Virus record (IMG/VR): IMGVR_UViG_3300048507_001041
Coordinates: 1-44,550 of that record
Origin: a virus
DNA length: 44,550 bases
Strand: one strand, 5' to 3'
Each line of letters opens with the position of its first letter. Within the stretch, counting starts at the first letter, position 1. Shown here piece by piece: positions 1 through 44,550 of the stretch. The translations under genes were made by a program, and so were the position numbers. Under the pieces are notes generated by a model. It saw nothing but the letters and a program-made list of their open reading frames with translations, was not told where the DNA came from and did not search any database.

Positions 1-277
1 CATATTTCCAGCCGCCAAGATATGAAAACATGGAGACTACGCGGTCAAAAGGATTGCGAACTACAGTAAATTTAAAATAGTTTTTATAATCGGGCACTTC
101 ATGAAGGATTCCTCCTATGGATCTTTCACATGTAGTTCTATATTTATCGTCGTAGTCTTGCTGGTTTTGGTTTTCTTGATATCCAGGCTCTATATTTGAC
201 AGAAGATAATGCTTGATAAACGTACCGCCAGACTTTGGGATATGTACATAAATAAACTTATGGTCATAACTATACAT
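1..277 (-). CDS. Sulfotransferase family protein (partial, runs off left edge)
   Basis: The first 92 residues are present; the gene continues past base 1. It would transfer a sulfate group from PAPS to a hydroxyl, probably on a sugar. Seen in the sequence: an N-terminal VHIPKSGGTFIKHYLL segment, which matches the 5'-phosphosulfate loop (HIPKTGGT) of Golgi-type/bacterial sulfotransferases, and near residue 75 VVRNPFDRVVSMFSY, matching the 3'-phosphate-binding R-(D/N)-P-F-x-R-x-x-S element. The ATG at 277 overlaps the stop of the upstream glycosyltransferase by 8 bases (ATGTATAG) and has GGAG about 8 bases upstream. It is the distal gene seen in the leftward glycan cluster, so an acceptor made by the neighbouring glycosyltransferases is likely (inference). 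Confidence 0.85.
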   Translation of the reverse strand, partial: MYSYDHKFIYVHIPKSGGTFIKHYLLSNIEPGYQENQNQQDYDDKYRTTCERSIGGILHEVPDYKNYFKFTVVRNPFDRVVSMFSYLGGWKY

Positions 278-1121
278 CGATCTTCTCCATGACTTCGGGG
301 TTATTTAAATTGTCTAGCAAGAACTCTTTTCCGTCTTCACCGCAAAGATGACATAAGTAAAAATCTTTATTATCTTTACCTTTTTGGAAGCAAGCCTGAT
401 AGTTCGCATTCCACACCCATTGAAGAGGTTTGTGGTGATCAGTAACAGTTGTTTTGGCATATGCATAGCCGTACATGTCTTGATCAATGAAATCTTTGCG
501 CTCTCCAAGTATTTCCAAAACTGGGTTATCAATTAAGTTATGATTTTTTAGGAAATCTACAATAGAATATTGGTCTGGTAATACCTCAACCATCTCAGAT
601 ACAATCTTGCGGCTCATAATGTAGCAGCCTAAGTTTAAATTATACTTGGGTATATTGCGTTGAGTTTTCTCATTAAACCAATAAACATCTTCGTCTTTAG
701 GGATAGCTTTTAAATATTCTTTTAGAAATACTTCGTTCTTTTTGACTACTGCTTCGTTAAAACCATACTGCATCATAAATTCATCATCTTTGTGATACTC
801 AAAAATGTCGGGGGCAGTTTTGCTTACAACCATATCAAGATCAAGCAATGCGAATTTGTTATAGTCCGTCTTTAAAAACTCATGCAAAAACAAAACTTTA
901 ACAAACGTACTCTTCTGGTAATGGCTAAACGTATATTGATGTATATCTTGATAGCCAGGAAAGTCTGACATTGATATAATCTTTAAATCACAACCAATTT
1001 TCTCTGCATACTTTTCAATAGATCCAAGGCAATGAGGAACCCATGCCATATCTTTATAGCCAGGATTCGCAAAGTCAGTGTCCTTTGGTAAATCGTTAAT
1101 TACATAAATAACATTACTCAT
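270..1121 (-). CDS. GT-A glycosyltransferase, GT8-like
   Basis: A 283-residue protein with the layout of a nucleotide-diphospho-sugar transferase. A hydrophobic strand ends in a metal-binding D94-L-D96 motif (ALLDLDMVV), followed by a YNLNLGCYIMSR strand, where GT8-type enzymes have their 'NSGVMLI' element, and by FIDQDMYGYAYA, like the conserved 'DQD' segment that faces the donor. The C-terminal HLCGEDGKEFLL resembles the final His-x-x-Gly element of GT8. Donor and acceptor cannot be told. The gene overlaps the upstream GT2-like gene by 4 bases (ATGA) and the downstream sulfotransferase by 8, so the three are probably translated together. A related GT-A family rather than GT8 itself is possible. 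Confidence 0.75.
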   Translation of the reverse strand: MSNVIYVINDLPKDTDFANPGYKDMAWVPHCLGSIEKYAEKIGCDLKIISMSDFPGYQDIHQYTFSHYQKSTFVKVLFLHEFLKTDYNKFALLDLDMVVSKTAPDIFEYHKDDEFMMQYGFNEAVVKKNEVFLKEYLKAIPKDEDVYWFNEKTQRNIPKYNLNLGCYIMSRKIVSEMVEVLPDQYSIVDFLKNHNLIDNPVLEILGERKDFIDQDMYGYAYAKTTVTDHHKPLQWVWNANYQACFQKGKDNKDFYLCHLCGEDGKEFLLDNLNNPEVMEKIDV

Positions 1122-2047
1122 AAAGCTGTAACCTCCAAGTCTTCGTCAAGCAAACCCCAATTATCTGGGTTGGGGTTATCTAGTAACTTGTTTCTAATAT
1201 CTAAAGAATTAGTTTTCCTTGCGCCTTCTTGTTGCGCATGTGGCTGGGTAGTATCATTTGACGCGCCATCATCGCGGCCATGGAATTGATGATAGAAATC
1301 TGCATCAATCGCTAGACATAGATTGTAGATATCTTCTTTTGCAGCAATCCTGTTCATGAATTCGGTATCCATACTGTTCATGTATACAAGTTGCTCGTTG
1401 AAGCCTTTATGCTCTAGATAACACTCTCTTTCAACCATCATGACACCAACTGCTCCACCGTAAAAAGGAAAGATCTGCTTATTTGGCATCAATCGACTGT
1501 AATGATTGTGCTCGTGACAAATCTCTACCTTGTAGGAAAGTTCTTGGTCATATATAAAATCGCGAAAAACAGAATGATGGGACTGTGATTCATCTAAATT
1601 TCGGCGGCTGCAAAAAGATGCACGGGGCCACGGCCAACCATAATCTTTAACTTCAAATTCATGATGAAACCAATCCATGAAACGCTGACCTATTAATGTA
1701 TCTTGATCGATGCGAGCAAAATGTTTACCTTCCATCTGGCGGAAACCTACATTCATGGCATGAACCTCAGAGAATGGTGAGTCGCCTTGATGCTTGTCCG
1801 CTATATCAGGTGGAACGGTCACAATTTTAAGCAAGCCTTGAGTTTCTGGAACCAATCCGCTAGTGATAGCATCTTTCATTGGCGCATTTCTTGAACACCA
1901 GTCAATAAGCAAAACTTCAGATTCATCTTCTACATTATTTTTTTTGATAATTTCACAAGCGTGATTAACCGTGTTGATGCATCTGCCTACAGAATCGCCG
2001 TTATAATTATCATTACGAGAGCAAACTATGTACGATATTCTTTTCAT
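1118..2047 (-). CDS. GT2-like glycosyltransferase with galactosyltransferase-type C-terminal segment
   Basis: A 309-residue GT-A protein. It starts with ISYIVCSRND, the usual first strand of family 2 enzymes, has the donor/metal motif D114-Q-D116 (ARIDQDTLIG), and near residues 195-235 has FYGGAVGVMMVERECYLEHKGF followed by MDTEFMNRI. That order (GG strand, x-x-G-F-[ND]-E, then an E/D-rich base motif) is what the Glyco_transf_7C domain of beta-1,4-galactosyltransferases shows. A role in adding one sugar to a lipid-linked or surface glycan is inferred from family and context. It overlaps its neighbours by 4 bases at both ends, so it belongs to the same transcript as the sulfotransferase and the GT8-like gene. 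Confidence 0.75.
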   Translation of the reverse strand: MKRISYIVCSRNDNYNGDSVGRCINTVNHACEIIKKNNVEDESEVLLIDWCSRNAPMKDAITSGLVPETQGLLKIVTVPPDIADKHQGDSPFSEVHAMNVGFRQMEGKHFARIDQDTLIGQRFMDWFHHEFEVKDYGWPWPRASFCSRRNLDESQSHHSVFRDFIYDQELSYKVEICHEHNHYSRLMPNKQIFPFYGGAVGVMMVERECYLEHKGFNEQLVYMNSMDTEFMNRIAAKEDIYNLCLAIDADFYHQFHGRDDGASNDTTQPHAQQEGARKTNSLDIRNKLLDNPNPDNWGLLDEDLEVTAL

Positions 2048-2685
2048 TCTTCTGGCACTAATCTTTTGGCGTTAAAACAAAATACTCTACTAGGGCTTGG
2101 GACTGTAACCTGTTTACCTCCAATTTGCTTTAACATATTCATGTATGTAGAGTTTGGGGTAGAGATATGCTTGTCTAGATGTTTCAAGCAATGAAAATTA
2201 ATACTTGCCCTGTATTCTTCTTCTATATTGCTATTGTATGTATTGGGTACAATATAAAAAACTTTATTCATCCAGTTGAATATATCGTGCAGTTTTAATA
2301 ATATTTCTTCTGAATCGGTAACAACAAAAAAATTAGCTTGTCTTGCATTTATTTGCACTTTATTCATTTGTGCGATATAAACATTTAAATCAGAAACTTT
2401 ATTTGATTCTAATATAACACCCCAAGTATGTTCTGTGATTCGTTTATTAACTCTGATAATTTCTTCTATAGCTGGCTCGGGCATAGAGCTAAGACTATGA
2501 ATTGATTCGTTAAAAGGATAAGCTTCGTATTCCATTGTTAATTTATTTATGTGATTCTGGTCTGTATAATATTTTAAAGATTGTTCGTATTTAATCTCTC
2601 TATCTAGGTACTCGAGGATTTGCATCCCCTTTATTTCGTACACATTCTTCATAGAAGATATAGATTTTTTAATAAAAGATATCAT
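2044..2685 (-). CDS. Putative degenerate NodZ/fucosyltransferase-like GT-B protein
   Basis: A 213-residue protein with no certain family. Its C-terminal half follows the order of the GT11/GT23 (NodZ, FUT8) donor domain: WGVILESNKVSDLNVYIAQM sits where the family has G-V-H-x-R-x-G-D-K...Y, then NFFVVTDSEEILLKLHDIF (family: FLATDDPE...F), then ASINFHCLKHLDKHISTPNSTYMNML (family: D...LS.C...IGS.SS...). The catalytic His-x-Arg is absent (ILES instead), so it may be an inactive or divergent member. The GDP-fucose genes in the same window make a fucosyltransferase attractive, but this is inference. No ribosome site is seen before the ATG; the stop of the small upstream ORF touches it (TAAAATG), suggesting translational coupling. 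Confidence 0.45.
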   Translation of the reverse strand: MISFIKKSISSMKNVYEIKGMQILEYLDREIKYEQSLKYYTDQNHINKLTMEYEAYPFNESIHSLSSMPEPAIEEIIRVNKRITEHTWGVILESNKVSDLNVYIAQMNKVQINARQANFFVVTDSEEILLKLHDIFNWMNKVFYIVPNTYNSNIEEEYRASINFHCLKHLDKHISTPNSTYMNMLKQIGGKQVTVPSPSRVFCFNAKRLVPEE

Positions 2686-2686
2686 T

Positions 2687-2794
2687 TTATGTAGGCGGAG
2701 GCGGTGGGCCTTCGGGCTCAGACTGCTTAACGATAATCTTTGATAGCTTTGAGAGCACCAAAGTTGCCGTTTTCTTTATAATTAGACGAGCCAT
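2687..2794 (-). CDS. Small hypothetical protein with polyproline tail (35 aa)
   Basis: An ORF of 35 codons starting MARLIIKKTATLVL and ending SEPEGPPPPPT. It has AAGGAA five bases before the ATG, and its TAA lies one base before the start codon of the 2044-2685 gene, which otherwise lacks a ribosome site. The 3' part is strikingly GC-rich for this genome. It overlaps another small ORF (2727-2831) in a different frame, so possibly only one of the two is used. Five consecutive prolines would need EF-P for smooth translation. No function is recognised. Confidence 0.4.
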   Translation of the reverse strand: MARLIIKKTATLVLSKLSKIIVKQSEPEGPPPPPT

Positions 2795-2831
2795 TTATTT
2801 CCTTAAACCTTAATATTACATATTTCGCCAT
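2727..2831 (-). CDS. Small hypothetical protein (34 aa)
   Basis: A 34-codon ORF, MAKYVILRFKEINGSSNYKE..., with the strongest Shine-Dalgarno sequence seen on the minus strand: AGGAGG four bases before the ATG. A promoter-like TTGTTT-N17-TATAAA lies just upstream. It overlaps the polyproline ORF in another frame. The start signals favour real translation; the product has no recognisable domain. Confidence 0.4.
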   Translation of the reverse strand: MAKYVILRFKEINGSSNYKENGNFGALKAIKDYR

Positions 2832-2842
2832 AAACCTCCTAA

Positions 2843-2871
2843 TTTATAAATAAATCTTAAACAAAAAACAA
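2843..2871 (-). promoter_or_regulatory. Candidate sigma-70 promoter
   Basis: TTGTTT, 17 bases, TATAAA, reading leftward, just upstream of the AGGAGG of the 34-aa ORF. The expected start would fall inside or next to the ribosome site, leaving a very short leader. The region is highly AT-rich, so a chance match is possible. Confidence 0.25.
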
Positions 2872-2912
2872 AATTTACAAAAATTATTAGGCTACAGTCC
2901 ATAAATTATGTA

Positions 2913-3446
2913 TTACACTTTATTAAGGACGAACCTAGATATAATATCTTCTCTTTTTTTAACTGTAGAAAAGAACCAAATCCATGGGTAACTAGACCTC
3001 ATTTTATTAATTTTAACTTCTGTGTCAGATATAGACTGCTCAATAGACCTAATATCGGAATAATTTAGATCTGAAATATCAATTTTTAGATCTTTTGCAA
3101 TAGAAATTAACTTATCTACTTCGTTATTTTTTTTAGCTTTTGCGGCATCTTTATATAGATCAACTTTATTTTCATCACTCACACCTTTATCAGGGTGCGT
3201 TTGAATAGCTATTTTTCTGTAAACAGATTTAATATTATCTGTGACAACTTGCTTGTCTTTTTTTTCTGAATCTTCTAATTCATCTAGTGGGTTTTTGCAA
3301 GAATTATCTTCACAATAAGAATAAACAGCAGAGCAAAAAAGAGGGACAGCCTGATTAAATAATCCATCAACCTCAGAAAACTCTTCTGAAATTTCTGAGC
3401 ATTTAGCTTTTAGTTGTCTTAATAGTTTTAATTTAAAAGTATCCAA
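2913..3446 (-). CDS. J-domain (DnaJ-like) protein
   Basis: A 177-residue protein. Residues about 70-120 (SVYRKIAIQTHPDKGVSDEN followed by a helix rich in Lys and Glu) fit helices II and III of a J-domain with the invariant H84-P85-D86 loop. There is no Gly/Phe region, zinc domain or DnaJ C-terminal domain, so it is a stand-alone J protein that would stimulate host DnaK/Hsp70 ATP hydrolysis (family knowledge). The start is TTG at 3446; no ATG lies upstream in frame before a stop, and a TATAAT hexamer lies 8 bases upstream. It follows nrdB by 37 bases. Confidence 0.75.
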   Translation of the reverse strand: MDTFKLKLLRQLKAKCSEISEEFSEVDGLFNQAVPLFCSAVYSYCEDNSCKNPLDELEDSEKKDKQVVTDNIKSVYRKIAIQTHPDKGVSDENKVDLYKDAAKAKKNNEVDKLISIAKDLKIDISDLNYSDIRSIEQSISDTEVKINKMRSSYPWIWFFSTVKKREDIISRFVLNKV

Positions 3447-3483
3447 AGTAACTTATTATAATAATAAATTATGGATAATTATA

Positions 3484-4497
3484 TTAAAAATCGTCTTCTA
3501 ATGAGCCGCTTTGTTGATATTCTCTAACCCTTCTTTCGAAGAAATTTCCCATAGCTTGAACGTCAACTACCTCTCCTAGCCATGGAAATGGATTTTTGTC
3601 ACTAGGAAAACGATAATCTAAACCTATAGCTTCAAGCCTTCGGTTTCCTATATAATACATGTAGTCAACAAACATATCAGAATTTAAACCGAGAATGCCT
3701 GTAGGTAAAACATCTTTTGCATATGCTATCTCTAGTTCTACCGCTTTTTTCATATGATCAATAAACTCATTTTGTATTTCTTGAGTCCATATCTCTGGGT
3801 TTTGCTCAATTAATGTATTAATTAAATATGTTCCAAACGCAATGTGAGAGCTTTCATCTCTAAGCGTGTATTTAATTTGATCAGAGATACCCTGCAGCTT
3901 GTTTTGACGACCAAGGGCAAGAAGCATAGCAAATCCGCTAAAAAAGAATGTTCCTTCGCACACAATCCAATATGTTAAGAAATTTCTAAGTATTTCTTGT
4001 TTGCCTTCTGTAGTGGTAGCATCAAAATCTTGGCGACTAAGATCATCTGTTATACCCATAAGAAAGTCATCTTTAGCTTTTATACTCGGGATGGTTTCGT
4101 AAGCAGTAAAAACTTCGTCGATATCTAAGTCTAAACTGTCACAAACATAAACTATCGTAAGATTGTGAAGGCTTTCTTCAAAAGCTTGACGCAGAATATA
4201 CTGACGGCATTCAGCGTCAGTAATAAATCTAAAAGCAGAAAGAAGCAAGTTATTACCAACGAGAGACTCACTTCCTGCAAAAAAGCCAAGACAACGCTTA
4301 ACAAGGAGCTTTTCATCTTCTGTGATTTCATTGTTTTTCCATTGATTGATATCGTTTTGCATGGATATTTCTGTAGGCATCCAGTTGTTTGCGCAACTTT
4401 TAAGGAATAAATCCCATGCATATTTATGCTTATGAGGCAAAATTCGATTTACACCAGCAATATTTTCAGATAGTAATTGACCACTTTTATCAGACAT
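3484..4497 (-). CDS. nrdB: Ribonucleotide reductase class I small subunit, lacking the radical tyrosine
   Basis: A 337-residue R2 protein that works with NrdA to make deoxyribonucleotides for phage DNA synthesis. The likely metal ligands are all visible: E77 (GSESLVGNN), E108 and H111 (FEESLHNLT), E181 (CEGTFFFSGF), E215 and H218 (RDESSHIAFG). The first ligand is Glu, not the Asp of E. coli, as in the Chlamydia (class Ic) protein. The residue four after H111, where the radical Tyr (or Phe in Chlamydia) lies, is I115; the nearest Tyr is two further on. The C-terminus (REYQQSGSLEDDF) keeps the Tyr-containing tail that docks in NrdA. TTGACT-N17-TATTAT ends six bases before the ATG and no Shine-Dalgarno is present. 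Confidence 0.97.
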   Translation of the reverse strand: MSDKSGQLLSENIAGVNRILPHKHKYAWDLFLKSCANNWMPTEISMQNDINQWKNNEITEDEKLLVKRCLGFFAGSESLVGNNLLLSAFRFITDAECRQYILRQAFEESLHNLTIVYVCDSLDLDIDEVFTAYETIPSIKAKDDFLMGITDDLSRQDFDATTTEGKQEILRNFLTYWIVCEGTFFFSGFAMLLALGRQNKLQGISDQIKYTLRDESSHIAFGTYLINTLIEQNPEIWTQEIQNEFIDHMKKAVELEIAYAKDVLPTGILGLNSDMFVDYMYYIGNRRLEAIGLDYRFPSDKNPFPWLGEVVDVQAMGNFFERRVREYQQSGSLEDDF

Positions 4498-4503
4498 AGT
4501 AAT

Positions 4504-4532
4504 ATAATACTACGAAATAAACCTAAAGTCAA
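4504..4532 (-). promoter_or_regulatory. Candidate promoter for nrdB (possibly leaderless)
   Basis: TTGACT, 17 bases, TATTAT, then six bases (ATTACT) and the nrdB ATG. The predicted start site is at or next to the A of the ATG. No ribosome binding site precedes the gene, which agrees with a leaderless message. The nrdA gene has the same arrangement. Confidence 0.5.
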
Positions 4533-4534
4533 GA

Positions 4535-4807
4535 TCAGTTTTTATTTTTTTTATACCTAGAATACAAGTATATAGTAGCTCCATTGACAAGGCAGAAGAC
4601 AAAAATACCACCAATAATAAGGGTAATAGCTTGAATTGGGGATTCAGTGTTAATTTGTATACTAGATTGAGGCGTTGATGTTTTTGTTGTAACTGGTGAA
4701 CTCGCAGCTACATAAGGTGAGTGATAAGAAGATTGGTTGGTACTTCTTACTGAGCAATTCCCTACGAATAGGCACATGAGGCAAACAAATAAAGATGTAA
4801 TTTTCAT
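4535..4807 (-). CDS. Small lipoprotein-like protein with C-terminal membrane segment (possible u-spanin)
   Basis: A 90-residue protein. Residues 1-18 form a short signal peptide with a lipobox-like VGNC18 (Asn at -1 is atypical). Residues 19-55 are Ser/Thr/Pro/Gln-rich, and residues about 58-82 are one strongly hydrophobic segment followed by a basic tail (SRYKKNKN). An outer-membrane lipid anchor plus a C-terminal inner-membrane helix in one chain is the layout of unimolecular spanins such as T1 gp11, which fuse the two membranes at lysis. The linker here is short (about 40 residues). It overlaps the upstream gene by 4 bases. No holin or endolysin was identified nearby, so the role is tentative. 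Confidence 0.6.
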   Translation of the reverse strand: MKITSLFVCLMCLFVGNCSVRSTNQSSYHSPYVAASSPVTTKTSTPQSSIQINTESPIQAITLIIGGIFVFCLVNGATIYLYSRYKKNKN

Positions 4808-5184
4808 AATCGACGAAAAGATTGGAGGTAACTTATTATTTTATTCAAATTAAAAGAGGTAATTCTATCAATTGTAAAGTCACCTTTTTCGCTGTGCATT
4901 AAAACTCCATCAATAGATTCAGTTTCAAGTGCAAGATAAGATACGAAGTCATGAGCTCCATGAGATTTTAACCAATTCCAGTATATTGAGCGAGTACCTT
5001 GTTCACAAGAAAGCACTACATCTTCAAATACAAAACTTTTACCATACAAAGTAACATCTCTGAAGCAAGATATTTCACTTGGCGGCTCTGAGAGAGATGC
5101 TTCTATTATAAGGTTCACACATTTTTTTACACTAAAAATGCAGAAACTTAGCGAACGCCAAATAAAATTTAATATTTCTCCCAT
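4804..5184 (-). CDS. Hypothetical protein with hydrophobic N-terminus
   Basis: A 126-residue protein not recognised. Residues 4-28 (ILNFIWRSLSFCIFSV...) are hydrophobic to amphipathic and could associate with a membrane. The rest is a mixed alpha/beta-looking domain with four cysteines in all. It shares ATGA with the spanin-like gene downstream, so the two are probably coupled. TAATAG lies six bases before the ATG with a poor -35 (TTGTTT at 18 bases), and no Shine-Dalgarno is visible, similar to nrdA and nrdB but weaker. It is as likely to be a small unknown phage protein as part of lysis. Confidence 0.6.
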   Translation of the reverse strand: MGEILNFIWRSLSFCIFSVKKCVNLIIEASLSEPPSEISCFRDVTLYGKSFVFEDVVLSCEQGTRSIYWNWLKSHGAHDFVSYLALETESIDGVLMHSEKGDFTIDRITSFNLNKIISYLQSFRRL

Positions 5185-5209
5185 GTAATACTATTACACA
5201 AAAAAATAT

Positions 5210-5638
5210 TTAGTAAACAAAATTAGAAATGACCTTCATTAAGTCAAGGTCTATTTTTTCAGTTAATGAATCTAGTGTATTTAAATCAAACCATCCAAAT
5301 TGAGTGTGCTCGAAGTTTAATTTAGGAGCAAGTAGCTCATCAGATCTGTGGCAATATAAATGTAGTAAACTATGGGGATTTTTATATGAACAAATAAATT
5401 CAATCTCAGATACACCAATATCAATTTGTGTTTCTTCTTTTAACTCTCTACAAGCACATACAGGAGGTGACTCGTTTTCGTCCATCGCCCCTGAAAAAAT
5501 AGACCAATACCCGCCAAATGTAATGGGTTTTTTTGAAAAAGGGCAAACCTCTATTCTTTTAGCCAATAAAATAGATGAACCATGAACTACGGCTACGCCA
5601 GCAGCTTGTTTATTGGCAGCTTTCGCAAGTTTCTCCAT
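5210..5638 (-). CDS. Nudix hydrolase
   Basis: A 142-residue protein with a full Nudix box: G50-x5-E56-x7-R64-E65-L-x-E68-E69-x-Q71-I. Only the late Gly of GX5EX7REUXEEXGU is changed, to Gln. Nudix enzymes cleave nucleoside diphosphates linked to another group, for example NDP-sugars or oxidised dNTPs; the substrate here is unknown. The second half (HSLLHLYCHRSDELLAPKLNFEHTQFGWFDL) follows the usual fold, with a W-F-x-L strand close to the end. The start lies inside the 3' end of nrdA (29-base overlap) with GAGG about 9 bases upstream, so it is co-transcribed with nrdA. A nucleotide-pool or nucleotide-sugar role fits both neighbourhoods. Confidence 0.9.
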   Translation of the reverse strand: MEKLAKAANKQAAGVAVVHGSSILLAKRIEVCPFSKKPITFGGYWSIFSGAMDENESPPVCACRELKEETQIDIGVSEIEFICSYKNPHSLLHLYCHRSDELLAPKLNFEHTQFGWFDLNTLDSLTEKIDLDLMKVISNFVY

Positions 5639-8060
5639 TTTTCATCGCCTCGATACTGCATGCAGATGGTGCTTCTTCTGTTGTTGACTTCTCTACTTTA
5701 CTGGCAGCTCTATTTCTTAGGTAATATGTAGTTTTTAAACCTGCTTCCCAGCAAGCTATGTAAACATCATTTAAATATTTTAAGGATGTTGTCTTATTAT
5801 AAAGATTAAAGCTTACTGCTTGGTCGATCCATTTTTGACGCACCGCATTACATTCGATTAGTTTAAACATATCTCTATCGAATGCTGTCTTGTACTTTTG
5901 TTTCAATTCTTCTGGTATAGATCCATTTAATAGTGATAAATCGCCGTCAACACTTTTCACCATAGCAGATATTTCGGACGACCAGAGACCTTTATTTTTC
6001 ATATCTTTAACAAAATGTTCGTTAGTGATATAGAAATTACCGCTTTTATTCTCGTAGACAAAAAGAACTGAGAAGTTTGGCTCTATGCTTTGTTCTATTC
6101 CATTAATGTAACCAATAGTTGCGGTAGGAGCAATAGCCATAACATTAGAGTTTCTCATGCCCGATTCTTTAATTTGCTCACGCACTTTTTGCCAAGTATC
6201 TAAGGTTTCGCCTTTTAGCCCTTCTTTTTTACCTCTGTAAGACATTAAGTTTTTGTAAGAATCGATAGGTAAAATACTCTTGCTCCATAAAGATCCTTCG
6301 TAGGTATTATAGGATCCTTTTTCTTTGGCAATGAGGGAGCTTGCATATATTGCATGACACGAATAAAACTCAAAAAGCTTATCGTTAAATTCTATTGCTT
6401 CATTGCTGTCAATTTGAATCTCAAGCATATGTAGAATGTCGTGCAAGCCCATCATGCCTAAGCCTATTGGTCTATGTTGAATATTGGATTTTTCCGCTTC
6501 CTTAGTCGGGTAAAAATTAATATCAATGACATTGTCAAGTATTCTAATTGCCGTATGAATTGTTGACTCTAACTTTTTGTAGTCAATTGCATAATTAGAT
6601 TTTCCGTGAGTAGTCTTCTCTATTAAATGATTTTTTAAATTAACTGAGCCTAAATTACAAACCGCAGTTTCTCCAATTTCTACTTTTTCGCCTGCTTTAT
6701 ATTTAGAAGATTTGGTATGTAGTGTGATTTCTGTGCAAAGATTAGAGCTGTGAACTGCTCCTTCATGTTGATTTGTATAACGTATATTACAAGGATCTTT
6801 AAATGTATTCCAAGGATGGGATGTTTCGAATAAAACTTTCAGCATTTTTTTCCACAATTCTTTTGCGGGAATTATTCGATAATTTTTAATTGAACCTGCG
6901 TCTGCTGCTTTACATAACTCGTCGTATCGATTATCAAAATCCTCTCCGAAAAGATCGTGAAGGGTTTTTCCGTTTTCATCTTCAGTATCTCTTGGATCAA
7001 AGAAATACCAGGCGTCTTCATTTTGAACCCTACGCATAAATTCGTCTGGAACCCAAGATGCTGTATTCATGTCATGGCAACGAAGTCTATCATCTCCTGT
7101 ATTTCTTCTTAGATTTAAGAAATCTTCGAAATCTAAATGCCATGGCTCAAGATAAGCGCATCCAGCTCCTGGACGCTTACCACCTTGATTTACTGCGACC
7201 AAAAGATCGTTGTATATTTTAAGCCAAGGGACCAAGCCGCTAGAAATGCCGTTAGTTCCCTGAATATGAGAACCTGTAGACCGAAAAGGGGTAACATCAA
7301 GGCCAAGGCCACCGGCGTACTTTGATTTACGAGCTTCTTGCCAAGCACCGTCAAAGATGCCGTCAATACTATCATCAAAAGTATTAAGGTAGCAAGAACT
7401 AAGCTGCGAGTGAGTAGTTCCACTGTTGAAAAGGGTTGGGGTCGATGGGGTATATAAAAATTGGCTAAATAGATCGTAAAATTCTATAGCCTTTTCATCT
7501 TTATCTTTTTCGTTTATAGCTAATCCCATTGCCACACGCATCCAAAAAGCTTGAGGTGTTTCCATTATTTTACTATCTTGCTTAATGAAATACCTATCAA
7601 AAAGAATTTGTATACCTAAGTATTTAAAGTCTTTATCTCTTCTAATTTTTAATGCATTAGATAATTTATTTAAATCAAAGTCAAGTAGTCTTTTATCTAA
7701 CCTGTCTTCTTTTACTAATTTTTTTATATTTTGTATAAAGCTTTTTCTATACTGAAGTCTAAACGCATCGGAATCTACGCCTTCCTTAAATACTTCTTTG
7801 TACAAACAATTTAATAAAAGCTGTGCAGCAGCGTAAGAATAATTGGGTTCTTTTTCTATCTTTTCACGAGCAGATAATATTAGTGCTTGATCTATTTCTT
7901 TGGTAGTTATTTTATCAAATAATTGAAGTTGTGCATCTAAGACTATTTCGCTCGCAGAAACATCTTCTATTTCTTCACAAGCTCTTTGTGCACTTGCATT
8001 AATTTTGTCTACTTCAAAGCTTTCTAGGCGGCCATTTCTCTTCTTAACTTTTATATCCAT
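5610..8060 (-). CDS. nrdA: Ribonucleoside-diphosphate reductase class I large subunit
   Basis: An 816-residue R1 protein. An N-terminal ATP-cone (residues about 1-90, VKKRNGRLESFEVDKI) allows allosteric control by ATP/dATP. Active-site residues are visible: C223 (SQLSSCYL), N440-L-C442-T-E444 with the thiyl cysteine C442, and C468 (AVCNLGSVNL). The radical-transfer pair Tyr-Tyr (TTYYLRNRA) is near residue 785 and the C-terminal shuttle is C812-E-S-C815. Length is normal for a class Ia/Ic enzyme. With NrdB it converts NDPs to dNDPs. TTGAAA-N17-TAAAAT ends six bases before the ATG and no ribosome site is present; a second promoter-like sequence lies about 60 bases further upstream. Confidence 0.97.
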   Translation of the reverse strand: MDIKVKKRNGRLESFEVDKINASAQRACEEIEDVSASEIVLDAQLQLFDKITTKEIDQALILSAREKIEKEPNYSYAAAQLLLNCLYKEVFKEGVDSDAFRLQYRKSFIQNIKKLVKEDRLDKRLLDFDLNKLSNALKIRRDKDFKYLGIQILFDRYFIKQDSKIMETPQAFWMRVAMGLAINEKDKDEKAIEFYDLFSQFLYTPSTPTLFNSGTTHSQLSSCYLNTFDDSIDGIFDGAWQEARKSKYAGGLGLDVTPFRSTGSHIQGTNGISSGLVPWLKIYNDLLVAVNQGGKRPGAGCAYLEPWHLDFEDFLNLRRNTGDDRLRCHDMNTASWVPDEFMRRVQNEDAWYFFDPRDTEDENGKTLHDLFGEDFDNRYDELCKAADAGSIKNYRIIPAKELWKKMLKVLFETSHPWNTFKDPCNIRYTNQHEGAVHSSNLCTEITLHTKSSKYKAGEKVEIGETAVCNLGSVNLKNHLIEKTTHGKSNYAIDYKKLESTIHTAIRILDNVIDINFYPTKEAEKSNIQHRPIGLGMMGLHDILHMLEIQIDSNEAIEFNDKLFEFYSCHAIYASSLIAKEKGSYNTYEGSLWSKSILPIDSYKNLMSYRGKKEGLKGETLDTWQKVREQIKESGMRNSNVMAIAPTATIGYINGIEQSIEPNFSVLFVYENKSGNFYITNEHFVKDMKNKGLWSSEISAMVKSVDGDLSLLNGSIPEELKQKYKTAFDRDMFKLIECNAVRQKWIDQAVSFNLYNKTTSLKYLNDVYIACWEAGLKTTYYLRNRAASKVEKSTTEEAPSACSIEAMKNGETCESCQ

Positions 8061-8066
8061 GAAGGT

Positions 8067-8095
8067 ATTTTACACAGGGGTATTTTGTATTTCAA
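8067..8095 (-). promoter_or_regulatory. Candidate promoter for nrdA (possibly leaderless)
   Basis: TTGAAA, 17 bases, TAAAAT, then six bases (ACCTTC) and the nrdA ATG. This repeats the nrdB arrangement, and nrdA also lacks a Shine-Dalgarno sequence. AT-rich composition raises the chance of coincidence, but the identical spacing at both genes is suggestive. Confidence 0.45.
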
Positions 8096-8118
8096 TAAAA
8101 ACAATAATTTGATATATT

Positions 8119-8138
8119 TTCCTATGTTACCATAGAAA
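8119..8138. repeat. Dyad symmetry upstream of nrdA
   Basis: CTATG-TTAC-CATAG at 8122-8135, extended by TTTC/GAAA-type flanks to about 8 pairs with one wobble. It overlaps the -10 of the upstream nrdA promoter candidate and lies 42 bases past the end of the dehydrogenase gene. It could be an operator or the hairpin of a weak terminator; no U-run follows it on the minus strand. Confidence 0.35.
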
Positions 8139-8152
8139 TTCGTGTAATGCAA
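8124..8152 (-). promoter_or_regulatory. Second candidate promoter upstream of nrdA
   Basis: TTGCAT, 17 bases, TAACAT, reading towards nrdA, giving a leader of about 57 bases. It lies in the only sizeable gap (119 bp) in the left half, between the dehydrogenase gene and nrdA, as expected for a separate nrd transcription unit. Confidence 0.4.
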
Positions 8153-8179
8153 GACCAATCTCGCTAACTTATTAACAAT

Positions 8180-9010
8180 CTATTCTTTAACTGCAGATTC
8201 TGACCTAGCCCAATCTAAATCGCTCCTTACATCAAGGTTTACTTCCCAAGCAGATTTTAATAATTTTGGATCTAATCCATTTTTTTCGAAAGTTTTTATT
8301 AGAGCATTAATATCTTTGGGGAAGCATGTGCCGCCGAAACCTTTATCTCCATCATGGCCTGGCACTTGAAAGTGAGATTGCCCGATTCGCTTATCACTCA
8401 TTACGCCATTAATAATTGAGTGCCAGTCTAACCCAAGCTTATTAATCAAACCATGGATTTCGTTAAAAAAACTAACCTTAGTTGCAAAGAAGCAATTGGC
8501 TATATACTTAACGGATTCAGATTCATCGCTCTTCATTAATATAGTTTGTATGTTCGGGAATGCATTGTTGAATAATTTAATAGCTTTTTCACCAACACTT
8601 TTCTTTCTAGTATACCCTACCACATGCCTATCGGCATTTAAAAAATCTTCTTTGGCAAGTTTGGCAGTCAGGAACTCGGGAGAATGAACAATATTAAGAT
8701 TACGATGTTTACTCTGTAGGTTTTTAGTTGTGCCGATTGGTACTGTAGATTTTATAATAAATATAGCATTTGAACCAATAGAGTCAATTTCATCAAAACA
8801 AGACTCTATAATTGATAGATTGCAATCAGCTCCCATGGCATCTTTCATGGGGGTTGGTACACTAATAAAAACAAAATTTTGAGTTAAAACTTCTTCTAAT
8901 GAATTCTGCGATATATCAGGATTCTTGTCGAAAACTTTTACATCGTATTTACCGAAACCGCTGGCAACTGCAGAACCAACAAACCCATTGCCAATTACTC
9001 CAATTTTCAT
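8180..9010 (-). CDS. UDP-glucose/GDP-mannose dehydrogenase family protein, short form
   Basis: A 276-residue protein starting MKIGVIGNGFVGSAVA, the NAD-binding G-x-G-x-x-G. It continues with VFISVPTP, IIKSTVPIGTT, HSPEFLT, VKYIANCFFATKVSFFNEI, and GFGGTCFPKDINAL with the catalytic cysteine, all UDP-glucose 6-dehydrogenase signatures. The family oxidises C6 of UDP-glucose or a similar sugar to the acid. It stops soon after the catalytic motif and lacks the C-terminal UDP-binding domain (usual length about 390-450), so activity is uncertain. I chose the ATG at 9010 because it forms ATGA with the stop of the epimerase gene; an in-frame ATG at 9034 would add eight residues. Confidence 0.88.
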   Translation of the reverse strand: MKIGVIGNGFVGSAVASGFGKYDVKVFDKNPDISQNSLEEVLTQNFVFISVPTPMKDAMGADCNLSIIESCFDEIDSIGSNAIFIIKSTVPIGTTKNLQSKHRNLNIVHSPEFLTAKLAKEDFLNADRHVVGYTRKKSVGEKAIKLFNNAFPNIQTILMKSDESESVKYIANCFFATKVSFFNEIHGLINKLGLDWHSIINGVMSDKRIGQSHFQVPGHDGDKGFGGTCFPKDINALIKTFEKNGLDPKLLKSAWEVNLDVRSDLDWARSESAVKE

Positions 9011-9918
9011 TGTGGTCGATTCGCTTTTACCCAATCTTCAAATCTTTGGGCGGGGTTCCATCCAAGTAGAGTTCTGGCTTTCGTGTTGTCGGCCAAAGTC
9101 TCTCTGGATTCTCCTGGTCTGGCATCAATAAAAGAATGTTTGCCCCCGACTAAATCAACGATGTCAAGGACAGAGTGATTTCTTCCGGTGCCAAGATTAA
9201 ACATTTCACCGATAATTTCTTTATTTTGTGACTCTCCAGCCAAGTACATAGCTTCAGCAATATCTTTTACATATGTATAATCTCTAGTTTGAAGCCCATC
9301 ACCTACAACCGTCATTGGTTGACCTGCTTCTTTTTGCCTGAAGAATAGGCCAATAACAGGAGCATAGTCGCCAGCTAAAGGTTGACGCTCACCGTAAACA
9401 TTAAAAAATCTAAATAGTACAGTTTCTAGCCCAAAAAGCTTTGTGTACATTTTGCATAATTCTTCACAATTTGCTTTGCTTACAGAATAAGGATTAAGGC
9501 AATCATTTGGCATATCCTCTTGTAGTGGAATCGGATTAGCTAAACCGTAGCAAGAAGAAGTTCCGGCAAACATTACTCGCTTGCAGTTGTTCAGTCTTGC
9601 GGATTGCAGAACATTAACTGTCCCAAGGGAGTTGTTTTTTACTGCATCAGATGGATCTTGCACACAAATTTGTATGCGAGATCGAGCAGCTAAATGAAAA
9701 ACGAAATCAACTCCTTTAAATAAAGGTTCAAGCTTATCAAAATCACAAATGTCAACTTTATGATTTTCCGTATCTTCTCTCCAGTTAAAATTTGAATTAG
9801 CAGTAGAAGACTCATCGTCAACTACTACGACTTCATGCCCTGCTTTTAGCAAGCGTTCAATAAGATGACTACCAATAAAGCCAGCCCCACCAGTAACTAA
9901 GGATTTTATTTTATGCAT
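9007..9918 (-). CDS. NAD-dependent sugar epimerase/dehydratase (UDP-glucose 4-epimerase-like)
   Basis: A 303-residue extended short-chain dehydrogenase. Seen: TGGAGFIGSHLIERLL for NAD binding, HLAARSRI, the catalytic Ser in TSSCYG, the Y-x-x-x-K pair in NPYSVSKANCEE, then RFFNVYGERQ and GDGLQTRDYTYVKDIA, typical of GalE/WbpP-type nucleotide-sugar epimerases. The exact substrate (UDP-Glc, UDP-GlcNAc or UDP-GlcA) cannot be told by eye. It is translationally coupled (ATGA) to the dehydrogenase downstream, so the two may act in sequence on one UDP-sugar (inference). Confidence 0.9.
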   Translation of the reverse strand: MHKIKSLVTGGAGFIGSHLIERLLKAGHEVVVVDDESSTANSNFNWREDTENHKVDICDFDKLEPLFKGVDFVFHLAARSRIQICVQDPSDAVKNNSLGTVNVLQSARLNNCKRVMFAGTSSCYGLANPIPLQEDMPNDCLNPYSVSKANCEELCKMYTKLFGLETVLFRFFNVYGERQPLAGDYAPVIGLFFRQKEAGQPMTVVGDGLQTRDYTYVKDIAEAMYLAGESQNKEIIGEMFNLGTGRNHSVLDIVDLVGGKHSFIDARPGESRETLADNTKARTLLGWNPAQRFEDWVKANRPQ

Positions 9919-9945
9919 GTAAGTTTATACACGCAAGAAAAGGAA

Positions 9946-10164
9946 TTAAAGAGATTCTTTAAGCATATCCATGAATGCTTTTCTGGCAATATTAAACTGA
10001 TCAAGGGTAAATTGTGCATTTTTTGCTTTACTGTCTAAGTCGGCAATATGCTGTATGATCGTTTTTTGCTCATCACTCATATCTTCAAGGACATGATCGT
10101 TACCGTCGATAGAGATTATTGTTTGATTCTCTTCTGTATTTTGATTAGTTTCTTCTTCAGACAT
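9946..10164 (-). CDS. Small acidic conserved phage protein (DUF6447-like)
   Basis: A 72-residue acidic protein: a variable acidic N-terminus, then TIISIDGNDHVLEDMSDEQK, then a helical part ending in KAFMDMLKESL. This 'IDG..-(Y/H)-x-(L/V)-ED-(M/L)-(S/T)-(D/E)-(E/D)' plus coiled-coil layout resembles DUF6447-type proteins of marine phages (recognised from memory, not searched). Its function is unknown. It sits 1-2 bases after the GDP-fucose synthase stop and before the epimerase, and is probably co-transcribed with them. Confidence 0.7.
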   Translation of the reverse strand: MSEEETNQNTEENQTIISIDGNDHVLEDMSDEQKTIIQHIADLDSKAKNAQFTLDQFNIARKAFMDMLKESL

Positions 10165-10166
10165 AA

Positions 10167-11111
10167 TTAAATATTATTTATATACCAATTATAAGTTTGC
10201 TCAATACCTTTTTCAAGTGTTGTTATACTAGAAAAGCCAAGGTTTTTAATAATTGAGTTATCCATTTTTTTTCTAAAAGTTCCGTCAGGCTTCGATTTAT
10301 CAAAAACTATTCTGCCTGAATAACCAATAATATCTTGAATCAAATACATTAGTTCAGATACAGAAACCTCTTCTTCTGAGCCGCAATTTAAATGAGAGAT
10401 TCCTTTCGAGTAAATATCGCCGGCATCTATGTTTTCGAGGCAAAAAGTAACCGCGTTAGCCAAATCTTCGACATAAAGAAATTCCCTGAGGGGTTTTCCG
10501 CTACCCCACACCTCTATCTCTTTTTGATTAGAAATTTTTGCAGCATGAACTTTATTAATAAATGCAGGAAGTACGTGAGATGTTTGCAAGTCAAAATTAT
10601 CCCTCGGGCCATACAAATTACAAGGCATTAAGGAGTAAAAGTTACTGCCATACTGAGAATTAAATGCTTCGCACATTTTCAGTGCCGCTATTTTAGCGAT
10701 AGCGTAAGGTTCATTCGTTTTTTCTAGTATACCTGTAAATAATGAATTTTCTTGAATTGGTATTCTTGCATCTCTTGGGTAAATACATGAAGAGCCAAGA
10801 TTAATTAATTTTGAAATACCATAAACTTGCGATGATTTAATAATATTTGAGGCTATTTGTAAGTTTTCGTATATGAAATCGCCTCGGTATGTATTGTTGG
10901 CTAATATACCACCAACTTTAGCTGCACATAAAATAACATAATCAATTTTTTCATTCTTGAAAAATTTACCAACATCTTGCTGGCTGGTTAAATCTAATTC
11001 ATCTCTGGTCTTGGTTACTATATTTTTGTAACCTTTTGATTTTAAATTATCTAACACTGCGGAACCGACCATTCCTCTATGGCCGGCTACGAAGACTTTA
11101 CTTTCTTTCAC
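10167..11111 (-). CDS. fcl: GDP-L-fucose synthase
   Basis: A 314-residue bifunctional epimerase-reductase that turns GDP-4-keto-6-deoxy-D-mannose into GDP-L-fucose with NADPH. Clear family signatures: VFVAGHRGMVGSAV, DYVILCAAKVGGILANNTYRGDFIYENL, LGSSCIYPRDA, the catalytic Y-x-x-x-K in NEPYAIAKIAALK, MPCNLYGPRDNFD and GSGKPLREFLYVEDLA. Length is normal. It overlaps gmd by 4 bases, so both steps of the pathway are made together. Confidence 0.97.
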   Translation of the reverse strand: MKESKVFVAGHRGMVGSAVLDNLKSKGYKNIVTKTRDELDLTSQQDVGKFFKNEKIDYVILCAAKVGGILANNTYRGDFIYENLQIASNIIKSSQVYGISKLINLGSSCIYPRDARIPIQENSLFTGILEKTNEPYAIAKIAALKMCEAFNSQYGSNFYSLMPCNLYGPRDNFDLQTSHVLPAFINKVHAAKISNQKEIEVWGSGKPLREFLYVEDLANAVTFCLENIDAGDIYSKGISHLNCGSEEEVSVSELMYLIQDIIGYSGRIVFDKSKPDGTFRKKMDNSIIKNLGFSSITTLEKGIEQTYNWYINNI

Positions 11112-12139
11112 TTTGAGAGAAGTTTGTAATCATTCTCGTACATTTTTTTAACCAAACCGTAGAAGTCAGTTTTACGAGTCCAGCCCATCTCCTGCTCCGC
11201 CAGGCAGCAATCTCCGCAAAGCTCATGAACTTCAGCGGGCCTATAAAATTTTGGATTAACCTTAAAGATTAGTTTGCCGTCTTCGGTATAATATTCTTCG
11301 TTTTCTGCGGAGCCTTTCGCTATAAATTTAATATCAGCACATTTTAAACTTTCATTCAAAAATTCACGAACGGTATACATCTTGCCGCTAGCGAGAACAT
11401 AGTTTTTTGGCTTGTCTCTGTTGATCATCATCCATACTCCTTCCATGAAATCTTCTGCATCAGTCCAGTCTCGTTGAGCATCAATATTGCCGAGTTGCAG
11501 GATGGAGATTTCTTTACCGCTTTCAATTGCATGCTTAATTTTTGCGACACCGTTGCTGATTTTTCTTGTAACAAAATCGAGACCTCTTCTTGTGCCCTCG
11601 TGATTAAATAGCCAGCCTTGAATCGCAAACAAACCATAAGATTCTCTGTAAACCCTAACAATGTGACGTGCCGCGCACTTTGCTGCGCCATAAGGAGATT
11701 GTGGTCGTAATGGATGCTCTTCATTTTGGGGGCTATAAATAACATCGCCAAATTCTTCGGAGGATCCTGCGTTATAGAAACGACAAGCTGGTGCAAATCT
11801 TCTGATTGATTCTAATATATGAAGAACTGCATCTGCGTCAGTATCCCATGTTTGAATTGGATAATCCCAGCTACCCGCAACAAAAGACTGGGCGGCAAAA
11901 TTAATAAAATAATCAGGCTGAATATTAATGATGGCATCCCTCATGCTGTGGGCATCATTTAGGTCCATATTGATTAATTGAAGTCGTGGTTCATTCTCTA
12001 AATGCAAGATATTCTCGTGATTCTTAACGCTAAGACGGCGAACTGCTCCGTAGATTTTAAAATTAGTATTTTTTAGTAAGTAGTCAGCCATATGGCTACC
12101 ATCTTGACCTGTTACTCCTGTTATAATTATTTTTTTCAT
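11108..12139 (-). CDS. gmd: GDP-mannose 4,6-dehydratase
   Basis: A 343-residue extended SDR that dehydrates GDP-D-mannose to GDP-4-keto-6-deoxy-D-mannose. Signatures: IITGVTGQDGSHMADYLL, YGAVRR, INFAAQSFVAGSW, AGSSEEFGDV (the Ser/Glu catalytic segment; most relatives have SSEMYG), PYGAAK with the Tyr and Lys, FNHEGTRRG (usually FNHESPRRG) and LGNIDAQRDW. The two motif changes are modest and leave the catalytic residues in place. Together with fcl it completes GDP-L-fucose synthesis from GDP-mannose. It begins two bases downstream of the methyltransferase stop. Confidence 0.97.
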   Translation of the reverse strand: MKKIIITGVTGQDGSHMADYLLKNTNFKIYGAVRRLSVKNHENILHLENEPRLQLINMDLNDAHSMRDAIINIQPDYFINFAAQSFVAGSWDYPIQTWDTDADAVLHILESIRRFAPACRFYNAGSSEEFGDVIYSPQNEEHPLRPQSPYGAAKCAARHIVRVYRESYGLFAIQGWLFNHEGTRRGLDFVTRKISNGVAKIKHAIESGKEISILQLGNIDAQRDWTDAEDFMEGVWMMINRDKPKNYVLASGKMYTVREFLNESLKCADIKFIAKGSAENEEYYTEDGKLIFKVNPKFYRPAEVHELCGDCCLAEQEMGWTRKTDFYGLVKKMYENDYKLLSK

Positions 12140-12141
12140 TT

Positions 12142-12744
12142 TTAGATTATATATTTTTTATGATTTAAATCAATGTTTAAGTTTTTATATATCCATAGTA
12201 CCGCATTTCCATTATGGAACGGTTTGCCATATTGCGCATCAAAATTGTGTGTCTCTTCACTAACCACCCATTTGTCTTTTTCGACTCTTTGCTGAAAAAT
12301 GTAATTGAATTCATTAGAGTTTTTGACATAGGAATCTAAAGGTTTATTGTAACCCACTGCCCAAGAAATTAAACATGCCTTGCTAGTATTGTAGATCTTA
12401 GATAAAACTTCTTGTGCTAAACCGTCTACTTTTTGCATATGGTAATCTCCTCTGCCTATATGCTCGATAGTTGAAATAGAAAGAACAGACTTATTGGAAA
12501 AATCTACATTTTCAGCATATTCTTTGATTGTGGATCTTCGGTCTATTGGATCAACCACTGGGTGGTTAGATTTTATGTAATATGGTAAAACAGCCCCAAT
12601 CTCAATAAAGTCACTATCTTTAAAAAGATCTAAAAAACGTAAGGCAACAGGTATTTCAACACATCTTTCATTAATGATAGTTTCGTTATGCGGGTGATCG
12701 AAGTAATATTTTATATCAAAAATTGAATTCATTAAATTTATCAT
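12142..12744 (-). CDS. SAM-dependent methyltransferase-like protein
   Basis: A 200-residue protein. DFIEIGAVLPYYIKSNHPVVDPIDR matches the first strand and SAM-binding loop of class I methyltransferases of the 'EIGNVLS.Y....H.VVD' type, and VLSISTIEHIGRGDY matches the fourth strand (S-I-S-T-x-E-H-I-G). Such enzymes are common in O-antigen and capsule clusters, where they methylate a sugar (family and context knowledge; the acceptor is not determined). The start at 12744 overlaps the glycosyltransferase by 29 bases; an internal ATG at 12732 would shorten this to 17. Confidence 0.75.
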   Translation of the reverse strand: MINLMNSIFDIKYYFDHPHNETIINERCVEIPVALRFLDLFKDSDFIEIGAVLPYYIKSNHPVVDPIDRRSTIKEYAENVDFSNKSVLSISTIEHIGRGDYHMQKVDGLAQEVLSKIYNTSKACLISWAVGYNKPLDSYVKNSNEFNYIFQQRVEKDKWVVSEETHNFDAQYGKPFHNGNAVLWIYKNLNIDLNHKKYII

Positions 12745-13450
12745 TTATTTTTTTTGTAATTTCACTAACTCTTTCATTCCATGAGTTAGGGCTAAAGGAT
12801 ATTTTTGTGATTATGCTTTTTAAATCATCTTCATTGTTATACTTAATGACTGGATAGTCCCAACACCAACCAACATCTGGAGCTATCACGGACTTATTCA
12901 TCGCGATAGCCTCTACAACGCACATTGGGCCCGCTTCAATCTTAGAAGTCACTAAAACGTAATCAGTTTTTAAGTAAGCTTGTTTTAAATCATCTTCAGA
13001 AAGTTTACCTTCTGTAAATGTTAATTCTATATTATCTAAATTACTTATAACATCTAAAATTTCAAGGTTTTTCCTTCCTGATTTATAAGATCTGCCGACG
13101 ACTAAAATCTTAATGTTTTTTTGCGGTAAAAAACTTTCAAAAGGAGGTGGATAAAAAACAATTGTTTTATCCTTAGGTAAATTATTTAGATATTTTTTAC
13201 CCATTGATATAGCCACATCGCATGCAGATGATATTCTATTCCACCAATTTATATCTTCTATGTGAGTAAAATAACAAACATCAAATTTAGTTTTTGATGT
13301 CATGGCATGCCAATTAAAATAAAAATTGATATCGGCATTGGCGTCTGCATTGTTAGATATCTTGGAGTTCGGTATATACTTATGAAAATGGTTTGCAAGT
13401 TTTTCCATTACCCAATTTCTATCTTGTAAGACTAAATTGTATTGAATCAT
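12716..13450 (-). CDS. GT-B glycosyltransferase, GT4-like
   Basis: A 244-residue GT-B protein. The C-terminal Rossmann domain has KILVVGRSYKSGRKN, then DYVLVTSKIEAGPMCVVEAIAMNKSVIAPDVGW, containing the E-x7-E donor motif of family 4 enzymes. The N-terminal domain is short but keeps DVCYFTHIEDINWWNRIS. At 244 residues it is well below the usual 350, so the acceptor domain is reduced. It starts with an ATGA overlap on the preceding 43-aa ORF and is followed by the methyltransferase; both may act on the same glycan. Confidence 0.8.
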   Translation of the reverse strand: MIQYNLVLQDRNWVMEKLANHFHKYIPNSKISNNADANADINFYFNWHAMTSKTKFDVCYFTHIEDINWWNRISSACDVAISMGKKYLNNLPKDKTIVFYPPPFESFLPQKNIKILVVGRSYKSGRKNLEILDVISNLDNIELTFTEGKLSEDDLKQAYLKTDYVLVTSKIEAGPMCVVEAIAMNKSVIAPDVGWCWDYPVIKYNNEDDLKSIITKISFSPNSWNERVSEITKKINDKFNEFNF

Positions 13451-13578
13451 TTTTGTTTATATAACCAAGATTGATCAGAGTCCACCAAACCATGTAAATG
13501 CTCGGGTGAGCCTTTGCCTCCGCCTCTTAATAATTGGTGACCAAAACTTAAATCAACCCCTTTGTATATATCATTCAT
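13447..13578 (-). CDS. Small hypothetical protein (43 aa)
   Basis: A 43-codon ORF (MNDIYKGVDLSFGHQLLRGG ... DQSWLYKQK) that fills the gap between two glycosyltransferase genes. Its TGA overlaps the next ATG (ATGA), the usual junction in this operon. No Shine-Dalgarno is seen. The composition looks coding (Gly/His/Trp-containing, no low-complexity Lys/Asn run). Not recognised; it could be a remnant of a larger enzyme. Confidence 0.45.
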   Translation of the reverse strand: MNDIYKGVDLSFGHQLLRGGGKGSPEHLHGLVDSDQSWLYKQK

Positions 13579-13586
13579 AATATATT

Positions 13587-14339
13587 TTATTTATGTATAA
13601 AGTAAACATCTTTTCTGTTTTTTTGGTATTTTTTGAATTCACTACAAAAAGGCTCTCCTGAGTAGACTTGATTAAAATATTTTCGAGCAATATAATTCCC
13701 TAATGTCATATTTACATTTAAATGGAATAATCTAGATTGCTTTCTTTGATTGCAAAACAAATTAAGAAACTTCATCGCATTTTTATGGTTAAATCCAATG
13801 ACTCCCATATTTAGAAGTATATGATTATGTAAATTTAATAAAGGCTCTAATAAGAGGGAGTTGCAGATTTGAGAAAAAGTATCCATGCCGAATCTGTAAT
13901 CACTTAACTTAAGTAAATCTTCGCAAAAATAAATGTCATGATCTATATTCATTGTAGAAGGATCTTTACTTATGATAACATCACAAGCATCGACTAAAAA
14001 AACTTTTTCATAAAAATTTTTGTTAAGCCAATCTTGGTAGAGGAAGAATCTATAATCATTATTACTTAGGTTACTTGGAATAACTTTTAAAAATTTAATA
14101 TTTTTATTGGTGTATTTCCCTACAAATTCCTCTGATAGATTGTCATGGAATATTACTGCATCGCAATTAGTCTTGAGTAAAGAATTATAAAAATCTTTTA
14201 TATATAAAAAAGAGTTATTTTTAACAAAACCTTGATCATTAACTCCTTGTATTTTGTTGTTTACATCGCCATGTTGTGGGTGTTTTTTCAGTGTTAAGTA
14301 TGAAGTTAAGATGCACGAATTATTACTCAGGGGGTTCAT
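13587..14339 (-). CDS. Putative GT-A glycosyltransferase
   Basis: A 250-residue protein, the first gene of the long leftward cluster. FYEKVFLVDACDVIISKDPS carries a D-A-C-D metal/donor motif after a hydrophobic strand, and ILLNMGVIGFNHKNAMKFLNLF resembles the 'N-x-G-x-x-G' strand of GT-A transferases. This layout is found in GT8/GT77-like proteins, but the family is not certain. No ribosome site is visible before the ATG, and I could not find a convincing leftward promoter upstream. Confidence 0.6.
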   Translation of the reverse strand: MNPLSNNSCILTSYLTLKKHPQHGDVNNKIQGVNDQGFVKNNSFLYIKDFYNSLLKTNCDAVIFHDNLSEEFVGKYTNKNIKFLKVIPSNLSNNDYRFFLYQDWLNKNFYEKVFLVDACDVIISKDPSTMNIDHDIYFCEDLLKLSDYRFGMDTFSQICNSLLLEPLLNLHNHILLNMGVIGFNHKNAMKFLNLFCNQRKQSRLFHLNVNMTLGNYIARKYFNQVYSGEPFCSEFKKYQKNRKDVYFIHK

Positions 14340-14439
14340 TTAGTTAATTGTAGTTGCGTAATACTTCTGCAAGCATCTGGATTAATTCTAGACAAATCAA
14401 CTTTAGTAAAACTAAATATTGAAATTTTAATTTTTACAC

Positions 14440-14467
14440 TTGACATTTTTGAAAATTATGTTATAAT
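14440..14467 (+). promoter_or_regulatory. Consensus sigma-70 promoter for the rightward operon
   Basis: Perfect TTGACA at 14440-14445 and perfect TATAAT at 14462-14467 with a 16-base spacer. The predicted start is near 14474, exactly where the palindrome begins. It gives a leader of about 110 bases before the sigma-factor gene. This is the best promoter match in the window and should be used by the host polymerase early in infection (inference). Confidence 0.85.
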
Positions 14468-14472
14468 ATTAT

Positions 14473-14494
14473 TCCTTAAACTTAAGTTTAAGGA
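14473..14494. promoter_or_regulatory. 22-bp perfect palindrome at the predicted start site (operator candidate)
   Basis: Two inverted 11-base halves, TCCTTAAACTT and its exact complement, meet at 14483/14484. The palindrome begins 6 bases after the -10 hexamer, so a bound protein would block initiation. In RNA it would form an 11-bp hairpin with no loop, which is sterically impossible without opening a few pairs, so a DNA operator is more likely than an RNA element. Confidence 0.65.
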
Positions 14495-14541
14495 TATTTC
14501 TAACGTATATCTTATAATTATCTTACGTAAACCTAATAATA

Positions 14542-14574
14542 ATGTTGACATTACTATAGATGTTATGTTAACAT
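14542..14574. promoter_or_regulatory. Pair of ATGTT(G/A)ACAT boxes before the sigma-factor gene
   Basis: ATGTTGACAT at 14542-14551 and the perfect palindrome ATGTTAACAT at 14565-14574, 23 bases apart (about two helical turns). The second ends right at the GGAGGAA ribosome site (14575-14581). They could be repressor half-sites or chance AT-rich matches. Confidence 0.35.
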
Positions 14575-14587
14575 GGAGGAAATTCAA

Positions 14588-15196
14588 ATGAAAAATACAG
14601 AGAAAATGTCGGATTCTGAGTTAATCCATAAATTAAGAGAAGATACCAGCTCCACAGAGTGCTTACTAGAGCTAATATCGAGGCACAGCGGAATATATAT
14701 GACTATGGTTAATAATTATACTCCAGGAACAAATAGCTCCATACCTTCTTTTAAGAATGAATTAATCTCAGATAAAAATTATTACATATATCAAGCTGCA
14801 CTCAAGTATGATGAGTCTAGGAACACTAAGTTTTCAACTTACTTAGGCAATGAAACTAGATGGATGTGCTTAAATTTATACAATAAGAACAAAAATCAAT
14901 CATTCCGTGAAATCTTCTTAGATCAACCGGAAATTAAAGAGATGCCTGAAGAGGAAGATTATGATCAAAAGATTATATCCAAAGAATTTCTTAACAAGGT
15001 AATGTCGATGATAGATAATTACAAAGATCAGAGAGTGTCTCAGATTTTTAAAATGAGATACATTGATGCAAGCACCAATAAAGTGACACCATGGAAACAA
15101 ATAGGCGACTCTCTCAATTTAAGCATTCAGGGCTGCATTAATATTCACAATAAAACAATATCAAAAATAAAGAAAGAGCTTAGCAAAGACATATGA
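14588..15196 (+). CDS. Phage-encoded sigma-70 family RNA polymerase sigma factor
   Basis: A 202-residue protein. Residues about 20-90 fit sigma region 2: LLELISRHSGIYMTMVNNY, then KNYYIYQAALKYDESRNTKFSTYLGNETRW, the promoter-melting segment (family: A...YDP.RG.KFSTYA...IR). Residues about 150-200 (QIFKMRYIDASTNKVTPWKQIGDSLNLSIQGCINIHNKTISKIKKEL) form a region-4 helix-turn-helix. Regions 1.1 and most of 3 are absent. It would redirect host RNA polymerase, probably to later phage genes. I chose the ATG at 14588, with GGAGGAA seven bases upstream, over the in-frame ATG at 14573, which lies inside the ribosome-site region. First gene of the rightward operon; its stop overlaps ssb by 4 bases. Confidence 0.85.
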   Translation: MKNTEKMSDSELIHKLREDTSSTECLLELISRHSGIYMTMVNNYTPGTNSSIPSFKNELISDKNYYIYQAALKYDESRNTKFSTYLGNETRWMCLNLYNKNKNQSFREIFLDQPEIKEMPEEEDYDQKIISKEFLNKVMSMIDNYKDQRVSQIFKMRYIDASTNKVTPWKQIGDSLNLSIQGCINIHNKTISKIKKELSKDI

Positions 15197-15576
15197 TTAA
15201 TAAATTTATAGGAATAGGCCACCTCACTAGGTCACCAGAGTTAAAGGATTTAGGTGAATACACGAAATGTGTTTTCTCAATTGCGATAAATTCCTCAAAA
15301 GAAGAAGTCTTATTTATGGATGTCGAATGCTGGAACAAGGTCGCAAGCAACTGCAATAAATATATATCAAAAGGTTCCTGCGTTTACATAGAAGGTAAAA
15401 TAAAAGTTAATAAATGGGAAGACAAGGAAGGCAACAAACGCCAGAAGTTTTTTGTTGGAGCAGACATCGTAAGATTCCTTCCTAATGGTAAAAAAGATGA
15501 GGATAAAAAAATTGAAAATCCTCAACCTTCCAATAGTATAAAGGAAATTATCGACGAAGAAGAAATGCCCTTTTAA
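15193..15576 (+). CDS. ssb: Single-stranded DNA-binding protein
   Basis: A 127-residue bacterial-type SSB. The OB fold is visible as NKFIGIGHLTRSPELKDL, CVFSIAIN, FMDVECWNKVASNCNKYISKGSCVYIEGKI and FFVGADIVRFL, followed by a disordered linker and the acidic tip DEEEMPF, which recruits repair and replication proteins. It coats ssDNA during phage replication and recombination. It is coupled to the sigma factor by ATGA and followed one base later by a glycosyltransferase gene. Confidence 0.95.
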   Translation: MINKFIGIGHLTRSPELKDLGEYTKCVFSIAINSSKEEVLFMDVECWNKVASNCNKYISKGSCVYIEGKIKVNKWEDKEGNKRQKFFVGADIVRFLPNGKKDEDKKIENPQPSNSIKEIIDEEEMPF

Positions 15577-15577
15577 T

Positions 15578-16663
15578 ATGGATTACATTAATTTTAGCGG
15601 ACCAATAAACTCCTTAAGCTTTGGCAATGTTACTGTCAATATGTTGAGAGAGTTGCATAAGTTAGATCAAAAAATCTGTTTTTTTCCTGTTGGAAATAAT
15701 TTAGATTTCGATGCATATGACAAGCTTTCCGAGGATTGCAAATCTTGGATTACTGACTGTTATCATAATAGATTAAAAAATCTAAATAAAGATAATCCAT
15801 CACTAAAGATGTGGCACCTTATGGGTTCAGAATCTACAGTTGGTTCAAGAAGTTTTCTTTATACTTTTTATGAATGCGATCAACCAACTGACGCAGAAGT
15901 TAATTTATCAAGTATTCATGAAAAAACAATTTTTAGTAGCTCCCATTCTGAGGAATGCTTCAAAAGTAAAGGTTTAACCAATACCGAATACATACCTATA
16001 GGTTTTGATGAAGATTTCTTTGAAACAGATAAGGAATATCTTGGAGATAAAATCAATTTTGGATTAGTTGGCAAGTTTGAAAAAAGAAAGCACACTGCAA
16101 AAATATTAAAGCTTTGGGCCGAAAAATACGGAGACAATCCAGACTACCAACTGACTTGCTGTATAACAAATCCATTCTTCAAAGAAGATCAAATGAAGTT
16201 AGTTATCGCTAGTGCGTTGGCAGGAAAAACATACAAAAATATAAACTTCCTACCCCATCTTAAAACAAACTCTGAGATGAATGAACTTTATAATTCTATA
16301 GACATCAATCTTAGTGGTTTAAGCGGGGCAGAAGGATGGAACTTGCCAGCATTTAATTCAACCTGCTTAGGTAAATGGAGTATTGTTCTCAATGCTACAT
16401 CTCATAAAGATTGGGCGACAGAAGAAAACTCTATCATAGTAAATCCGTCATCCCAGGAAGAGATATACGATAATATATTCTTCAAGAAAGATGACAATTT
16501 TAATCAAGGTAACTTTAACATCTTTTCTGATGAAGATTTCTATTCTGCTACAGAAAAAGCTATATCTGTCTGCAAAAGTAAAAACACAGAAGGGGTAAAA
16601 CTAAAAGAAACATTTAATTACTCAAATACTATTAACCAAATATTAAAACTAATTAAGTCATGA
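15578..16663 (+). CDS. GT-B glycosyltransferase, GT4-like
   Basis: A 361-residue GT-B protein. The N-terminal half has INFSGPINSLSFGNVTVNML and a region typical of acceptor domains. The C-terminal half has FGLVGKFEKRKHTAKILKLW (family: G+...KG...), then INLSGLSGAEGWNLPAFNSTCLGKWSIVLNATSHKDW, where AEGWNLPAFNS takes the place of the E-x7-E donor motif. Located between ssb and a 60-aa gene, overlapping the latter by 4 bases. This mix of replication and sugar genes in one operon is seen in T4-like marine phages. Donor unknown. Confidence 0.8.
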   Translation: MDYINFSGPINSLSFGNVTVNMLRELHKLDQKICFFPVGNNLDFDAYDKLSEDCKSWITDCYHNRLKNLNKDNPSLKMWHLMGSESTVGSRSFLYTFYECDQPTDAEVNLSSIHEKTIFSSSHSEECFKSKGLTNTEYIPIGFDEDFFETDKEYLGDKINFGLVGKFEKRKHTAKILKLWAEKYGDNPDYQLTCCITNPFFKEDQMKLVIASALAGKTYKNINFLPHLKTNSEMNELYNSIDINLSGLSGAEGWNLPAFNSTCLGKWSIVLNATSHKDWATEENSIIVNPSSQEEIYDNIFFKKDDNFNQGNFNIFSDEDFYSATEKAISVCKSKNTEGVKLKETFNYSNTINQILKLIKS

Positions 16664-16842
16664 ATATAAAAAGAGAAGGAAACAGCGTATTGTTATGTTG
16701 CGGAAAAGGCAGGTGTCCTGCATTAAAAAAAACCGAAGATGATATGTATTCATTAAAAGATGATTTCGGCGGTGAAGTCAAGCTAAGTAAAGAACAACTA
16801 AACGTTATTCAAGAAGCTTTAAAAGAACTTGATAACTCTTAA
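16660..16842 (+). CDS. Small conserved phage protein with CCGKGRCP motif (60 aa)
   Basis: A 60-residue protein: NSVLLCCGKGRCPALKK near the N-terminus, then an acidic stretch, then a helix (SKEQLNVIQEALKEL). The three closely spaced cysteines could bind a metal but do not make a complete zinc site on their own. Similar small 'CCGxxxCP' proteins occur in marine phages (memory only). It overlaps the preceding gene by 4 bases (ATGA). Confidence 0.7.
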   Translation: MNIKREGNSVLLCCGKGRCPALKKTEDDMYSLKDDFGGEVKLSKEQLNVIQEALKELDNS

Positions 16843-17125
16843 ACTTATAGCATCAATTGGCTTGATGTGGATCCTTAGGTATGGATCTATCCTTAACAAA
16901 CCAAGAACTTACATATGCAATAAATCAAATATATTGAAAGAATTATTCAATTGTAGTTTATGTTTAGGATTTTGGACAGGTTGCTTGATTGGTGCAGTAT
17001 TTTTTTATCTAGAAAGAAATATTCATTATGCACTTTTCCCGCTAGCTTCTTCTGCCTTGTGCTGGTTCTTTGATTCATTGCTAGATTTAATACAATTAGC
17101 CGCCAACAAATTAGACAAAAAGTAA
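16829..17125 (+). CDS. DUF1360-like small membrane protein
   Basis: A 98-residue protein with about three hydrophobic segments: residues 3-20, 45-62 and 68-88. LFNCSLCLGFWTGCLIGA between the first two is the C-x-x-C-x-x-x-W motif of DUF1360 proteins found in bacteria and phages. The start is a TTG at 16829 overlapping the previous gene by 14 bases; an ATG at 16865 would remove the first membrane segment, so TTG is preferred. Function unknown; inner-membrane location inferred. Confidence 0.7.
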   Translation: MITLKLIASIGLMWILRYGSILNKPRTYICNKSNILKELFNCSLCLGFWTGCLIGAVFFYLERNIHYALFPLASSALCWFFDSLLDLIQLAANKLDKK

Positions 17126-17126
17126 A

Positions 17127-17513
17127 ATGCCTATATACTTATTTCAACACCCAAAAACCGAAGAAGTAGCTGAATTATTTTTTGGTATGAATGATGAAAA
17201 GAAATATATAGATGAAGATGGAACTGAATGGAAACGCATATATTCTTTGCCTCAATTAAACACAGAAGCATCAATTGACCCATGGAATAATGCTGACTTC
17301 GTTAATAAAACCGCAGGCAAGCAAGGAACTTATGGCGACCTCATGGATCGAAGTGCAGAGCTTTCGGCGCAAAGAGCCTCCCAAAACGGCGGCGTTGATC
17401 CATTAAAAGAAAAATACTATAAGAACTACTCTAAGACTAGAAGAGGTGCGAAGCATCCAGATCAGATGAAAAAAAGTTTTGAGAATAAAAATATAAAAAT
17501 AGATTTTGACTAA
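17127..17513 (+). CDS. FmdB-like N-terminal domain protein without zinc cysteines
   Basis: A 128-residue protein beginning MPIYLFQHPKTEEVAELFFGMNDEKKYIDEDGTEWKRIYS. FmdB-family proteins begin MP-x-Y-x-(Y/F)-x-C-x-x-C-G; here the sequence after MPIYLFQ lacks both cysteines, a form typical of marine phages. The rest is polar and basic (KTRRGAKHPDQMKK) with no clear fold. It begins one base after the DUF1360-like gene. A nucleic-acid or regulatory role is sometimes assumed for FmdB but cannot be supported here. Confidence 0.7.
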   Translation: MPIYLFQHPKTEEVAELFFGMNDEKKYIDEDGTEWKRIYSLPQLNTEASIDPWNNADFVNKTAGKQGTYGDLMDRSAELSAQRASQNGGVDPLKEKYYKNYSKTRRGAKHPDQMKKSFENKNIKIDFD

Positions 17514-17514
17514 T

Positions 17515-18069
17515 ATGAACATACAAATATACAAGCCAAATAAAAGTAATACAGGTTTTGGGTTTTCATTCTCTGCGGGAGATGATAAAAAAAGTGGAGA
17601 GCCTGTTTTATTCGTAAACGGAATAGCTCAGTATTCTTGGAATAATGGCTCTGGAACATTTCAAGGTAACTCTAATAATCCAGAGAAAACTATTACCGTT
17701 AAGTTTAATGAATTTGAGTGCGGTTCAATTATTAATTGCTTGGAAAAAAGATACGAGTGGAGCACTTATCATAAAAGCGGAGAAAACAATACATCAATTA
17801 AATTTACTCCTTGGGATAAAGTCGCAACTATCAAGAGTTATAATTCTCAGAAAAAAGAATATGAAGAATCTAAGCAAACCATACCTGCGTTTGGTATGAC
17901 CATTTCTAAAAGTGGTGGCAATACATTTAAATTATCATTAGAGCCAGGCGAATGCGAATGCTTGATTTCATTTCTAAGATACTTAATTCAAAAAATTTAC
18001 CAACATAGGTATAATAAATCAAACAAAACAAAAGCTGAGTCTGCAGGGATTGAACCTTTGTATGAGTAG
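17515..18069 (+). CDS. Conserved phage protein, possibly PC4/Whirly-like ssDNA-binding
   Basis: A 184-residue protein. The sequence NIQIYKPNKSNTGFGFSFSAG ... VNGIAQYSWNNGSGTFQGNSNNPEKTITVKFNEFECGSIINCLE is a series of beta strands with basic and aromatic residues ending in a helix. A second, shorter copy of strand-strand-helix (FGMTISKSGGNTFKLSLEPGECECLISFLRYL) follows. Two beta-sheet-plus-helix units suggest a PC4/Whirly-type ssDNA-binding fold, which would fit an operon with SSB and a recombination protein, but this is inference. I chose the ATG at 17515, one base after the preceding stop, over the TTG at 17506. Confidence 0.65.
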   Translation: MNIQIYKPNKSNTGFGFSFSAGDDKKSGEPVLFVNGIAQYSWNNGSGTFQGNSNNPEKTITVKFNEFECGSIINCLEKRYEWSTYHKSGENNTSIKFTPWDKVATIKSYNSQKKEYEESKQTIPAFGMTISKSGGNTFKLSLEPGECECLISFLRYLIQKIYQHRYNKSNKTKAESAGIEPLYE

Positions 18070-19981
18070 AAAAAAGAAAATACTTTTTCACAGTAACCAC
18101 TGTAAAGCTTTTACTGGTTTTGGTAAAAATTCTAAGAATATCTTAAAGTATTTACAGTCTACTGGCAAATATGAAATTATAGAGGCGGCTAATGGGTTTC
18201 CTAAATCGCACACCCCTCTATCAAAAATGCCATGGAAATGCATTGGTACTTTACCAAACGACCAATCAAGAATTAATGAATTAAATAAAGACCCTAACTT
18301 AGCAAGGGCTGCAGCATATGGAGCTGAAACAATAGACGAAATCATTAAGGAAGTAAAGCCAGATATTTATATTGGAGCTGAAGATATTTGGGCATTCAAC
18401 GAATATTGGAATCGTAAATGGTGGAATAAAATAAACTGTATGATTTGGACGACTTTAGATTCTGAGCCAATTCTTCCGTTAGCTGTTTCTGCTGCATCAC
18501 ATATCAAGCATTATTACGGTTGGGCATCTTTTGCAGAAAGAGAAATGAAAAAGTTAGGCCACGATCATTTCAAAACACTTCATGGGGCAGTAGATCGTAA
18601 AAATTTCTTTCGAGGTACTGATGAGTCTAGATTAAATCTTAGAAAAAAACACAAGATTGATTCTAATTGTTTTTTAATCGGGTTTGTATTTAGGAATCAA
18701 TTAAGAAAAAGTGTCCCAAATTTGCTGGATGGATTTAAAATGTTCAAAGATCAAAATCCGTCAGTCAATTCTAAACTATTACTGCACACACATTGGGATG
18801 AGGGTTGGGATATCCCTAGGCTTATTGAAGAAAAAGGTATAGATAATTTTGATATACTCACAACTTACTATTGCGAAAAATGCAAAACCTATGAAATTAA
18901 ACCTTACTCTGGTCAAAAATTAGACTGCAAAAATTGCGGGAGTAAAGAATCTCAAAGCACCACAAATGTCAAGCACGGCGTATCCGAATCTCAACTTAAT
19001 GAGATATACAATCTTATGGATGTATACTGCCACCCATTTACATCTGGCGGCCAAGAACTGCCCATACAGGAAGCTAAGCTTTGCGAACTAATAACACTAG
19101 TCACAAATTACAGCTGTGGTGAAGATCAATGCACAGCAGAGAGCGGAGGGTTTGCATTAGATTGGGCAGAGTACCGTGAGCCAGGAACTCAATTTATAAA
19201 AGCTAGTACCTACCCCGCCAGCATATGCAAGCAGCTTAACAAGATCCACAAGATGAAACCTCAAAAGAGGAAAGAGATCGGTAAAAAAGCTAGAAAATTT
19301 GTTATAGAAAATTACTCTACTGAAGCTATAGGTAAACAGCTTGAAGAAATTATAGATGAAATGGATTTTACGGAATGGGATTTTGACTTTTCCGAAAAAC
19401 CAAGAAATCCTGACTACGATCCGCCTCAAATAAACTCGGACTCGGATTGGCTTATTGATATATATAAGAATATATTAATGATGGATGTTGATCCATCAAT
19501 AGATCAAGGTCACAAGCATTGGATGTCTCAAATTAAAAAAGGATTATCTCGCCCCGAAGTATTAAAATATTTTAAAAATGTTGCCAGCAAAGAAAACGCC
19601 AAAATAAATAGTGAAATTAATTTTGATGATCTACTAGATGATGAAGGTCAAGACAAAAGAATTGCTGTGGTAATGCCAGGAAGTGCTGGAGATGTACTTT
19701 GGGTTAATTCATTGCTCAGCAATTTAAAGGAACTCTATCCAGAACACAATATATATTTTATTACAAAGAAAACATTTTTTCCTTTCATCGAAGATCATCC
19801 TGCTGTTCATAAGTTAATTCCTCATACTGATCAGATGGACTCACTTTTATTACTTGAGGGAAGCATGAAGCACTCTGGGTATTTTGATGTAGCATATCTT
19901 CCAAATATAGGCACGCAAAGAATTTTGAATTATACTCATAACGGTAAAGATAAAATACAATTTGATATATATGACAAGTAA
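18062..19981 (+). CDS. GT-B glycosyltransferase with zinc knuckle, fused to N-terminal half of a GT9 (heptosyltransferase-like) domain
   Basis: A 639-residue protein. Residues 1-430 are a GT4-like enzyme: KKILFHSNHCKAFTGFGKNSKNIL, HGAVDRKNFF, IGFVFRNQLRKSVPNLLDGF, and MDVYCHPFTSGGQELPIQEAKLCEL as the donor motif. Inside the C-terminal Rossmann domain is a four-cysteine knuckle, C271-x2-C274-x14-C289-x2-C292, likely binding zinc. Residues about 529-639 are a new domain, RIAVVMPGSAGDVLWVNSLLSNLKELYPEHNIYFIT, the N-terminal half of family 9 glycosyltransferases (ADP-heptose type). It ends abruptly at IQFDIYDK; the matching C-terminal half is in the 20368-21549 gene. The ATG at 18062 overlaps the previous stop by 8 bases; an upstream TTG at 18050 is the alternative. 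Confidence 0.82.
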   Translation: MSRKKKILFHSNHCKAFTGFGKNSKNILKYLQSTGKYEIIEAANGFPKSHTPLSKMPWKCIGTLPNDQSRINELNKDPNLARAAAYGAETIDEIIKEVKPDIYIGAEDIWAFNEYWNRKWWNKINCMIWTTLDSEPILPLAVSAASHIKHYYGWASFAEREMKKLGHDHFKTLHGAVDRKNFFRGTDESRLNLRKKHKIDSNCFLIGFVFRNQLRKSVPNLLDGFKMFKDQNPSVNSKLLLHTHWDEGWDIPRLIEEKGIDNFDILTTYYCEKCKTYEIKPYSGQKLDCKNCGSKESQSTTNVKHGVSESQLNEIYNLMDVYCHPFTSGGQELPIQEAKLCELITLVTNYSCGEDQCTAESGGFALDWAEYREPGTQFIKASTYPASICKQLNKIHKMKPQKRKEIGKKARKFVIENYSTEAIGKQLEEIIDEMDFTEWDFDFSEKPRNPDYDPPQINSDSDWLIDIYKNILMMDVDPSIDQGHKHWMSQIKKGLSRPEVLKYFKNVASKENAKINSEINFDDLLDDEGQDKRIAVVMPGSAGDVLWVNSLLSNLKELYPEHNIYFITKKTFFPFIEDHPAVHKLIPHTDQMDSLLLLEGSMKHSGYFDVAYLPNIGTQRILNYTHNGKDKIQFDIYDK

Positions 19982-20384
19982 ATCAAATTTAATATCTACG
20001 CCTATATCTGTCGGCGAACTTTTTGATAAGGTTTCTGTTCTTTCTGTGAAAATGAACAAAATTAAAGATGAGTCTAAAGTTAATGACATTCTTCATGAAT
20101 TAAATTTACTAAAACCTCTCTGTGAACCTTTTTATAAAAAAACACCTGAACTATCAACCCTAATGGATAGCTTAAGAGTTGTTAACTCAGAGCTGTGGGA
20201 TATACTTGAGCTACAAAGGAATAAAGAAAAAGACGGTCAACTAGATCAACAGTTTATTGATTTATCCATATCTGTATATAGAAAAAACGATAGAAGATTT
20301 TTTATCAAACAAGAAATAAATAAATTAACAAGCTCAGAAATAAAAGAGCAAAAATACTACAGTAACGATGAGTCACATAGCTGA
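19971..20384 (+). CDS. DUF6165-like protein
   Basis: A 137-residue protein. STPISVGELFDKVSVLSVKMNKIKDESKV, HELNLLKPL, ELWDILELQRNKEKDGQLDQQFIDLSISVYRKNDRRFFIKQEIN and an E-K/Q-x-Y near the end follow the DUF6165 pattern (I-S-x-G-E-L-x-D-K ... LW ... E ... ND-R ... K ... IN). These helical proteins are often encoded beside glycosyltransferases, function unknown (memory). It lies exactly between the two halves of a GT9 domain, overlapping both (11 and 17 bases), so the three are translationally coupled. ATG at 19971 preferred over TTG at 19962. Confidence 0.75.
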   Translation: MTSKSNLISTPISVGELFDKVSVLSVKMNKIKDESKVNDILHELNLLKPLCEPFYKKTPELSTLMDSLRVVNSELWDILELQRNKEKDGQLDQQFIDLSISVYRKNDRRFFIKQEINKLTSSEIKEQKYYSNDESHS

Positions 20385-21549
20385 AGAATATGCAAAGTCA
20401 TTGGGCGTCAGAATAGGAAAGCCTATTATATCTGAGCACTTTTACCCTGTCGTCAGTAATAATTATATTACATTTCATACTAATGATAAAAAGTCTCCAG
20501 CAAGACACTATGATTTATGGAAGATTGTTTTTGAGTTAATTAAAGAAAAGCTTTCAGCAAATAACATTGACATAATACAAGTAGGAGGTCCAGACGATCC
20601 TGTTTATTCTGAGTGTGATTATGATACGCTTGATGCCACATTTAAGCAAATGGCTTATATCCTAAAAGGTACAAAACTACACTTAGGAATAGATAGCCTT
20701 CCGGTTCATTTGGCTAGCATATACGACAGGCCAATTGTTGGGCTTTATTCTAACCTATATCCAGAGTGCTCTAAACCTATTTGGAATAAATCATCAAAGA
20801 CTATTCAGCTAGCCCCGGACTTTTCAGAAATCAAACCTTCGTTTAGAGACAACGAAGAGCCCAAAAGAGTCAATGAAATATATCCTGAAGCCATAGCGAA
20901 AGCTGTCCTAGATTGTCTTGAAATAGAAAACGATCTTGATACTTACGAAACATTAAATATTGGAAAGCATTATTTTAATAAAATTATTGAGATTGTGCCC
21001 AATTTTATTCCTACTGAAGAATTTAATTTTAAAAACCTAATTAATCTCAGATGTGATTACGAGTTACTAGAAGAGTCTCTTCCTCATTGGTTATCTAAGC
21101 GTGTTAATCTAATGATCAATAAAGCTATCGATATCAATTTAGTTTATAGAGCTAGGCATAATATCAAAGGTATGACTATTTTTATTGGTGATGAGTCAAT
21201 AAATGAAGAGTATCTAAAAATGCTCAGTAAATTAAATATAAATTATAATTTGATATGCAAAGATAAAGAAAAAATATCAGACTTAAGATTGAAATTCTTT
21301 GATTATACTGTTGAAGAATATTCTCCTAAAACAAAAAAAGATCTTGACTTTACCGAAGATGTATGTGATAATACGTTCTATCATAGCAATAAAACACTAA
21401 TCTCAAAGAATAAGAAGTACTATAGTAAAGCAGCGTGGAAAATGAACATAGAGCAAACAGATGACCACCAAAAGCTTATAGACAGTGAAGAATTTTGGGA
21501 AGAAATAGAACACATGAACATATACAATTATGGTAAAATCAAAAAGTAA
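20368..21549 (+). CDS. C-terminal half of GT9 (heptosyltransferase-like) glycosyltransferase with extra C-terminal domain
   Basis: A 393-residue protein. Residues 1-135 are the C-terminal half of a family 9 enzyme: SHIAEEYAKSLGV, NYITFHTNDKKSPARHYDLW, IDIIQVGGPDD, FKQMAYILKGTKLHLGIDSLPVHLASIYDRPIVGLYS, where GIDSLPVHLA corresponds to the donor-binding G-x-D-(T/S)-x-x-x-H-x-A. There is no N-terminal GT9 domain; that half ends the 18062-19981 gene, 387 bases upstream. Residues about 190-393 form an additional domain not recognised. There is no Shine-Dalgarno at the ATG, so re-initiation after the DUF6165 gene is likely. The two halves could assemble into one enzyme. Confidence 0.8.
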   Translation: MSHIAEEYAKSLGVRIGKPIISEHFYPVVSNNYITFHTNDKKSPARHYDLWKIVFELIKEKLSANNIDIIQVGGPDDPVYSECDYDTLDATFKQMAYILKGTKLHLGIDSLPVHLASIYDRPIVGLYSNLYPECSKPIWNKSSKTIQLAPDFSEIKPSFRDNEEPKRVNEIYPEAIAKAVLDCLEIENDLDTYETLNIGKHYFNKIIEIVPNFIPTEEFNFKNLINLRCDYELLEESLPHWLSKRVNLMINKAIDINLVYRARHNIKGMTIFIGDESINEEYLKMLSKLNINYNLICKDKEKISDLRLKFFDYTVEEYSPKTKKDLDFTEDVCDNTFYHSNKTLISKNKKYYSKAAWKMNIEQTDDHQKLIDSEEFWEEIEHMNIYNYGKIKK

Positions 21550-22309
21550 TGAAAAAAATAATTCAGTTGGCCCGAATCTTTTCTCTAGGGATGAGAATGG
21601 ATTACTAAAAAATGTAGAGTACCCTTTTAATGAAGATGGATCTGTTAATTGGAGAGGCTTAGTAAAAGAAGAGCATTTATTCCCCAATAAAAGTTGGTTT
21701 CAAATGAGAGGTAAAGACACACCTCGATCAACAGAAGGTCTTGCAGATCATCAACTATTAATAAAACTTGGTGGCATAAAAGAGCTTGCTAAATTAAGAG
21801 GTTTCTCTGACATAACTTATGAAGTTGTCAAATGTGAAGAAGATCATGTGGCTGTAATTTGTAAAATAAAATTTCTACCAAACTATGAAACATTTGGCGA
21901 ACCTGTAGTTTTTCAAGATATGGCTAACGCGACTTTGAATAATACTAGCAGCTTTGCAACTAAATTCCTAGAAACTATAGCATGTAATCGTGCATTTGTT
22001 AGGTGCGTAAGAAATTTTCTGCACGTCCATATCGTCGGAGACGACGAGATTGATAAGTCAGACGGTAGTCAGCCGGTGGCAAAGCCCGCTAAGAAAGGAA
22101 ACCCATTAAGCCCCACCAGCTTATTGCAGAATAAGGCTAAAGAAGTTTTAAATTGTGATTCTTTTTCTGAGTTTAAGAAAAACCACATTCAAACATGGTG
22201 GCATTCTCAAATAGAAGGAATATATCAAAGTCAAAACATTAAATCAGCGTCAAACTGGGAAGACCTTACTGCAAAAGAAACCAGAATAATGCTTGCTTTA
22301 ATTAATTAG
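21530..22309 (+). CDS. Conserved phage protein, possible Rad52-like single-strand annealing protein
   Basis: A 259-residue protein and the last gene of the rightward operon. The core (residues about 68-175) reads GLADHQLLIKLGGIKELAKLRGF, ITYEVVKCEEDHVAVICKIKFLPN, then FATKFLETIACNRAFVRCVRNFLHVHIVGDDE. The beta-beta-beta-helix order and the A-x-x-RA-x-x-R-x-x-R-x-F helix are like the annealing core of Rad52/Sak-type recombinases, and the operon also has SSB. A Pro/Lys-rich linker and a small helical C-terminal domain follow. No search was possible, so the assignment is tentative. Starts inside the preceding gene (20-base overlap). Confidence 0.55.
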   Translation: MVKSKSNEKNNSVGPNLFSRDENGLLKNVEYPFNEDGSVNWRGLVKEEHLFPNKSWFQMRGKDTPRSTEGLADHQLLIKLGGIKELAKLRGFSDITYEVVKCEEDHVAVICKIKFLPNYETFGEPVVFQDMANATLNNTSSFATKFLETIACNRAFVRCVRNFLHVHIVGDDEIDKSDGSQPVAKPAKKGNPLSPTSLLQNKAKEVLNCDSFSEFKKNHIQTWWHSQIEGIYQSQNIKSASNWEDLTAKETRIMLALIN

Positions 22310-22310
22310 G

Positions 22311-25300
22311 CTATTCGTTGTACGACCCACCCTCGTTAAAAATAACAGGGTGATGAGGCGGCCTAATAGATAAATCTTTTTCAATGTTATCAAACTTATC
22401 TACATTATATTGTAGAGCTTGAATACTAAATAATCCATCAGAATCTTCTGTAATGTTTATAACTTTGTATTGTTTCTTTTCTGCAAAGTTTACAGAATCT
22501 TCCATCATAAAAGTTGTTCCGTCTGAATCTTTTAGTTTCTTTAAGTAGTCGTCTTCAACAAAAGTTTTTTGCAATATGTAATTGCTTTTTAAATGGCCAG
22601 ACATATGCATCCATTTTCCGTGCTTCTTAAGATCTTCAGATCCGCTTGCAAAAATAAAGTTACCTAATTTACTCGGATTATCTGCAGAAACATTCCAAGG
22701 ATTTTTTGGTAAATCTGTTACGATATTTTCGTCTTCGTCTTCTCTGTCGGTTAAAAGAGGATCAGTAAATTTAGGGAAATCTTCGGCCCATCCATTTTCG
22801 TATTCTATGAAATTATCACCACAAGAAGACGAACCTACCCACAATAAAGCTTCTGGATCTGGTTTTTCTCTATTGTATCCACCCAGCCACGCTGTTTTAT
22901 CTTTAGGCAAAACGATGGACATAAGGTCTTGGGCGACATCATCTTCTATCACAGCCATTTGTCCACTTCTTGTTTTTGCATCTCTTAATGCTTCTAGCCA
23001 AGTAAAGTCACCTTCGACAAACTCATAAATGTTATTATATAACTTCATCGTTCTGTCGTCTTCAGCTATATCGTAAACTAAATAATCGCCCACTTGCGTA
23101 GCTCGCATGCTATCAATCTTTTCGTCAGTTACATCTGTATCAGAATCTAAAGATGCTATAGTTTCATTTCCTGATGGGGCATAAAGTGTTACATTTTTCC
23201 ATGTTTCTTTGTCGTATGGATCAATGAAAGAATGGATAGGGTAGTCAGCCAGTACTTCTGCATTTCTTCCTTGTTCATCTACCTTGATATCTAAAGCTTT
23301 TCCGGCAAACCTACCTACTGTTCTTTTATTATCTAATACATCAATCACATCTCCTGGCTTTAGATAAGATCCAAGCATGCTGGTTTTGAATGATAGAATT
23401 TCTGTTTCTAGATTGGCACTCTTGACTACAAATTCAGCTGCCCGCTTTGCTTGAGCTTGCGATGTTATTCCGAACCCATCAATACTCTGCTCGATCATAT
23501 TATTCTCTTTGACAGCTTCTCTATCTTCAGCTCTTTCTATTTTCGGGCGATACATATTATATCTGTCAACATACTTAATATTGCATGAATTAGTTCTAGA
23601 TGTTTTTGGCGTACTAGAATAACTAAAACCTTCTTCAGATATATTATTATTAGAGAATAACATAACTGACTCTTTCTTTTCGTCTTGGAAAAAGTTGATT
23701 GCACCTCCAGACCAATATGCAAACGATCTAAAGATGGCGGCAAATTCGTTAATTAATTTAAATGCATTTTCTTGATTCATTATATATGCATTTAAGGTAT
23801 ACCTTGGCTCGACTAGTGGATAATCTATTTGAACTGCACACTCAAATTCTTGAGTTTCTGGCTCATATTCAAGCACAATAGTGCGATTAACTTTATTAAC
23901 ACTATGTATTCTTATAGAATCATATGTTGAATCATTATAAAAGATCGCTAACTGTTTGCCTGAATAATTAAATTCGGAATTAAAGGATTCGTTGGAATCT
24001 ATTCCTTCTATTTTGAATTGAGGTTTATCACCTGAGGATCCGTCTCTGGTTAGTTTTCTTTTTTTATACTTTGGAGAATAACCGCTTGGCACATATTCAT
24101 CACAATATTTTGCAATTTTATACAATGTCCATCTATCTATATTCTCTTCTTTTATGCCAAATTTACCTACGCCGAATCTTTTATTAGATATTAAGTCGTA
24201 AAGACACCATGCTGGGTTATCAGTCCACTTTAGATCTGGACTAAAATCACCACTCCAATTGCCTTCATACTTTCGAGTTTCTGGGTCATAGTTAGTGGGA
24301 ACTTGTACCTTCTTTAAACGCATGTTATATGTTCGCTGTGGCATATTAGGCGAATCTTTTGCGTTAATTCTGGTTCCTACAATTACTGAATTTGGATAAT
24401 TTAATTGAACAGGTGTTATTTCCGTTACTGATGCAAGCGACATTTTTTCTTTATATCTAGCTGCTTGTTCACCTTCTTTTACAAAATTCCTTTCCCTGTT
24501 AAGTTTATAAACTTTTATAGTCCTATCTTTTTGGTCAGGATTGGGTGGCAAATATATTTTTACATCTTTCCTGTAGGGAGAAGTAGCAATTCCGTACATA
24601 TAAACATCAGTAGAATACAGAACTTCACCTTCGTTTCCATATTTTATTCTAAATCTTGCTTTGTTAGGCCAAAGTTCTCCTGAGTTTTCTACTTTTGTTC
24701 CTATTTTAAACCTATGACTACCCAATACAAAAGATAGTATTAATCCAAGCACACCAACCAGAACCCCAGATGCGATACCGCCTGCGATAAAAGCTGCAGC
24801 TTTAATAGGTTCTGTTGATGCTACAGCACCCGATACCGCACAAGCTCCTGCATTAGGGAAAGGTGCCGCACATGCGACAGCAGCACCACTGGCAATTGTG
24901 CCTTGAGTTGCCGCAGCACCACCAAGGGTTACTCCTTCTTGTACTCCTTTAAAAATTTGATACACACTCAATGCTGCAAGCAAAAATGTCCAGAGTTTTC
25001 CAAGCTGATACTCAACCTCAACTTCATCTCCTTGATAGACATACGCTAATTCATTAACTTGTAAAGTTATATATGCTTCTTCTACTAAAGGGTTAATTAT
25101 TGTATGCGATAAATAATTTTCCTCATTGAATCTTCTAAGCTTTATGTCGTCAAAATCAGACTCATCAACATTTTTAAATAATTCAACCTTCTCACCCGCT
25201 TCATCTGTAATATCGTCTGGAGTATTAATAGTTATCTGATTCCATAAATCTTCTGCTAGGTCTGCAGTACCACCAGGTGTTATATCGATTTGAGATTCTA

Positions 25301-27557
25301 CGACATTTTGCGGGAAATCAAAAGTTATAATAGTTTCATTAACGGCTCCCCCCTCGGGTATTTCACCACCTTCAGGAACATCAACGAATGTTGTTTCAGT
25401 TACCTTAACTTGTCCATCTTCTACTCCTGGAATCTTGTCAGGATTTAGCAAAATAATCATTGGGTCATTTGCATAATTTGAAAATTCGTCTTCGTAATAT
25501 GACAAACCGCTTGCGAATTCCGCTAGACTTTTTCCTTCTCCCGCATCATTTCCTGTGATAATATATAAATCTGAGTTTGAATTTGGTCCGCCCCTAGTAT
25601 TTTCTTTTAGCAATAAATAACCTTGCTTTCCGTCGTAATTTTTTTGTTTACTATGAGTCCCCAAAAATTTATCAGAGTTAACTCCCATTTTGTAGTAACC
25701 CATCGTATAGTCAAATTTTTTACACCTTACCTTATCTCCTTCCTGGTACTGTGCGGTGTCAGTTACATATTCTCCGCTAAATTGTTTATATTCATTTAGT
25801 CCTTGATCTGCTTTGTAAAAAGTTGCACTTTCTGGCTCACCAACATAAATAATGGAGTTGTTCTCCATGTTTTCAGCATCGTATGTATAATCGCCGCTTT
25901 CAATAAAAGCTTCGTTGTAGCTGTTCTGCACACGATAAATTTGTCCATCGTGTTCTACATAGTCTCCCTCTTCGTAGGTAGAGGATGCACTAAATGGAGT
26001 AGAAGGTACTGAATTTTTAAGGGTTTTTGAGTCTATAGTTCTTGGTCCATATAAATCTCCGTTTACATCCTTCGTGTATGATGTAAATAAATATTGAGGT
26101 TCTAGTAGGGATTGATCTTCCGTACCTATATGACCTTCGCTATTGACCCCTAAATCTATATCAAATTCGTTTATATTATATGAATCTACTCCTCCTTCTA
26201 ATTCTGATTCAAAAGATATTTCTTTAACCGGCGTACCATCAAGAAAAACACCTTGTAAATAATCATTTTTTGCATTCCTTAAATCCTCAGGGTTTCCTTC
26301 GTTAGCTTTATACTCTCTATCAAATACAGCTAGTTCTCCATTTTTATTTGAAAAACCATCTACAGGACCTTCAGATACTAGGTCGATTGATTTGTAAACT
26401 GATGTAGATTCTAGCTTAAACCATCCTACTCCGTTGGCTTTTGAAGCACCTCTCCATCTTTCTCCAACTTGTATCGGGTATGCATTTCTTGGGTTGTCTG
26501 TACTTTGATCTCCATGAAGGTATTCAAGGGGATCTTCACTAAACATTATTGGGTAAAATATTTTAGCTTGATTATCATTTTCTTTAAGGGGAATGCTTTG
26601 AAGGCAAACATAAGAGCTCTTGATGGCATTTGCTTCTGTTACCGCATACCTCATTCCCTCTATATCACTTAATGGATTTGGGTACCAATTACCGTTTGGC
26701 CCAAAGTTTCCAAGGAAATTTTTATTAACACCTTTAGCATAATTAAAAGTATAATAGTAATACCCGCCAATAGCATCTCCTTTCTTTTCAGGCATAGTAA
26801 CAAATCTTGCTTGCTGATTTTGTAGAGATTCAAACCCTCCATACAAACCATCAGTGGCTCCAAATTCTCCATCAGATATTTTTTTTACTATTTCTTGAAA
26901 TGCGGGATCTAGAAAAGCATACTTACTACTTCCATCAAAAACATTCAAGGCAAAACAGGAATATAATGGGCCCAGATCAACTCGATAATGCTTATGATAA
27001 TGAGGTATTAAGCTATACAGTCCCTTGCTAAAGTTAAATATTTTCCCCGTTTCTGAATTGTAATCATAGTTAACTGTGCATGCAGAAACAACATTCGTTC
27101 CGATGTTGAGTTTTCCATACCCTAGAGGTACATTTTGACCTTGCGTGAACCTATTCTCTTTTCCATTATACATGTATGATTTGGTCTGGACCTTTAGGGT
27201 CTCATCATCTCTTTCCATGGCTTCAGCCATTTTCTTGGATATATACATGCTGGCTGCAGTAGTTATTGCAGTTATAATCAAGCTAACAGCGAATCCGCCA
27301 CTACCTTGAGCTATTGGAAAAACGTGTAAATCTTTTTCTGTAGACAGTAAAAACTCTTTGTTTTCTGTAAAGCCTTGTTCTCCGGATTTTTTTATTCCAT
27401 AAACAACACCCTCTTGCTGTTTTTTATTTAAATATTTTTCTACTTCTGGATTATTTGCAAAGATTGCGGCGATAGCTTCGCCCGGGGAACTTACATTGAG
27501 ATCCCATGTCTTTCCAAACCTTTTACCTAAGGCTCCGTGTAGATATACCTTTTTCAT
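22311..27557 (-). CDS. Fused lambda I-J tail tip protein with C-type-lectin domain
   Basis: A 1748-residue central tail-tip protein. Residues 1-115 match lambda gpI: YLHGALGKRFGKTWDLNVSSPGEAIAAIF and a Gly-rich hydrophobic end (GSGGFAVSLIITAITTAASM). From about 125 (FTQGQNVPLGYGKLNIGT) the J-like hub begins. Two Y-x-(E)-G-D-x-V modules (near residues 520 and 605) resemble chitin-binding type 3 repeats. Residues about 855-945 are a long Ala/Gly-rich hydrophobic stretch. The conserved J core lies around 1370-1460 (QAQAKRAAEFVV...LKPGDVIDV). Residues about 1500-1665 have a C-type-lectin layout: FTWLEALRDAKTRSGQMAVI, AWLGGY, LLWVGSS, KWMHMSGHLKSNYILQ. It probably contacts the receptor. It ends one base from the convergent rightward operon. 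Confidence 0.9.
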   Translation of the reverse strand: MKKVYLHGALGKRFGKTWDLNVSSPGEAIAAIFANNPEVEKYLNKKQQEGVVYGIKKSGEQGFTENKEFLLSTEKDLHVFPIAQGSGGFAVSLIITAITTAASMYISKKMAEAMERDDETLKVQTKSYMYNGKENRFTQGQNVPLGYGKLNIGTNVVSACTVNYDYNSETGKIFNFSKGLYSLIPHYHKHYRVDLGPLYSCFALNVFDGSSKYAFLDPAFQEIVKKISDGEFGATDGLYGGFESLQNQQARFVTMPEKKGDAIGGYYYYTFNYAKGVNKNFLGNFGPNGNWYPNPLSDIEGMRYAVTEANAIKSSYVCLQSIPLKENDNQAKIFYPIMFSEDPLEYLHGDQSTDNPRNAYPIQVGERWRGASKANGVGWFKLESTSVYKSIDLVSEGPVDGFSNKNGELAVFDREYKANEGNPEDLRNAKNDYLQGVFLDGTPVKEISFESELEGGVDSYNINEFDIDLGVNSEGHIGTEDQSLLEPQYLFTSYTKDVNGDLYGPRTIDSKTLKNSVPSTPFSASSTYEEGDYVEHDGQIYRVQNSYNEAFIESGDYTYDAENMENNSIIYVGEPESATFYKADQGLNEYKQFSGEYVTDTAQYQEGDKVRCKKFDYTMGYYKMGVNSDKFLGTHSKQKNYDGKQGYLLLKENTRGGPNSNSDLYIITGNDAGEGKSLAEFASGLSYYEDEFSNYANDPMIILLNPDKIPGVEDGQVKVTETTFVDVPEGGEIPEGGAVNETIITFDFPQNVVESQIDITPGGTADLAEDLWNQITINTPDDITDEAGEKVELFKNVDESDFDDIKLRRFNEENYLSHTIINPLVEEAYITLQVNELAYVYQGDEVEVEYQLGKLWTFLLAALSVYQIFKGVQEGVTLGGAAATQGTIASGAAVACAAPFPNAGACAVSGAVASTEPIKAAAFIAGGIASGVLVGVLGLILSFVLGSHRFKIGTKVENSGELWPNKARFRIKYGNEGEVLYSTDVYMYGIATSPYRKDVKIYLPPNPDQKDRTIKVYKLNRERNFVKEGEQAARYKEKMSLASVTEITPVQLNYPNSVIVGTRINAKDSPNMPQRTYNMRLKKVQVPTNYDPETRKYEGNWSGDFSPDLKWTDNPAWCLYDLISNKRFGVGKFGIKEENIDRWTLYKIAKYCDEYVPSGYSPKYKKRKLTRDGSSGDKPQFKIEGIDSNESFNSEFNYSGKQLAIFYNDSTYDSIRIHSVNKVNRTIVLEYEPETQEFECAVQIDYPLVEPRYTLNAYIMNQENAFKLINEFAAIFRSFAYWSGGAINFFQDEKKESVMLFSNNNISEEGFSYSSTPKTSRTNSCNIKYVDRYNMYRPKIERAEDREAVKENNMIEQSIDGFGITSQAQAKRAAEFVVKSANLETEILSFKTSMLGSYLKPGDVIDVLDNKRTVGRFAGKALDIKVDEQGRNAEVLADYPIHSFIDPYDKETWKNVTLYAPSGNETIASLDSDTDVTDEKIDSMRATQVGDYLVYDIAEDDRTMKLYNNIYEFVEGDFTWLEALRDAKTRSGQMAVIEDDVAQDLMSIVLPKDKTAWLGGYNREKPDPEALLWVGSSSCGDNFIEYENGWAEDFPKFTDPLLTDREDEDENIVTDLPKNPWNVSADNPSKLGNFIFASGSEDLKKHGKWMHMSGHLKSNYILQKTFVEDDYLKKLKDSDGTTFMMEDSVNFAEKKQYKVINITEDSDGLFSIQALQYNVDKFDNIEKDLSIRPPHHPVIFNEGGSYNE
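22328..22352. terminator. Hairpin at the convergence of the two operons
   Basis: CACCCT-C-GTTA, loop AAAA, TAAC-AGGGTG: ten base pairs with one bulged C. It starts 19 bases past the stop of the rightward operon and lies inside the last codons of the I-J gene. No U-run follows on either strand, so it is not a classical intrinsic terminator, but it is the only strong hairpin where the two transcripts meet. Confidence 0.35.
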
Positions 27558-27575
27558 CCTTTTGCCATTATATTC

Positions 27576-28301
27576 TTACACTAAAGATCGGTGCCTGTAT
27601 GCTCCTTTTATTTTTGATTGCCATCGACTATCGAGCATATCTTTCCTGGAGATACTGTGCCCGCATTGATGAATAAAATAATCATCACCAAGGTAAATGC
27701 CCACATGCTTTCTTCCGTTTTTCTTTATTTGAAACACCAGTATATCATGCTTTTTAATATTCTGTATTTCTACTCTATCGGTATTTCTATTTAATATATC
27801 AATAAGTAGCTTATTAGCTTCTTGATCTGATTCTGTTAACCAATAGTTTTTATTCCATTGCGTTATATTGATATTTAAATTTTTAATAAAATAATCTTTT
27901 AACAAGCAAGTGCATTCATGGAAGCCTTTGATGTATGGCCTGCCTATTAAACTATCAGGCTCAAAAGATTCGGGGTAATAAAGAAAAAACTTCTTTGTAA
28001 TTAAACTATATATTAAATAAGGTATACCAGATTCTTCAGAATTAATAATATCTTGCTCTGATGGATTTTCGTCTGAAAATGGATGAGTATGATAGATTCC
28101 CAATAGATTATATTTAACTTGATAAGTTATTAATTTTTGCGGCGATATAGTAAAAGAATTTACTGGGTCAGGATTAATATTATTTTCTTGTTTTATTTCA
28201 ACAGAAAGATCGGGGCATAGTAAAACTACCCCGCAAACTTCTTGATCTGGTTTGCTTTCGGCATGAGATATTATCTTATCATGAAAATTATTTAAACTCA
28301 T
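27576..28301 (-). CDS. Lambda K-like tail assembly protein: JAB/MPN peptidase plus NlpC/P60 hydrolase
   Basis: A 241-residue protein with the two domains of lambda gpK. Residues 1-115 are a JAMM metallopeptidase with E21, H71-T-H73 and the exact x7-S81-x2-D84 spacing. Residues 120-241 are NlpC/P60: GRPYIKGFHEC130 (catalytic Cys), KHVGIYLGDDYFIHQ (His) and a trailing GAYRHR. The JAB domain may process a tail protein and the NlpC/P60 domain cuts peptidoglycan peptides during assembly or entry (family knowledge). It sits between the L-like and I-J genes, as in lambda, overlapping L by 14 bases. Confidence 0.93.
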   Translation of the reverse strand: MSLNNFHDKIISHAESKPDQEVCGVVLLCPDLSVEIKQENNINPDPVNSFTISPQKLITYQVKYNLLGIYHTHPFSDENPSEQDIINSEESGIPYLIYSLITKKFFLYYPESFEPDSLIGRPYIKGFHECTCLLKDYFIKNLNINITQWNKNYWLTESDQEANKLLIDILNRNTDRVEIQNIKKHDILVFQIKKNGRKHVGIYLGDDYFIHQCGHSISRKDMLDSRWQSKIKGAYRHRSLV

Positions 28302-29322
28302 AAGGGTCTATGCCAGGAAAACCTCCGTAAGGTAATCCATTGTTTAGTTCCGTCCAACTAACATCTTCTTCTAGATTATTCGCTTGCATTCTAAATCCAC
28401 CCCCAGCTTCAATAGCGTGATCAGAAAATCTAAGTCTACAGCCACAAAGTGTCTTATCGCAATCATCGAGAGTCCACTTCTCTCTATCTAAGGCAGGATG
28501 CGATCTGGCATTATCTTGTGTGCAAACATAAATACTGACGGGGTAAATAGCTTTATCATCGTCAAATGGTTCTATTCTGACAACATCTCCTTTATTATAA
28601 GTTCCTGTTCTTGACCACACAGGGTACTCATCCTCTTCATTTTTTTTTCCAAACTCTGTCGCACCGTATTCTGTTGGAAAATAAGAATCTTCTCCGACCA
28701 TTTGACCTGAATATCCGCTAGGAACAAAACGCTTGTTTTTATCATCAGATACAGGTTTACCTCTGTAACCGCACCCAATATCGCTTCTATACTGCCACGA
28801 GCAATAATTAGAATACATTGTTCTTGATGGAATGCTTGCGTTTTGAAGCTCAAGCAATGAAACCAATTCAAACTCTACAATTTGATCGGTCTCTGCTACC
28901 TTTTGATTAACAAAGAATATATCTTCAGTAAAAGAAACATCGGGGCTTGATTCCGCGTGAGGGTTAATATTGTTTGGAAAGTTTTCTTTGTCGAGATATT
29001 TTACAAAAGTTTTTATCCGGGTGACTTTGTAGTTAATAAAATCCTTAAAAATTCCTAAACGCAAAGAAACATTCCCTTGGTGGTTAGAAAAAGTCATCTT
29101 TGGCCTTGGTAATCTTCCGTCACCATGCATCTCAAATCCCTCCGTCTTAATTGGCATAAAGTCATAATTCTCTCCGTTGAATATTATTCTTTTTTTATAT
29201 CCATTTTCTCCGGCATGAAATAAGTATTGCCCTCGATCTCTTAAATTTATTTTATAAAGAGATACAATTGTTGAGGGTTCAATTTGAAATATTTCTTTTA
29301 CGTATGCTTTTGTGTCTCTCAT
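28288..29322 (-). CDS. Lambda L-like minor tail protein with inserted carbohydrate-binding-like module
   Basis: A 344-residue homologue of lambda gpL (usual length about 230). The N-terminal part is clear: EGFEMHGDGRLPRPKMTFSN, TRIKTFVKYLDKENFPNNINP, VEFELVSLLELQNASIPSRTM. Lambda gpL has four C-terminal cysteines holding an iron-sulfur cluster; here C174, C184, C288 and C295 fit, with the last pair as C-x6-C. Between C184 and C288 are about 80 extra residues containing VWSRTGTYNKGDVVRIEPF ... YVCTQDNARSHPALDREKW, a chitin-binding type 3/CBM5-12-like module. It forms part of the tail tip connecting tube and hub. Confidence 0.9.
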   Translation of the reverse strand: MRDTKAYVKEIFQIEPSTIVSLYKINLRDRGQYLFHAGENGYKKRIIFNGENYDFMPIKTEGFEMHGDGRLPRPKMTFSNHQGNVSLRLGIFKDFINYKVTRIKTFVKYLDKENFPNNINPHAESSPDVSFTEDIFFVNQKVAETDQIVEFELVSLLELQNASIPSRTMYSNYCSWQYRSDIGCGYRGKPVSDDKNKRFVPSGYSGQMVGEDSYFPTEYGATEFGKKNEEDEYPVWSRTGTYNKGDVVRIEPFDDDKAIYPVSIYVCTQDNARSHPALDREKWTLDDCDKTLCGCRLRFSDHAIEAGGGFRMQANNLEEDVSWTELNNGLPYGGFPGIDPYEFK

Positions 29323-30464
29323 GTTGCTGATTTAATTTGTTCTACTTCATAATCTCCTCTATCGCAAAGAAATATATCTATATCCACTAAATTTCTTGTT
29401 TTAAAAAAGACTGTTTGATTTGACATTATTTCAATATTATCTCCAGCTTCATTGTCGATCATAAACCCAGTATATCTATCACCTTCAAATTCTAGCTCAA
29501 TGATATCTTCTTTTTTAATAGATGAACTAAAATTTATAATGTCACTGTATTCAAAAAATTTATCTACTTCTGTATTGAAAAGTGTTTCCTTGGTATCGTG
29601 TTCGTTTCTATGCATAATTCCCGTGACAATATCAAAAAGCAATGTCAAAGAGCCTGTGATACCCCAATCTCCATTCTGTGAAATCCATTCAGTTCCATAT
29701 AAGCCCCCATAACTTTCAATAGCCCCACTTAAACCTGAATACCAGTTTTTAATTGAATACCTTCTATTGGGGTTACTGTATTCCAGTGTATCTTTTTTTA
29801 ATAAGAAAAATTCATTAACTATATCAGGAAATTTAATTAATTCAATATCTGAAGCTTCAAAGTTTTCTTTGTTGTCCATCCATTGAGGTAACCCTTTTTC
29901 TTCGCATAAAAATTCTCCTGTCAAAATAATTTGAGGTCTGCAGCTATCTCCATCTTCGCAATTTAGTATAGGAAACCCAGGTTTAATTTTGACATAGGAT
30001 CCGAATTGATCACCTGTTCTGTTCAATATTGTGCTGGAGTTTCCAGACATTAACTCATCGTAAAGTGGATGAAAAAAGGTATGTATTTGTTTTTTTTGGT
30101 CCGGCTCTAGGGTAAACGGTAACTGCTCTATTATTCCAGAGTGATAAACTTTAACTCCAGTATAATCTGGGAATTTAAAAAGAGAGAATCTTTCAGGATC
30201 AGTCATTTTAAATCCAGTGATAGTTAAAGGCATTGTGCAAGAATTTGAAATGGTAAAACTACCTGAATCAACAGCACTTTCTCTGCATAAGTTTTTGCAT
30301 TCTATCCCATCACCTTCTTTTTCCTCTGTTTCAATTTTTATAAAAAGACCGCCTTCAGATTGAGTCAATATATCATTTTCTTCTTCTGATACATATTCCC
30401 TTTCGTCTATATTTGGTAATGACGAAAATTTTATATTATATTTATCTGGATCTATAAAGCTCAT
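29319..30464 (-). CDS. Tail protein with Ig/ASH-like domain
   Basis: A 381-residue protein between the M-like and L-like genes, coupled to both by 4-base overlaps. Residues about 54-185 contain SGSFTISNSCTMPLTITGFKMTDPERFSLF, the beta-strand pattern of ASH/Hydin-like Ig folds (F-x-I-x-N-x-C...P-L-x-I-x-G), with several cysteines (C55, C60, C76 and others) that could pair. The remainder is not recognised. Lambda has no gene at this place, so it is an extra structural component of the tip, perhaps a side fibre or adaptor (inference). Confidence 0.7.
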   Translation of the reverse strand: MSFIDPDKYNIKFSSLPNIDEREYVSEEENDILTQSEGGLFIKIETEEKEGDGIECKNLCRESAVDSGSFTISNSCTMPLTITGFKMTDPERFSLFKFPDYTGVKVYHSGIIEQLPFTLEPDQKKQIHTFFHPLYDELMSGNSSTILNRTGDQFGSYVKIKPGFPILNCEDGDSCRPQIILTGEFLCEEKGLPQWMDNKENFEASDIELIKFPDIVNEFFLLKKDTLEYSNPNRRYSIKNWYSGLSGAIESYGGLYGTEWISQNGDWGITGSLTLLFDIVTGIMHRNEHDTKETLFNTEVDKFFEYSDIINFSSSIKKEDIIELEFEGDRYTGFMIDNEAGDNIEIMSNQTVFFKTRNLVDIDIFLCDRGDYEVEQIKSAT

Positions 30465-33400
30465 CGATTAGTTATTCCGTATCTTACTAAATTTTCAGGA
30501 TCTTGAGTTACTTCGCTGGCATCTTCACTCCCGTCTTTTAAGTCTCCGTTTTCATCTCTACATTCAGTTGGAACCCATACTCCTCCCTCTAATTTATAGC
30601 AATAATCATCGGGCATATTTATTAATATTCCATTTTCGTCTCTAGCTAAAGTATTTCTTAAACATTCTATCTTGACTCTTCCGTAAGGCCATTTGTGCAT
30701 ATTGGATTCAGAATATAAATTAATTCGATTGAAGTGATCTTTATTTCTTATGCCGTATTTTTTCCAAAAATTATCTATACTATTACCATCTTCATCTTTA
30801 TAATCTCCGGCAGCTCTATCCCAGTCAGGGAAATACGGGGCATATTGTGACTGACGCCATATACTATTACTCAGCATAAATGGTCCGATGCAATCAAAAG
30901 CTATATTGCCCGGATTGGAGGCAGTACCGCTCCAAAATTTTACACGTGTAGTGGTGTCAACAAATATAGAATCAAATGTTGTTCTTGTTGCATTTGGAGT
31001 TATTTGGGCCAGGGTACTCTCAACACTGTCAAAATTGTCACCCCCAATAATATCCGCAATATGCAAAGCTCCAGCATGTGTCTGAAACGGAGGAATAACT
31101 GCGAATGGGGCACTTGCATTTGGTTCTATTTGCAAACCTCCGCTAAAACAAACACGGCAGCCTGGACCAATAACAGGTGGAGCATTTTCTGGAATTTCTA
31201 AAATTGAATCTTCGGCCATTTTAAATTTAGCCAAAAATTCAAACCTAGCATAACAAGACATAGTCTTATCTTCCAGATCTTCAGTATAAAAAAGTAATTC
31301 GACAGATTCTTGAAGTTCATTTACATTTCCTATTCTTAATCCAAAGAATAAATCTATGCATTCTTCCATTTTCAGGATAGGTAAATGGTCATAATTTCCG
31401 ATAAAATCGTTAGCTTCATTTAAATCAGAAACATTATAATCTAAAATTTCTAATTCTTTATTTTTTCCAAAAACTTTCAAAGGGAATCCGTTTGATACAA
31501 CTCCCGCATTTTGTGATCCCTTGGTTTTTATTTCTCCAGTCGTTATTAAATCTGTTTGAATCAATTCGTTTGATTCTGTTCCGATTATGTCGCCAGCGTC
31601 AGTCGCAATCAAAAAAGTTTCTTTATCAGGTCTCCATCCTCCGTTTATTTCATGTAACTTTCCATCTCTATATACTTCATATTTAGTATTAAAAGAATGC
31701 CATAAGGTGTTTGAGTTCTCATCCTCAAACATTTTTTTATTATTAGGGTCATTAAAATATTGCCCTCCATTTCCCGGGATGGTCCAATCAATTTGATGAG
31801 TTCCATCCATGGTTTCAATTTTTTCAAAATTATTATTTTTTGGAACTCCTGCACTTAATTTTTCAGTTGTCCATCCAAGAAATCCACTACTAGATTTTGT
31901 GTTAGCTATAATGTTTCTTAGTTTTATATCATTTGGTCCACAATTTTTTATTGTTACTGAAAAAAGATTTTGAAATCCTGAGTCTTGAGTTACATTGGAT
32001 AAAACTTTAGAGAAATTAATACACCTCAACGCTTCCCTTGACCCAGGAGAAGTATTACTAATTTTGTAATTCATCTCTAATTCTTTTTTTCGTTTCTCTA
32101 AACTATAATCTTTAGCGTATTCATAAAAAGAAGAATCGGTATTACCTTCTCCTGATAAACCTAATGAAACAGGGAAGATTAATGTATCAACTTCATTTAA
32201 ATACCATGCAGGGTTAGATTTTTCTTCGTCTTCAAAATTACCTCCTTCAGAGTAATCTGGATTAAATAGATAAGAATACTGCTTGTCTGCATTAAAACCT
32301 TTCCAAGAAGGAGCATAAGAAAATTCCTTTAATTTTTGGGTAATTAATCCATTTGCATATTTCGATAAAATTGAATCTTTTGGTCTTCTTTGAGATAATT
32401 CTTTTCCACTTCTTATGTTATCGTTAATTTGTTTTAACCCGGATTCGTTTGCTCCAGAAAAATTAAAATCAGATATCAAGAAAATCATTCTTTGGTCTAC
32501 TGATTCTGCTCTTTTGCTATTATAAAGTTGAGCCATAGCATCAGCGATAGTTTCTAAAGAATTTTTAGCACCATGAAATTCTGCATCTATATTAGAAATT
32601 TTTTCATATACAGTTTTTTTATCGAAACATGTCGGGTAGTCATTTAAATCTAGTATTCTTTTTTCAGTACCTGGATATTCATTTATAGCAAGTGTACCCA
32701 TAAAGGAGAATCCTACATTAATATTTTTTTCTTCTAATTTTAGATTAAACCTGAAAAAGTTGTCAGTATCGTAACCGCTTTCAACAAGTGCTTGGTAAAA
32801 ATCTTGTTCGCTTTCAGGATCTTTATCGTAAATCAATTGCCCATTTTCATCGTAAAAATTTGGCCAAGGAGGTGAACCATCAAAATCGGGGTCTCCACTG
32901 ACATCAATCGCACCATTAAAACTTTCAGTTAAAGGAAATTTGCTCTTATCATAACCAACAATCGATTTCAATATTGAATCAATGATTAATGCATACTTGG
33001 ATTTATCCAAATCAGATATACTTAAAAACTGTTGCCTTGTAGAGGGAGAAGAGTCAATCACAAAAATAATATCTATTTCTTTATTTTTTGCTTCTATTGA
33101 GTAGCTCTGATTTTGAGAGTCGTAATCCAAACCTGATTGATGCTTTGCAATCCCTACAGAAGAGAATGTGCACATCTCATGCTGAGTAATAGGATTATAT
33201 ATATATGCCCCAAAGCAAGGACCCTTTGGGTTAGCAAGATCTTCCTGTACAGCCGTTGAAGATTCTATAAAAGTTGCAGAAATTGTATGATTATTCTTAT
33301 ATACAACTTCGTGATTCCAGCTTGGGCAATAGAAAGTAGAATTGTGAGGTCTCGATTGAGTTGTTAATGGATCTGCGTCAGTTCCATAAGGTCGAGGCAT

Positions 33401-35707
33401 AACGAATCTAAATTTTTTATAACCAAGATGAGATTCTAAAAATTGTAATATTTCCGCTGCTTCAGTATCATCTCTTTTATCAAATACAACAGTGAACGTA
33501 GACATATTTTGATTAATGCCTTTTTTGTATTTTTTATTGTAAAATTTTGTAAACTCTGTATTGTAATGTTTTGGCTGGTTATTTATATTAAATGCAATAC
33601 TAGGGCGATGCTCAAAATTTCTCACTTGCAGCCATGGGTATTTTGCCGTAAGCTCAGGATTCTCCATGTATATACTACTTCTACCAGTAACTGCTGGAAT
33701 TAAGATTTGCCCGTCATCTTCAGGTTTTAAACTAAAACTAGACAGTGGAGTAACATACAGAGCAAAACTGGAAGGAGTTATATCAGCTTCCATTTGAAGC
33801 ATTCTGTAATTTTTTAAATATATTATTCTTTTTTGCTCTTCTCCAGTTACTGGATTTTTAATTTTGTGAGGAATAATTCCATCCTCAATAGATGGCGGCA
33901 AAATAGGTTGAGCCGCTAAACAATCTTCAGGACACATACCGAGCTTATAGATAACAACAGGGGCATCTCTTTCTTCGCTTAGCCTGCTAATTTTTTCTAA
34001 AGTTTCGTCATCTTCAAGTGGATTATCTTGATCGTTTGTGATCGGGTCATATGGCCCAACATTATGAGGATCACCATTTGGCTGTAATCTAGAATCGAGA
34101 ATTATTTCTATTATTGGTTCGTCTAATGGCCATTCTAGCCCCGGACAAATCTCTTTCGTATATGTAATTTTTTCTATGTATCCTTGTCCGACACCAAACA
34201 CGAAAGTTCTTGGATTAATCACCTTAAATACTTTACAAACTCCAACCGAATATGTAGAGTTTTCAGGCCATTCAGGTCTAATGTACAGACAATTACCAAC
34301 CTCTAGCTTTTGCTCTTCTCTAAAGTAAAGTATACCTGCCTTCGGGTAGCCATTTTCGTCGTAGGCATATGCTTCAATTTCTGACAAAGAAGTTAGAGCT
34401 ACTGTTTTTTCATCATCATCGTCTTGCGATTCTCCTGATTTTTCTTGAGCATCTTCTCCTATAAATTCCTCTACCGGGAATGAATCTAATCTGGCTATTT
34501 TCCCTTTTTCAAAAAATGTTTCTTCGTTTACAAAAACCGGAAAAATGGCGTCTGTATTGCGATTATATCCAGCATTACTTTCTACACTACGAAGGGTGCT
34601 TTCTGTATTACATATAAACTTAGCTTGTATAGAATTATTGTTCCTGTATGTTATAGAATGAGAAAAATCAGTACATGTATATTTTAAATCTTTTCTATAG
34701 GGAAATGTATAAGTAAAACTAAAATCTTGTACATCACTAGAAAGCAACCTTTCACCTTTATAGTCTAATCCAAAAATAGATCCATAAGGAAAATGTTTTT
34801 CTTGCAAGAAATGTATAATAGCTTTCGCTTCTTGGTCGGTTCTATTATTAAAAGATAAGTCGATTTCAAGAGGCAAAGAATTTATAGCTAAATTATTAAC
34901 ATAATCGCCGCCTTCTCCTAAAACCATTGACTCGTTTATCGCCGCAAAAGTTGCCTGCGATCCATAAGATGGCCGCCATTCAAAATCTTGAGTCCAGTAT
35001 CTTAAATAATTTGGTTCATTATTTACAGCGGAGACATGATCTTCGGTGCAATAAAAAAATTGACCTAGGTTATAAACCTCAACATCACGAAATTCGAATC
35101 CACCAGTATCATATCCATAGAGAAAAATAAACGCAGATCCGTATGCTGCATTTTGAGGTATATCATTTGGATGTATGTCAATCTGAGTCTTATACCATTC
35201 TCTATGATGAAGCTCAGAAGATGCCATAGCCCTTTGTATCTTTCTATGTCTAACATCTTCGATTAAATCCATCTTTTCGTCATAGAATTTAAGCCCAACA
35301 CCAACCCCTGTAGACTTTGACTTATCTAAACCGTAATCTTCTATTTGAAAATATGTTAAATTAGGATCATTTAATGTTGAATCCTCGCTGATCTTTCTGA
35401 TCATTACTTTTGCTGAGTACCCTATGGTAGGATTAAGTTTAAATTTTATACCATATTCTATCTCAGCAGTTTCCCTGACAGTGACTCTTTCAAAAAATTG
35501 ACTGAACTCGGTTACATCCAGCTCAACCTTTCTTGACTGATCTGTTATAATTTTGTTGCTGCAATCATCAACAAGTGTCAATAGTAAATCAACTTTTTTA
35601 TCTTCTACTTTTTCTATATAGTAAGGAGTAGAAAGGTCGCGCAGCCTGACAATATCATGCTTCTTGTATGATTTACCTGGGGCCCAATCTGATGCTGAAA
35701 TATCCAT
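30461..35707 (-). CDS. Giant M-like minor tail protein with vWA (MIDAS) domain
   Basis: A 1748-residue protein (lambda gpM is about 110). The N-terminus opens a chitin-binding-3-like module (DWAPGKSYKKHDIVRL) that is completed only at residues 217-245 (FFYCTEDHVSAVNNEPNYLRYW), with a beta-rich domain of about 185 residues in between. Two gpM-like units follow: residues about 270-370 (AKAIIHFLQEK ... CTDFSHSITYRNNNSIQAKFI) and 730-825 (AAEILQFLESHLGYKKFRFVMP ... CPSWNHEVVYKNNHTISATF). A von Willebrand factor A domain starts about 878 with IDIIFVID885SSPS889 (D-x-S-x-S) and a later strand FLISDF near 1076. The C-terminal 500 residues are beta-rich and not recognised. It probably builds an adhesive side structure at the tail tip. 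Confidence 0.85.
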   Translation of the reverse strand: MDISASDWAPGKSYKKHDIVRLRDLSTPYYIEKVEDKKVDLLLTLVDDCSNKIITDQSRKVELDVTEFSQFFERVTVRETAEIEYGIKFKLNPTIGYSAKVMIRKISEDSTLNDPNLTYFQIEDYGLDKSKSTGVGVGLKFYDEKMDLIEDVRHRKIQRAMASSELHHREWYKTQIDIHPNDIPQNAAYGSAFIFLYGYDTGGFEFRDVEVYNLGQFFYCTEDHVSAVNNEPNYLRYWTQDFEWRPSYGSQATFAAINESMVLGEGGDYVNNLAINSLPLEIDLSFNNRTDQEAKAIIHFLQEKHFPYGSIFGLDYKGERLLSSDVQDFSFTYTFPYRKDLKYTCTDFSHSITYRNNNSIQAKFICNTESTLRSVESNAGYNRNTDAIFPVFVNEETFFEKGKIARLDSFPVEEFIGEDAQEKSGESQDDDDEKTVALTSLSEIEAYAYDENGYPKAGILYFREEQKLEVGNCLYIRPEWPENSTYSVGVCKVFKVINPRTFVFGVGQGYIEKITYTKEICPGLEWPLDEPIIEIILDSRLQPNGDPHNVGPYDPITNDQDNPLEDDETLEKISRLSEERDAPVVIYKLGMCPEDCLAAQPILPPSIEDGIIPHKIKNPVTGEEQKRIIYLKNYRMLQMEADITPSSFALYVTPLSSFSLKPEDDGQILIPAVTGRSSIYMENPELTAKYPWLQVRNFEHRPSIAFNINNQPKHYNTEFTKFYNKKYKKGINQNMSTFTVVFDKRDDTEAAEILQFLESHLGYKKFRFVMPRPYGTDADPLTTQSRPHNSTFYCPSWNHEVVYKNNHTISATFIESSTAVQEDLANPKGPCFGAYIYNPITQHEMCTFSSVGIAKHQSGLDYDSQNQSYSIEAKNKEIDIIFVIDSSPSTRQQFLSISDLDKSKYALIIDSILKSIVGYDKSKFPLTESFNGAIDVSGDPDFDGSPPWPNFYDENGQLIYDKDPESEQDFYQALVESGYDTDNFFRFNLKLEEKNINVGFSFMGTLAINEYPGTEKRILDLNDYPTCFDKKTVYEKISNIDAEFHGAKNSLETIADAMAQLYNSKRAESVDQRMIFLISDFNFSGANESGLKQINDNIRSGKELSQRRPKDSILSKYANGLITQKLKEFSYAPSWKGFNADKQYSYLFNPDYSEGGNFEDEEKSNPAWYLNEVDTLIFPVSLGLSGEGNTDSSFYEYAKDYSLEKRKKELEMNYKISNTSPGSREALRCINFSKVLSNVTQDSGFQNLFSVTIKNCGPNDIKLRNIIANTKSSSGFLGWTTEKLSAGVPKNNNFEKIETMDGTHQIDWTIPGNGGQYFNDPNNKKMFEDENSNTLWHSFNTKYEVYRDGKLHEINGGWRPDKETFLIATDAGDIIGTESNELIQTDLITTGEIKTKGSQNAGVVSNGFPLKVFGKNKELEILDYNVSDLNEANDFIGNYDHLPILKMEECIDLFFGLRIGNVNELQESVELLFYTEDLEDKTMSCYARFEFLAKFKMAEDSILEIPENAPPVIGPGCRVCFSGGLQIEPNASAPFAVIPPFQTHAGALHIADIIGGDNFDSVESTLAQITPNATRTTFDSIFVDTTTRVKFWSGTASNPGNIAFDCIGPFMLSNSIWRQSQYAPYFPDWDRAAGDYKDEDGNSIDNFWKKYGIRNKDHFNRINLYSESNMHKWPYGRVKIECLRNTLARDENGILINMPDDYCYKLEGGVWVPTECRDENGDLKDGSEDASEVTQDPENLVRYGITNR

Positions 35708-36909
35708 TACCTGTAAGCCTGTCTCACGCTTGCTCTACCCCTAAGGAATCCTCCTTCGGAAACAGATAGTGCATCTTGATCAACTACACCATATTGTTCA
35801 AGTTCTTCTGGCACCGCATCAGGAAGCACTAAATTGCCCGCCAACTTAAATTCTTTCAATTTACCAAAATTATTATCAGTAAAATTTTCATCAAATCCTA
35901 TATCAGAAAGACTAATAGTGACATCAGCTCTTTGTCCTGTAATTTTTAAAAATGGATCCAGTTTTTCTCCCTCCAAGTCTATAGTGATATCTACTTCGTT
36001 TTTTGCAACCCTAACAGGAAGCTCTCCATCATCATCAGCATATCCACTGATCGGCACAGGTATCTCAGGAATTTGATTTGCATAAATGCTGTAAGAAAAA
36101 CTCAAGGGATATTGTATGCCAACACTATTCGCACCATATATTTTTGTGTTCATAGCATGAGGAACGGTTAGTTGGTTTTCTCTAACGCAAGGATAATTAT
36201 CGAATACAGACTCAGACCATCCTTCAACATATTCCATTTTTCCGTATATATCTAAATCAATATTTGTTTCTATTACTTGAAATGGTTCCGCCGAGAAAGA
36301 CATTTCAGTTAAATATGCGTCATTAAATTTATAATCACCAAGAGATCCGGTAATTTTTGTTTCATTAACTTGAGGATAAATAGTAGGATCCATTAAGCCA
36401 GTTAAATCTGCAAAAGAATGAATATTACCAGTATTCATATAATAAGTGATATTTAATCTACCCCGAATCTCTCCTTGTGCAGCATATGTTCTTAATACAT
36501 CAATTTCTCCATAAGGCACATCAGTTTCAATATCAAGAAATGTATCGCCTGTAGACCTTACCTTTATATGGTAATCTCCGGCATGAGCATCTTCCTCTAC
36601 ATACAAAGCTTGTCCGTTAGGGTATGCTATTTTCTGCCCGCTTTTTATTAATTCAACTGATGACGGAATTTTCATTCCTGGCCCACCACCTGGCGGGCCT
36701 AATAAGAAATCTTTAACTTCGACACCTTTAAATTCAACATCTTCAAACACATCGGCAAAAGAGATACTGTAGTCTTCTACAAATTTTTTAGCTTCCAATG
36801 GCTGACTAGCAGATATACTTGCTCTATTAGCAAACACCATAACTGGCTCTTGTCCTTCTGAGGCAAGTAGTAATGGTACATCTTCATATCTGTAGAAAGG
36901 TTTAGCCAT
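35707..36909 (-). CDS. Tail structural protein, function unknown
   Basis: A 400-residue, mainly beta-strand protein, acidic, with a Gly/Pro-rich loop near residue 73 (GPPGGGPGMKIP). It has no recognised domain. It is one of two medium-sized proteins between the tape measure and the giant M-like gene, and its start overlaps the upstream gene by 8 bases while its stop shares a base with the next ATG (TAATG). The position suggests a tail-tip or terminator component. The end, GRASVRQAYR, is basic. Confidence 0.7.
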   Translation of the reverse strand: MAKPFYRYEDVPLLLASEGQEPVMVFANRASISASQPLEAKKFVEDYSISFADVFEDVEFKGVEVKDFLLGPPGGGPGMKIPSSVELIKSGQKIAYPNGQALYVEEDAHAGDYHIKVRSTGDTFLDIETDVPYGEIDVLRTYAAQGEIRGRLNITYYMNTGNIHSFADLTGLMDPTIYPQVNETKITGSLGDYKFNDAYLTEMSFSAEPFQVIETNIDLDIYGKMEYVEGWSESVFDNYPCVRENQLTVPHAMNTKIYGANSVGIQYPLSFSYSIYANQIPEIPVPISGYADDDGELPVRVAKNEVDITIDLEGEKLDPFLKITGQRADVTISLSDIGFDENFTDNNFGKLKEFKLAGNLVLPDAVPEELEQYGVVDQDALSVSEGGFLRGRASVRQAYR

Positions 36910-37975
36910 TTTGTTTTTCTTTAAATTTACTATAATTTATATCATTTTCATGCGGCTTCTCACCCCTCTTATTATAATAAGATTTATACTGCAAATTTAC
37001 AGTCAATCTTCCGTCTACAGAGGCAGACATAGACTCAGCTATTAGGCGGGCATTTTTAACTGTATAATGCTGTATAGGCTCACCAAAACAATCATTAATT
37101 TTTATCGCTATGTCCTGTACTGTAGGTGTTCGCATGTATTTTCGAAGACTTTGGTATGCGTATTCATCTATATCCAAAGTAAACGATGTCTCTGTGGTTA
37201 CTGGCCATATTACATCTACCTGAGCAGCATATGCTGATCCTACTACATATATGGGATCAATAGGAATGTTTACAGAATGCTGGAAAGATGTTACCCTGTC
37301 TGTACTCGCACCAGTGCATTCAACAATAATTGAGCCCTGATTGGTTAGCCTGATTTCTGGGTAAGGATTGTCGCCAGAAGCATTATATAGCCCATTATTA
37401 TAAGATTCACTTATGGCTATCTTGTATCCCTCTTCATTGAGTACAGGGAACTCATTCTCCTGAAGTATAAAATCGGGAGAACCTCCTATGTCGCCAAAAA
37501 CTTTGATACTGGTTGAAGTAGTAGGAAGTTGACCAATGTCACAGGAAACACTATGGTTAGTTATGTATCCACTATAAAAGCCAAAATACTTTGAGCCATG
37601 ATGCATACTACCAGTAAACGGTTCATCACCTAAAAATTGTAAAAAGAAATCTTCACTGACTAAAATAGAATTTATATTAAAATCGCCTTCAAGCGGAGCA
37701 TCAAGCACTGCCATACTATGAGCAGAGCGTTCTTCTCCCCTAGCACATGTACTTTCCTGCAAGAACCTGAATCCATTTTCGTCTAATAAAAAAGCATTAT
37801 CAGCATATTCTATGTTGTCAACGCCATAATGGTAATCATCATTAACATGCCCCCATCCTAAAATATTGATGGGTCTTTCTTGTATTGCGTAGGAACCTTC
37901 TATACTTTGAACACCTGAAAGCTGTGTTCCATTAATAAAAAATTGTTGCTCGTATCCTAAAACTGTACCATTCAT
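36902..37975 (-). CDS. Tail structural protein, tube-fold-like (putative)
   Basis: A 357-residue beta-rich protein. The N-terminus, FINGTQLSGVQSIEGSYAIQERPINILGWGHV, and later DAPLEGDFNINSILVSEDFFLQFLGDEPFTG and FYSGYITNHSVSCDIGQLPTTSTSIKVFGDIGG, have the order of strands seen in tail-tube-type proteins. A second similar half follows (SFQHSVNIPIDPIYVVG ... LDIDEYAYQSLRKYM). Two tube-like halves are typical of trimeric or hexameric tip rings such as distal tail proteins, but this is inference. It starts on the last base of the tape-measure stop (TAATG). Confidence 0.6.
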   Translation of the reverse strand: MNGTVLGYEQQFFINGTQLSGVQSIEGSYAIQERPINILGWGHVNDDYHYGVDNIEYADNAFLLDENGFRFLQESTCARGEERSAHSMAVLDAPLEGDFNINSILVSEDFFLQFLGDEPFTGSMHHGSKYFGFYSGYITNHSVSCDIGQLPTTSTSIKVFGDIGGSPDFILQENEFPVLNEEGYKIAISESYNNGLYNASGDNPYPEIRLTNQGSIIVECTGASTDRVTSFQHSVNIPIDPIYVVGSAYAAQVDVIWPVTTETSFTLDIDEYAYQSLRKYMRTPTVQDIAIKINDCFGEPIQHYTVKNARLIAESMSASVDGRLTVNLQYKSYYNKRGEKPHENDINYSKFKEKQNG

Positions 37976-40900
37976 TAACTAAGTTCTCCACCTATTCTTT
38001 TCTCCTCTCTGATAACCTCAAGAACCTTTGTTTTAATTTTCATGGCGAGTTTTTGTTCTTGCTCGTAAGAACCTTCGCTTGTTTCAGTAGATACCTTTTC
38101 CCTTCCGTTTTGATCAACGGTAACATTTACATTAATGTTGTTAGTAACATCATTATTTGTTGTATTGCTAGAAGCATTATTAGTGCTTGGTTGCATTGCA
38201 TCGAGCATAGGCTGTAACCTGTTTACAGGACTGCTTGATGTCTGAGTTTTTTGTTGAGGAGCTGTGGATATTCTTGGTGCTGTTGGAGTTGTTCCAACAA
38301 TTCCGCCTTGATAATATCCTTGTTCTCCGCGTTTAAATCCTTCTGGGTTTTGCATCGCAAACCGCATCATAGTAGGATTTTCTCTTAAAAGTTTTTCAGT
38401 AGAACTTTTTCGTATTACGAAATCACCTTCGCTTAATCCAACTGGCCCTACGTTATCTATCCCACCTTTGCCTTTTACTACTGGAATTTGTCCAGTTGTA
38501 TTCATTTTGTTGAGATTATCGTAGCCAATTCTTCTTGCAATTGGTTCAGGTATCACAGCTTCTCCAGCTGTTAGCATTGCAGGTATGCTTCCGCCATTAG
38601 CTTTTTTAAGTATTTCTGTTTTTGCATCTAGTTGATTATTCGATGCAAATTGTCTCATAGCCTGAGTTCTTACTTTTGTTGTGTTGTAAAGATTCAGAAC
38701 TTTAGCTTGCTCCGCTGGACCCATGTCTTGAATGTCAGACAACCTATTCATATTAAATGCTGCATAATCACCAGCATTATCTTGCGGCATATAAAAAAGA
38801 TTGCCTTGTGGCCCTTGGTAAAAACCTTTGTTTCCAGATTTTTCAAATGCAGACATTGATTTTTTGAAATCAGAATAATTTAAGTTTTGACCCCTGAATT
38901 TAGCTTCAGCTTTTGCTTGTGTATACTGATCGCCGTACTTACCGAAAACTTCTCCGGTTTTATTAGACACTCCTTGTACTAATTTTTGTACAGGCTCTCT
39001 GAGTATGTTTGTAACCTCAGACATCATGAAACTAGTAGCAGCACCAAGAATTGTCCCTAAAGTCTGAAGTCTTTTATTAAACTTTTCGTTTTTCTTCTGT
39101 GCGTTATATGCGGCCTTGTCCAGTAAAAATTCCTTATAGTCTTCCATGACTGGATCTGTAGCCAAAGCTTTACCGCTAAGCCTAGGGTCACCACTCTTAA
39201 GGCTTACATCGGAGCCAAGATTAAGTCTCTCGAGTCTTTTCATATCAAAAGTCGGCGGCTTATCTTGTTTTTTATTGATTGATTCTCCAATTCTCCGACT
39301 AACCTCTGACATTACGACAGTTCTTGCGACACCTTCCATTCCTGCTTGTAATCTGCTTTTTTTAGGTTGTGCACCTTGCCCGCTTGTGCCGTTATTAAAA
39401 TATTGTAATTCGCCGCCTCTAACTAATTCTTTGACTCTTTCTTTAGGGATGACATACTCTCCAGCTGTTAGCATTGCTGGAACTCTATCTACTCCAGCTG
39501 GCCCTTTTACGAAACCTCCCTCTGCAAATTTTTGTATTATTCCACCTGATTGATTTAATACTGCTTGTGGGTTTTCTATCACTGGTTCTGGTTTAATATT
39601 CCCACTTGTTACTAGTTTATTATCAAATGTTTCTAAATTTTGTCTTGTCTTACTGATAACTGAAGAAAAAGAACTAAGCTCTTGGTTGGTTGAGCTTATT
39701 GCTGAGGTTGTATTTTCATAATTTTGTTGCTCGTTTTTTAGTTTAATAGAGTACTCATCATGTTGTTTTGCATTATTAGCCATACTATCTTTTGCTACAT
39801 CAGCATTAATAGCTACATCTTTATATACTTTGGCTAAATTTTCAGTAACTCCTAAAAAATTTTGAATTTCAAGAGTTGATTGCTCTTTGATCTTCATGAA
39901 CTTTTTAATATTCATCTCGCCCCAGTTTTTAGGACTTTTTGGATCTCCTTGTCCTTTAAAGTAACTAACCTCTCCAATTTCAGGAACCATCCCCCGAGTC
40001 AATATATTTGGAACGGATTTAGGATCTGTTCCTATTTTAAAATTCTTTTGAAGCTCTTCTATGTTATTTATATTACGTTGTTTGTCTGATTGTATTGTTT
40101 TATCAATACCTTCTCTGAAGGCAAACTCGACACCTTCTGCTATACTTTGCCTTTCTTTGTCTGTTCCTGTTTTGCTGTCGTATTCTATATTAAGTTTATT
40201 GAGAGCTTCCCTTCTTTCAGGCGTCATATTTAAATCAGAAATTTTAGATTCAAGGTGGCGAATATTGCCTAAGCTTTCAGCTTGAGCTTGTTTTAATTTT
40301 CTTAATTTCGGATCCCTATGCTTTGAAATACCCGATGGCAGAGTATGGATGGCATCTGGACTATATCCAGCATCAGCTAATACTTGATTGGCCGCCCTCC
40401 CTCGACCTCTTGCTGTTTGCTGTTGAATTAGAGTCTTATTTTTAATTAGTTTTGAAGTATCTCCGGTTGGATTGAAATCAGTTGTATCTTGACTATCTTT
40501 AGTTTGCTCTATTGATTCATTTTTCCTACTAGAGACATCTAGTTTTACAGCATTAGAGAATTCGGCGACTTGTCTTGCCAGATCTTGTATGCTTTTATCA
40601 AACACAGCCATCTCCGAAAGTTTTGAATCCATACTTGGAGCATTAAGACCTATTCCTTTTTGTAATTCTTGCTGCAAATCCTTAGTGTGCCCCCCTAGGG
40701 ATTTAAGTACTCCTTCTAGTGAACCCATAGCACTGGTTAAATGATTATTTGAGCCTGCAATCTTTTCGGCATCAGAACTTCCATCTTCTCCTGTAAAAGC
40801 ATATGTCAGATCCTTAATAATCTTGTCGATATTATGCTCCATTACTCTATCAAGAAGTTGCTCTGCTAGTCCTAAACTAAAATCACTCCATGCTTCTTTT

Positions 40901-43900
40901 GCACTTTTTGCCCCTGACCCAATATCTTTGAATAACTGCTTGAGTCCTGTTCTTGCTCCATCGATGCCTATGTCAACCAAATCAGATCCAAGGTTGGCGG
41001 CAGAAACATTTAGTTCCGCCATCTTGATTCTTAATTGATCAAAAGCCCTAGTGCCATTACCCAATAATTTATTTGTCTCTTTTAGTGACTGGGCAAAAGC
41101 CAAGGCATCTTCTGGGCTACCTGTAATACTTGCCCGCATCGCTGCTCCTCTTGTGTCGGCAATAGCGTTTGCTCTGCCAGATGCAATATCAACGCTTGTA
41201 TTTAACCTTAGTTGCCTTTCGCTAACATTTGCTTTTCGTATAGCATTTTCAAGTTCCTGAAGTTTATTAGAGGATTCAAGCAATTCGTTTGCCTGACGCA
41301 GAAGTCTTCCTTGTTCTCCCATTTCAGAAAGTATAATTGCTTTTTCTGAGGCTATTAGTGCAGACCTTTGTGCAGAAGTTATTTCTTCAGTAAGCTCAAT
41401 TTGTACTTGCTTATTTAATTCTTCTTGAATACTTAACCTTTTTAATTTTGCAATATTTAATCTTGCGGCAGAAATAGCATTAGCCCGCTCAATCGCAACT
41501 TCAGTATCTGCTTTTTGATCAAACTCTTGTTGACTCATGCTTGCTTTTCGCGCGGCAAGTCTTAGCTCGTCAAGCTGGTTACTCTTTTCTTGTAGCTGAG
41601 AAGCTCTAAATAATTGTTCAGAAATTTCTTGGTTCTTTATTAACTGTAGGCTTTTTTCGGAAGCTATCAGAGAAGAGGATTGGGTGCTAGTTAGTTCTTC
41701 TTTAATTTGTGTTGCTGCAATTTCTTCCAGTGTCTCTGTGATTGATGTTAACTTTAATTTTTCAAGATTTAGTCGAGCTGTTGTTCTAGCGTTTGACATT
41801 TCTGTCTCCAACTGCTCATTAACAAGCTTATATCTTTTAGAATCTATCTTTAGAAAATCTTCTCTTGCAACCGTTTCTTGTTTTGTTAAATAAGAATTAC
41901 TGAGTTCTGATTCAAATTTTGCCTGCTGAATACGTATGATATTTTTATAATCTTCGCTTTGGGTTTGTGTTGATCGTAAAATTGCTTCTTGAGATTGCAG
42001 CTGCCTAAGAGATAGCACAGAAGATTCCGCTTCTGTTCTGTTTTTTTCAATTTGAAGTTGATAGGCTTTGTCATCCAGGATTCTAGAATCCATTAATGCT
42101 TTTACTTGTCCACGACGAGCATCATTTAATACTGATAGAGTGGCCGTCTCTCCTTGGTTTGATTCAATTGATAACTCAGGTATATTTACACCACTTAATT
42201 TATCTTTCAATGCTCTTGCACCGTCTACAGTTTTTGCTCGTATTAATTTTAATGTTTTGTCTTCTTTTAAAATACTCAGAGCATTTTTTCTTTGAGTTTT
42301 CGCTGTTTCACTTGCCCTTGTTAAATCATTAATAGAATCTGTCAATAGATTTTTCTGCTTTTGGGTAAGCTTCATTATCTCTTTCTGGTTCAATGCAGCC
42401 ATAAACGCGGCAGCAACCGTTCCTTCTGTGATTGAACCATACTCTCTCATGAACTCATTGATTATTTTTCCATTATCATCCAGGTCGGCGATTCTAGAAG
42501 ATACTGAAGCAAACGAATTTCTTAATTCTTGTGCATCAGCAGGAGACAGTGCTTCCCCGATTGCAGTTTCTATACCAGATAAATCTAAAGATGTAAGATT
42601 TTGCCCGACATTCTTTTTAAGGTTGTTAACAGCATCCTCCATTGTGATTCCTGCACCTTTTCTAAATTGCGTTGCCAGCTGGTCAGTCTTAATAAACTCT
42701 TCTGATACTGACTGCATGGCTCCAATCGATGTATTATTAGCTTTTAAAATATCTGTTGAAAATTTCTCAGATATTTCTTCTATTTTTCTGGACGACTCTT
42801 TTCTGATTAAAGTAGACTTAGAAATTGCCTGATGTTCATCAAGTAAAGAGATTTGAGATTCGGCTATTTTTCTTTGTGTGGCACTGATACTATTTTCAAG
42901 ATCTTGCCGATGAAGCCTCTGTTTTCTTTCATCTTTGATACTGCGAATAATCTTTAAATATTCTTCTTTTACTTGTGCAGTGCTTTGAGCTAATGTTTGA
43001 GCGATGCCATCTTTTTCAAGTAAGTCTTTTTGCTTGTGAAGTTGATTAACAAAAGCTTTGATTGCGTTTGTTGCGGCGGATGCCTCAACCCCTGTTAACC
43101 CCATTATATTATCTTTTGCGTCATCGATTGTATGAATTATGTCCCCTATATGACCCGCCAGTAAAGCTCCGCCAAATTCCTCAGTCCCTTTTAGTTGTTC
43201 AGACAAAATAGTATTTATTTCGTCTGCAGAACTTTCGGTGATTTTATCTAAGTCAAACTGCCCTACTGCCTTTATGTTTTCCTCTAAAATCCGTAGTCTT
43301 TCTTTTGGGTCTAAATCTTCAGATCCAGCCATAATCCCTCCGAGAGCCATTCCAGCCTGCGCTCCCCTAAATGACGCCGCTTGCTCAAGGAACTTAGCGT
43401 CTTTACCCCCCAGGTCACCCATTTCAAAAAAGCTATCAAATCTTTTTTCTATCAAGTCTCCAAACGCTTTTGTGCCCTCTTCGATTACTACTCTTTGTTT
43501 TTGTACCTTAATTAATTTCTGAAGAGTCTCTGTTTGCTCTTCGACTGTGATTCCGCTTTGAGTAAATTGATGACTTAGCCTGGAGGCAATAGCTGTTCCT
43601 GTTACATTTTCCTGAAACAATTGAGACATAGACTTCTGAACTTTCGATTGAATGTCGAGTTCTTTCATTTTTAATTGAAACAATTCAGTCTCTTGTTTTT
43701 GTGTACGCATAGAACCAAGAAGCTCTAGCTCGTCAATTTTTTCTTTATTCTCTGTCTGAGACTGAAGAGCGCCTAATGCGGATTCTAGTGCTTGTGTTGA
43801 TTCAGAAAGTTTTTCTAGATTTCTAGCCGCTTTCGCCGAAGCACTTTCAAATAAAGACATAACGCCTTTTCCATCATTGAACAACTTAAAAACTTCATTG

Positions 43901-44550
43901 GCAGCCGTTCCAAGACTTATAAGGCTACCAATCATTGGTGTAAACCTTAACAACATCTTGCCGGCTGAAGCTATTCCCCCAGAGAAGGCCTTAACGCCTT
44001 GTAGTATTCCTTTTGATCCAGCCTGACTAAAGCCATCTTTTGCGGCAGCCTTGAGCCCTTGTGTAAACCTTCCTGTGCCAGCTTTAGCTTTTCTTCTCCC
44101 TGATTCTGAGAATAAATCGCGCAGGTTTATTGTTTTTCCAGGATCAATTCCCATGCCTTCGGTTAATTGACTACCTATTTCTTTTGTAGTTAAAAAGACT
44201 GAAGCCATACCAGAAGCAGCTTGACCTGCCTTAGAAAACATTTTAGCCGCTTCACTTCCGTCTTCGGCAAATTGTTGCAAGAATCCATTTGCCGTACTTA
44301 ACAACGACTGAAAAACAAAAAGCTGCATGAGTCCACCTTCCTGCACTTGAGAAGATTTATCTCTAGCAAAATTAGGTACTAACCCTTTTGATGCACCGTG
44401 AGTTTTGGGATCAATTCCCATGCTTTTTGCACGTCTAATTCCCTGTTGCAATCCAGCTGGCTCATCACGAGTATTTGTGACGGCTAGCCCTATTGGATTT
44501 TGGGGGCTTTTTAATTGAGAGCTTTTTTCAATCCTAATCCTTGAAGAAGG
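37975..44550 (-). CDS. Tail tape measure protein (partial, runs off right edge)
   Basis: At least 2191 residues; the frame stays open to base 44550, so an in-frame TTG at 44451 is not needed as a start. The sequence is largely helical (coiled-coil Lys/Glu/Gln repeats), typical of tape measure proteins, which set tail length and are ejected with DNA. The segment near 43900-44050 is Gly/Ala-rich (KMLLRFTPMIGSLISLGTAA) and may cross membranes. The motif VDRVPAMLTAGEYVIPKE occurs at about 39455-39515, with variants at about 38535-38590 and 38395-38465. A 104-residue unit is repeated at about 41140-41830. GLVPNFA near 44360 recalls VPNFA repeats of large phage proteins. At about 1.5 angstroms per residue the tail would exceed 300 nm. 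Confidence 0.93.
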   Translation of the reverse strand, partial: PSSRIRIEKSSQLKSPQNPIGLAVTNTRDEPAGLQQGIRRAKSMGIDPKTHGASKGLVPNFARDKSSQVQEGGLMQLFVFQSLLSTANGFLQQFAEDGSEAAKMFSKAGQAASGMASVFLTTKEIGSQLTEGMGIDPGKTINLRDLFSESGRRKAKAGTGRFTQGLKAAAKDGFSQAGSKGILQGVKAFSGGIASAGKMLLRFTPMIGSLISLGTAANEVFKLFNDGKGVMSLFESASAKAARNLEKLSESTQALESALGALQSQTENKEKIDELELLGSMRTQKQETELFQLKMKELDIQSKVQKSMSQLFQENVTGTAIASRLSHQFTQSGITVEEQTETLQKLIKVQKQRVVIEEGTKAFGDLIEKRFDSFFEMGDLGGKDAKFLEQAASFRGAQAGMALGGIMAGSEDLDPKERLRILEENIKAVGQFDLDKITESSADEINTILSEQLKGTEEFGGALLAGHIGDIIHTIDDAKDNIMGLTGVEASAATNAIKAFVNQLHKQKDLLEKDGIAQTLAQSTAQVKEEYLKIIRSIKDERKQRLHRQDLENSISATQRKIAESQISLLDEHQAISKSTLIRKESSRKIEEISEKFSTDILKANNTSIGAMQSVSEEFIKTDQLATQFRKGAGITMEDAVNNLKKNVGQNLTSLDLSGIETAIGEALSPADAQELRNSFASVSSRIADLDDNGKIINEFMREYGSITEGTVAAAFMAALNQKEIMKLTQKQKNLLTDSINDLTRASETAKTQRKNALSILKEDKTLKLIRAKTVDGARALKDKLSGVNIPELSIESNQGETATLSVLNDARRGQVKALMDSRILDDKAYQLQIEKNRTEAESSVLSLRQLQSQEAILRSTQTQSEDYKNIIRIQQAKFESELSNSYLTKQETVAREDFLKIDSKRYKLVNEQLETEMSNARTTARLNLEKLKLTSITETLEEIAATQIKEELTSTQSSSLIASEKSLQLIKNQEISEQLFRASQLQEKSNQLDELRLAARKASMSQQEFDQKADTEVAIERANAISAARLNIAKLKRLSIQEELNKQVQIELTEEITSAQRSALIASEKAIILSEMGEQGRLLRQANELLESSNKLQELENAIRKANVSERQLRLNTSVDIASGRANAIADTRGAAMRASITGSPEDALAFAQSLKETNKLLGNGTRAFDQLRIKMAELNVSAANLGSDLVDIGIDGARTGLKQLFKDIGSGAKSAKEAWSDFSLGLAEQLLDRVMEHNIDKIIKDLTYAFTGEDGSSDAEKIAGSNNHLTSAMGSLEGVLKSLGGHTKDLQQELQKGIGLNAPSMDSKLSEMAVFDKSIQDLARQVAEFSNAVKLDVSSRKNESIEQTKDSQDTTDFNPTGDTSKLIKNKTLIQQQTARGRGRAANQVLADAGYSPDAIHTLPSGISKHRDPKLRKLKQAQAESLGNIRHLESKISDLNMTPERREALNKLNIEYDSKTGTDKERQSIAEGVEFAFREGIDKTIQSDKQRNINNIEELQKNFKIGTDPKSVPNILTRGMVPEIGEVSYFKGQGDPKSPKNWGEMNIKKFMKIKEQSTLEIQNFLGVTENLAKVYKDVAINADVAKDSMANNAKQHDEYSIKLKNEQQNYENTTSAISSTNQELSSFSSVISKTRQNLETFDNKLVTSGNIKPEPVIENPQAVLNQSGGIIQKFAEGGFVKGPAGVDRVPAMLTAGEYVIPKERVKELVRGGELQYFNNGTSGQGAQPKKSRLQAGMEGVARTVVMSEVSRRIGESINKKQDKPPTFDMKRLERLNLGSDVSLKSGDPRLSGKALATDPVMEDYKEFLLDKAAYNAQKKNEKFNKRLQTLGTILGAATSFMMSEVTNILREPVQKLVQGVSNKTGEVFGKYGDQYTQAKAEAKFRGQNLNYSDFKKSMSAFEKSGNKGFYQGPQGNLFYMPQDNAGDYAAFNMNRLSDIQDMGPAEQAKVLNLYNTTKVRTQAMRQFASNNQLDAKTEILKKANGGSIPAMLTAGEAVIPEPIARRIGYDNLNKMNTTGQIPVVKGKGGIDNVGPVGLSEGDFVIRKSSTEKLLRENPTMMRFAMQNPEGFKRGEQGYYQGGIVGTTPTAPRISTAPQQKTQTSSSPVNRLQPMLDAMQPSTNNASSNTTNNDVTNNINVNVTVDQNGREKVSTETSEGSYEQEQKLAMKIKTKVLEVIREEKRIGGELS
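41140..41830 (-). repeat. 104-residue tandem repeats inside the tape measure gene
   Basis: Two full copies and part of a third. Landmarks recur exactly 312 bases apart: ARLNLEKLKL / ARLNIAKLKR, and SSSLIASEK / RSALIASEK, whose Leu codons begin at 41670 and 41358. The third copy starts ANAIADTRG and then diverges. There are no gaps between copies, so they arose by in-frame duplication. Confidence 0.75.

Follow-up and report, generated by a model that had tools for sequence, protein, structure and literature searches.

The von Willebrand factor A (vWA) head of a lambda-type minor tail protein is a recombining cassette, exchanged between related phages on a gpM socket. The protein, here called M-vWA, is encoded in the window (the whole stretch analyzed, positions 1–44,550 of IMG/VR virus record IMGVR_UViG_3300048507_001041) and is the 1748-residue distal tail (gpM) protein of an uncultured phage group. 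The first-pass annotation had given the coordinates of this ORF correctly, and the gene is read from the minus strand (Table 1). A vWA domain behind gpM was recovered in 25 IMG/VR contigs besides the window, in all of which the second gpM-like unit (gpM2) and the vWA domain share one open frame. The 26 vWA sequences reduce to 22 distinct proteins, used for trees, and to 14 lineages below 90% identity, used for conservation; two of the contigs (L029 and L036) are 5′-truncated.

Table 1. Features of M-vWA and of the adjoining tail genes, in window coordinates
Feature	Position	Strand	Basis or remark
M-vWA, 1748-aa distal tail (gpM-like) protein, residues 1–1748	30461..35707	minus	ATG start
N-terminal region, residues 1–224	35036..35707	minus	alignment of relatives; without own family match
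First gpM-like unit, residues 225–385	34553..35035	minus	hhalign of family alignments
Second gpM-like unit (gpM2), residues 670–835	33203..33700	minus	Pfam Phage_min_tail and PHROG 14
Linker, residues 836–867	33107..33202	minus	homology lost at about residue 860 in L023/L036 and L023/L021
vWA/integrin I-like domain, residues about 875–1246	31970..33085	minus	AlphaFold2, VIA-align, Foldseek, weak Pfam VWA
MIDAS motif I, D885-S-S-P-S889	33041..33055	minus	sequence and model
S1050, possible stand-in for MIDAS motif II Thr	32558..32560	minus	inference; start of predicted helix
MIDAS motif III, S1079-D1080	32468..32473	minus	invariant in 14 lineages
Conserved region after vWA, residues 1247–1490	31238..31969	minus	similarity pattern tracks vWA
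Variable C-terminal module, residues 1491–1748, and stop codon	30461..31237	minus	replaced between L012 and L014
Neighbor "tube2," 400 aa, conserved upstream gene	35707..36909	minus	named by position only
Neighbor "tube1," 357 aa, conserved upstream gene	36902..37975	minus	named by position only
Probable tape measure protein, runs off window	37975..44550	minus	inferred from size, composition, and position
Next gene, 381 aa, mosaic in relatives	29319..30464	minus	
gpL homologue	28288..29322	minus	Phage_tail_L, 9.4e-44
gpK homologue (JAB and NlpC/P60)	27576..28301	minus	Pfam domains
gpJ homologue with gpI-like N-terminus	22311..27557	minus	PHROG 31, 1.6e-106; PHROG 32, 6.1e-23

The vWA tree separates two head types with 100/100 support; these types had been named from the SDF/SDG motif of the alignment before any tree was built. 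The same split is rejected by the gpM-bearing part of the protein (residues 1–690; lnL 74.4 worse, p-AU 3.0e-13), by gpM2 alone (p-AU 0.033), and by tube2, L, and K together (lnL 136.7 worse, p-AU 2.8e-6), with long branches flagged by the program in the vWA, gpM, and tube2-L-K trees. The exchange is sharpest between contigs L023 and L036, which are 99% identical in gpM2 and 31% in vWA: at residue 860 identity drops abruptly (95% before, 17% after) and DNA homology ends as well, exactly at the gpM2/vWA junction. Among 21 pairs in which gpM2 is at least 95% identical, five (drawn from four contigs) have vWA domains below 50% identity. The similarity pattern of residues 1247–1490 goes with the vWA domain. 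Across the full set of 231 pairs, the similarity of heads still correlates with that of sockets (r 0.82).

Every relative is an uncultured contig, and chimeric metagenome assembly could in principle produce such a pattern; we consider this explanation highly improbable. A single open frame spans gpM2 and vWA in all of the contigs, four contigs whose gpM2 units are 95–99% identical carry three different heads, one of them common to L021 and L038, and further conflicts between head and socket occur in other contigs (L006/L022 and L024/window).

Phage_min_tail scores above its Pfam cut-off at residues 698–815 (45.6 bits against 39, E 9.9e-12), PHROG 14, a minor tail protein family, matches the same unit (E 1.2e-13), and alignment of family alignments A6 and A7 with hhalign identifies the duplicated unit at residues ~225–385 (probability 97.7, E 1.5e-12). 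The M-vWA gene has the operon position of lambda gpM, with the L, K, and J genes on one side and, on the other, genes that owe the names "tube" and "tape measure" to their position alone. Profile searches of Pfam and PHROG returned no family match for tube1 or tube2 and no worthwhile match for the putative tape measure protein; tube2 is present in 19 of the 21 contigs examined and tube1 in 18. The tail-tip neighbors (tube1, tube2, the next gene, L, K, and J) recur in related contigs, in lambda order wherever order was read. These data uphold the first-pass placement of the vWA domain after gpM-like units, within a tail-tip operon of lambda type.

That annotation had also proposed a vWA domain of Rossmann-like fold, and structure prediction bears this out. 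A vWA/integrin I-domain fold at residues about 875–1246 is nearly certain from an AlphaFold2 model of residues 868–1262 (pTM 0.75, mean pLDDT 67.6), predicted from 20 sequences that include 14 below 90% identity; an earlier model of residues 820–1500 from seven sequences was poor (mean pLDDT 39.7) and was discarded. The retained model has a doubly wound architecture with a central parallel sheet. Its best VIA-align match is the integrin alpha2 I domain (Z 16.2, 189 residues, 2.5 Å), 474 of 979 aligned chains reach Z of at least 8, the best Foldseek match is MIC2 (E 6.0e-4), and the matches listed by both programs are mostly vWA/I domains. By sequence alone the fold stayed unsettled: Pfam VWA (PF00092) gives the window region 18.9 bits against a gathering cut-off of 23.8 and weak matches (E up to 0.1) in 12 of 19 members (best 1.7e-4), under the cut-off in every case with bits shown. 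Searching PDB profiles with the alignment of 19 vWA sequences returned no matches at E up to 1, the PHROG search gave only weak, scattered matches, and the best hit among the BFVD viral structures (E 3.1e-3) missed the limit of 1e-3. A possible link to the "tail protein" family phrog_6305 (best E 0.011, 3 of 20 members) was rejected, with no match at E 1e-3 in four of four records.

The MIDAS had been described as intact, an overstatement: by sequence, this holds for motifs I and III. D885, S887, and S889 occupy the positions claimed for them, with D885 ending the first strand of the model; FLISDF begins at residue 1076, and D1080 directly follows the FLIS-bearing strand (1072–1079) and is Asp in 14 of 14 lineages. 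The DxSxS pattern occurs four times in the protein (residues 2, 128, 347, and 885) and so is no proof by itself, though the predicted fold lifts the copy at 885 above chance. At the place equivalent to motif II the Thr is missing. The Ser that begins a predicted helix, S1050, could stand in for it; residue 1050 varies among the 14 lineages (S, Y, V, I, L, D, H, or A), and in L024 and L006 the next position holds a Thr.

Conservation of the site differs sharply between the head types. In the window's type, DxSxS is kept in two of nine proteins, the window and a near-identical sister; the others read DGSAA, DANPS, DGDPI, DGGPS, DSNGS, or EAGEG, and have lost one or both serines and, in one case, the first Asp. 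The second type keeps DTTGS…SDG in 13 of 13 rows, and relatives with textbook forms are found (e.g., VDIIFIIDTTGSM…VLSDG). Counted as lineages below 90% identity, Ser or Thr at both positions together with both Asp residues occurs in one of eight lineages of the window's type and in six of six of the second. Family-specific residues are invariant across all 14 lineages: PPW 946–948, FDK 1028–1030, NS 1063–1064, RRP 1107–1109, NP 1149–1150, and WY 1168–1169. A cluster of invariant residues opposite the MIDAS was considered and set aside, as the difference is too small (20 of 163 loop positions there versus 5 of 78 on the face that bears the MIDAS).

These patterns bear on whether M-vWA is a true metal-dependent adhesin, in which Mg2+ or Mn2+ held by D885, S887, S889, S1050, and D1080 would coordinate an acidic residue on a surface protein of the host, the way integrins do. 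The window's motifs I and III, the uniform DTTGS and SDG of the other type, and the presence of integrin I domains and TRAP among the closest solved folds are all consistent with such a mechanism. However, the missing motif II Thr, the variability of residue 1050, and the loss of serines in seven of nine rows of the window's own type argue against it, and we regard it as doubtful. Of the metal-dependent adhesive tail-tip device first proposed, the fold and the placement stand, joined by a cassette exchange typical of host-contact modules; the metal dependence is unsupported as stated, the MIDAS serines being unconserved within the window's type.

The lambda ring has 3-fold symmetry and contains gpM six times, in two conformers, so that a tandem gpM ring built from three chains is plausible here. 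Such tandem units would form the ring joining the tail tube to the tip, and each chain would extend outward through the vWA/integrin I-like head, the conserved region, and the variable end module. The head would act as a host-contact, adhesive module, swapped as a cassette on the fixed gpM socket. Heads of the DTTGS/SDG type, with canonical motifs I and III, may bind a ligand through a metal ion; those of the window's type, mostly without a MIDAS, probably bind metal-free, with the window and its sister as exceptions. Related phages swap an integrin-like domain at the host-facing end of the tail, which suggests that the head aids their attachment to hosts, and an adhesive role is likely. Taken whole, the reading we favor, with moderate confidence, is that of a fixed ring at the tail tip bearing a host-contact head that can be exchanged. 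A bolder version, in which the gpM ring is a receptor-reading organ with three swappable integrin I-like heads of metal-dependent and metal-independent types, allowing host shifts independent of gpJ through recombination at one linker, is offered only tentatively.

Some observations sit awkwardly with an adhesive head: the shared vWA domain and differing gpJ of the window and L001, the unconserved MIDAS of the window's type, and the overall head-socket correlation. Domains of the vWA family also act in nonadhesive protein assemblies. The domain might instead be a structural element of the tip that docks tip or fiber proteins, such as gpJ or the product of the next gene, leaving host binding to the C-terminal module and gpJ. 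In keeping with this, vWA domains are generally protein-interaction modules, and across the 14 lineages the family-specific residues never vary, unlike the MIDAS serines. L012 and L014 have M genes that are near-identical except for an exchanged C-terminal module, with vWA domains still 95–99% identical; in L007 the C-terminal module resembles (45% identity) the end of the protein that the next gene encodes in L002. Between the window and its 99% sister L001 the vWA domains are identical, and roughly 700 residues of gpJ (about 200–950) lack DNA homology; it is thus gpJ, not vWA, that differs most in this pair. A purely structural domain, however, would be expected to share the phylogeny of the tail proteins around it, and the vWA tree disagrees with those of gpM and of tube2, L, and K; against L024, L021, L006, and L007, the window's vWA is only 30–44% identical where gpM is 63–75%. 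We consider the structural role possible but unlikely. The C-terminal module has no Pfam match, and a diversity-generating retroelement behind its variability was rejected, as none of five records (all fragments) contains a reverse transcriptase.

A role for the domain in virion assembly, as partner of a MoxR-type AAA+ chaperone, would have precedent in the vWA-MoxR pairs that two papers report from other viruses, namely jumbo phages and ATV, a virus of archaea (PMC7824862, PMC7911831). AAA_3 (MoxR) matches fall below the cut-off in two of nine records and AAA_5 matches occur in three, but none of the nine has AAA_3 above the cut-off (a weak absence, the records being fragments), the L001 AAA_3 match lies in a ClpB-like protein and the L038 AAA_5 match in a RuvB-like one, and the vWA domain is fused to a virion component with no separate gene. 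Such a partnership seems very remote. The remaining AAA places are an 810-aa frame in G004 and a 312-aa frame in G001.

Beyond the vWA-bearing contigs, a distant group carries the tandem gpM part alone, and a distant 321-aa homologue matches both gpM stretches with no room for a head, a "bare socket." In cultured phages, tblastn with the window protein found nothing at E 1e-3 and, with the L005 M protein, only Erwinia matches at E 1e-2; the Erwinia jumbo phage protein (E 6e-3, seven records) was rejected as a relative, since Pfam shows an ILEI domain and no vWA. In GTDB genomes, 16 stretches fit the search pattern and none encodes a relative.

Host recognition by lambda-type tails is usually credited to gpJ and the side fibers. 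If the favored reading is correct, these phages would gain, through an additional head that sits on the gpM ring and can be swapped, a modular route to altered attachment, and an integrin-type adhesive fold would be pinned to a precise spot in a phage tail. The sharp exchange point would then amount to a natural experiment, pairing near-identical tails with different heads, and the defined spot would let the need for metal, and the loss of the metal site in one lineage, be probed.

In the literature covered on vWA/MIDAS in phages and on lambda gpM, seen in part, no gpM protein with a vWA domain was found. The nearest counterpart to the socket is lambda gpM (PF05939, Phage_min_tail), alike in operon position and matched domain; the lambda protein is a single unit of 109 residues that forms the ring between tube and tip (PMC10721106), whereas M-vWA combines two gpM units, an N-terminal region, a vWA head, and C-terminal modules, and its tandem units suggest a trimer instead of a hexameric ring of single-domain subunits. 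The head shares its fold with the integrin alpha1/alpha2 I and vWF A domains, apicomplexan TRAP, and the SpaC pilus adhesin (VIA Z 14 to 16, about 175–200 residues aligned at 2.4–3.0 Å); unlike these, it is only 10–16% identical in the VIA alignments, spans ~370 residues with large insertions, and belongs to a type in which the MIDAS is mostly incomplete or lost. The baseplate/fiber protein gp164 of Bacillus thuringiensis phage 0305phi8-36 likewise has a vWA domain, which is substituted in its relatives (PMC2147016); it is described alongside homologues of T4 gp27 and of P2 gpV and gpJ, indicating another tail type, and is not called gpM there. VWA domains also occur as exchangeable attachment domains in the tail fibers of eCIS (PMC12923769); there they sit in the fibers of contractile, phage tail-derived injection devices, whereas the M-vWA head sits on the distal tail ring.

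The first-pass annotation had placed a von Willebrand factor A (vWA) domain with an intact metal-ion site (MIDAS) in M, the gpM-like distal tail protein, and had read it as a metal-dependent adhesive device at the tail tip. Its residues are right (D885-S-S887-P-S889, with FLISDF starting at 1076); since the DxSxS pattern occurs at four places in M, the match at residue 885 needed independent support. An AlphaFold2 model of residues 868-1262 (20 sequences; pTM 0.75, mean pLDDT 67.6) has a core mostly at pLDDT 65-90 per ten-residue block, with long insertions below 50. Toxoplasma MIC2, integrin I domains, CMG2, and factor B were the top solved structures in Foldseek (best E 6.0e-4, the single match at E <=1e-3), and VIA-align gave the integrin alpha2 I domain at Z 16.2 (2.5 A over 189 residues); further I domains, collagen VI, TRAP, vWF A domains, and SpaC scored within about 2 Z units of this match. 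The aligned range puts the domain at ~875-1246. In the model, D885 ends the first strand and D1080 directly follows strand 1072-1079; vWA domains place Asp at strand ends in the same way. Textbook motifs appear in relatives, e.g., VDIIFIIDTTGSM and RLIIVLSDG in contig L002. We take the vWA fold of this domain to be settled.

The vWA head is present in 25 IMG/VR contigs; a whole-protein search returned 15 loci, 11 with the head and four, forming a distant group, without it. No relative was found in GTDB genomes, and tblastn of cultured phages gave none with the window protein as query and Erwinia matches only with the L005 protein. The Erwinia phage pEa_SNUABM_7 protein gp113 (L019:4522-7392) is a hypothetical protein with an ILEI (interleukin-like) domain (E 4.3e-7), encoded among tail fibre genes.

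Among 22 different proteins, the heads form two types, SDG (13 rows) and SDF (nine rows, including the window). All 13 SDG rows carry DTTGS and LSDG. Within the SDF type, DSSPS is confined to the window and to L020, its sister (the L001 contig); the other seven rows read DGSAA (twice), DANPS, DGDPI, DGGPS, DSNGS, and EAGEG. Counted as lineages below 90% identity, Ser or Thr at both serine positions together with both Asp residues is found in 6/6 SDG but 1/8 SDF lineages. Residue 1050, a possible motif II Ser, is variable, with Thr one position later in L024 and L006. The metal dependence proposed in the first-pass annotation is not supported in that form: the window domain may bind metal, while its lineage appears not to depend on metal, the motif being lost in 7/9 SDF rows. 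Because the canonical MIDAS is the norm across the wider vWA superfamily, we consider loss in the SDF type likelier than a gain, although the tree is unrooted.

The window, a 44,550-base virus record in IMG/VR, carries on its minus strand a tape-measure candidate, tube1, tube2, M, a 381-aa protein, gpL, gpK, and gpJ, in the lambda tail-tip order.

Tail genes of the window, in gene order
Feature	Position	Strand	Description
Probable tape measure		minus	first in order; very large protein without useful family match
tube1		minus	357 aa, conserved; named by position only
tube2		minus	400 aa, conserved; named by position only
M ORF	30461-35707	minus	1748 aa
381-aa protein		minus	between M and gpL
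gpL		minus	Phage_tail_L 9.4e-44
gpK		minus	JAB plus NlpC/P60
gpJ	22311-27557	minus	gpI-like start

A next-gene match, L, and K were found in 21/21 contigs examined for neighbours (the next-gene match in many limited to the first 110-180 residues of the product), J in 20/21, tube2 in 19/21, and tube1 in 18/21, with gene order itself read for part of the related contigs. Missing neighbours correspond to contig ends (L029, L036, and L007 upstream; L030 downstream). L002 has an additional gene between M and L (14508-15677; SprB repeat, E 1.5e-9), and this contig may have a Bacteroidota host. In L008, an additional 1029-aa ORF (3943-7032) separates the two tube-side genes. The L001 contig also encodes a ClpB-like two-AAA chaperone (L062:1-2283; AAA_2 1.2e-56, ClpB_D2-small 2.1e-19). 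The other arm of the window (270-16663) holds, from translations, NAD-sugar epimerase/dehydratase-like, glycosyltransferase-like, and ribonucleotide reductase genes, the reductase large subunit with tblastn support. By eye, gpJ residues 1545-1700 (22458-22925) resemble a C-type lectin domain; they had no Pfam match, and a PDB sequence search gave only a DNA polymerase (E 0.031). Short W/Y-rich stretches look, again by eye, like CBM5/12 chitin-binding modules in M (5-20, 215-245), gpL (~230-285), and gpJ (522-543), of which Pfam reports the gpJ stretch only, below cut-off (E 0.023).

Pfam assigns Phage_min_tail to M residues 698-815. Residues ~225-385 form a second gpM unit, its family alignment matching that of the first-named stretch (probability 97.7%, E 1.5e-12), and M is therefore a tandem gpM. 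The tube and tip of the lambda tail are connected by a 3-fold ring, built from six copies of gpM that adopt two conformers (PMC10721106). From the tandem arrangement we infer that a ring would contain three chains rather than six. M is short in the distant group (L015-L018), at 321 aa in L015-L017, and is cut in L018. In L015, both parts match gpM stretches, the first weakly (E 0.005 and 0.043), and the protein terminates there, with no space left for a vWA. This short M looks like a bare socket, i.e., the gpM-bearing part.

The two head types split with 100/100 support in the vWA tree, a grouping rejected by residues 1-690 (lnL 74.4 lower, p-AU 3.0e-13) and by tube2, L, and K together (lnL 136.7 lower, p-AU 2.8e-6), and weakly by the downstream gpM unit (gpM2) alone (p-AU 0.033). 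The trees flag long branches, so close pairs were compared as well. L023 and L036 share 99% identity across gpM2 but 31% across the vWA, falling in 20-residue steps from 95% at 841-860 to 17% at 861-880; their DNA homology ends where gpM2 meets the vWA, at L023 nt 8987, and returns at 11945, inside the next gene. A third head occurs in L021 and L038, whose gpM2 is 95-97% identical to that of L023 and L036. Overall, gpM2 is at least 95% identical in 21/231 pairs, and in five of those 21 the vWA is below 50%. Across all pairs, the post-vWA region tracks the vWA more closely (correlation 0.97) than does gpM2 (0.82). A second exchange point lies at ~1490-1525, where L012 and L014 are 95-99% identical in the vWA and 28% beyond. 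End modules move between genes too: that of L007 shares 45% identity with the end of the next-gene product in L002. In L013 (10001-17590), M reaches 2530 aa, extended at its C-terminus by ~850 residues unlike those of other relatives.

Swapping of a surface module while the tail socket stays the same typically marks a host-contact part. An overriding host-contact role for the vWA is countered by the window and its 99% sister L001, which have zero nucleotide differences over M residues 1001-1300 (most of the vWA) but differ in gpJ: residues ~200-950 lack DNA homology between near-identical flanks, with many differences at residues 101-200. This is a large replaced block in gpJ. From the comparison, we lean, with some reserve, toward the head as one attachment part alongside gpJ. 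A structural docking role is the main rival to such an attachment function. Partnership of the vWA with a MoxR-type chaperone is unlikely: AAA_3 exceeded the cut-off in 0/9 records, with two matches below it, and the two AAA proteins typed were ClpB-like and RuvB-like.

A vWA domain in a phage tail part is already known: gp164 of Bacillus phage 0305phi8-36 carries one that is substituted in relatives (PMC2147016), and eCIS fibres offer a further precedent (PMC12923769). A vWA borne on a tandem-gpM distal tail protein, with interchangeable heads of two types, one keeping the MIDAS and the other having mostly lost it, was found neither in the literature searched nor, by tblastn, in cultured phage records.
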